Positions 1 to 64,000 of a DNA stretch of 64,000 bases are shown here, in pieces (within the stretch, counting starts at the first letter, position 1; every line of letters starts with the position of its first letter). Under the pieces are notes generated by a model. The model was given only the letters and a program-made list of their open reading frames with translations. It ran no database searches and was not told the DNA's origin. Both the position numbers and the translations under genes were made by a program. Source of the DNA: Phalacrocorax aristotelis (Eukaryota; Chordata; Aves; Suliformes; Phalacrocoracidae); contig NC_134279.1 in NCBI RefSeq assembly GCF_949628215.1, positions 58,697,766 to 58,761,765 of the forward strand. Direction: 5' to 3'.

Positions 1-611
1 AGGATTTCAGAAAAGCCATTAATATAGATGCTCAGGCAGATACCTAGACATCTACGGCATGAAGTCAAACATAACGATTCATTAAATGTTGTTCATACTT
101 TCCCACAATTGTGTGCACTTACTGTTAGAAAGCATATCTTCCGAGTTACATTAACTACAGTAAAACAGCCTATGATTTACCAGTGCTCTGCAGTGTTCTG
201 AATATAAATATACATATACATGTGTGTATGTAGTCATACAAATATGCTTTTGAATATCTCATTAAAGAAGGATACAGCAAAACTATTTGAAATGCCATAG
301 GAAGAAGGAAAGCTTATATTTATGATTCTATGATCTCCAGATGGGTTGCACATCAGGTGCTCTATGAATTCAATAATAAATATACTCTAGAAAACATTGT
401 GAAGCAGCACTACTGAAAGATCACAGACATGAAAACTGGAATATCTGGAGGTAAACAGAAAGAACAGATGTCCCCTAAGGAACAGATGAGCAGAAACAAG
501 TAATTTTCTATATGACAGCATAAGCTGCATGGGGTCCTGCTGGTTTACACTGAAACAGGGAGACTAGGCAGGTAAATGCTTTTACCCACCTAAAGAAAAT
601 ATGACCTTTGT

Positions 612-836
612 CTATTTTATCTCATGTCTTACAAAATGGAGCAGCGTGTCCAACTGTACAGGACATACAAGGTCATGCACGACAGTGATATAAGTCATTG
701 CTGGATAACTTCTTGCCTTTTGCAAAATCTGTTCCAATGCAGATACTGGAGAGCAGCATACTACATCTAATCCCAATCTCCTGCACATTTTAATTGGTTC
801 AATGAAAAAATTAGCATTAATAAATTCTGGAGTCAT
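612..836 (-). other. Unassigned coding-like ORF, possible exon or pseudogene fragment
   Basis: A 74-codon minus-strand ORF starts with ATG directly after an in-frame TAA. Its composition looks like a folded alpha/beta domain (segments such as ALEQILQKARSYPAMTYITV) rather than random AT-rich translation. A donor-like GTAAGA follows the codons for LLHF near the end, so it could be part of an exon. I do not recognise it as FAM114A1. There is a faint resemblance in pattern to the anticodon-binding-like region of NCOA5, from memory only and not an identification. It may be a decayed retrocopy, an exon of an unknown gene, or chance. Confidence 0.2.
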
Positions 837-3800
837 TTATTTACTCTCCAAATCACTGGAACTCACTTAAATAACAATTAATTGTTCTTTTAAACTACTG
901 TAATAGATACTCCTTTCCATTTTTCTGCTCACAACTTTTTAAATGAGCCGAGGAGCTCTCTTCATTCCATTGACTTAATTTTTTTAAGGACTTGACTTGA
1001 TAACAAAATATTATTGCCTGTAATTATATAAAAAATTAACTACGAGCATTAAGCAAAAATTTCCTTAAACCGTGTGCAAAAGAGTTACGGATTTTTGGAT
1101 TAGTTTTCCAGTTTTTTTCTGTATCTAAGGATTTTTCTTTTTTTGATATATATTCTGTACTTTGATTCTCATAGTTTTGCAGACAAGCTTATACTTCCAA
1201 GAAAAGGAAGCACACAGTTCCTGTACTGATACTTACAGACTTACAAAAGGCAGCATTTTCAGGGCTGGGGTTACATGCACTAGAATGATAAGAAAGTATT
1301 TCAGGTCAGCTAGGAGTGGTTTTGCTGAACTAAGCTGTATGGCACAACTACAAAACAAGATGAGATCAGAAGACCGCAACTGAAGCAAGTCAGCACTGTT
1401 AGATAAACATACATCCACAAACACGGCAGAAGCGCATGTTGCTCTGGAAATGAAAAGGATTATTTGTAATTTCAAAAGGCACAGAAATCAGAGGTTATGG
1501 GAGACGAGCCTACATTTTAGAGATAAAGGTGTACTGGTTTGTTACACTGGGTGTGGTAATACAACTGAGCTGATACTGTAAACTTAGGAACACTTCTGAC
1601 GTTTCCATTGATTCATCTGTAACAGCAGTGTCAGAAGAGCTATGCAATGAGTATTGTTAACTGCTTACTCTTTGAAGAAAGCATTCTTTTTTTCCTGTGT
1701 TGTTGCTTGTTTTTCTTGCCTACAAGATTTATCTTTCTATTGGCTGGCCATTTCAGCAGAATATAGTTTTCATCTTGCTAGCTGGAATCTTTCATTTGAA
1801 AAGGAAGGTTTTGCAAGCAGTGGCTAAAAATGTGGCCTGCCTTTGAGTTTGCCTGATCTGCCCAAGGCCGGATCACAGCGCTCACAAATGCTTTAGTCAG
1901 AAACACCCCACTTCACTTTAGGCACTCTTATCTTCCACTTCCCAGCTTAGTAGCTTTGATTCCCCACAGAGCTGAAAGAGGCAGACAAACACCTCCGGAG
2001 GGCAGTTCAGCATGCCTGAAACCTAAACCATTCTCTGTAGGAATTGCTGTCCCTCATCAGTCTAGTAATCCCAAGCAACTGGGCTCCCTGCTCCTGTGGT
2101 ACAGATAGGGAGGATAAGTTTCAGATTTTGTCCCTGGCTACCATACAGTCTTTGTCACCTGTGCAGCACCATGAGGACACTTCTGATGAACAACAAATCA
2201 AAATTCAGTCTAGTAAGATGAATGAAGTTTCATCTGGTTCAAGTTAAAGATGAAGATTGAGGCCTTAAATTAGCATCTGACACTGACTGAGAAACTGAAG
2301 AACCTGAAGATGACTGGGGTGGATATCACTGCACTAAAAAAATGGGCCCACATTGTGCTCACTTTCAGGCTATCCTAATGGCACTCCATTTCCTTCAAGG
2401 CTTCAGAAAAATTCTCTTCCTTGTAGCTAAAACAAAAACACAGGCTAGATTCTGATAACACCTACGCTATCCAGTCTGTAAATCAGGAATAACACCAATT
2501 AAATAATCAAGATAGCAGAATGTTAATTACAAGCAATGCAGGAGAGAGATGCATTAAGCAGCCTTATAATATGAATTTCAGAGACCATGTAAATTTAATA
2601 GCTGGGTTCTATTTTTTACTACTTTTATTGTGTAAGATGTATTGACAGATGTTAGTCTTACCAATGGCACTAGAGGTAAAAGACCCCAAACTTACATGGA
2701 GGGAAGCACACGCGTACAGCATGACAGAGAACAGACTTTGCTTGGAAACGCAGCTTGCTGAGCACCATAACTTAAGCACCTTATGAATGATATAATTCAT
2801 CCATACAAAACAATATAGCATATGAAGGGCAAGGCCTGTAGGAGAAGGTAGTAACTTTCATTAAGCTAGGAGATAGCTTAGTTGGGAAAAAAAGATGACA
2901 GGCAAACTCTCAAGCATACAAGCTGTTCTTGAAAATGGACATCACAAGCTTCAAGTGCAAATGTATGAGAATACATTTTGCCTCACTTAAGCCCTTCACA
3001 CAAAAGGTTTGTGTTACAGCTCAGCTGGCCTAATGGCTTCTTGGTGCTGATATGGGAGGTTCTGCTCCTTCTATGTTCCATATTTGTCCCTACTGCTTGC
3101 CCTGGCACTTACCTCAGTGAGTTGGTTCAAGGAACTAAAGTGGCAGAAAATGGATTTTTCTTTCCTCTAGAGTTACTTATGTCAGTTTAGCTTCCTGAAC
3201 TGGATTACCAGGAGCTCAGAGGAGCATAAGTGTTGGCACAGGGGGGAAGACAAAACATGTAAGGAAAAGAGAGGTGTAGGACTGCACATTTCAGTGGCTG
3301 CTAGCCATTAGATTGGCTTAGCTGCAATAGTAACCCACTGTTAGAGCAGAGTAACACCACTGTTACTAAAACACAGGCTGTTGTAATTACTGATTTACTA
3401 AAAATTAAAATTTAAAAGAAAGAGGGTAAAATGGTGACAATAAGTACAAGTTGTTTCTCCAGATCACAGTGAGCCTACTTCTCATCTCATCATCGCAGCA
3501 ACTATTCAGTGGCTCTACCCCACTGTGGTTCCACAATGAGGAAAACCAAACTTCTTGCACCTTTTAAAAACAAAAGTAACCCTTCACCTCATTAATGAGG
3601 CAGATTCACTACCTTTCTTAGTGTGACATCTAGTGTCAGACACTAAGCATGGTTCAGGCAGTGACTGCTACTAATCCAAATGCAGTATAGATTCTGTTTT
3701 GTAGAGGAGTACATCTGCCTTGTGGCAGGGACCTTGATCCAAATGCCAAAATCTGTTCAAAGAAAACAGACATTTTCTTTAGAATACCCTAGAAAACCAT

Positions 3801-4014
3801 CGCCAGAACAATTGCTCGCTATATGTGTGCAGTTAGTTAAAGAGAGATAAGATACTAATTATATGGAAACTACCTTATTGTTAGAAACTAAAATCAGCTA
3901 TGCTAAACAAATTATAACGATGCAGTAAGAATGCTAATCAGTTTGGGATGTCTAAATCAGGGTTTGAAGGATAATGAAACTGAAATCCTTGGAACAACTA
4001 TTTCAGCTCAGTCT

Positions 4015-4233
4015 TAAAGAGAAAGGAATGTAAGGAAGACGTTTTTTACAGTAGGAATGATCATTCAGTGGAACAACCTCCCCAGGGACACGGTAGAGTC
4101 TCCATTACTGGAGGTTTCAAGATGCAACTGAATAAGGTGCTAGATAATCTCATACAGGCACCCTTTCCCACAAAAGCCTGGACTAGATGATCTTTCGAGG
4201 TCCCTTCCTACCTGGGCCTTTCCATGATACTAT
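4015..4233 (+). mobile_element. CR1 LINE 3' fragment
   Basis: The stretch has the typical order of an avian CR1 3' end: a tract around GGAACAACCTCCCCAGGGA, then a GGAGGTTTCAAGATGCAACT-type segment, then GACTAGATGATCTTT, GGTCCCTTCC and a degenerate end resembling the family's ATTCTATG-type tail (CCATGATACTAT). It is a 5'-truncated, noncoding copy of the kind that makes up most avian CR1 elements. It may extend left to about 3,960, where AAACTGAAAT and CTCAGTCTTAAAGAGAAA also look CR1-like. Divergence suggests an old insertion. It sits in presumed FAM114A1 intron sequence, in the opposite orientation to the gene. Confidence 0.8.
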
Positions 4234-7200
4234 TTGTTAAAAGCTGAATATTCTTGGTTGGGCCTTTCAGATGTTATCTAGTCCACTTCGAACTGTTTCT
4301 GTTATTTTTAGAGAGCACAATTTTGAAGAAAAATATAAGGAATAGTAAGTATTTGTCAAACTTAACCGGACAAGCTGCTGTGTCATACAAAGGTATGACA
4401 GAGCAACAGAAAAGTCACATACCAAAGGTGTTGCTGATAAGCCCAATTCCAAGAAAGCAGCTTTACTTATACCATTTGCTACACTGAAGGAATAAGCAAC
4501 ATTAAAACAGACTGGATCATGGCAAACCTGTTTTCTGATGTAGAACAGGAGATGAAGTTTTAGTTGAATTGCTCAGATATTATATAGAGTAACTTGAAGG
4601 GGAATAATAAATATTTAATAGAAAGAAGAAAGCTTATAGAAATTCCCAATAGCTTTATTTTTTCCCCCTGTCTCTTGCTAGGAATTATCACACTGAAGCA
4701 AATACATGGTATATGCAGTCCCACAACCTGTCTATGGCACTGACAGGTGGGAAATACTTCACAGGATCAAGCATGAATTTCCATACAAACAATGAGGAAA
4801 TAAGCCATCTGTATCAGGAATAGAAACCATTATCTGCTGCATTGATTTCCTGGAACAAATCTAAGATTATCTCTGTGGTCTTCCAACTTACCTTGGGTTC
4901 CATGAACATGGAAGAGTACGTATGATTTCTGCTTAATTCAAAGTCTATTTTATTTAATAAATTCACAGAGAAAAGTTAGATCCAAAATTATTAGATAGTG
5001 ATAAGGGAATTCAACCCTACCCTGACCCCAGGGTCATGAAGTCTAAGTTGTAGATCCCAGGAAATGGAAAGAGAAAACAGGGGAAGTGCTGCTTTACATA
5101 TATCTGGTTTTAGGCTCTTTTCCAGCTGCTCTTGGTCACTGCCATAAACTAAATAGTAGATGGGCCTTCAGTGTGACATAGTGTGACCATTCTCATGGAA
5201 TATTAAAATTATTTTAAAATTTTCTTTTTCCTTTATTGCATGTGGATGCTCCTTTGCCTAGGCAACTTGACCTGTTCCAACTGTGCTCATTTTTAAATAA
5301 TGATAATTCTAAAAATACATATATACATGGTGGTGCCTATGTGTGTGTATATACATATGTATGTGATGATATGCCTATTCAAAATAGACAACATCACACA
5401 ACTTTATCAAGTCAGGCTGCCTAGACAACAAACTTTTTTGCATATTTACACTCTGTGAAGATAGTTATGATGCTATACAGTCAGATGTTACGTTAAGAAG
5501 CCAGTATCAATTAGGCATGGATTTTAATACATATGAACAAAAATGTTATATGACCTATTTAAAAATTATATCACATAATTAAAAATTCCATGGAAATCCA
5601 CAGAGACACGACGCTGGCAGCAGGTTTCACAGACAAAAGCAACAAACAGCTGTAAAAAGATATGTCTTGTTTACTTATTAGACAGTAAGAAGGGATACAG
5701 CACATGTTCTTGTTTGTCTCCCAAACTTTTTGCAACAGCATTCATTGTTTTCAGGCAAGCTCACATCAGTTGGGCAAGAAAATACCTAAGCCATACTGCC
5801 CCACAGAAAATGCATATGCTTGGTGACGCTAAACTGATTGCTCAGCGAGGCTGAGACTTCTAAGCAACAGAAGACTGTAGGTGCGATTGCCACTGCAAGC
5901 CTGCAAGAACTGTAACTGCTTGATAACAAATACTCTTATTACTCACAAACAACATTAGAATGTCCATTTGATAGAGTACTATTTATTGCAAAAGCTAAAC
6001 AGAATATAACTATGGCTATCTCACAGCAAAAACTGAATAACCTGAAAGAGCTCTGTTCCAAAAAAACGCACTGTGCAACTATAAAAATGAACTGAAGAAT
6101 TCATCAGCATTACAATTCCAACTGATCAACAGTAAAATTACCTTTATGCACATAAATTTTCTTCTTTAGTTATTTACACTAAGCAAAATTCTTTCAGAAT
6201 GGTGTTGTTATGATGGTCTGAGAATGTAAAACAGGTAAGGCTCATGGAAGTCTGTGAAAGTAGTACTCTTTATTAGACCTACTAATAGTGTTGAGCAAAA
6301 AATGGGTAAAATTTTCACACAGAGGCTCATCAAGTCTGAAAGAGAAGCACTAACTTTAAGGTTAAATAGAAATTGAGACCACTTTTGCAGTTCCACAGTG
6401 AGTTAAGCTACCCTTGGATCCATCGGCATGTTCCGTTTTCCCATCGTTCCCCAGCATTTGGGTGATCAAGTGGTGAGCCAGATTAGGGAATTTACAAACT
6501 GATCTAGCTGAAGATCCAGCTCTTACTTCATTTGTACTTTTCAAAATCAGTCCCATAAACCAGCTCCCCACACCGCTACATGAAGGCTACCATTAGCATA
6601 AGAGAAGGAAGAAATATATTGCTGGGCCAGGGCAGGCCTGCTCCTTTCAGCAGCAACCTTCACTTATGCCAATTTCAAGACATTTTAGAAACCCATTCTG
6701 AGCTTAAATACATTAATCAGTCAGACTATCCGAAAGAAAAGGTAGTTACAAACTTTTGAGTGCGGGTGCTACTGAAAAAAGAGAGGATAGGGAAGTTTCC
6801 TCCTTTTCTGAAAAATAGAAATAATTTATTGCCCGTGGAAAAAAGGAGGATAAGGGGGAGAATTATTTAGCCTTCTATGGGATCATAAACCCAAAAACTC
6901 TGTTGAATCCATTATTTTTAGTAACTAGCAATTAATTTTAATTCTTAGGTTCATTTTTTGAAGGTGTTTGGTGGATCCTTTTATAAGAACTGATTAGTTA
7001 ACAACTTAGTGGCTGTTTTGTGAGAAATTATTTCCCACCAATAACTAGGTGTTTGCGTGCTTCACTTATTGTCTCTGAGTTTTTGATGTGAAATGATTAA
7101 GTTTTACCTAAAGCCTTCACAAGGACATTTTGTACTGACATACTATCAGAAATCAGAGTACAGGGAGAGGGAGTACAGGGGCCATGTTTCAAGAAGTCTG

Positions 7201-7647
7201 GTGTGATAGCTTAACAGTTTTGCTGGGTGTCAGTGAAAGCTGGAATGACTTACAAGAAGTGAATTCATATTGTATAGATAGAAGTCATGGTGTATAAACC
7301 ACAAACACGCATGTCTATGAATCTGTGTTGGCATGCTTTGACTTCAAAAACCATAAACCTTTGGCTGTTAGTATTAGATGCTGTGTCCTTCCCGTGAAGA
7401 AGCCACAATGAGGTAACTCACTAACTTTACAAACAAGCCTAGTACCTTGTCCATAATCTCACACGAATAAATATTTATACGCTTTGACAGTTTAGCAAGG
7501 TCCTTCTTCCTATTAAAAAAAAAATCATGCTTGCCAAGCATAGCAGGATGAAACTGTCTATGAACCTTTGAAATACAACATTAATGCATCTAATGACACA
7601 TTAAAATTACGATTTATTTCCACGTACTTTACTGATTGAACACTTAC

Positions 7648-7735
7648 CGACTGTGGCGGAAGCTGATGACAGGAGAGACTTCCCCCAAGTACCCCAAGCT
7701 CCCCATCTACTTGCTTTAGATGAGGAGTCTGTGGC
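7648..7735 (-). CDS. FAM114A1: FAM114A1 coding exon 3 (second coding exon)
   Basis: This 88-base exon reads ATDSSSKASRWGAWGTWGKS and then [10 protein letters not shown]. It carries the tryptophan/glycine-rich block that is strongly conserved at this point in FAM114A1 (mammalian form [20 protein letters not shown]). It is bounded on the minus strand by an acceptor (TTCTTATAG before 7,735) and a strong donor (GTAAGTG from 7,647). It joins the preceding exon in phase 0 and ends after the first base of a glycine codon. The frame, splice sites and homology agree, so the call is firm although the exon is short. Confidence 0.9.
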
Positions 7736-9867
7736 CTATAAGAACAAAAGTATTACTTCACTGTCTAAAATTTATGTTATCCAAAGGCAAGATGAAACAC
7801 AAAGAACTTGTCAGGCAACAAAGTCCAGCATGTAATAAATGATGATATGAGTAAAAATGGTTGTGCCACTACTTAAAGGGTATACGACCTGAAAATCGGC
7901 ACTTTGTAACATAACTCTTGGCTTCCCATCAAGGTGATGCCTTCAGAAGAATGATTTTCAAGAGGTAGAACATACAGAGAAATAGCCCAGAATGATGACT
8001 GACAGAAGCTTTGCCAGCAGCTCCTCTGGCAGATGCATAAGCTCTTGTGCAAAGTAGTCCTCACATGAAAGGCAGCACTGCAGGGTTCTTGCTGTTCTCA
8101 CCTCACACTTTCTTCCCCCAGGATGAAACCAAGGTCATCAACCTCACTCTATGCCTGTGAAATTGATCATTTGGCTGTTTCAATACCAAGTCAGATAGGC
8201 TAATTTGAACAGCCTTCTGTAGTGGGTTAAACTAACCTTGCAGGCTTTAACAATAAAAAGGCACCATAATGGGTTCTGCAGGCTCTACTCACAGTGCTAA
8301 CTTTAGCTGAAGAATTGTAACATCTGATTGGGAAGGTGCTAATACCAGCACACACATCTGTGCAGTGAACAGGCGACCACAACTTCAATGTGAAACAAGA
8401 GTCTCCATATGGAGAATTAGTTAAGAATTTGGTGTCATACTAAACTGAAGTTTATTTCACATATAGTAACCCTGGGCAGAATGCCCTTCTCTAGCTTTAT
8501 TATAATGACTGATTTATACTGCCTTTATGTTCACAGTTTGGTCACTAAGGCCGATCTTTAAAGGTCTTTTCATTCCTAGAAGTGCAACAGATTCTTAATG
8601 GGATCCTAAATGTTTACAGCCAGTGGTAGGTTGGGTATTATGTGGAGTTCAAGCTTCTGTGCACAAGAAAGCAGAATGGGAAGCTTAGTTCAGGTCACCT
8701 ATTCCTGAAAGTGCCTAAAACTCCAGAGATATCTTTACACGTGTCCTAATATTTCTTCAGGCACTCGATTCTATAAAGCCATACAAGTTTATTGGGCTAT
8801 TGTTAGGGAGAGGCAGGAACCCATCTCCTTCCTGAATTCCACCACGAGCCAGAGTTAAGGACTTCTCTGCCTGAATCTCCTCAGAGGTATAACCCAGTAG
8901 ATATGCACAGGGAACTCTTAATGACTGAATTCAATAAAAACACAGCCAGAGGAGGTGCTGCCCACTTTTTACATTACTGTGTGGTACTAAGCGACTATCA
9001 GTATTCCACATTTAAATCATATTAATAAACTGTTGTCTCAAGAAAGTCTCCAGTCTACACAATCAACTCAAAACAAAAAGCTGAAGTATCCCAAGACAGC
9101 TCTGCGCTGTGCAGTGTACAGATCCCATCACCTCTCCTGGATAGGTCCCTCTCACTTGTGGAGGGATGAAAACCGTGTGTTTTAACCTTTTCCAGTTTGT
9201 GGATGCCTAAAAATTTTTCAGTGGACATGAGAACATCTTCAGCTGTGTCACGTGTATTCCATTTGGATGTTGAGTAGACCGTAAAAAAGCCTCATTTTTC
9301 TTATTTTCTTTTATTAACTTATTGCAGTTACTCACAGGACTCCCAAAAGTCTGTGGATCACAAATCAAACACTACCGGCCTACAACAAATCAAAAACTCC
9401 CAACTGTTTCAGAGTCTTGCGAACCAAACACTGTTTTTGTAAATTCAATTACTTCAAAACTAGCAAGTACAAGATTCAGTGCTGCATATGCAGCTTCAAT
9501 TCTGCCCTCTTCTAGTTTATTCTGTGAACTGAATGAAGCAGATTTGCACAGAAAGCCAGATAACAAAATCACAGGAGTATTATATCTATATAAAATGGAG
9601 TAGATTCTTAATAAGATTTAGGCTCTGGTATAGTTTTACTGCAACCAGGCTAGAAAGACCAAATTAATATCATATTGGCAAAGAGAAGTTCAGCTGTTCC
9701 TAGTTTCCAGAAGCTTGGTGTTGCAATTGAACTTATTTTATTCCCACGCAGGTTCTCTGTATATAACTCCCTAGGCTTTTGTGAAAAACAGTATGTACAT
9801 TGTACAAAATTCTGTCCTTACAAAGCAGGGACAGGAAGGCTTTTATGGAAAAGAAAGGATTACTTAC
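7736..9867 (-). other. FAM114A1: FAM114A1 intron 2
   Basis: This is about 2.1 kb between the two coding exons, starting with the donor GTAAGTAAT (minus strand, from 9,867) and ending with the acceptor at 7,736. It is AT-rich. I see no further exon, RNA gene or recognisable repeat in it. Small ORFs on both strands look incidental. Confidence 0.75.
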
Positions 9868-10217
9868 TGGACTGCTTTGTTCATGCAGTGTTTCTTCGGA
9901 TTCAGGTTCCGCATCAAGGCTTACAGTTTCATTGCACTCAGTGGGCACGTCTTCAGTCACCTCTCCACTGGAAGTCAGACTTTCAATTACTTTTTCAGTC
10001 AAAGGGGTTTTGTTAATAAATATGTCTCCTTCCTGTCCATTACTGGCATTCTGAGTGGCCTGTCCATGTTCATCATGTGAAGACTCATGCAAGATCTCAG
10101 CTTCCACGAGGTGTGGTACTGACTCCTGAGGCAATACCTCATTGCTGGGAATTTCCATTACTTCAGGTTTTTCTTCAGATGGGATGCCATCATGTATGTC
10201 TTCAGACATTTTCAGTT
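9868..10217 (-). CDS. FAM114A1: FAM114A1 exon 2, with the start codon
   Basis: The ATG is at 10,209 on the minus strand. The exon encodes the first 114 residues, an acidic Glu/Ser-rich region beginning MSEDIHDGIPSEEKPEVMEI and including GEVTEDVPTECNETVSLDAE. This matches the N-terminus of FAM114A1 (NOXP20), for example the conserved block around [20 protein letters not shown] in mammals. The acceptor TTCTATATTCAG lies just before 10,217, leaving eight noncoding bases. The donor follows the codon for P114 (GTAAGTAA). The ORF continues into the intron to 9,733, but that extension is not homologous. FAM114A1 is a cytoplasmic or Golgi-associated protein of about 560 residues, linked to neuronal development and to Rab2 binding. 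Only its N-terminus is in this window. Confidence 0.9.
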
Positions 10218-12755
10218 CTGAATATAGAAAATAAATTAAGGCTTGTAGGTTCCATAAATATTTGAATTACTATAAAATAGGCAGAATTTACCATAAGTTA
10301 TTGCTGAAAAACAACACAGCCTTGATGTAAGGCATCCTGAAGCATGGAGCCCTGTGGCACATGCATCATGCCGGCATTGATATCACGATGATGCTGTGAA
10401 TACTCTATTCTCCTTGCAGGATATCACTCAAGTACAAAGAGCAGTGCTACTATTTTCCAAAATATGGTTTGGTGAGGGAGAAAGGGTGTTCATTTGTCTG
10501 GAGAAGTCAAATATAAGAACTTCCACATGGTTAATTCCTCTGTTCCCTATTAGATGTGTATGAGTGACCATTGGAGAACAGGATAATCTGAGCTGCAACG
10601 GCCAAGCAGCTCTTGCTCTCCTCATCATGTCCATGTACACAGATTCCTACAGCCTGCTCACTGATGGAGAGGAGGATGACAAACACAGTGTGACTAGAAC
10701 TGTGGTGATATTTATGTTTTGGAAAAGGAGCATAATTAGAGAACATAACAGAGCACGGTCCCTCCAGCCATTTCATAGAGAGGAAAGATTCACTGCTAAC
10801 GCCTTTTCTGCATCACTTGTCCCAGGGGCTTACTGTTGGGGAGTGCAACACTTCTCACCTGCTCCTAAAAGTCCAGACATCAGTTCTGGAATTAAGCTGT
10901 GTGATTAGATTTCAATTCTGGAGCCAAGATAATCTTGCATGAGGTACAGTTATTGATTTTTTTTTCCCTTTGGTAGGTTACGAATGCATTTTCTCCTATT
11001 TACTCCTTACCTTCCAATGCAACTTTCTTTTTCTAAGTATTTTCCACCACTGCACAGCCATCAGGCTGAGGATCCAGGAAGAGAAAGAATGGCCATTTTG
11101 TGAGCTCTGCAGCTGATTAAGGAGTGGCACTGGCAGAGTCCAAAAGGACTACTGTACAGTGATTGATACCATTTACTTGTTGGCAATAACAGTATGCCTG
11201 GCACTCTACTCAGAAGACAACCCTTGACAGAGAGTTGTAATTGCAAGTTCTTGACTATATACAGTTACACAGCATAAATTAAACTCACAGAACCCTCTCA
11301 GTAGATGCCATCTTTTCACTGACTCCCATATTGATTAAACATGGTTTGAAGCTTTGTACCTGTTAGGAAAGATCGAGGTTCTAAAAGAGACCAAACAATG
11401 GGGTGGGGGGGAAAAAGCAAAAAGCAATGTAACTGGGATTTAGAAGAAGTTTGCTTACAAAACATGTACTTAAATTATCATACTTTATTAAAGTCTATAG
11501 AATTGTGTATGTTTCTGGCTTTAACAGCCTGTTTATCTCACTTGAATACAGGTCAGCTGTTTGAACAGTCCAAAGAATAGCATTTGGGATCAGTGAACAA
11601 GAAACATAAATAAACAAATAAGCGCTTGGTACCACTTATATTACTTTACCTTACACTATAACTTAATTATCTTTAGAAAACATGCCTTTACCAGTCAGAA
11701 TCTTTACATCTGCCACAAGTGTTTGCAGTTTTCCATTACAAATATAGCAAATACTACAAAATGCTTCAGTGTAGGGAAATACTGCCATTGTTTTAACAGT
11801 ACTCGCTGTGTGATGGCCAACATCACCTGAAGAAAATTTTTGTATTTGTAAACCAAATTCCACCATCAGAGATGAGGATCCTCTATGAAAAACCTGTAAA
11901 ATCTGTATATGGGTGCATCATAATTTTGCATGGGGATTAGATCTGAGTAAGAAAATGCCCAACACCAATTTGTAAAGGGTCACATATAGACATGCACATG
12001 AATTTTTGCAGGACTGGGTCATCTTTGGGGCCACTTGGGCCAAGGTCCCTGCAGTTGTCTGCTAAACCTTCCTTACGAGAGCAAAGCACCTAACAGCAAA
12101 CTATCACAGATGTCAGAAACCCCGAGCTGCGCTTGACCCTGGAGTAAGGCGTCATTCATGCCGTCATCCGTGAGGCTATACTGATCTAAACCAACTCGGA
12201 CAACTCCGCCCAAAAGGAATTAAGGGAATGAACTGATAGTTCATGAAGGCGACGCCAGCGCCAGCTCGGGAACGGGGGCCGGGCAAGGCCCGCGCCCGCA
12301 GCACTCAGCCGCCCTGAGGCGGGCAGCGGACGGCGGGACCGGCCGCCCCTCAGGCGGCACCTGCCGGCCCGTCGCCTGAGGAGTTCAATCTCGCCTCGAC
12401 AGCACAGCACAGCCCAGCCCAGCCGCCGACAGGCGCCCTCCGAGGCGGATCAACGCCTCCGTGAGGGATAACTTTTTTGACCGGCGGCATCGCGCTCCCC
12501 TTTCGCTCAACGCCCGCTCTCGCTTCCCCCTCCGCGGGAGGCGGCGAGTACGACCAACTGAGGTGGCGCCTCCGCGGACGCCCCCCGCCCGAGACGCATC
12601 AGGACCAGGCGAAGCGCCGCTCCCTCAAACCCGCAGCAGCCACAGCTTCCCCTTTTTTTTTTTTATTTTCGAAATCCCCTCTGGGGCAAAGTTATTAGTG
12701 AGGAGCCCGCAATTTCAAACCCGTGAGAGAAAGAAGAAATCGCTGTGCTCCTTAC
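10218..12755 (-). other. FAM114A1: FAM114A1 intron 1
   Basis: This intron separates the probable 5' UTR exon in the CpG island from the ATG exon. Its right end is a donor of the form GCG|GTAAGG (minus strand, donor GT at 12,755-12,754) and its left end is the acceptor at 10,218. Beyond the CpG-rich edge above about 12,180 the sequence is ordinary and AT-rich. ORFs near 10,430-10,910 have no recognisable homology. The intron rests on the exon 1 assignment. Confidence 0.5.
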
Positions 12756-13265
12756 CGCTCAGCGGTCCCCTCGCCGGCGCGCCCCCTCCTCCGTCCCCTT
12801 CCCCGCCCCGCCACGTCGGCAGCCGCGGGGGGAGGAGGCAGAGCAGGCCGGGCGGCCGCGGGCCGGCCGGCCCGCGGGTTGGAGGGAGGGTTGCCTCTCC
12901 TTCCCCCGCTCTCCTTCCGTCTCTCCAGGAGGCCGCCTGTTGCGAAGGGACTGCTCCGCGCCGCCACCAAGCCGCCCCAGGGCTTCGTGCTTCGGGACGG
13001 GGCGGCGGCGGTGACCCACGGCGGAGAGCCGCCCCGGCCGCCATGAGCGCCCCTCACCGCTGCCCCCGCAGCCATGAGCTCCCCTCACGGCCCCCCGCTT
13101 CCTGCGGCCCCGCTCGGCGGCGGGGTGCCTGCGGGACACGGCGCGCTCTCCCGGCGGGGGAGGCGGGCCCCCGCCGGGGAACCCGCCGGCCAGGGCCGAG
13201 GGTGGAGCAGGGCCTCCCTCAGGGGCGGGCGCCCGCGCCCTCCTTGAGCGGGCGAAGGGGGTGAA
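12180..13265. promoter_or_regulatory. FAM114A1: CpG island, FAM114A1 promoter region
   Basis: There is an abrupt rise in G+C and CpG density between AT-rich flanks, with GC-box clusters such as CCCCGCCCCGCC at 12,801-12,812. Its position immediately upstream of FAM114A1, on the opposite side from TLR1LB, fits a housekeeping-type promoter that initiates at several sites. It could also fire to the right, towards the TLR genes, but I see no plus-strand gene that clearly starts here. The many long overlapping ORFs in both strands (Arg/Pro/Gly-rich) result from high G+C and are not genes. Confidence 0.75.
12756..13000 (-). other. FAM114A1: Probable FAM114A1 exon 1 (5' UTR; 5' end uncertain)
   Basis: In the CpG island the minus strand carries a good donor (GCTGAGCG|GTAAGGAG) with the last exon base at 12,756. 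Splicing to the acceptor at 10,217 would put a noncoding leader in front of the ATG, as in mammalian FAM114A1. The transcription start cannot be read from sequence, and 13,000 is a placeholder within the island. Other donor-like sites at about 13,049 and 13,083 (GTGAGG on the minus strand) are alternatives. Confidence 0.4.
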
Positions 13266-16150
13266 TTTGCAAGGCTAATGTTACAACGTCCATACTGAGG
13301 CATTGTAAGTGTAAATGAGTCTAGTCACCCAGCTGGCGTCAATTTTTTTTTTTTTTTTTTTTAATTTTTTTTTTGTGGTAGAAAGTTTACTCCTCAAAGC
13401 GAGCTGCTGCTAACCACCTACTGAAGCGTGGAGCTGCGGAATTAAGTGTCTGAGAGTTCGCTTTTCAGATGTCAATTTGCACCTTCATTATAAACGAAAC
13501 TGAGAGGTGCAGGCACACGTTTCCAGTAAGTTAGTGTTAGCACTGGGTGCCCGCAGCCACCTGAGAAATACTTGGTTGAACAAGGTTCTTGCCCAAGAAC
13601 CTCTGGTTCTTGTCTCTAATTCCTCATCCTCTTTCCTCTTTTTGCCACTTCATTTTAAGGCGAAGTGTGCCCTTTTGCAGTGACAAAAGGCAGTTCTGCG
13701 ATTCATTGTAGCACCCTTTCTATCATTAGTCTTACTCCGCCAAAGAAAGAAAACTTACTGTTGTCACAGGAAGCAAAAGAATACATGTGAATCACTGAGG
13801 AGAGCTGCTATAGGAGGTCACAAAATAAAGCCCCAGTTCTCAGAAGTGTGCTTCACAAATATGGATCACACTACGTGACTTGTACGCTTATCAGGCAAAA
13901 ATCTCTGAGGTTTCCCATTAAGGTAAGTGCTAGAAGAACAAATAATTGTGTCACTACATAATAGGTTTATTCTGAAGGTGTTTCAATGAGAATTTAAGTA
14001 TTGGGGCATGCTGGCAGTTCTAGCATCTTTTAGGTTAATTTGTTAACATTTAGATGTATTTATTGAAAACTAAATCTAGAGTGGCCCTAAGACCAGAGGT
14101 CCCTCTGCTTTTCAGTGGAGATTGTGGAAGAGTCAGGGCAGTGTCTTAGGAGGAGTCACGATAGATGAAGCTCAATAGCTGGAAATTGTTTTTCCTATGA
14201 TGGATGGTAATTTTGACTGTAAAGTGGATCTTATGCTGCCAGTTTTGCAGATTCTGTACAAGGCCATGCATGTTTTAGAGCTGCAGGACAGTATTAATCA
14301 CTATTGTAATATAAAGTTATTAATTCAGAATGAAATTAACATTATAAGTGCGTAAACGTGTATGCCTGCCTATTGGAACAGAAGAATGTATTAGATTCCT
14401 GAGTTCTGAGATCACTTTCCTAAATATAGGACCTGCATTTTCTAATTTTCTTTCTCTCTCACTTTTTCACTTGTATTTTCTTACTATGGTAATATTGCAA
14501 ATGGTTTTGGAAAAAAATGAGCAATAGAGATTGAACACCTCACCTCAGATTTCGCTGAAGTTTGTTGTTACTGTAAGTTGAGTGTCATCATCTTCCTAGC
14601 GGGTTTCAAAAAAGATACTTCCCTTTTAATAAATAGATAAAGAAAAGATGGAAGGAAACATCTACATTTGACTGCTTTTAACAACACACAGAAGTATGGA
14701 TAACATTTGAGGAATATAATAATCTTCTTCCAGTGACTGCACGGGTAAATCTGAGTTGTAAATATGAGGGCTAATGGCATGCAATTAATGGTAATATGTT
14801 TATTTTGCTGTTTAATGTATGCTTTATCTGCCTTTATAGTGCATAGACAGAACTGGAGAACTCAAACTATTCCAGTGGCCAGCTCATACTGTTGCTTAAT
14901 TGAAGAAATACTCTCAAATAAGAGTCTCTAATTTGAAGCAGTTATTACATGCTAACCAAATGTATGTCTGGTGCTGTTTTCATTAGACTAATAGGTAGGT
15001 TATGGTCAAGCAATTAAAATGTTACATTCCAAAACAGGAATGAATGTTTGGTCATCCTAAGGTCTTGCCTTAGGATTTTATCTAATCCTAAGGATGGATA
15101 GCAAAATCTTTCCAGCTCTAAGGGCAGACAATGGTGAGATTTGTATGTAACAGCAATTATGATGTGTCATGTGGAAGCCAGATGTGAATACTCTTGTCTG
15201 TATTGACAGAAATGAAGAAATAGTCATAGAGTACTACCATAAAGCTCATCGGCATAACAGCTGAGAATATGAAGTGTCCATATTCTGTCGCTTACTACTT
15301 GTCCTGCCTTTTCCTTCCTTTTTTTGAATGACCTCTTTTCACTTGAGGCTGAGAAATGAAATACAGTGTGCAGAATAAGCGTTAAAGTGAAAAAGTAATT
15401 CTTAAGATAATTTCCTCTGCCTCCTGAATCTCTGAAATGTTAAATCTTGAATGCGTTATGGTATGCTAACCCAGAAAGGTAGGTTGTAGTGTGGCAGTTC
15501 TGTATTTAGATCTCAGCTAAGATGGGATATCTGACCAACATTATACAGAAATAAAGAGACTATTTTATGTCTTTGCTAGGACAACAAGTCAAGTGTTTGG
15601 ACATTCAGTACCGAAGTTGAGTTGCTGCTCTCTTTTAATTAAAAAAAAAAGAAAAAAAAGCGCCCACCCACTGTTTCCATGTCCACTATTTAACCCAGTC
15701 ACAACTCTGTTGGAGCAGGAGAGAGAGATTATTTTTCCATTCCCATTATGGAAATTAAAATAAGACAAACAGGACTTTTATTTACCAGCCTTGATAAGAA
15801 CTTGACAACTGAATTGGTATAGCTAAATGAAAAAAATCAGAATAATGCATATAAACTTAGATCATTATTATTGCTCAGAAAAAGTACTTATTTTTGCATT
15901 CATTTGTATTAATTTGATGAAGACAGAGAGTGGGTTAAAAGATAATTTTTTTCCCCTGCTTAATCTCTTGCAAAGCATGAAAACACGTAGTTCAATTATA
16001 TTTAAATAATGGGGAAATTACAGTACTGTTGTACGTGGAAAATACATCTGGAGGAAAGCAAATGCCATTTCATAAGGTGTCAGTAGGTGGCGCAAACATT
16101 TACATAAAAGGTTTGGGCGTTCCTAAATGTTATTACACAGTAGGATAGAG
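13266..16150. other. Intergenic region between FAM114A1 and TLR1LB
   Basis: G+C falls sharply after the island. A poly-T block (20 T, AA, 10 T) occupies 13,343-13,374. I see no gene, RNA gene or recognisable mobile element in the rest. All ORFs are short and without homology. Confidence 0.6.
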
Positions 16151-16219
16151 TTACAGGAAGTTTTCTTTTTGTCTTTTCCCGAGTACATTTTCTGCTTTTT
16201 CAGAGCGCAGGGATTTCTG
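16151..16219 (+). promoter_or_regulatory. Candidate TLR1LB promoter and noncoding exon 1
   Basis: A TTACAGGAAGTTTT element at 16,151-16,164 is a good ETS/PU.1-type purine box, a usual feature of TATA-less myeloid promoters. It is followed by a pyrimidine-rich stretch and GGGATTTCT (kappa-B-like, near 16,210). The last 'exon' bases are TTTCTG, then a donor GTGAGAAAC (GT at 16,220). Splicing from here to the acceptor at 18,063 would give a short 5' UTR. The arrangement is attractive, but no transcript evidence is available. Confidence 0.3.
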
Positions 16220-18063
16220 GTGAGAAACTTTTCATTTTATTGATTTTATGCAGTTGCTAGTTAGCTAAAACTGTTTTATATTCTGCATCTTCTTTTAAAA
16301 TGAGCCATGTTTTCTACAGAGGGTTATTGGCAAGTGTGTGAGGTACTTTCAAATGTATGAGTAAGAAATGAGAGTAAAGTTGCATATGTCCAGTAAATTT
16401 ATCCAAAGAAGCTGGCCAAATAGCAGTCTCTTTGTATTAGCACTACACCCCTAATTAAGGGGGTCACAGTGATTTAATGGCAGTCATTTTTTTACAGGTC
16501 AGGAATGGGTCTAACTTGTTTCATCCATGTGAAAGATATATTTTTAACATTTAAGTTTTGTATTATGCTGATAACTTGCAAAGCACATGCCTTAGTACTG
16601 AACCATCATAGCTCAATGCATTCTGTACATTTCTTATATGGAAGTTTAGTCAGTTTATACTGAGTTTATACTGGAAAAACTCCTAAAATCTCAATTTCGA
16701 TTTCTTCTCTCGCTCTTTAAACAACAGGACAATTTCTTGTTATGGCCTTGGTTTGCTACCGGATTGCTTCTCTGCTTATATCTTGATAATATTCTTTTTG
16801 TCAAGTTTGAAGACTTGAGGATACTTCTGAATTAAAAGGGATATGACTATAAAGGATGATTTATCCAGTGTTAGCTCCCAAATCAAGGGTCATGTGTTAT
16901 AACAGTTGTTAACTTTGTTGCTTCATAGGATATTCTAAAGAAAGTTTGAAGGTACTCGTAAATAGTTTGACCAAATACAAGGATACAGGAACGAGAAAGA
17001 AAATTAAGTACATGTGGAAGAATCGTATCCTTCTTTCACCTAGTCCCTGGTTACTGCTGAAATTTTGTCCTAAGAAGAAACAATGATTTGAAGGTAGATT
17101 TTTTTTTCTTTTCAGATTTCTCTTGAAGCTACATAATTTGTTTGATCACATACACATTAGTAGTGTTGCCCTAATAATTGAAAGAACAGGATAGAGGATG
17201 CCGATTATCTTTTGTTATCTGCGTGTGCCCAAATGCCTTTTGAGAGCTATGATGGTAAAACTGCATATAATTTTTCCAAATGAAAATCTGGAAGAAGGCT
17301 GGAAAAATTTTGCTGCTTTTCCCCACTATTTCTAGATAATTTCCAAGCCTAGTTTAATATATTCTTTAAAAAAGAACAACTCAGTGGATTCTCTGGTTTT
17401 TGTTGTATTGGTGAGATATCATAATATAGGTTGTGTAAAATCAGGCAGAATGTACATTTTAGACCCGGTAATGTAATCCTAAGAAAGCTTGTGGAATGGT
17501 TAATGCTGCAGAGGATGTAGTCCTTGAGTTTGCGGCTTTAGTCCAATAAGTGACAGCTATTACTGTCTCATTGGAGGGTCACTAGAAATCATGTTTCAGT
17601 CCAGGTTTTATAGTCGCAAGTCCATATAAAAAATGTCTCTTGAGTCTAGTTCATATCCTTCCAGAGGGAATCTGATGAGAGGATGACCGTACTGACCTCA
17701 GATACTCTACTTTCTGATCAAAGTGTATTGTACAGTTGTAGAAAGCCTTCATAATACATTGAATCACAACAGTAATTCTGTAGGTAAGCAGCAAATTTTA
17801 GTCTCCTATGAAATCAGACATGTTTTGTAAGAAACAGACTCATTATATATTAAATACAGCATTTCTACCAAATAGAAATTTCAGTGGTGTTCTCTTAATA
17901 AAGAATGCCTCTGCTGAAAGATGATAGGTGCCTTCATTGTTTTTTGAGTCAAAGGGAGAGCTGAGAAATTGGAACCTTAAAAAATCCATCTCTGTGGTGG
18001 CTCCTGCAAAGCCACTTAATGATACAATATGGTTTTTGTTTTTATTTGTTTGTTTTGGTACAG
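16220..18063 (+). other. Presumed TLR1LB intron or 5' flank
   Basis: This is AT-rich sequence without a recognisable gene. It ends in a long T/G-rich tract and an acceptor (TTGGTACAG, AG at 18,062-18,063) 75 bases before the TLR1LB ATG, so at least the right end behaves as an intron. The 5' limit depends on the candidate exon at 16.2 kb. Confidence 0.45.
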
Positions 18064-18138
18064 GATTAGAACAAAGATGGACAAATCAGAAAAGTATTGA
18101 GTATCTCCGAAGAACAAGAAACCAATATTTCAGAAAAT

Positions 18139-20064
18139 ATGAGATCTCTCAGAAACTTTTTTCTTTACAAGTGTCTGTTTGCATTAACTTTTTGGAACCA
18201 TATCAGCCTGTCTGTGGAAAATGAACTCTTTACATCTATTTCTAATGGTTTTCCAGAAGATGGTTCTGACAAAAAAATCAAGACCCTGCCACTCCTGTAT
18301 ACAAATAGTCATCAGTCCAAAGCTAATTTTGACTGGGTTGTGATACAAAATACTACAGAAAGCCTGTCACTGTCAGAAATCACAAATGGCAATCTAAAAA
18401 AATTAGTAGCTTTATTATCTAATTTCAGACAAGGCTCCAGGCTACAAACTCTGACACTGACAAATGTGTCAGCGGACTGGAATGCTATTATGGACATTTT
18501 TCAAACTGTATGGCACTCATCCATCGAATACTTCAATATTATCAGTGTAACACAATTGTCGGACATCACAGCCTATAACTTTAACTATTCAGGTACCTCT
18601 ATGAAAGCACTGACAATGAAGAAAGTTAAAATTGAAGATCTGTACTTCATACAGGATGACCTATACAGAATATTTGCAGACATGAACATTGCAGCCTTGA
18701 CAATAGCTGAATCAAAGATAATACATATGGTGTGTCCTTCGTCTGACAGTCCCTTTAGTTACTTAAATTTTTCAAAGAATGATTTAACAGATCTTCTTTT
18801 TCAAAAATGTGACAAATTAATTAATCTGGAGACATTAATCTTGAAGAAGAATAAATTTGTGAGCCTTTCCAAGGTAAGCTTCATGACCAGCCATATGAAA
18901 TTGCTGAAATATTTGGACATGAGCAACAACTTGCTGAGTCACGCTGCAGCTGATGTGCAATGCCAGTGGGCTGAGTCTCTGACAGAGTTGGACCTGTCCT
19001 CAAATCAGTTGACGGATTCCGTGTTTGAGTGCTTGCCTGTCAACATCAAAAAGCTTGACCTACAAAACAATCAGATCACCAGTGTGGCCAAGGGGATGGC
19101 TGAGCTGAAATCCTTGAAAGAGCTGAACCTGGCATCAAACAGGCTGGCTGACCTGCCAGGGTGCAGTGGCTTTACATCCCTGGAGTTCCTGAATATAGAG
19201 ATGAATTCGATCCTCACCCCATCTGCCGACTTCTTCCAGAGCTGCCCACGGGTCAAGGAGCTACAAGCTGGGCACAACCCGTTCAAGTGTTCTTGTGAAC
19301 TGCAAGACTTTATCCGTCTGGAGAGGCAGTCTGGATGGAAGCTGTTTGGCTGGCCGGCGGCATACACGTGCGAGTACCCGGAAGACTTGCGAGGAACGCA
19401 GCTGAAGGACTTCCACCTGACTGAACTGGCTTGCAACACGATGCTCTTGCTTGTGACAGCTCTGCTGCTGACGCTGGTGCTGGTGGGTGTTGTGGCCTTT
19501 CTGTGCATCTACCTGGATGTGCTGTGGTACGTGCAGATGACGTGGCAGTGGACGCAGACAAAGCGGAGAGCTTGGCACAACCACCCCGAAGAGCAGGAGA
19601 GAGTTCTGCAGTTCCACGCGTTCATTTCCTACAGCGAGCGTGATTCGTTGTGGGTGAAGAACGAGCTGATCCCAAACCTGGAGAAGGGGGAGGGCGGTGT
19701 CCAACTGTGCCAGCACGAGAGAAACTTCATCCCTGGCAAGAGCATTGTGGAGAACATCATTAACTGCATTGAGAAGAGCTACAAGTCGATCTTTGTGTTG
19801 TCTCCTAACTTTGTGCAGAGTGAGTGGTGTCACTATGAGCTGTACTTTGCCCATCACAAATTATTCAGTGAGAATTCCAACAGCTTAATCCTCATTTTAC
19901 TGGCGCCCATCTCTCCGTGTATTATCCCTGCGAGGTATCACAAGCTGAAGGCTCTCATGGCAAAGCGGACGTACCTGGAGTGGCCGAAGGAGAGGAGCAA
20001 GCATGCCCTTTTCTGGGCTAACCTGAGGGCAGCTATTAGCATTAACCTGCCAATGGCTGATTGA
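18139..20064 (+). CDS. TLR1B: TLR1LB, Toll-like receptor 1 family member B (short ectodomain)
   Basis: This is a 641-residue type I receptor in a single coding exon. It is expected to pair with TLR2-type receptors at the membrane to sense lipopeptides and signal through MyD88. It has a signal peptide (about 1-25, hydrophobic core FFLYKCLFALTFW), a short leucine-rich ectodomain, an LRR C-terminal cap (380-432, NPFKCSC...), a transmembrane segment (about 434-457) and a TIR domain with FISYS (495-499), BB-loop RNFIPGKS (P532) and FWANL (625-629). The start at 18,139 aligns residue for residue with the TLR1LA start up to VENE. The frame stays open upstream to a TTG at 18,097, but there is no earlier ATG. 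Compared with TLR1LA it lacks about 156 residues, roughly the first five or six repeats. From codon 241 on it is nearly identical to TLR1LA through gene conversion. It ends INLPMAD. Confidence 0.95.
   Translation: MRSLRNFFLYKCLFALTFWNHISLSVENELFTSISNGFPEDGSDKKIKTLPLLYTNSHQSKANFDWVVIQNTTESLSLSEITNGNLKKLVALLSNFRQGSRLQTLTLTNVSADWNAIMDIFQTVWHSSIEYFNIISVTQLSDITAYNFNYSGTSMKALTMKKVKIEDLYFIQDDLYRIFADMNIAALTIAESKIIHMVCPSSDSPFSYLNFSKNDLTDLLFQKCDKLINLETLILKKNKFVSLSKVSFMTSHMKLLKYLDMSNNLLSHAAADVQCQWAESLTELDLSSNQLTDSVFECLPVNIKKLDLQNNQITSVAKGMAELKSLKELNLASNRLADLPGCSGFTSLEFLNIEMNSILTPSADFFQSCPRVKELQAGHNPFKCSCELQDFIRLERQSGWKLFGWPAAYTCEYPEDLRGTQLKDFHLTELACNTMLLLVTALLLTLVLVGVVAFLCIYLDVLWYVQMTWQWTQTKRRAWHNHPEEQERVLQFHAFISYSERDSLWVKNELIPNLEKGEGGVQLCQHERNFIPGKSIVENIINCIEKSYKSIFVLSPNFVQSEWCHYELYFAHHKLFSENSNSLILILLAPISPCIIPARYHKLKALMAKRTYLEWPKERSKHALFWANLRAAISINLPMAD
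18861..20054 (+). repeat. Gene-conversion tract, TLR1LB copy
   Basis: This is a 1,194-base direct repeat of 29,196-30,389 at a constant offset of 10,335 bases. I find two single mismatches (19,491 T versus C, 19,788 G versus A, both silent) and one patch of six mismatches in 19,905-19,921. Mismatches become frequent at once outside the tract (18,845, 18,848, 18,860 on the left; from 20,055 on the right). It covers the last repeats, the LRR C-terminal cap, the membrane segment and the TIR domain. Confidence 0.95.
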
Positions 20065-20131
20065 AAGAGGTGTGGGGAAACAGATTAAGAATCTTTCTAA
20101 TGGTATTTCTTCTGTTTTTTCTTGGTGAAGC

Positions 20132-20137
20132 AATAAA
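20132..20137 (+). terminator. TLR1LB polyadenylation signal
   Basis: A canonical AATAAA lies 68 bases after the stop codon. Cleavage would be expected around 20,150-20,160, giving a very short 3' UTR. Confidence 0.6.
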
Positions 20138-20159
20138 TACTTTATGAATTCCATTGCTT

Positions 20160-23100
20160 GTCTATGTATTTAACTTTCTGTTACAGAACCTTGTTTCTAT
20201 GTAGCTGTCTATGCTGCCTCCGAACTGTAGGCAAAATTCAACTACCTTAGTGGAAATGTCTTGAGGTTGATACAGAGATAACAAATCATAAATGAATTTC
20301 ACTGTGGATTTTGAAATACAGCTTGAAATACTGTAGTGATTTTTTTTTCAGCAGAATAAAATCTGGGGAAGTTGCTATAGTAATGTGGAAGAGTGCTTGA
20401 GTTTCTGGAGAGTTTGCAGAGCTGCATTAATCACAAGGCTTAGGCAGCTTGGTCACAGGACCTCTTTGTGAGAAAGAACATTACGCATCCTGAGATGATG
20501 TCTAAAAGTCTAGAGCTTGAGGTGATTCCTGGGTAGTGTTTTCCCAGATTCAGTGAAGCTTAAAAGGATAAGATCCAGGTACAGGGCTCTGTGACCGTTC
20601 AGCACAGGTGGACAAAAATGGCCATGCCACAAAAGAGGACTGAGTGAGGAAGAAAGGTTTTGGGGTTTTTTCCTTAAAAAGAAAAAAAGGAAGGATAAGC
20701 TACTTCACTCTTTGTGGTTCAGAGTTTGGCACTGCTGTGAGGGAGAAGCACTGAATTGACAATCAGAGCTCTAATTCCCATCCTCTGATAGAGTCCTGGT
20801 ACCGTTTCGATCCTGAGAGATACCCTGACCAAAGGGACTGAGAGGATATCCGCAGTAATATGACTGCCTTCATCATCGTTGGCTATATGTTGAGAAACTT
20901 TTGACTTCTCTATATCCTGCTTAGTTTATGCTTATTATTAAACGAATCTGTGCTTTTCAGCCAAAACAGTATCTTTTGCAGCACAGCTATGGGTTCTGAT
21001 CAGAAAGGCAATAACCAGTCAGAGGCTGAAAAAATTTGCCCGGTCTTGGACAGCAGGTAACACCCTCTATTCATGGAGTCAGAAAGACAAGCTACATTTA
21101 CAGTATTTGCTGTCCTTTATAGAAATACAGCAGGCCCTGTTATCTGCACTTGTGCTGTTTTGCCTTCAAGAAAAGGGGCTGGGCTCCAACAAACATTCAC
21201 AACTGCTGAAGATGATCACAGCGAACTTCCTCTTTGCCCCCAGAAGGGTGGGTGTTTGCCATCCGGAACACCAGACTTAAATGACCAGCAAGCAGGAAGT
21301 TTTCCTTTCAAAACTGCATTTCAACATGAAGACGAGAGAAGAACGAATGTTAAAATGAAATCCTCATTTAATATAGAATGTTCACATTTTATCTCATTCT
21401 TGTCTTCCATTATTATTAACAAAAGATATTAATTTTGTGTGGGGTTTTTTGTTTTTGTTTTTTTTTTTCCTGATGTCTAAGCAGGCCGAGGTCTCTTGAC
21501 CTGAAGTTGTGAAATGTAAGTAACTGTTTCATGATTTGTAGGGGAAAGATCAAATTTAACACCTTGAGCTCTCTCATCCCACTTAGCCTCAAAATTAATA
21601 TAACATACCTATTACCAAATTGCAGGCATTTCATTCAGGACTGTGGAAAGAATGGTTTTCTGTACTTCCTCCTTCCCCTCTAACTAATGCTTCAGTGTAT
21701 GTCTCATTTAACCCTTAGAAAACTGAAGATGAACAGACAACTTGGTTTGCCTGTCCCTTTCACATAGCCAGGGACAGCTGGGTTGTTACACAGTGTCTTG
21801 CTTGGAAATTTTCTTTGAAAGCCTCAGAGTTTTAGGTCAGCAGCCCTTGAAACTTCTGCAATACAGTTAACATCTCATGTTGCATGTGAAGCTTTAAGAA
21901 CTCGTATGGCTTCTTTTGTTGGCTGGAGGACAGAGAAACCCTCTGAAACTCAGAGAGTGCACTAGAAATCCTTCCTGTTACTCAGGTGGGAGAACACAGC
22001 TGTTGCCAGAAATTAATTATTCCTTTCAGGAGTGAAAGGTTTTAGCAGGGGGTTGCTTGCCACTTTGGAAAGAACTTGGGAACTACATGACCTCTGGCAA
22101 TGTAGCTGATGCAATCATAAGCAGAAATATGTAATTACAGGTTTCTGGTATATATCCAAAATCCTTTTGTGAATAATGTTTGAAAGGGAGGCTTGTAATG
22201 AGCATGGGAAGTAATTGAAACTTGTATTTTGTAACCAGAAGCCCACATACTATTAGATTTTTGTCCATGCTATGTGCCAGATAATTGCCAAAACAGGTAC
22301 ACGTACAGTGAATTACTGCATCTAGTTGCTCTGATTCCACAAGAGAGAATGAGTTTCTCAAGCAGAACATATCAGAATATTTGAAACAACTATTTTGGCC
22401 TCCACCATAGTCTGAGCACTTTCTTTAAAAGCAGTTTTAGTCCAAGAAGAAATTTTTCACATAGGTGGGCCCTTGTGTTAGTCTCACAGCCCGTGGCAGC
22501 CACTTATCTGCACCTTGTTGATGTGAGTCTGCAGCTGGTCCTGCACTGAAAGCTGCAACTGCTAATGCACTCCAGGGATCAGGAAAATGGAGTATGTAAA
22601 TATATTCTGATGTCAGATACTGTATCAGAGCAGATTCTTGGCACTTGACTAGTCATCTTGGTGACTAGCACGAATGCTATTTTTACATGCATAATAATAT
22701 CAGCATACAAAACCGATAACATGGGTGTTAAACACCCTCTAAAACCTAGAAAATATGCAGAATGAAGTGAAAGTGTAAATGTGTTTATATATATTTAAGT
22801 AGTGTGTAGTATAAAGGAAACCGAACAGCGACCAACTGGCTGTTCTGACGCAATGTGGGTTGCCCTGCTGAGAACTCAGCTCTTTTTTAGCTTCGGAAAT
22901 ATTACGAAGCATCATCACTGAAGCTCAGCTACAGATAGTCAGAGCAGGGAACAGCACTTTAGGGAAGAATGGGACTTGGTGGGAGATGAGGCATTCTGCT
23001 GAGATGAAGGTTCAAAACCTCTGTGAAACCCTTGTTTTACTCAGGGCTTCAACCTGGCTGGTTTTTCTTTCAGAAACATTTACTGAGATTGACTATAATG

Positions 23101-26100
23101 TTCTTTTGTAGTCACTGTTCAGTCAAGAGGAAGCAATGTTGATAAACCAATAAATGAGAAAGTTCTGTATTCTGCAAGGTGGCTCTGGGTTACCAGTTTG
23201 ATTTCCACAGCTTTGATCCTTGTGTCTGTCTATGCCCAAGCAAAATAGGCTTGGGCATAAACGCAATACAATCTCTGCTCATTTTGACTTGTCATAGCAT
23301 TTAGCCCATTTCACCTACTTGACACACAGGGTTAAGTTGTGACAATGAGAATGGCAGTTGAAGATAACGTCCTTGATATGACCAAACACTGGCTTTGCAA
23401 CCTTTAATAATTGTATTAACATTTCATGAGTGCTTGGATGAGTCCAACTGCTCTGGCTATGTTTTAACTCGGTGTTTTGCACGTGTAAGTTCCCTTCTGC
23501 AGTTCCAGCGGAGAGATTCTTCACGTGTTTGGGCATAGTTCTGGTCCTGAGTAGCTTTGGTACCCAGCCAAGTACAGCTGCGGTTCATCTCTGGGTAAGT
23601 AATCACAATATACAGGCAGAAGTGTAAAATGTACGTTGAGGAAAGGCTGCTTGTGAAGCTAGGTGCTTATCAGCTACAAAAGCACCCAGCAATATAAACT
23701 TCAGAAATGGAACAAGGTATCTGCATGAGTGTACACACATGCTGACTGTGGAAAGCATGGTATTTAGCTGGTACATTTCAGGATGCATGGATGGAAATAC
23801 ACTGCTTTTTAGTTTTTGTGTATCATGCAAAACGACTTAAGCATTAAACTGAAACCAGCCCCAAACACAGCTTTGCTGAATTGGTTAGTAAAAATAACGT
23901 TATGCAATGTTCCTAATGATTTAACAGAGGTATTCAGGAGTATCGGTTTTATTTTAACTAGTTTCAAATTTTTCTTTATGGCAAACTGTTTATTTGGATG
24001 TATTTTAAAGTCTCAGAAATAAGGGTGGTAAGGAAATTAAATGTACTACAACTAAATGTGTAGATACTTTTGCTTTTTACAGCTCTGTGTGCACTGGAGT
24101 CAGTTCTGATGAAAGCTGATGGTGTATTTGATTTTGTCCATGCACCAAAGCTTATTCATGGATCACATTGGAAGTAAAACTGCCACTGATTTGCATAATT
24201 TAGTTCTCAATCTGATTATGATATTAATGTTCTGTCAACAAGTGCCTTAGTCTATTCATTTGCATGGATTAATGCCCAGCAACGGGAACTTGTCCTTTAA
24301 CTGGAAGACAAGACAGTATCAGTTGACAAGAAACTCTTGCTGCTTATTGAGAAATGTTCATAATCCCTGGTCTTGTCTTAGGTCACAGACATCTCAGAGT
24401 TTTCTGTAATGTATTGCTCAGGTTTGCTGCACTGAGGAAAGCAGAATGGTTTCAGTTCAGGCTATCTTACTCATCAATCTCAAAATGAAGAACAGACATT
24501 TTCTTTCAGCAAAGCAAAGGGTTACATTCTTTACAAAATTGAAAAGGTAATTGCAAAAGAAAAGTTTAAAATGGAATTTAATGCAAGCTTGAAATATAGC
24601 TGGCACTGCTATCTGGAATAAATTTTCATACTTTTCAGCTTTCTTTTGCTGAATCCTTTCTTGCCTACAGCTCTCCTCCAAGACGCTGTTATATGGGGCG
24701 GACTAAGCTCTAGACTGAGTCCAGAATAAGCCCCCTCCCTGCTAGTTTGTTCATACCTGAAGAATTCATTACATACTTCACGAATTTAATTTTAAACTTC
24801 ATTAAGATTAAATAAAGCTTCACTCATTTATTCATCTCTGCTTCTTTCTCCCTTGCTAATTAATCTTACTGAAGCATGTCATATTATTTCAGAGGCTTAC
24901 GGGAGCAAGGTGTGGGTTTTGGTTATTGTCATCTGCCTTTGCAATGCCCTCACTCTCTGCTCTGCTGATTTGCTCCCTAGGCTCATGTCCCTATTCAACA
25001 CATTAACTGAATGGCTGCTTTACTGGGTTCCTCCATCCCCAGATTGCTCTATATTGCTGTGTTCTTCATGGCTTCTTTACAACTTTCGCATCGCAGCAAA
25101 TATTCTATATAGTTCATTTTTTATAATTTTTTGAAGAAAGCTAAAACGTGGGCATCCCTGATAACCATCCGAGGCACCTCTAGTGTAAAGATGACTGACC
25201 TGTAAAGGTTTTGAACTGTGCCAGTTTGCCCCTGTTACTAGCTTTTGAGATCTAAGCTTTGCCATCTGTCAATGTGCTACATTAATTAGTCTGCTTGCTG
25301 AGGAGAATAACTCAGCAGGGTAGAGCTCTGCAAGAGATTTTGATAGGAAGAGACGTTGGTGGTGAGGGTTCTGCTTCCTCTTTTCTGTGTGTGCAAAAGA
25401 GGAGATGCAGTCAGCGAATTTCTAGAACATCTGTGTAACCATCAGAAGCAGATTTGAAATTAGAAATGCAGAATTATTTAAACAATCTTGCCTTGGTGAA
25501 TATTCTGTACCGCAGATAGGTTTATTTCCTTCTAAACTGTACAGTTATGTAGATATTACAGAAGTAAATGTATTTTGAGTCCGGACTGTTAGAAGTTTAC
25601 TTTCATTGTGCTCTTAATACCTGTACTGTAGGGAAATTCGATTAATTCTTAGAATTATATAGCCTATATAAGAAAACCCTGTTCTTTCTACTTCCTGAGG
25701 TAGTAATTATTAAGGAATTAGCATCTCATGTGAGATTCCCCAGCCTGAAGATTACATATGCTTGAAATTCTCTTCTGAGGATGTTAACCGAGTATGCAGA
25801 GGTCTTTTGCTGGTTCTTCGATTGGAGATGAATTCCACACACAAATGGTGGGTTATATTTGCTCCATTATCTATATTTTTTTTCTTTTTGCTGTATGTGT
25901 TTTGGACTCCATCAAATCTCAGGTGCTGGTCTTTCTTCACTGTTGGAAGATATTCTTGCATTTTGAAATTTCAGAGAAAATTCTCATCTATATGTTGAAT
26001 TTCAACAAAGAAGAAAGGAAAAAAATGCTTGGTATGGCATTTTTCATTCTCAGCCATCTTTAATACTATCATAAAAGTGTTGGAGGGGTAACCGTTGATC

Positions 26101-27915
26101 CTTAATATCGCTTTGCTACACGTATCTGCTTTATTCTTTGACTGTGGCACTCTTCAGTGCTATATGGTGTGCATCATCCCTTCTTGCAGTGTATAGCATA
26201 ACATGAACAGTAAACTAAAATTCATCTGGCAATGAAGCATGGACCATTGTTTTATTTCTCTCTTCAGAACATTTCTTGCTTTGTCCCTGATGTCTCTTTT
26301 GCCCAGTGGAAAATTCCTCCAGATACTTCTAGATAAAAGTTTATTTGATTCAAGAGGTTCTTTACCAGCCTGGACTCTGAAGCACAGGGTCAGCTGCTCT
26401 TTGAAAGAAGCTGGGTCAGATTTCCTTGTCTTGGTTCTGTATTTTGACCAACCATCCCAGCTCCATTTCTATTCTGTACTCAGATACCCCAGCACAACTT
26501 CCTGAAGACAGAAATTGACCTCTCAATTGTATTTTACTGAGGTAAAATTTACACTTTACTGATTATTCTTTTATTGCTTTTGGTGATGTTAATTACGTGT
26601 ATTTTTGCTTTACATATTTGAAAGAAAACTTGATTAAGCTTGGTAGGAGACTTGGAGGGGAAAGGATGAGTTTTTATATCAGTCAATCAAATTATTGGGA
26701 CTAACACATGTAGAAATCTAGAACTGAAATAGGCTTTTGGGTTTTATTTAACAAAAGATTACACAGGGCCAGAATTTTAAAACTTTTTTTTCCCCCAAAC
26801 AAAATCAGCACAGGAGAAAAAAAATGGGGCTGTTTGTCTCCTGAAACAGTTTATGAGTTCCTTATACTTCAGGTTGTCTGTGTGTTGTGCTAAATGCTTG
26901 ATGACAAGAGAGTATTGCCCAGGTCATGCTTTTTCATTATAGGACTGATGCCTCTCCAAATCTGTGTAGGCTATTGATAGACATGACCATATATTAATTC
27001 TATTAGACCATTTTCCATATCTACAAAACATTTCCCTCCCTGGGCTTTTTGATCCTTGGAACTAGACTCGTTGTCCCTCATGGTTTCTGGAGAGGTTCTT
27101 TGTCAAGTTGCAGCTGTGGGGTAATTTGGAAAATGTGGAGAATTTCCTAGGACACCTAGGAAATCCTGGAGTCTTTGGAAGTGTCAGGTGTTTTCTTTCA
27201 GATTTTGGGTACCACTGTTTCATATGTGGTGTCCAGTTATGCTGTGGTTTTTCTGTTAGTATGCTTTTGGACAGACCAGCATTACAATATTCATGAGACA
27301 TTGTAATTCCTCCTCCGGCTCTTGGCTTACTGGAAAAATGGACCCCTATGCCTTTGTGCTATAGCAAAGACAAAGTTGGTCAGCTTCTCTGATCGGCTGA
27401 CCCTGAGGGGGTGCATGACTGTGTTCTGGGTCTTTGGGGTGTGAAGAGGAATATCCTTTGGCTTTTTTGACTGAAGAGGTTGCTTTTGCTCTGGTTCCTG
27501 TGAGGGTGCATGGGGCTTTTGGAGTTCTGTCCCCAAATGTATCTGGACATGGGGCGTAGTGAAAGAGCAGATAGGAGGCTTCTTGTGTTCTTCTTTACTC
27601 CTAAATGCATTGATGACTGTTTGAGTTTTTGAAGATTGTTGAGAAATTTGCATTTCTTAACATCTTTGTGGTTTTTTTTAACTCACCACTGATTGTATTC
27701 CTCCCATTGTAAAGGAATTAGTTTCTACTTAACTGAGAAAATCAATAACTGGAATTAAAGAATGGGAGTGAGGAGGATTGATAAGAACTTAGAACAAGGG
27801 TATGTAAAAAAAATTTTTTATGATATAAATTTTGTATTGAATTTTATTTTAGCAGTAAAAAGCAAATTCAACAGTTCAACAATTTCAGCAAATTCCATGT
27901 GTTTTCTTTTCATAG
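20160..27915. other. Region between TLR1LB and TLR1LA coding exons
   Basis: This holds the 3' flank of TLR1LB and, at its right end, the presumed intron or upstream region of TLR1LA. It ends in the acceptor TTTTCTTTTCATAG (AG at 27,914-27,915). It is AT-rich. A perfect 11-base inverted repeat (TATGCCCAAGC / GCTTGGGCATA, 23,231-23,259, 7-base loop) is the only clear structure. An ETS-like CAGGAAGTTTTCC lies near 21,296 and could belong to a TLR1LA promoter, but I see no convincing first exon. Minus-strand ORFs at 27,062-27,301 and 27,327-27,653 are unrecognised. Confidence 0.5.
23231..23259. repeat. Perfect 11-base inverted repeat
   Basis: The left arm is TATGCCCAAGC (23,231-23,241), the loop is AAAATAG and the right arm is GCTTGGGCATA (23,249-23,259). 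It can form a hairpin. There is no sign of a microRNA-length stem or of a transcript. Confidence 0.6.
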
Positions 27916-28005
27916 GGCTGGACTCATCACTGAGACATGTTGAACAGCAAACAAAGATATGCTTCTATATTTCTGTAAGGAACCAAGATAAACCTGGAAG
28001 GCATA

Positions 28006-30462
28006 ATGGGACCCCGTACAAATGTCTATGTCTTTGCTTGTGTCTCTACATTCATGCTATGGAATAGTATCCAGGCAACTGTGGAAAATGAATTTATTGC
28101 AAATTACTCAAGCAGTTTGCTAACTAACATTCCAAACAACATTCCAGTCCATACTCGTGTATTAGATTTATCACATAATAGGATCTCTGGACTCAGTATC
28201 TCAGAGTTTATTTCTCTTTCTGACCTTCAAGTATTAAATCTTTCTCATAACCTAATTACAGAGCTTGACTTCAGTGCCTTCATTTTTAATGAACATTTAG
28301 AATACTTAGATTTATCTCATAATAGCATTTTGAAAGTTTACTGTCAAACTCTTCCATATCTTAGACATTTAGATCTTTCTTTCAATAAGTTTACTGTCCT
28401 GCCCATCTGTCAGGAATTTGGGAACATGTTTCGTTTGGAATATCTAGGATTAAGTGCCACAATGATGCGAAGGTCAGACTTCAGGTATATTATACCTTTG
28501 CAGCTTCACACAGTCTTCCTAACCTTAGAAGACTTTTCTCTGTATGAGCCTCAGAGTCTGACAACCTTGAATACAAGGAGCCTCTATATTGTATTTGCAG
28601 CAAACCAAAACTTCAGTTTTTACCTCCTGTATGATGGAATGAGCACTTCAGAAACTGTAAAAATAGTTAACTTAAGATATAGCTTGAGCTACAAGGATTT
28701 CCCCTCTCCTACTTTAACGCTTCTGAAGAAAATCAAGACAACAGCTCTAATGCTTGACACTGTGGATTTACAATGGCCTATAATTTTGCAAATTTTCCTG
28801 TTTATTTGGTATTCACCTGTGGAGCATTTGACTGTGAGACATTTGACTTTTCGGGGTCCACTGCAGGAGCTGAATGAGTATGAATTTCTACTATTATTAA
28901 GCTCTCTGGAACAATTAATGTCTGTGGGTGGCCAAATGAAAGCGCTAACTTTGGAGCATGTTCGTAACAAAGTCTATTATTTCAACCAGGAGATTCTATA
29001 CAGACATTTTTCAGAGATGAATATTGCCAGTTTGACAATATATGATGCATATATGCCACACATGCTTTGCCCCAATAGGACAAGCTCATTTCAGTATTTA
29101 AATTTTTCTCACAATGCCCTGACAGATGAATTGTTCCAGAATTGTGGCACTCTGACAGATCTGAAATTACTTGTTTTGAGGAGGAATAAATTTGAGAGCC
29201 TTTCCAAGGTAAGCTTCATGACCAGCCATATGAAATTGCTGAAATATTTGGACATGAGCAACAACTTGCTGAGTCACGCTGCAGCTGATGTGCAATGCCA
29301 GTGGGCTGAGTCTCTGACAGAGTTGGACCTGTCCTCAAATCAGTTGACGGATTCCGTGTTTGAGTGCTTGCCTGTCAACATCAAAAAGCTTGACCTACAA
29401 AACAATCAGATCACCAGTGTGGCCAAGGGGATGGCTGAGCTGAAATCCTTGAAAGAGCTGAACCTGGCATCAAACAGGCTGGCTGACCTGCCAGGGTGCA
29501 GTGGCTTTACATCCCTGGAGTTCCTGAATATAGAGATGAATTCGATCCTCACCCCATCTGCCGACTTCTTCCAGAGCTGCCCACGGGTCAAGGAGCTACA
29601 AGCTGGGCACAACCCGTTCAAGTGTTCTTGTGAACTGCAAGACTTTATCCGTCTGGAGAGGCAGTCTGGATGGAAGCTGTTTGGCTGGCCGGCGGCATAC
29701 ACGTGCGAGTACCCGGAAGACTTGCGAGGAACGCAGCTGAAGGACTTCCACCTGACTGAACTGGCTTGCAACACGATGCTCTTGCTTGTGACAGCTCTGC
29801 TGCTGACGCTGGTGCTGGTGGGTGTCGTGGCCTTTCTGTGCATCTACCTGGATGTGCTGTGGTACGTGCAGATGACGTGGCAGTGGACGCAGACAAAGCG
29901 GAGAGCTTGGCACAACCACCCCGAAGAGCAGGAGAGAGTTCTGCAGTTCCACGCGTTCATTTCCTACAGCGAGCGTGATTCGTTGTGGGTGAAGAACGAG
30001 CTGATCCCAAACCTGGAGAAGGGGGAGGGCGGTGTCCAACTGTGCCAGCACGAGAGAAACTTCATCCCTGGCAAGAGCATTGTGGAGAACATCATTAACT
30101 GCATTGAGAAGAGCTACAAGTCAATCTTTGTGTTGTCTCCTAACTTTGTGCAGAGTGAGTGGTGTCACTATGAGCTGTACTTTGCCCATCACAAATTATT
30201 CAGTGAGAATTCCAACAGCTTAATCCTCATTTTACTGGCACCGATCCCTTCGTATGTTATCCCTGCGAGGTATCACAAGCTGAAGGCTCTCATGGCAAAG
30301 CGGACGTACCTGGAGTGGCCGAAGGAGAGGAGCAAGCATGCCCTTTTCTGGGCTAACCTGAGGGCAGCTATTAGCATTAACCTGCCAATATCCTTTGAAG
30401 CAAATGAGGAGCAGAGTCATATTACTTCTACTGGTAGTGTAAGTCAGTATGTGAATAACTGA
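28006..30462 (+). CDS. TLR1A: TLR1LA, Toll-like receptor 1 family member A (full length)
   Basis: This is an 818-residue type I receptor in one coding exon, the avian gene also called TLR16. It is expected to pair with TLR2 proteins on the cell surface, bind bacterial lipopeptides and signal through MyD88. It has a signal peptide (about 1-25) and leucine-rich repeats beginning VLDLSHNRI (52-60), VLNLSHNLI (76-84), YLDLSHNSI (100-108) and HLDLSFNKF (121-129). A divergent central part (about 150-360) follows, as is typical of TLR1/2/6/10, then further repeats from YLNFSHNAL (364) on. It continues with an LRR C-terminal cap (536-588), a transmembrane segment (about 590-613) and a TIR domain with FISYS (651-655), BB-loop RNFIPGKS (P688) and FWANL (781-785). 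It ends with a 24-residue tail after INLP that TLR1LB lacks. The ATG is 91 bases after a strong splice acceptor (exon from 27,916). Confidence 0.97.
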   Translation: MGPRTNVYVFACVSTFMLWNSIQATVENEFIANYSSSLLTNIPNNIPVHTRVLDLSHNRISGLSISEFISLSDLQVLNLSHNLITELDFSAFIFNEHLEYLDLSHNSILKVYCQTLPYLRHLDLSFNKFTVLPICQEFGNMFRLEYLGLSATMMRRSDFRYIIPLQLHTVFLTLEDFSLYEPQSLTTLNTRSLYIVFAANQNFSFYLLYDGMSTSETVKIVNLRYSLSYKDFPSPTLTLLKKIKTTALMLDTVDLQWPIILQIFLFIWYSPVEHLTVRHLTFRGPLQELNEYEFLLLLSSLEQLMSVGGQMKALTLEHVRNKVYYFNQEILYRHFSEMNIASLTIYDAYMPHMLCPNRTSSFQYLNFSHNALTDELFQNCGTLTDLKLLVLRRNKFESLSKVSFMTSHMKLLKYLDMSNNLLSHAAADVQCQWAESLTELDLSSNQLTDSVFECLPVNIKKLDLQNNQITSVAKGMAELKSLKELNLASNRLADLPGCSGFTSLEFLNIEMNSILTPSADFFQSCPRVKELQAGHNPFKCSCELQDFIRLERQSGWKLFGWPAAYTCEYPEDLRGTQLKDFHLTELACNTMLLLVTALLLTLVLVGVVAFLCIYLDVLWYVQMTWQWTQTKRRAWHNHPEEQERVLQFHAFISYSERDSLWVKNELIPNLEKGEGGVQLCQHERNFIPGKSIVENIINCIEKSYKSIFVLSPNFVQSEWCHYELYFAHHKLFSENSNSLILILLAPIPSYVIPARYHKLKALMAKRTYLEWPKERSKHALFWANLRAAISINLPISFEANEEQSHITSTGSVSQYVNN
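29196..30389 (+). repeat. Gene-conversion tract, TLR1LA copy
   Basis: This is the partner of 18,861-20,054, in direct orientation. The patch at 30,240-30,256 reads IPSYV where TLR1LB reads ISPCI. The TLR1LA version is closer to the human TLR1 form (PIPQYSIP), so TLR1LA more likely keeps the older state there. Confidence 0.95.
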
Positions 30463-33400
30463 CTTGAGTGTCTTGCATTAAATTGTGTTAATCAAATTTT
30501 TATTGTATCTTACATCATTTGTTGTTTATAGCAAAATGTGATTGTGATACATGCAGAAATTGCTCTTGCTTATTCTAATCATGAAAGTAGTTAGAAATCC
30601 TCTTTATTTGCCCACCATCGACAAAGGGAAGGAGAGAGAAATTTTCATAATGATTATACTGATTTTTGTAGACTTACGTTGCCTTTATTTTGGACTTTTT
30701 CCATTGCTTCTAGCCATATTCGAAAGTAACAAAAGTAGTGGTTGGTTCAATGTCATCAGGACTGTCAAGACATACATTTAATCTTTGTTCTTACATGGAT
30801 GTTTTGCCGTTAATGTGGAAGGGATTTGCTCCCTTGGGTCTAATTAAATAATACAAAGAAGAAAAATATTGTTTAAATCCTTTCCTGTACATTGGTCTAG
30901 TAGATGTCAAGGGTGCAGTATCTGTACATCTTCAGATCTCACTGAGCCTTGTTAGGAGTCTGTTTTCCCTTCCTGGAAGTCTTTCCCTTCATCACAGACA
31001 GAGACTTTTCTAGGTCAGAGCTGAAAGTTGGAGCCATTCATCCCTGTTTAATATTCTTCTTCCTTTGCTATACTGAACATTCCCACTTACCTAGATTCAT
31101 GTACCAAGTCACAATTTCACAGAATTTGCTATTCATTATCTTCAAAATAATAGCTAATATCTGAACTTATGAAATGTTTATAGTATTAGAATATTGCTGC
31201 TTTCTGCTATGATCATGTCAAGCTATAGTGGGTTGCTTGTTTTCTTGTTTTCTGAAACATAGTTATGTATTTCAAGAAAATATTTTTCTTATTATGAGCT
31301 TTTTCATCTGTAAGAGGATAAAGAAAAATGAGATGCCTCAATCTATTACCATTTCCTTACAAAAATTTCCCTCAGTTGTGCCACCGTAGTTCTTCTGTTA
31401 AATTACGAAATATAGTTTATTTCTAACTCTCTGCAGCAGCTAATAATAACCTACATTATAATGTAGTTTTATAGGTATTTAGAATATGTTTTACATTATA
31501 ATAACAGGAAACCCCCTCATATTTATAGAAAATTGGCAATGCTGCAAATGAACAGGAGGAAACAGAAGTTGTGCAACGATTGAGAAAGAGTGGTATTACC
31601 AGAACTGTCACTGAGTTAGGTCATTTATTAAGTATTTAAACTCAGAAGCTTGATATTTGGAGGTAAATCCCTTTTATTGCCAGACTTTCACTGAACTGTA
31701 TTACCTTGCCCTTTTATTAGCAGGTACTGAGGGGCATCATGCAGATGAAAAAGGAGTAATTTTCATTGGGAGATAATTTATCTGCTAAAATCAAACTGAT
31801 TAAACTAACGGTGTTTGTGGATAGGAGACATCTAATCATTTGCTGTGCTTGGATTTAATTTGACAATCTAATAAACCTCTAATTTTTTATCTGTTATTAA
31901 ATTTCCTGCTGTCATTTCACTGGTGATGAGCAGTTGTGTAATGTACCACTTCATGGAAATGCATCCCTCTGCACTCCCTCTGATCACAACCATGAGTGGC
32001 ACGTGAGGTAAGCAAGCCAGTAAGAGGATGTGATCCTTGACATTTGCCAAGGCAGCTGACCGAGTGCCTGCCAGGCGTGTGTGGTGGTAGCCAGATGAAG
32101 CAGTGGCCAGGCAGCTACAAAACAGCCTCCTGGTGTCCAGAGGTGCTGAGACGCCACCATGCACCCACCTGCCAGCTCAGGTTAACTGGGTGTCGCAGTA
32201 GGATGCTAGGTGCCTGGCTCTAAATGTAGGCCTTTGGAAAGAAGGGCTAAAAATCTCTGTTAGGTCTTAATTTCAGGTGAAGGGAAATTGGCCACTGACT
32301 TGTCTGATAACACATAACTAGGATCTCACTCTTCACAAAGCCAGGACGAAGCTTTCTTTATGTACATTAAAAAGTGCTGCTAAACTCTCAGTACTTCAGA
32401 GGGAGCTGGTGGATGCAGCGTGCTTGAGAAGCAGGTTATTTATGATGAGGGGAGATGTCCAAAGACACAGAGGAGCTTAGTGCTCTGCAGGAGTTTGAGT
32501 CAGGAAGGCTTTACCCTACCTTAAGAGTCACTTGTGTTTCATGGCAACCCAACACAGTGGCCAGGGGCATTGGGCACAGCAGGGTCCTGCCAAAAGTGCA
32601 TCACAAACCTCATGCACCAGCCAGCCTGCCACGGCTCTGCTGCAAGGTGCTTTCCACAGAAGTAGTGATGTTAAACCTGAGGCTGCAGCCTGAATGCACC
32701 CCTGGAGCTGAGACATTTCCTTCTTAACAGGTTTTTCCCAACAGTACAGCATCTGTCTGGGTGCAGGTTCTTCACTTCCTCGGGAACATCGCTGTCTGCT
32801 CTTAGGCAGTTGCCTGGCTGAGCTTTAGTGGCTTCTTTATTTCAGCTACAACCGGAGTTAAAACTGTCTATAATTTAGGGCTTGTGTGCTATACTGCTCT
32901 CAGGTACTCAAGGAACTGTTGAGTCGCAGAGGCCACTGCACATTAAGCTGGTTAGGAGTTTTGTAGCCTTTACCTCTCCAGGGCTCCTCTGTGCTTTACA
33001 GTGCTACCAGAAAACCTGTGCCCCTCCTTCCTAAAAGACTTCTCCCCCTCCCAAACATTACAGTCTAAGGACAGGATTAGCCTTCACACTTAGTGGTAAT
33101 GTTTTAATGGGCACAATTTCTGACCTGTTTACTAGATGAGAAAAGAGGAAGTAAAATTTATCGTATCAGGCTTTCTGGTCTCTACAAATGTAATGCATCA
33201 GCAAACTGGGGTTTATGTCCTAAATAATGTACAGGGTCTGGGCTGTGGGAGAGTCCCTCACCGTTAAGACTGTTCTGAACCTTAAGTCGTAGGTAGGCAT
33301 GAAAGGAATAATTTGGTTTCTGAAGTCTGCCAAGTATATTGTTTTTGGATATTAACCCTGTACACCCCTTTATTCTGTCTTTCCTACCTCACATGCACAG

Positions 33401-35379
33401 GCCAAGTATTTCAGTTATTTACACACTGTACCATACCCAGTTGCTGCTTAAAATACACCTCTGAGTTCCTTTGATAAAGCAGGTTAATTCTGCATTTTGG
33501 TTTTGGTTTTTGTTTTTTTTTTTAAAGTTAGCATTTGACCGTGTTTCTCATCGCTTCTCTGTTGGAACTTCCTTTTTTTCTTCCCTGAAACTGTTTCTGT
33601 TCAGAGAGTACATAAAGTAGTGATTATTTTTTTGTTTGGCCCAATGTAGCAAATTCTTTTCTTTACAGGTTTTTATTGGGCAATGTGCTATTGAATATTT
33701 TTTTTTAAAATGTGTTTGTAGAGGTGTTTCTTGAGGAGAAGCTTTCAACTGTTTCAGGACATGAGTATCTGGCTGAACTCTTGAAATACTGTCATGCTAA
33801 TGTACATAATTATGAAAATTATGTCAGGTGCTGCTTTCGCTGAGCTCACAGGCCTGGAAGCACACATTAAAGCAACATTGTGTATCGACTTTGTTAGTGT
33901 TCAGCCAGACTGGAGTTTTAATTGTAGAGGATGTATTGAATGTGTTTTTATGGCTAAAAATTGCAGTAGAGAAATGAAGATCAGTCTTGAATCCTTGAGC
34001 AGATTTCTGTGCATGACAGGATCTGACTCAGTGATAGAAGGTAAGATAGAGGGAACAGCTTAATTTCTTAACTGTGAGAAAAGAAATATTTTCTTAAATT
34101 GCAATCTCCTAAGCGTAAATTTTGCCATTTTTCTCAGATTAAGGGTGACACCCAGTGGCTGATTAAATTATTGCTGAATATTTCCTAAAAATGATTGCTC
34201 ATGCAAGAATACATACAATGCATTTTGCCTCTGAGGAGAACTGAAGTAAATAATCACATTGGCCCATCAAATGCAGGAGCCTCTTGCAGGTGCGTGAGGT
34301 CTAGAGGAGGCAGGTCAGGATACGCCCTTCCTGGTGGCAGCTCCCGGGCTGAGTCAGCGGCTGTGACTCGGTCCCCTACGCCATCAGTCCCTCCTGCCGA
34401 GCAGGCTGTGGAGCGCAGCAGGTACTGAGCGGGTCGCTGACAAACGAACCGTATAAATCAACAGCATGGTGTGAGCACTGACTCTTGCTTTATTTTCAAG
34501 CAGAACACTGAGACATACAAACCAGTCAGTTTCTCACATTTTGTTTGCTCTTTGCAGTGTTTTGCTTTTATGCCTCGTTTCTGCTGTACCTGCTTTCCCT
34601 TCTGTACATCACCACGGCATAGACTAGGCGCCACAGGCTGATCCCTGGGGTCCCAGGCAGCATTTGACTGACATCCCGATGCAATGACCTCAGCAGGAAT
34701 GGAAAGTGTTAAGAGATGCATAGTGAATTCAACTGGGCTCACTCTTTTTAGGCACCTGAAAAGGTGTGAAGAAATAAAAAACATTCTTTGCCCGCTCTAC
34801 ACATCATCAGCTCTATCATCAGCTCTCAGCAAAGCCTGCCGGTGTGCCCAGAGGTGAGCAGGATTTGTGTGCATTGATGCGTTGGCGGTCTGTCTGCGGT
34901 CTGCTCCGGCACCCTGGCCTGGGAAGGGGCTGTGGGGGAGACATGGCTAAAGGAGCAGGTCCAGACAGACGTTTTACAAGTGATAAAAAATGCAAACTTG
35001 CATGTCTGGTGCTCCAGTCCCACCAATGGACTAATTAGAGTGCCCTAATTAGGAGTAAACTATTTTTGTGAGTTTGCCACTAAGTGCACTGCTGGGCACA
35101 GCTCCTCCACAGCACAGGAGCTAGAAGTGCAGGTGCCTATAGGCAGCGCCCGCAGTGCCTTGCACTCCTGCCCTGCCCGCTCCTGCTTTGCCTGCTCCTG
35201 CCCTCGGTCGTGTGCGGGGCAGGTACAGATGGGGGGTGTGCGGGGGCGAGGCAGAAGAGCCACCCGAAAACCCAGGGGCTCCCGTGTGCTGCCGGGCACC
35301 AGCAGGGATCCCTGGGCATTCCCCGGACCCTTGTACCTGTGACATTGCTCCTGGTCATAGGGCGTATGATGACATGACC
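30463..35379. other. Intergenic region between TLR1LA and KLF3
   Basis: There is no recognisable gene. An ATTAAA at 30,477-30,482 and an AATAAA at 31,870-31,875 are possible polyadenylation signals for TLR1LA. A local G+C-rich patch at about 34,290-34,440 contains TGAGTCAGC (34,350-34,358), a MAF/NF-E2-type site. A second G+C-rich patch, at about 35,090-35,340, ends just before the inferred KLF3 polyadenylation site. In mammals TLR10 lies between TLR1 and KLF3; nothing of the kind is visible here. Confidence 0.55.
34341..34368. promoter_or_regulatory. MAF/NF-E2-type motif in a G+C-rich patch
   Basis: GGGCTGAGTCAGCGG contains TGAGTCAGC (34,350-34,358), close to the full MARE consensus. A second half-site-like TGACTC follows ten bases later. 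The surrounding 150 bases are unusually G+C-rich for this intergenic region. Enhancer activity is only a guess. Confidence 0.25.
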
Positions 35380-35399
35380 ACAAACAATATTCTGAGGGT

Positions 35400-35405
35400 T
35401 TTATT
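35400..35405 (-). terminator. KLF3: KLF3 polyadenylation signal (candidate)
   Basis: The minus strand reads AATAAA, followed about 15-30 bases later by TGTTTGTGGTC, a typical GU-rich downstream element. Another minus-strand AATAAA near 34,490 is an alternative. Confidence 0.5.
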
Positions 35406-36884
35406 AACAAGTATAACACATACGCATTGTATACTATATATAGCACGAGAACTGTACAGTACAAATTTGTGTTCACAGTTTGACATGACAAAATGTCATT
35501 ACTGAATTCCCATTGGACTACCAAAGTAGAAAACAGTGAAAGTATATTAAACATTCACATCTTTAGTAAGAAAAGATTACCAAAATGTCTCCATATTTGC
35601 AAGTTATAGTAATGCACGCTAGAAACCCTTACCCATTCAGTCTTACTAGCTTATAAAATATATTACATTTTATTAAAAAAATTCTGCATAGTTTATACAA
35701 GTATTAAAGTAAATAATATCCCTGCTATATTTGCAGGTGAGAGATGCTAAGCAGAAAGATTATTTTGACCCTCTAATATTTTAAAGTACATTAGAAAAAA
35801 GTGCTAATATCTGTAAAATATAATGACAACTGGTGTAGCCCTCTTTATATGTAAAATGCTTTGTAATTTTTTTATAGAAAGGATTTGTATTCATCTACGT
35901 GTTGCTAATCTTGACAGAGACAACATATCTGGACAAGATGCGGCATTGGAAATATCACTGCAGAATGGCGGTGTGTATTTAAACAAAACCATACACAGCA
36001 ATACCTGCCTAGCTTGTTGTGATTCTTTTAGAAACTAGTAATTCATTGTAATCAAATGGCTTAAACAGGCACATTTTAGTAAAACAGTATTACCTGTTAC
36101 ACACTGCACAGTGCAATACTGCTAGTGAAAATGTGTGGGTTTTTTTTAAATATATGTGTTCTGCAGGATTAGGGTTTGGTATCTTTATATTTAAAGTGGC
36201 TTCTCTTCAGGGCAAAGATGGAAGGACTGGCTTTTTAGAAGTATTTAGTTGTGTATATTTAAAAATTACGAGATAACCCTCAAATCAAAGTTTGCTCGAA
36301 TAAGTCAACGAGCCAGTTAGGATGTAAATTCATTTTCAGCTGAAAGATGTATGCGAATTTGTGACTTTTCTGACATTCCACAAAAAAGACACCAGAGACA
36401 CAAGTGGAAAATCCTATAAACAAGGCATTTGCATAAAATAATCTCAAATATTTATGCTTAATATTTAAATTTCTGTTGTCCTAAATAACAAGGCATGTGG
36501 ATAAAGATATTTAAAAGTTCTATTGCATCTTCACTGTATTTGTCCCCCATTAGTATAAATATTTTCAGGAAAAAGGTACATAGGCTAATGAATGAACATG
36601 GTAAATAACCTAGATTAAATTCTCCAAAGTAACTCTTAGTTACAAAGAAGTTCTGCTTTTAGGGTATTTGATTTTAGATTTCTTGTTTTAAAAAGTTAAA
36701 GGAAACTTTTTGTGAAAGCCTTGAAGACCATTGGAAAGAAATGTTCCTTAAACATCCCAAATTGTATGCATTTGCATTTCTTAAGCTAAAATGGGATCAG
36801 TTGCCATTAAGCTGCTTATTTTTGTAGGATCTAATCTGCTTTTTTCCCTAGACTATAGTAGGCAGTTGTTTTCATCCCAGGATA

Positions 36885-36940
36885 CTACATACCTCTACGC
36901 TTGTGACTGATGCTACGTATCTCTATGCTTGTGACTGATG
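36885..36940. repeat. 28-base tandem duplication
   Basis: Two copies (36,885-36,912 and 36,913-36,940) share GCTTGTGACTGATG and the preceding CTAC...CTCTA frame. They differ at three transitions and are followed by a further CTAC. It lies within the inferred KLF3 3' UTR. Confidence 0.85.
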
Positions 36941-39276
36941 CTACAGGGGATCCGCACGGCCTCTCAGTGAATGTGTCTGCTTTTATGGAACTGCCATTAG
37001 AACCTAGAGCCTAATGAAGGCCGATTCTGACTCCACATGATATTGCTACTGCTGGAAAAAAAAAAAAACAACAAAAATCCCCACTCCCGACCAGCTTCGC
37101 ATTAATATTGTTCTCTTCCCTGCAAGTTCCTCAATGTTGGTAACAACCTGGCCAATCAAAAAAAGACTGATTCATTGCCCAGGTTTTTCAGCTCCATAGG
37201 TCAGCAGAGGCGTCAGTTACAGGCAGACAGATCTGGTGTCACTTCCCCCGGCCCTCGCGAAGCGGTGAGGGTGTATGGTGCTGTAACAGAGCACACGGGT
37301 CTTCCTCACAAAACCTTTGCAGCAACGTTTCCAGCCCTGCTTTGCAAATCCCTGTTCTCCCCTTTGCAGAGCACACGTTCGGGGCTCTGTTCCTTAAATA
37401 AAACTGACGGTTCTGTCTTCCCACATGTAAGATTTGTTACACAACACAAACAATACTTTGCATTTCACAGCAATTACTGTAGGAGCGCTTTTCTGAAAGA
37501 AGTACACATCCTCTCCCTAATTCTACAGGAATATGGATGTCACCAGAACAGCTGGTAAGCTCTACCACCAAAGGAAGGCTCTTTGCAATCAAACCCTTGC
37601 ATCTGCAAGACTGTTTTAGTTTGCCGTTGGACTCCACGGGATGTAGAAGCACAGCCTACCTGCTCTGTAAGCTCAGATATACCCACCTGCAGATGGACGC
37701 TCCACCTGCCTCCTCCAGGAGAGTTTGTGAAACTCATCCTCCCCTTACCTCTCCATTTTCCAGTGGCTTTTTCCAAGATAAATGAAAATTTTACTTCAGT
37801 ATGTTTAATTTGCAGGGAATGGTGTTTACCTTATGTAGTGGAAAGAACAAAAAATGTGCTGGTGCGTGAGAACCTACAGAAATACGTCCTGTTTCCTTGC
37901 AGTGCCACAAAGTCTGACAGCTAATAAAGACAGAAACCTTCCTTTCAGCGGGCTTCCAGAGACAGGAACATTTCTAGGGTCAACTGCAGGTTGCTTGAAT
38001 TCAGTTTATTTTCACTATTGAGTTGTGTTTGCTAACTGACATGGAGTTAAGATTTGCTGATGGGGTATTTTAATGCAACAGCCACAGCCACAGGAAAGCC
38101 TAGTCTACTTAGTGTTGAGAGACTACCAGAGTCACAAGTCGGAGTTATCAAATGGACGATTTGGTATACATTTTTATCCAAAACAGATACGTGACTCAAT
38201 TTATCATCAGAAGTGCTTCATATCTGGTGTCATCTTCTCACAAAAATATTGTGCATTAATAATTTTGAATACTGTAGTGTATTAAAGTGACACTCATTCG
38301 CAACAACATGGTTTGGAGCATTTTTAACGTAACGATTGCTATCTTCTGAGGTACAGCAAAGAGAAAAAGTATTTAGAGTAGAGGAAATGTAGGGGAGTGA
38401 TTGTAGAGGAATACTCTCTATCCCTGAAATGAGGTGTGGTAGGTTTCTATGAATATCATTTAACGCCGCGTCACAGGAGAGTACCGTGTGCGTTCCACCC
38501 ATACACTTGCACGGAAACCAGACATACAGAGTCACACAAGGTCTTCATTTAACAAATCTACCAGGGCATTATGCAATAAACCCAAGGATATATATACTAC
38601 ACTGTAATACAGAGGATAGACGACATTGGTTTAGATGCACAATATTATGTATAGACCAATTCCTGCCAATTTTTCTTCTGGTCTGGGGTAAATGACACTA
38701 CGACTCAATCTTTCTGTGAAGTAATTATATTGCTTAGATTTATTTCTACAGTGTTATTCACTGTTGGGGCAGAGGGGATTTCTGAATCAGGTGCCTTTCT
38801 AAGACTGCTGTATTAACCATATTGCAGAAATCAACATGGTTGGGAGTCCGTTCATTGCATTGTTGAGCATAAAATGAGAGTGTATCCCTTACAGGGCACA
38901 TAAATAAGTCTCTGGCAAGGACTAGCATTTCAGATATTCAATAATGTTTACTACTTTATCAGTATATGCTGGGTTGATTATATGAAGAAACCAACAAAGG
39001 CTGTTAGTTTACAAATTCCCTTATTCACAATGGAATACATTAAACATACTGTCTGCAGAAAGGGTTTGCTTAGCATCCCCAGGAGGAGAAAAAAAAAAAA
39101 GTGTTCACATTCTTTAGGTCTGACCCGTGGCAAGGACATAGAAGGGTTAGATAACATCTGTTACTGACCATATGTAAGCTTTTAATGGTATAAACTCAGA
39201 GATTCAGACCAGCTGAATCCAAATTAAAATGCATGAAAAAAAAAGAAGTGTGACAGGAGTCAGGGACAGAAGACAT

Positions 39277-53270
<13,994 letters not shown>

Positions 53271-55292
53271 CTTTTTTATTTGCTTGTTCTGATGACTCTG
53301 ATGTCCAGGCCTGCAGGGAAAAGACAAGGTGTTAGAAAGCTGCAGAAGCCCCCCTAACCAACTTTCTGAACTGTAAAGAATTTACCGTTTTGTCAGATTA
53401 ATTGAAATACTTATCCATCTCTAACATAGCTTCTTAAATATTTGACTGAGCTAAATTTAAATATTTCATTTATTATAAGCTTATTCTTTCCCAATTGCTA
53501 TTGAAACAAAGGGACATCTGCTCACTTTAATAAAAGTTAATTTGAATTTTTGTTGTGCATGTCAGCATACCAAATCACAGAACTGTCACTTTCATTAGCT
53601 GTTATTAGTGTGTAAACACATTACAATTTAGACTATGCATTTCTCATCAGCACTATAGCTTCAGAATAATCTTGTTTAACTGATAATATAGTGAACTGAT
53701 TCTGGAGAGGGTATTTCTTGTCCTGATAGAAAAGTTGAAACTTTCACATACAGTAACACTGAAATCAATGTGAAAGATTAAAATGCAGGACTAATTTAGA
53801 GAGGTACATTCAACATGCTGCAATGACTTAACATAAAAAATACATCAGTTATTTCCATGAGATAATAGATGTAGTGACAATTGAACAATTTGTGCTAACT
53901 GTGCAAAAGAAAAGCCCTTCAAAAAATCTGCTTGTATTCTGTGCAGCTTCAGTTGTTTTTTCTACAGTGTTCAACCTCACTTGTCCAATTCTAGATTATC
54001 TCAAATTGCCTGAAATAGAAGTATTTAGCATAAAGGATGTCATAACTATCATACTACACATTTGCTGTGGTCAATTTGGAAAGATGCTGTGAAGGAAACG
54101 AGGAGATATTCTTCTGGGATAAGCCATAAAGGTACAGAGTGAAAACCAAGAGAGGCAAAGGAAGGTTGTTCTCAATGATGTTTAGAAGTTGCAAGCTTTT
54201 AGAAATCACTTGAGGTTATACATTATATGACTGATGTTAAAGCAGCAAGTTCTGACCATGCACTGTACAGTGCACAGCCCTGCCTGGAAGTGGTATGACC
54301 TCTATTAAGACGTGAGGCCAAAGAAACAAAACACAAAATCAATTTTGACCAGTAGATGGCACTGGAAAGAAACGAATACAGCCAACCTACACCATCCAAT
54401 TTCACTCTGTGAAAGCAGGCTAAAGGCTCAACAGATTTGTAGCTGGGGCTGGAAAACTCTCCCAGAAATTTAAATGAAGATTTTAAGATGTACCTGCTCA
54501 AATTAAAACTATTCTAATAAGCCTACACTAATGAACAATCTTGCAATTAACTACCATGTGTTGTTTATATATAAAAATCTGTTAAGAGCTTCCTGAGAAA
54601 GATGGCATGAGTTGTTACAAGTCTATAATTAATTATTCAGGTCTATGAAAAAAGTTTAAAGACTTCTGGAAAGTGTACATTTTGAATAATGGAAACGAAC
54701 AAGTATCAAAAGTAAAGTATCTTCATAATTCTTCTTAGAAAAGTCAAAGGCCTGACAAACCCAAATCACAAAAAAAGTGAAACGAATAGAGAAGCTCAAT
54801 ACAATTTCCAGTTTAAATTTAACATGTAGTTGTATTTTAGAAGCAGTTGTGTAAGATGACACTATTTTCTAAAAGTTGTGATAGTTCTGGAAATACTTCA
54901 ATTATGTTTGTGAGAAGGTTATTAACTATGCTATTTTTCTTTGAATTGATAACTTTTTCAGGTTTTTAGCATTTTGCATAGATAGAGCTAATGTTTCAGA
55001 CAAATGTCTTCCCAGAAATATTTCCCCATATCTATGCATTAAATACATATATGTACACCTATGCATCACTCACACATGTTCCCACACATATGTATGCATG
55101 GTAAAAACAAAAAAAGTTATACATTTAGACATTTAAAAGTTTGCAGTAAAATGTAGCATCTCAAACCTCATATACAAGAATTTGGAACTACTTGCTTTCA
55201 GGTTTCCAGAAACTTTCAATTTTTAGTTTGTATGTGCACAGATAAAGCAACACATCAATTTGTACTTCAGTGAAGAAAGGAAGGAAAGAGGT

Positions 55293-56319
55293 AGGGAAGA
55301 GGAGGGAGGAGGAGGGAGGGAAGAGGAGGGAGGAGGAGGGAGGGAAGAGGAGGGAGGAGGAGGGAGGGAAGAGGAGGGAGGAGGAGGGAGGGAAGAGGAG
55401 GGAGGAGGAGGGAGGGAAGAGGAGGGAGGAGGAGGGAGGGAAGAGGAGGGAGGAGGAGGGAGGGAAGAGGAGGGAGGAGGAGGGAGGGAAGAGGAGGGAG
55501 GGAGGAGGGAGGGAGGGAGGGAGGAGGGAGGGAGGGAGGGAGGGAGGAGGGAGGGAGGAGGAGGAGGGAGGGAGGAGGAGGAGGGAGGGAGGAGGAGGAG
55601 GGAGGGAGGAGGAGGAGGGAGGGAGGAGGAGGAGGGAGGGAGGAGGAGGAGGGAGGGAGGAGGAGGAGGGAGGGAGGAGGAGGAGGGAGGGAGGAGGAGG
55701 AGGGAGGGAGGAGGAGGAGGGAGGGAGGAGGAGGAGGGAGGGAGGAGGAGGGCGGGAGAAGGAGGGAGAAGGAGGGAGGGAGAAGGAGGGAGGAGGAGGG
55801 AGGGAGAAGGAGGGAGGAGGAGGGAGGGAGAAGGAGGGAGGAGGAGGGAGGAGGAGGAGGGAGAAGGAGGGAGGAGGAGGGAGGGAGAAGGAGGGAGGAG
55901 GAGGGAGGGAGAAGGAGGGAGGAGGAGGGAGGGAGAAGGAGGGAGGAGGAGGGAGGGAGAAGGAGGGAGGAGGAGGGAGGGAGGAGGAGGGAGGAGGAGG
56001 GAGGGAGGAGGAGGGAGGAGGAGGGAGGAGGAGGGAGGGAGGAGGGAGGGAGGAGGAGGGAGGGAGAAGGAGGGAGGAGGAGGGAGGGAGAAGGAGGGAG
56101 GAGGAGGGAGGGAGAAGGAGGGAGGAGGAGGGAGGGAGAAGGAGGGAGGAGGGAGGGAGGAGGAGGGAGGGAGGAGGAGGGAGGGAGGAGGAGGGAGGGA
56201 GGGGGAGGGAGGGAGGGGGAGGGAGGGAGGGGGGAGGGAGGGAGGGGGGAGGGAGGGAGGGGGGAGGGAGGGAGGAGGGAGGGAGGGAGGAGGAGGGAAG
56301 AGGAGGGAGGGAGAAGGAG
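55293..56319. repeat. Polypurine (GGGA/GGA) satellite
   Basis: This is 1,027 bases of pure G and A on the plus strand except for one C at 55,753. It is built of blocks with different periods. At about 55,294-55,500 a 24-base unit contains GGAAGAGGAGGG. At about 55,560-55,745 a 17-base unit has A-to-A spacings 4,4,3,3,3. At about 55,755-56,155 a 24-base unit contains GGAGAAGGAGGG. The end has shorter units, with GGGGGA variants near 56,200-56,275. A purine lead-in (55,272-55,291) precedes it. Open frames of about 370-390 codons in several frames follow from the repeat and are not genes. KLF3 RNA across it would be C/U-rich. Confidence 0.98.
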
Positions 56320-57720
56320 TTTGTTCTAAACAAGCAGTCATGCTCCCAGGCTACTCTTTTTGTCATTTTCGCAGTTTTAAAATTGGGTTTTCTTCAGTTT
56401 AAGAGTTACTCCTCTTCACCTTTTACTTCAAGAAAGTGTGTGAAAGACACTTGATACACATTTCACATGTCATGCTACACATTTGAGTGTTTCCCAAGAG
56501 TGCTCTAAATTACTGTGCAGGACTTAGACTGACACAAACAACAGAAAGTGTAATGCCCTGAATAAAAGTGAAAAGTAATTCTCAGTCTTTCTCAGGTGTA
56601 GTCATCTAAGAACAGCAGAAGAAAACACTACTTTTATTGCTGCATCATAGTACAGAAATTGGTCAGTTCTTTACCACGTTACTCTTAAGCAGTAGGTTCC
56701 CCATTTGATAGTGACTGGAAACCAATTTTCAAGAAAGGAAAATTAATATATAATGCTTTGCCCTGTTGGCCCAGATCAGAGGGTCAGATTCTTATTTGGT
56801 GGAAACTGATAGAGCTGCTATAGAGTCAATCTAAACCAGCTTTGGGTCTGGCATTTAAAATTTAGCTCAGGACACTTTCCTAATGCCGCAAATAACCTCA
56901 CAAAACAACTCTTTTTGTATTTAAAAATAATGCTCCAAATTGATTGCTTGGACCACATTCACAAACAAAATACATGCATGCACCCTCACACACAAACAAA
57001 GCATTCTACTTCTAGAAAGAAGTGGGTAGTTTTCCCTGGTCTATTTGTAAAATTGTGCCTACTAACTCAAAACCTCCCGATCTCTCTCTCCTAAACATTT
57101 GAGAAAGGGGCAATAGGGAAGGTAAACAGCCTTATCTGTTTCTATTACAGAGGAATGAAAAAACAGTTGGGTTCTACTTTACACACTGATTTCATAATGT
57201 ACTTGTTTGAAAGCCTGCAAATTGTTTAGTAAATATAACTAATTTCTGGAAAATCAAAACACCGTCTCTCACTCCTGAGGTACCCTGGAAAAAAACAGTG
57301 AAGAGACAACAATATATTCATATTAAGGGTATTAAAAAATAAGGGCCTTTGTATTTCACGTTATTAGATAAACTATTCTGCATTAAAGGGTTTTTTTCAT
57401 GTGGGTTAAAAGAATTTAGAATGCATGTAATCTGAAACTAAATAATTAACTACAATCCGGTAGGCAAACATTCCACCCTCTCTTTTTTTTCTCTCTCCCT
57501 CTCTTTTTCTGCTAACAAGCCACCCAGTTTTACTTTCTTGCCTCCTCCCATTCACTCCACCCTGTGGATCTCTGCCAAGTCAGTCCAACTTGTCCAAACA
57601 GGACATGGCTTTTGATAAGATTTTGCTCACACCCTGTACTTCAGAAAGACAAATGAAGCAATTGGGTTTTGTATGCAAATAAGGACAGGTGCAAGGTAAA
57701 GTCCAGGCAAAGTCCCTCAG

Positions 57721-57784
57721 TATTTTCGTATATGAAGTCCATATACGAAAATATGGACTTGCTTTCTTCTATGAAGAAAGCAAG
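57721..57784. repeat. Three chained inverted repeats
   Basis: IR1 pairs 57,721-57,734 with 57,740-57,753 (14 bases, TATTTTCGTATATG, loop 5). IR2 pairs 57,735-57,744 with 57,751-57,760 (10 bases, AAGTCCATAT, loop 6). IR3 pairs 57,758-57,769 with 57,773-57,784 (12 bases, CTTGCTTTCTTC, loop 3). All arms are perfect. IR1 and IR2 interlock and are mutually exclusive as hairpins; IR3 overlaps the end of IR2 by three bases. Confidence 0.9.
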
Positions 57785-58874
57785 CCAGAAAAAGAACAAG
57801 CTCTGCCCTTATGATCCAATATGCAGCATTCCAGAAGGGAAGTTCATCATTGGTAGAGCTCACTGTCTCATCAGGATTGAAGACTTCTCGATATTAACTC
57901 CCTGACAGATATGGTTTACTGTTTCACAGACATAATTAAGAGTAAATGAAAGCTTAAAGGTACTTAACATGTATTCTCACAACAAGGACTTGTACAGATT
58001 ATTTACCCTGGATGAAACGAGCAAAGCGATTAAAGAATGCACTCAGTCTACACATCTGCACTGCAGAGCAGCTGGAGAAGCGCAACCGTATTGCAGCTAC
58101 TCCTGGCAGCTCTGTACATCTACCTTCAAGGTCCACCAACTCTGCAGACCTGTTATGAAAGGAAAGGGTGGGGTGAAGGGCCAGTTTTGACTGTGCACAT
58201 CTAGCAACTACAAACCCTCCCTCTAACACAGAGCCTTTGCTCTCATTAAATACCTGGAAGAGCAGTCAGTGACCCAACAGATACTCTTGCTGTGGACAAG
58301 GGGGTGCTGACCATAAATATTGCCTCTGTTCACCCTGGATGAAAGCATGCATGGGGTTTGCTTTCTCAATCTTTGTGCCTGGGGGAAGCAAGAAATGCTG
58401 CCCTGTGGTACTGTGAGGCTTTGTCTCCAAGCTTCAAGGTATGATTGTTATTGTTGGTATAATTACAGAATAATGTAATGATATCTGCTAAATTAGCACT
58501 GCATGACTGCCCTCCACAAAGACACTGCAGCTCCTGCAGCACTGTTGGTATCTAGCAGCCAACCTAAGTCATGTGGCCAAAGCTCTTCACTCCAAGCCCT
58601 TTGGGACTTATGCTGCTGATCTGAAAATGTTACTTTTCTGTGAGCCTCAAGTCAAACCTCTCCTGATGCTATGGAGAAGTGATAATGTCAGAAGACTCTC
58701 CACTGATGAAATCCAAATGGTGGGTAGGTTTTCTGAACCTGGATGAGAAGTCTTTGTCAGTGGAACCTTGCAAGAGAGCTTGACAGAGAAAAAAAAAAAA
58801 AGTTTCTGAGAGCAGGATTCCCTTGAAAGGGTAGAAAAAGAGTTTTCCAGAGCTAGTAACAAGATGTTTGCACT

Positions 58875-58978
58875 TACTGTACCAGTTGCTCATCAAGACC
58901 TGAGTCAGCAAAAAGTGTTTCCGAAGTTCCATTAGCTTTAATGGGAAGTAAGCAAGCGCTTAACTGCACTGGGCCCCA
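58875..58978. mobile_element. Ancient amniote interspersed repeat (weak)
   Basis: The motifs GACCTGAGTCAGCAAA, CTTTAATGGGAAGTAAGCAAG, GCGCTTAACTGCACTGGGCCCC resemble the old repeats common in reptile genomes (cycles of 'gcttaa(c/g)tgc...gggcc' and 'ttcaatggga'). It is heavily worn. The family name cannot be fixed by eye. Confidence 0.35.
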
Positions 58979-61054
58979 AAATAGCAGCAGGCAAAGAAAC
59001 TCTCCAGCTCACCACAGCAGTCAGACTTAGTCAAAGCAAGCAAGAGCATGGGAAGGAGCAAAGGCCCAGACAGGGTGCTGGGGGAAGGGACCAGAGCAGT
59101 CAGTCCCTGAAAAACAGAGCAGGGGGAGAATCATGTAGTAGTACACCAAGAAAACCCTTTACTCATTGACAGCCTTCTCTGTTTACTCACTGGATTTCCA
59201 CTGGGAAACTGCAGTAACTGTTGAGAAAGTCAGGATATCATGTAAAAAGAAAATAGTACCTGGGCAAAAAATTTCTGCTGAAAGTTTTACTTGACAGGCA
59301 TGAAGAGAAAGAATATTTCCATAGGATTCTATTATTTATTATTTCAGACTATTTTTGCTTTTTATTGACTTGAAAATCTTTTACCTTTCTCCTTTCAGAA
59401 ATGCTAGCAGGTGGAAAAATCTGGGTTTTTTGCACAACTTGTGCATCCTAACTTTGCTGATGTCACTTTGTTTGACTTAGAACTACTTTGACGTAATAAT
59501 TTATCAGCTGTGTAGCAGACTAATCAGCATTTCCATTAAATTTGCTATAATACTGTCACAGGCTCTTTGAAGCCATATGCCTGGAAATGGCTTTCTTGTA
59601 TGTAAAAAATTTGGGCAAAAAAAGTTCTTGAAGCACTCATTAAGAAAATGTCTTCTCTATCAAGAAAAAAATGGAGCCTATGTAAACCCTGTTCAGCCTT
59701 CAGTTCTACATTTACTATGGGAGTTCTACATATTTCTCTAAGGGAAAGAGAAAGAAAAGCTCTTGAGGCACCTCCATTAGACAATACTCTCCCTTATCAG
59801 GGCAGACTGCTGTCTGGTTTCCTGTCTCAAGCTACTTCTTCGAAGGAGAAACAGTCTAGTAAGGATAAAAATCAGACTTTCGAAAACAAGTGAAGTATGT
59901 GGAATGGTATGATAATCTTTCCTTCCAAACTGAACTTTTTGTTGTGTTTTTCTTAAGAGGTTAATTTTGAAGAAAATTTAAAAGAATACATAGAAATCCT
60001 ACCTTTTTATTACAAGGGAAGAATGACAGAAAACACTTGTTCTCATACGTAAAGGGTTCTGCTATTTCATGAAACATATGAAACAGAAATTCAACATTTT
60101 TTATAGTACGGGGAGAAGAAAAACAACCCCTAATCCTAAAGAAAGGAAATGTACATTCATGAATAATAGCCTGAATGATTAATTTGAATGAGGATTTGAA
60201 TACAGGGCAAATGTCAATGAACTTCTGTGTACCTACGGAAGTGGAAAAAAAAAACAGGGAGAAAAGCTGGACAGTGTAGTGAGTACAAATGAGGCAGTGA
60301 TCAAAGCAGCTTAGACCCTTTAAAAGTGGAAAGTCTGTCATGCCTTCACGGATCAAGTTAGTTTGTGGGTAACACACATCGACTGCATGATAGTCAGTCC
60401 ACACGTTTGGGTTTTTTTTCCATTCTGACTTAGTTTACTATTAAAAACCTGTTAGAGCTTTATCTTTCCATTTGGCTGATCTACACTTACACTTCCCCTG
60501 GGAGATACCCATTACAGCTACAAAACCCTCAAAGGAAGCCTCTGCATCAAGTGAGTGCTTAACAGGGAAGGGTTAAATCTCTCCTAAAACCAGCTCTGCC
60601 AAACTTCATATTCTGGATTGCAAGCAGCTAGCCTTGGAATGAAAACACAAAGCTTCAATGCTGACAGCATAAAGGAACTCTAAAAGACCTCCTGTTAGTG
60701 GTGTTAATTAATATTAAAAAGTTGGTTTACAAAACTATTATAATTTTAATCTCAGTCCCCGATTATGTAGAACTTCTGGCTACAAAAAGGTATGAACCAC
60801 AAAATTTACTGCATTTATTATACACCAGTTTCCAATATCAAATGCAGTTAAATGCAAAACTTTTTTTTTTTCCTCTGTCATGGGAAAAATTATTAAATAT
60901 GTTTGAAATCCTGTGCAAACTAACAGTACCAGAATTAAGATATTTAATCAGGTTCTAAGGATAAGCTCACCCATGGTATTCTAAAATTAACATTTAAAAA
61001 ACTAAGTAAAACCAACTGAGAGTAACAAATTAAAAAAAAAAATAAATAACTTAC

Positions 61055-61093
61055 CAAAACTCTGTGGCCAAATACTTCTCGTTATCTGGATTT
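61055..61093 (-). other. KLF3: Predicted 39-base 5' UTR exon of KLF3
   Basis: On the minus strand this segment is flanked by an excellent acceptor (TTTCTTGTCTGTTCAG before 61,093) and an excellent donor (TTTTG|GTAAGTTA, intron from 61,054). It lies upstream of the KLF3 start exon and in the right orientation. Mammalian KLF3 has small noncoding exons before the coding ones. Spliced to 53,310 it keeps an open frame into the ATG. No transcript evidence is available here. Confidence 0.5.
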
Positions 61094-61420
61094 CTGAACA
61101 GACAAGAAAGAAGCTGATGTAAGGATGTGCACATAATTCAGTAAAAATTATTTTTCATATAAAATTAAACCCTGAAAAAGGAAGTTTAAAGAATGTGTTT
61201 CCAATACTTTTTAGAAGATACCTGCAATGACCACAAACAGCTAACTTTTAGCATCCGAAAGACCAACAGCAGGAACTAGAAGAATACTTAAAAATGAGTG
61301 AAATAAAGAAGGGGTAAAATGAAAGGGTAGAAATATTTCTGTGTGCACAGAAACTATGTATATTCCAGCCCATAAGTGACAGAGAAGAATAAACACTCCA
61401 TCTTGCATTTTCACCCAGGG

Positions 61421-61490
61421 CCTGGTTCAAAGCCCACTGAAGTTAATGCAAGTCTTTCTCTTGATTTCAATGAGCTTTGGCTTGGGTCCT
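61421..61490. mobile_element. Ancient amniote interspersed repeat (weak)
   Basis: AAAGCCCACTGAAGTTAATG is followed by TTGATTTCAATGAGCTTTGG, an imperfect inverted pair typical of old reptile/bird repeats with a 'cattgaagtcaatgg' core. It is similar in kind to the copy at 61,897-61,936 (CACCAGTGTAACTCC...TTTAATGGAG). Confidence 0.4.
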
Positions 61491-61896
61491 TTAGCTCTTC
61501 TTCTGTCAGATCCAAAGCAACAGAAAAGATTTACCGTCTCTTTCTGAGTTTCCTCTCGATGCTTATCTATGTCTGCCTGCAACAGGGTGGGAGGAGAAGA
61601 CAAATGCAAAAACAGGAGTAAAAAAATTTATTTTTATGCCTTCAAAGTGCAAAATATGGGACTGCCATACCTATTCATTCCAAAGAAAAGTTAGCCAGCA
61701 GTGCCTCATTTTCTGTATTACATCTGGAAGACAGTGAATCTTCTAGTCTGTATAAGGAGAAAATAACTATTCCTTCTGAGATCTGGAAATACAAAGTGCT
61801 TACGGTGGGCCATTCAGATTGGGTAAGGGCAGAAGCCAAAACCCTCTTGGCAAGCATGAGCCTACAGGTGTGGATTCTCTTCTCTCTTACACTCTT

Positions 61897-61936
61897 CTTA
61901 CACCAGTGTAACTCCGTGACTTTAATGGAGCTATTC
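61897..61936. mobile_element. Ancient amniote interspersed repeat fragment (weak)
   Basis: The CACCAGTGTAACTCCGTGAC and TTTAATGGAGCTATTCC stretches resemble the widespread 'cagtgtaactccattgacttcaatggagttactcc' motif of reptile genomes. The fragment is short and worn. Confidence 0.35.
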
Positions 61937-64000
61937 CAGACCAGCTGATGAGCAAGTGAGTGCAGAAAACTGGCTCACAACTTTCTGGAGACTCGAGTAC
62001 AAGTTTTCATCAAAGGGAGAGAAGCTCTCCAGTTCACCCCCATAAACATACTGGAGTCGAGGGCGTGCGTTAAAGGTTAACTTGGAAACCTCATTATGAC
62101 ATAACACAGGCATCTTAAGCAATCGTGTGTAGAGCCATGATAACTCATTGGGTGGGGATTGGGAGTTGAGGGGCAGTGACAAGGGGCCCGGACGAGGCTA
62201 CCGATCTGCCAGAAAACAGCCTGAAACAGGAAAGAGCACCACATATGCCACTTGGAATGTGTGACGCAAACCCCAGCCTTGAAACAAAGAACAGGAAACA
62301 GCTCTGCTGGCTGCGCTGGGGAGAAAGCACAGAGAAACATTTAGGCGGCCCTCCCTGACCCTATATTCATGAGCAGCTGGAGTCTTTTAAAACAACAACA
62401 GTGGGTGGAGGTGTTTGTTCATTGGGTGTGAAGAAAAACAGTGTCCTTATGCAGGGGACCTGCCCTATTTACAAACAGGCTCCCTTAACATAAGGGAGCG
62501 GGAGATTTTTAGACACCATGGGTCATGACGATTAGCTGAAACCTTCCCTAGGACTTGTTGGTTTATTACTGTATTTACAGAATGCTAGTAGCTAAAAAGA
62601 GCTAAAGCTTCATAACATCAAACAGGCAGCACCCAGCCTGACAGCAAGCACCTTCTCTGTAGACAGAGCTAGGGGGATCAGACCATTGCAGGAGTGATTT
62701 GTAAAGCTAGGGGCTGCTCCTGGACAGTGTCCCACTTTTTTTTATTCAGTACTGATCAATAGCTGAGGACCAACATCACTCAGTACACCCAAGAATATTT
62801 TTCTAAGCCAGCACATGCTTAGCCTTCTACATCCCTGTTTCATATGCACTCAGACTGCACCTCAGGACCTGACTGCCCATGGACATAATGCTTTTATTTT
62901 TGAAGCACCCAAATATACAGCTGAATAAATGAAATAAGCTGGCAACATGAGGCAGAGGAAAGGCACATCTTATCTAGATATCATGCAACAGAACAACTTC
63001 TACATTCATTTTCCTTCAAAGCCATGGTTTCAAATACTCTCTCTCTCACGTACTTTGCATTGGTTATTTATATACCATGGGCCAGAGATCTAGTATTATC
63101 CAATATGAGAATGTGTTAGAGCAAATTATGTGGATGAGTACTGCAGTAACACTAATAATTGCTGTGGGGTTTCATGGCTCAAGTTTAACAAGGCACATGA
63201 GGCGACAACCAACTAGTAACAGCATCTACACAGCAACGTGTAGGTGTACGTTTTACTCAGATAGTGTCGGTTCCTTACTTTCTTCCTGCTGAATCTGGAA
63301 ATATAAGTAATTTGGTGGTTGTATAACTGCCATCTCTATTACCTTGGAGCCTTCGACTAATCTCACTCATGTTTACATCATCATTTATCTGAAGACTTTT
63401 GCTTTTGGCTAAACAGGTGTTGCCTAGGTCAAATCCTCACAATACCTGAGGGCTCCCTCACAGCTCTCCTACTTAGGAGTGATTTTGCTCTGATTTTTCT
63501 CAGGGAAGGGAGAGAGACTATTTAGTATCCTTTTTTTTTCCCCCTGCCCTTACTCCCAGTGTCCCTTGTGGTCTATAACATATCTGTAACAGGGAGTGCA
63601 GGGGGAAAAAAAAAAAAGTATTTGTCTGCTTGGGAAGAAGTAAGAAAGTCCACTCAAGTCAGCCTCAGTTTTTTTGTATTTTGATACTAGACAAAATATT
63701 CTTAAAAATACAAGGGGAAAGTTAGCTTGAAATAAATCTCTTCTGGGTCAGGCAGGATTATCAAATCCAGATGTAATTCCTCTCACTCAAGCAGCAGCTC
63801 CTCATGTGATTATCAAGACAGTGTATCTTGAAAGTATTCTATGGAAAAATCATTAGCGGTCAGCTGTGTAATCCTTTGTTTTCAATACAGGTAATGAACA
63901 TATATGGATATTAGCTTAAATAAAGACAAGTCTTCACAGCTCTCCTATCAGCCTCCCGAATTAATCTTTTCCCAACAATAAAACCTTCAGAGTTCAGCTC

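What the first reader, a model, noticed from the sequence alone, without database searches (positions are those of the whole stretch)
18861..30389. Sharp gene-conversion tract makes TLR1LA and TLR1LB share one signalling half
Over 1,194 bases the two receptors differ at 8 positions (2 silent singles and 6 in one patch), while the coding sequence just upstream of 18,861 is strongly diverged and the 3' tails after 20,054/30,389 are unrelated. An ordinary recent duplication would not leave such sharp edges inside an exon. The homogenised part covers the last repeats, the cap, the membrane segment and the TIR domain. The ligand-facing part stays different. Gene conversion between avian TLR1 paralogues is known in general; the exact borders and near-zero divergence here are read directly from this sequence.
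Basis: partly seen in the sequence, partly recalled or inferred. Interest (0 to 1): 0.75.

Follow-up and report, generated by a model that had tools for sequence, protein, structure and literature searches.

The report
Gene conversion between bird TLR1 paralogues
In this bird two neighbouring immune-sensor genes keep different sensing halves but share one almost identical signalling half, because DNA has been copied between them; this is known in other birds, and base composition here suggests the copying has used the same edge for a very long time.

Summary
Upstream coding sequence is about 60% alike and the 3' flanks match at chance. [quoted passage not shown]

Added here: (1) third-codon GC jumps from 0.37 to 0.70 in both genes; the 95% intervals of the change-points (18,814-18,895; 29,122-29,245) include the identity edge, which suggests long-term GC-biased conversion with a fixed 5' edge. 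(2) The same model predicts high-low-high GC3 in the TLR2 pair of the same genome; seen (0.66/0.33/0.76). Six single-copy TLR loci show no step of this size, but TLR15 and TLR7 show weaker significant ones. (3) The TLR2 pair is now homogenised across its ligand-binding centre as well (1 difference in 2,313 bp). (4) The patch leaves TLR1B with a different TIR DD loop. No second species was available, so trees and direction were not tested, and assembly error was not checked with reads.

The parts
18139..20064 (+). TLR1B coding sequence, 641 aa from the first ATG (open frame from 18,097)
   Evidence: LRR, TIR; TIR nearest TLR1 chains; order beside a FAM114-type exon
28006..30462 (+). TLR1A coding sequence, 818 aa / 2,457 bp, the length given for chicken TLR1A
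   Evidence: chicken length in PMC2275738
18861..20054 (+). converted tract, TLR1B copy: end of LRR13, LRR14-19, cap, membrane segment, TIR
29196..30389 (+). converted tract, TLR1A copy
18841..18860 (+). shoulder of the 5' edge in TLR1B: 3 differences in 20 bp (Lys/Arg, Lys/Arg, Val/Glu against 29,176-29,195)
18814..18895 (+). 95% interval of the GC3 change-point in TLR1B (best 18,838)
   Evidence: 0 of 1000 shuffles reach the LRT
29122..29245 (+). 95% interval of the GC3 change-point in TLR1A (best 29,194)
   Evidence: 0 of 1000 shuffles reach the LRT
19905..19921 (+). island of 6 differences in TLR1B; TIR DD loop reads APISPCIIP
30240..30256 (+). same island in TLR1A; DD loop reads APIPSYVIP, nearer to the human TLR1/6/10 chains
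30390..30459 (+). TLR1A C-terminal tail outside the tract, GC3 7 of 23
   Evidence: Fisher p 2.6e-4 against the tract
7634..7708 (-). FAM114-family (DUF719) exon that fixes the gene order (context)
   Evidence: 21.0 bits, E 4e-4, just under Pfam's cut-off of 22.4; coordinates computed from the frame

Best explanation
TLR1B and TLR1A are an old tandem pair whose 3' halves are repeatedly copied from one to the other by ectopic gene conversion; the last event or events were recent. The 5' edge in LRR13 stays put because homology ends there: upstream the genes are about 60% alike, so heteroduplex cannot extend, and downstream homology ends at the stop codon. Each round leaves the block homologous and primes the next. 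Repair of the heteroduplex favours G and C, so over a long time third positions of the block became GC-rich while the sensing half did not. The outcome is two receptors with different lipopeptide-sensing halves and one shared membrane and TIR output. Shown: tract, edges, GC3 steps, the TLR2 parallel. Inferred: recurrence, GC bias of repair, the homology-limited edge, the functional benefit.
For: Tract and edges; 389 of 393 conserved residues in the tract use the same codon against 56 of 97 in the aligned N-terminal part. GC3 0.365/0.375 upstream and 0.705/0.703 in the tract; change-points coincide with the identity edge, LRT 72.6 and 78.2 against shuffle maxima of 19.8 and 22.7; odds ratios 4.6 and 4.3 after stratifying by codon box; CpG observed/expected 0.19-0.20 against 0.47; GC3 falls to 7 of 23 in the TLR1A tail. 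The GC-rich block starts inside the LRR array, not at a domain border (0.67 LRR/cap, 0.79 membrane, 0.70 TIR). Prediction met in the TLR2 pair of the same genome: GC3 0.66/0.33/0.76 (L005) and 0.66/0.33/0.75 (L006), LRT 116 and 111. Four of six single-copy TLR loci stay within 95% of shuffles. The same tract was reported in four birds (PMC3125219).
Against: Single-copy TLR15 (0.44 to 0.62, LRT 22.2) and TLR7 (0.43 to 0.55, LRT 14.1, equal to the largest of 500 shuffles) also show a C-terminal GC3 rise, so part of the step may be general. With fourfold sites only, the best change-points lie 118-133 bp downstream of the edge, with wide intervals that include it. The second GC3 edge of TLR2 (nt 1413-1527 in L005) lies at least 122 nt beyond Huang's 1291, and the first (564-714) only just reaches 713. 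GC as high as the tract's is not unique in the window: 4.5% of other 1,194-bp windows reach 0.517. No orthologue was available, so AT-to-GC excess was not shown directly. The quail genome paper reports gene-wise clades of TLR1A and TLR1B (PMC7017630, passage; region of the genes used not stated there).
Confidence: 0.72

Rival explanations
1. One recent conversion only; the GC3 step has another cause, such as codon choice or a general GC rise in C-terminal halves of TLR genes.
For: TLR15 and TLR7, single-copy, show a weaker C-terminal rise.
Against: The step is about twice as large in TLR1 and sits at the identity edge inside the LRR array; the TLR2 pair has a high N-terminal block that none of the six single-copy loci shows as a step; published tracts differ in divergence between species (1 to 38 differences).
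Confidence: 0.17
2. The DD-loop island is kept different by selection because TLR1A and TLR1B pair differently with TLR2 TIRs or adaptors, so conversions covering it are removed.
For: Six differences in 17 bp, four changing residues, in a loop that contributes to TIR dimers of chicken TLR15 (PMC10161769, passages); TLR1A keeps a human-like loop and TLR1B does not.
Against: Island dN 0.33 and dS 0.46 over 7 codons show no excess of amino-acid change. An unconverted relic or one clustered mutation event explains it as simply. This is an add-on to, not an alternative for, conversion.
Confidence: 0.3
3. Assembly or polishing error made the two 3' halves alike.
For: Penguin short-read assemblies had trouble with these regions (PMC8788240, passages). 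Reads were not available here.
Against: Eight differences remain, six of them clustered; the flanks are unique; the same tract was cloned or sequenced in other birds.
Confidence: 0.04
4. Recent whole-gene duplication, or convergence by selection on the TIR.
For: Near identity of the 3' halves.
Against: Diverged 5' halves and unrelated flanks exclude a recent whole-gene duplication; identical codons at 389 of 393 conserved residues exclude convergence.
Confidence: 0.01

Closest known systems
Avian TLR1A/TLR1B gene conversion (Huang et al. 2011, PMC3125219)
   Same: Same pair, same one-sided C-terminal tract (alignment 1178-2374 chicken, 1178-2387 turkey, 1191-2397 duck, 1187-2466 zebra finch; here 1191-2384 in TLR1A coordinates)
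   Different: Another species; 8 differences against 16, 26, 38 and 1 (counted over slightly different stretches). GC3 and the DD-loop island are not mentioned in the parts I saw ('GC content', 'GC3' and 'biased' have 0 occurrences in its main text)
Mammalian TLR1/TLR6 gene conversion (Kruithof et al. 2007, PMC2077338)
   Same: C-terminal tract with fixed edges, from an LRR through the membrane segment into the TIR, in nine mammals
   Different: Starts at LRR16, ends within the TIR in most species; a later duplicate pair; authors had no clear explanation for the fixed edges (passages)
GC-rich concerted blocks in mammalian gene pairs (Carson and Scherer-type study, PMC2720389; author names recalled)
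   Same: GC3 higher in the concerted than in the divergent part of the same gene; biased conversion named as cause
   Different: DDX19A/B, TUBG1/2 and BMP8A/B (not significant for the last); TLR1/6 only named as a known pair in the passages seen

Membership tests
Avian TLR1A/TLR1B gene conversion | Paralogues nearly identical from about LRR14 to the TIR, diverged before it | tested here: met
   border in LRR13 by repeat count
Avian TLR1A/TLR1B gene conversion | Tandem pair beside FAM114A1, TLR1B first | tested here: met
   (weak Pfam match, two of three minus frames of 1-14,998 scanned) with the order in PMC5767321; KLF3 not sought
Avian TLR1A/TLR1B gene conversion | Identical codons for conserved residues in the tract but not upstream | tested here: met
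   389 of 393 against 56 of 97
Avian TLR1A/TLR1B gene conversion | In the tract, paralogues of one species group together against orthologues | not testable with these tools
   no other bird sequence in reach; viral and prokaryote collections gave no relative
GC-biased recurrent conversion | GC3 raised in the converted part and not in the rest of the gene | tested here: met
   TLR2 pair
GC-biased recurrent conversion | No comparable step in unconverted relatives | tested here: inconclusive
   four of six single-copy loci flat; TLR15 and TLR7 show weaker significant rises
GC-biased recurrent conversion | AT-to-GC excess among polarised substitutions | not testable with these tools
   needs outgroup species

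The most novel reading that the evidence does not exclude
GC3 along TLR1 and TLR2 genes is a readable archive of past conversion, separate from present identity. In TLR1 the old and the present 5' edge coincide, because homology lies on one side only and the sensing half cannot be overwritten. In TLR2 the diverged ligand-binding centre lies between two homologous blocks and can be bridged by gap repair; in this bird it has been overwritten (1 difference in 2,313 bp) while GC3 still shows the old unconverted centre. Whether a paralogue pair can keep two sensing halves would then depend on how its homology blocks are arranged, and the DD-loop island would be a second, selected exception.
Probability: 0.4. 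Interest if true: 0.6.

Novelty: new member of a known kind. Interest (0 to 1): 0.42.

Why it matters
Kruithof et al. had no clear explanation for why TLR1/6 conversion edges stay in one place. A GC3 step at the identity edge is single-genome evidence that the edge is old and stable, and it gives a cheap test in any bird or mammal genome. The practical warning also stands: short reads cannot be assigned to TLR1A or TLR1B, or here to the two TLR2 genes, within these tracts.

Tried and rejected
Convergence: rejected by codon identity. Recent whole-gene duplication: rejected by diverged 5' halves and flanks. A template for the island elsewhere in the window: the two 25-mers match only their own site and the paralogue within 6 mismatches; the 17-mer has no other site within 4 mismatches. 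Relatives in viral and prokaryote contigs: 10 and 11 pattern stretches, none a relative by tblastn. Rfam: no match in the window at gathering scores. A remnant of the missing TLR1B N-terminal repeats upstream: tblastn found only the known coding part and a weak match to the first 47 residues, also inside the gene. The N-terminal alignment is gappy (13 blocks over the whole alignment), so its dS of 1.85 is only indicative. Dating gives about 2 My (0.24-7.1) from 2 silent changes, but the rate of 2e-9 is an assumption from recall. No structure was predicted; the border was placed by alignment to PDB chain 2z7x_B (index 361) and by counting repeats back from LRR19. The human numbering (about 385) rests on recall.

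Identity as chicken was considered and set aside: TLR1B-TLR1A start distance 9,867 bp (10,472 in chicken; the TLR1B start codons may differ by some 30 bp); TLR1 and TLR2 23.0 Mb apart on C4 against about 50 Mb on chicken chromosome 4 (table in PMC2275738); 8 differences against 16. TLR1A codon 126 is TTC (Phe), one of the two chicken alleles.

Papers. PMC3125219: outline, sections 17 and 24 (part 1 of 2) and passages. PMC2077338: passages and section 10. Passages only: PMC2720389, PMC8788240, PMC4737395, PMC5767321, PMC10161769, PMC2275738, PMC7017630, PMC2935454. PMC4737395 found no conversion in ectodomain fragments of pipit TLRs. One paper was not held. That the GC3 step, the island and the full TLR2 homogenisation are not in print rests only on searches in an open-licence library, whose listings I saw but whose papers I mostly did not open; supplements were not seen.

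Corrected on recheck: ten, not eight, of the 22 TIR loci were analysed; L006 encodes 783 aa (my note says 782).

Full report
What is there. Two Toll-like receptor coding sequences lie on the + strand, 18,139-20,064 (641 aa) and 28,006-30,462 (818 aa). Both carry LRR and TIR domains; the 818-aa protein matches TLR1 and TLR6 chains best in the PDB and both TIRs match TLR1, then TLR6 and TLR10. A DUF719 exon (PF05334) on the minus strand at 7,634-7,708 (21.0 bits, just under the cut-off; that this is the FAM114 domain is recalled) and the chicken order FAM114A1-TLR1B-TLR1A-KLF3 (PMC5767321) make the first gene TLR1B and the second TLR1A. TLR1A has the chicken length of 818 aa; TLR1B is short at its N-terminus, as in chicken (PMC2275738).

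Check of the observation. The edge has a 20-bp shoulder with three amino-acid changes. Upstream ungapped identity is 27-34 of 50 for 250 bp; downstream it is at chance. In the tract 389 of 393 conserved residues use the same codon; in the aligned N-terminal part 56 of 97 do. The own-genome search gives these two copies and two 125-bp matches at 77% in the TLR2 pair (counts there are lower bounds).

What is known. Huang et al. 2011 (PMC3125219, Table 1) report tracts between TLR1A and TLR1B at alignment positions 1178-2374 in chicken (16 differences), 1178-2387 in turkey (26), 1191-2397 in duck (38) and 1187-2466 in zebra finch (1); paralogues group by species in the tract and by gene outside it, and the tract is described as LRR14 to TIR. 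Here it is 1191-2384 in TLR1A coordinates. Temperley et al. had called the 3' sequences of the chicken genes almost identical. So this is a further species of a known case. Kruithof et al. found such tracts in nine mammals and had no clear explanation for the fixed edges.

New evidence on history. GC3 is 0.365 (TLR1B) and 0.375 (TLR1A) upstream and 0.705 and 0.703 in the tract. A one-step model puts the change at 18,838 (95% 18,814-18,895) and 29,194 (29,122-29,245), LRT 72.6 and 78.2 against maxima of 19.8 and 22.7 in 1000 shuffles each. The two genes share the tract side, so they are independent only on the upstream side. Stratified by codon box the odds ratios are 4.6 and 4.3. With fourfold sites only the step remains (0 of 1000 each), but the best positions move 118-133 bp downstream with wide intervals that include the edge. 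In TLR1A the 23 codons after the tract fall to 0.30. The GC-rich block is thus bounded by the identity edges and spans LRRs, membrane segment and TIR alike. Such a level needs many substitutions, so I infer a long series of conversions with GC-biased repair and a stable edge; the latest is recent (dS 0.0079 outside the island).

Test in a second pair. Huang's TLR2A/2B tracts (63-713 and 1291-2375 in chicken, with an unconverted centre) predict high-low-high GC3. The TLR2 pair of the own genome (L005, L006; one search names L005) gives 0.66/0.33/0.76 and 0.66/0.33/0.75, LRT 116 and 111 (only 10 shuffles of the two-step model were run for each, maxima 25.1 and 18.7). CpG observed/expected follows (0.41/0.24/0.51). 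The first edge (nt 564-714 in L005) just reaches Huang's 713; the second (1413-1527) lies at least 122 nt beyond 1291. Six single-copy loci, one-step model, 500 shuffles each: TLR5 0.37 to 0.45 (LRT 6.0), TLR4 0.50 to 0.60 (7.7), a GC-rich LRR-TIR gene that I take to be TLR21 from recall, 0.91 to 0.80 (6.8), and a TLR3 exon (3.5) stay within 95% of shuffles; TLR15 (0.44 to 0.62, 22.2) and TLR7 (0.43 to 0.55, 14.1) do not. So a mild C-terminal rise exists in some unconverted TLRs, but none has a step of the size of TLR1 or the N-terminal high block of TLR2.

A surprise in TLR2. Here the two TLR2 genes differ at 1 of 2,313 positions (L005 1219-3531; Arg/Gln at codon 383), then at 12 of the last 27; 300-bp flanks match at 0.23 and 0.27. 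In the four published birds the pair differs at 275-296 sites. The ligand-binding centre has been homogenised while its GC3 stays low, so identity and GC3 record different time scales. A plausible reason why this can happen in TLR2 and not in TLR1 is that the TLR2 centre has homology on both sides. Assembly error is not excluded.

The island. The six clustered differences (19,905-19,921) change four residues after strand D of the TIR, which I place in the DD loop from the definition in PMC10161769 and the alignment (inference). TLR1A reads PIPSYVIP, close to PIPQYSIP (TLR1), PIPQNSIP (TLR6) and PIPFYCIP (TLR10); TLR1B reads PISPCIIP. dN 0.33 and dS 0.46 over 7 codons mark it as older than the homogenisation around it. 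An unconverted relic is the simplest reading; selection is possible.

Function. The border lies at residue 397 of TLR1A, in the repeat starting at 386, LRR13 by counting back from 19. The lipopeptide pocket (LRR9-12, cited in PMC3125219) lies upstream; the TLR2 interface (LRR11-14) straddles it. Both TIRs are nearer to TLR1 (260 and 268 bits) than to TLR10 (231 and 239). If TLR1A is the TLR10 orthologue, as Huang argues with modest bootstrap support, the donor was mostly TLR1B; this is weak. Shared output with separate input is the published proposal and was not tested here.

Noticed in passing
L005 1183-3558 and L006 941-3289 (own genome C4, about 35.68 Mb): The TLR2 pair is almost identical over nearly the whole coding sequence (1 difference in 2,313 bp), including the centre that differs strongly in four published birds, while GC3 keeps a high-low-high pattern.
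   Followed up: partly
19905-19921 and 30240-30256: Six differences in 17 bp leave TLR1B with a TIR DD loop unlike that of TLR1A and the human TLR1/6/10 chains.
   Followed up: partly
12001-14000: CpG-island-like stretch (GC 0.65 and 0.52, CpG observed/expected 0.93 and 0.75 per kb) between the FAM114-type exon and TLR1B; perhaps the FAM114A1 promoter.
   Followed up: no
55288-56319: Purine-rich tandem array of about 24-bp units (43.7 copies) that creates long spurious open frames on both strands.
   Followed up: no
own genome C1 71.04-71.18 Mb (L013, L017, L019-L021): Five TIR exons on the minus strand within 140 kb, probably the IL-1 receptor cluster (recalled); another place to look for conversion.
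   Followed up: no
L030 (TLR15) and L033 (TLR7): Single-copy TLR genes with a modest but significant GC3 rise toward the C-terminus, cause unknown.
   Followed up: no
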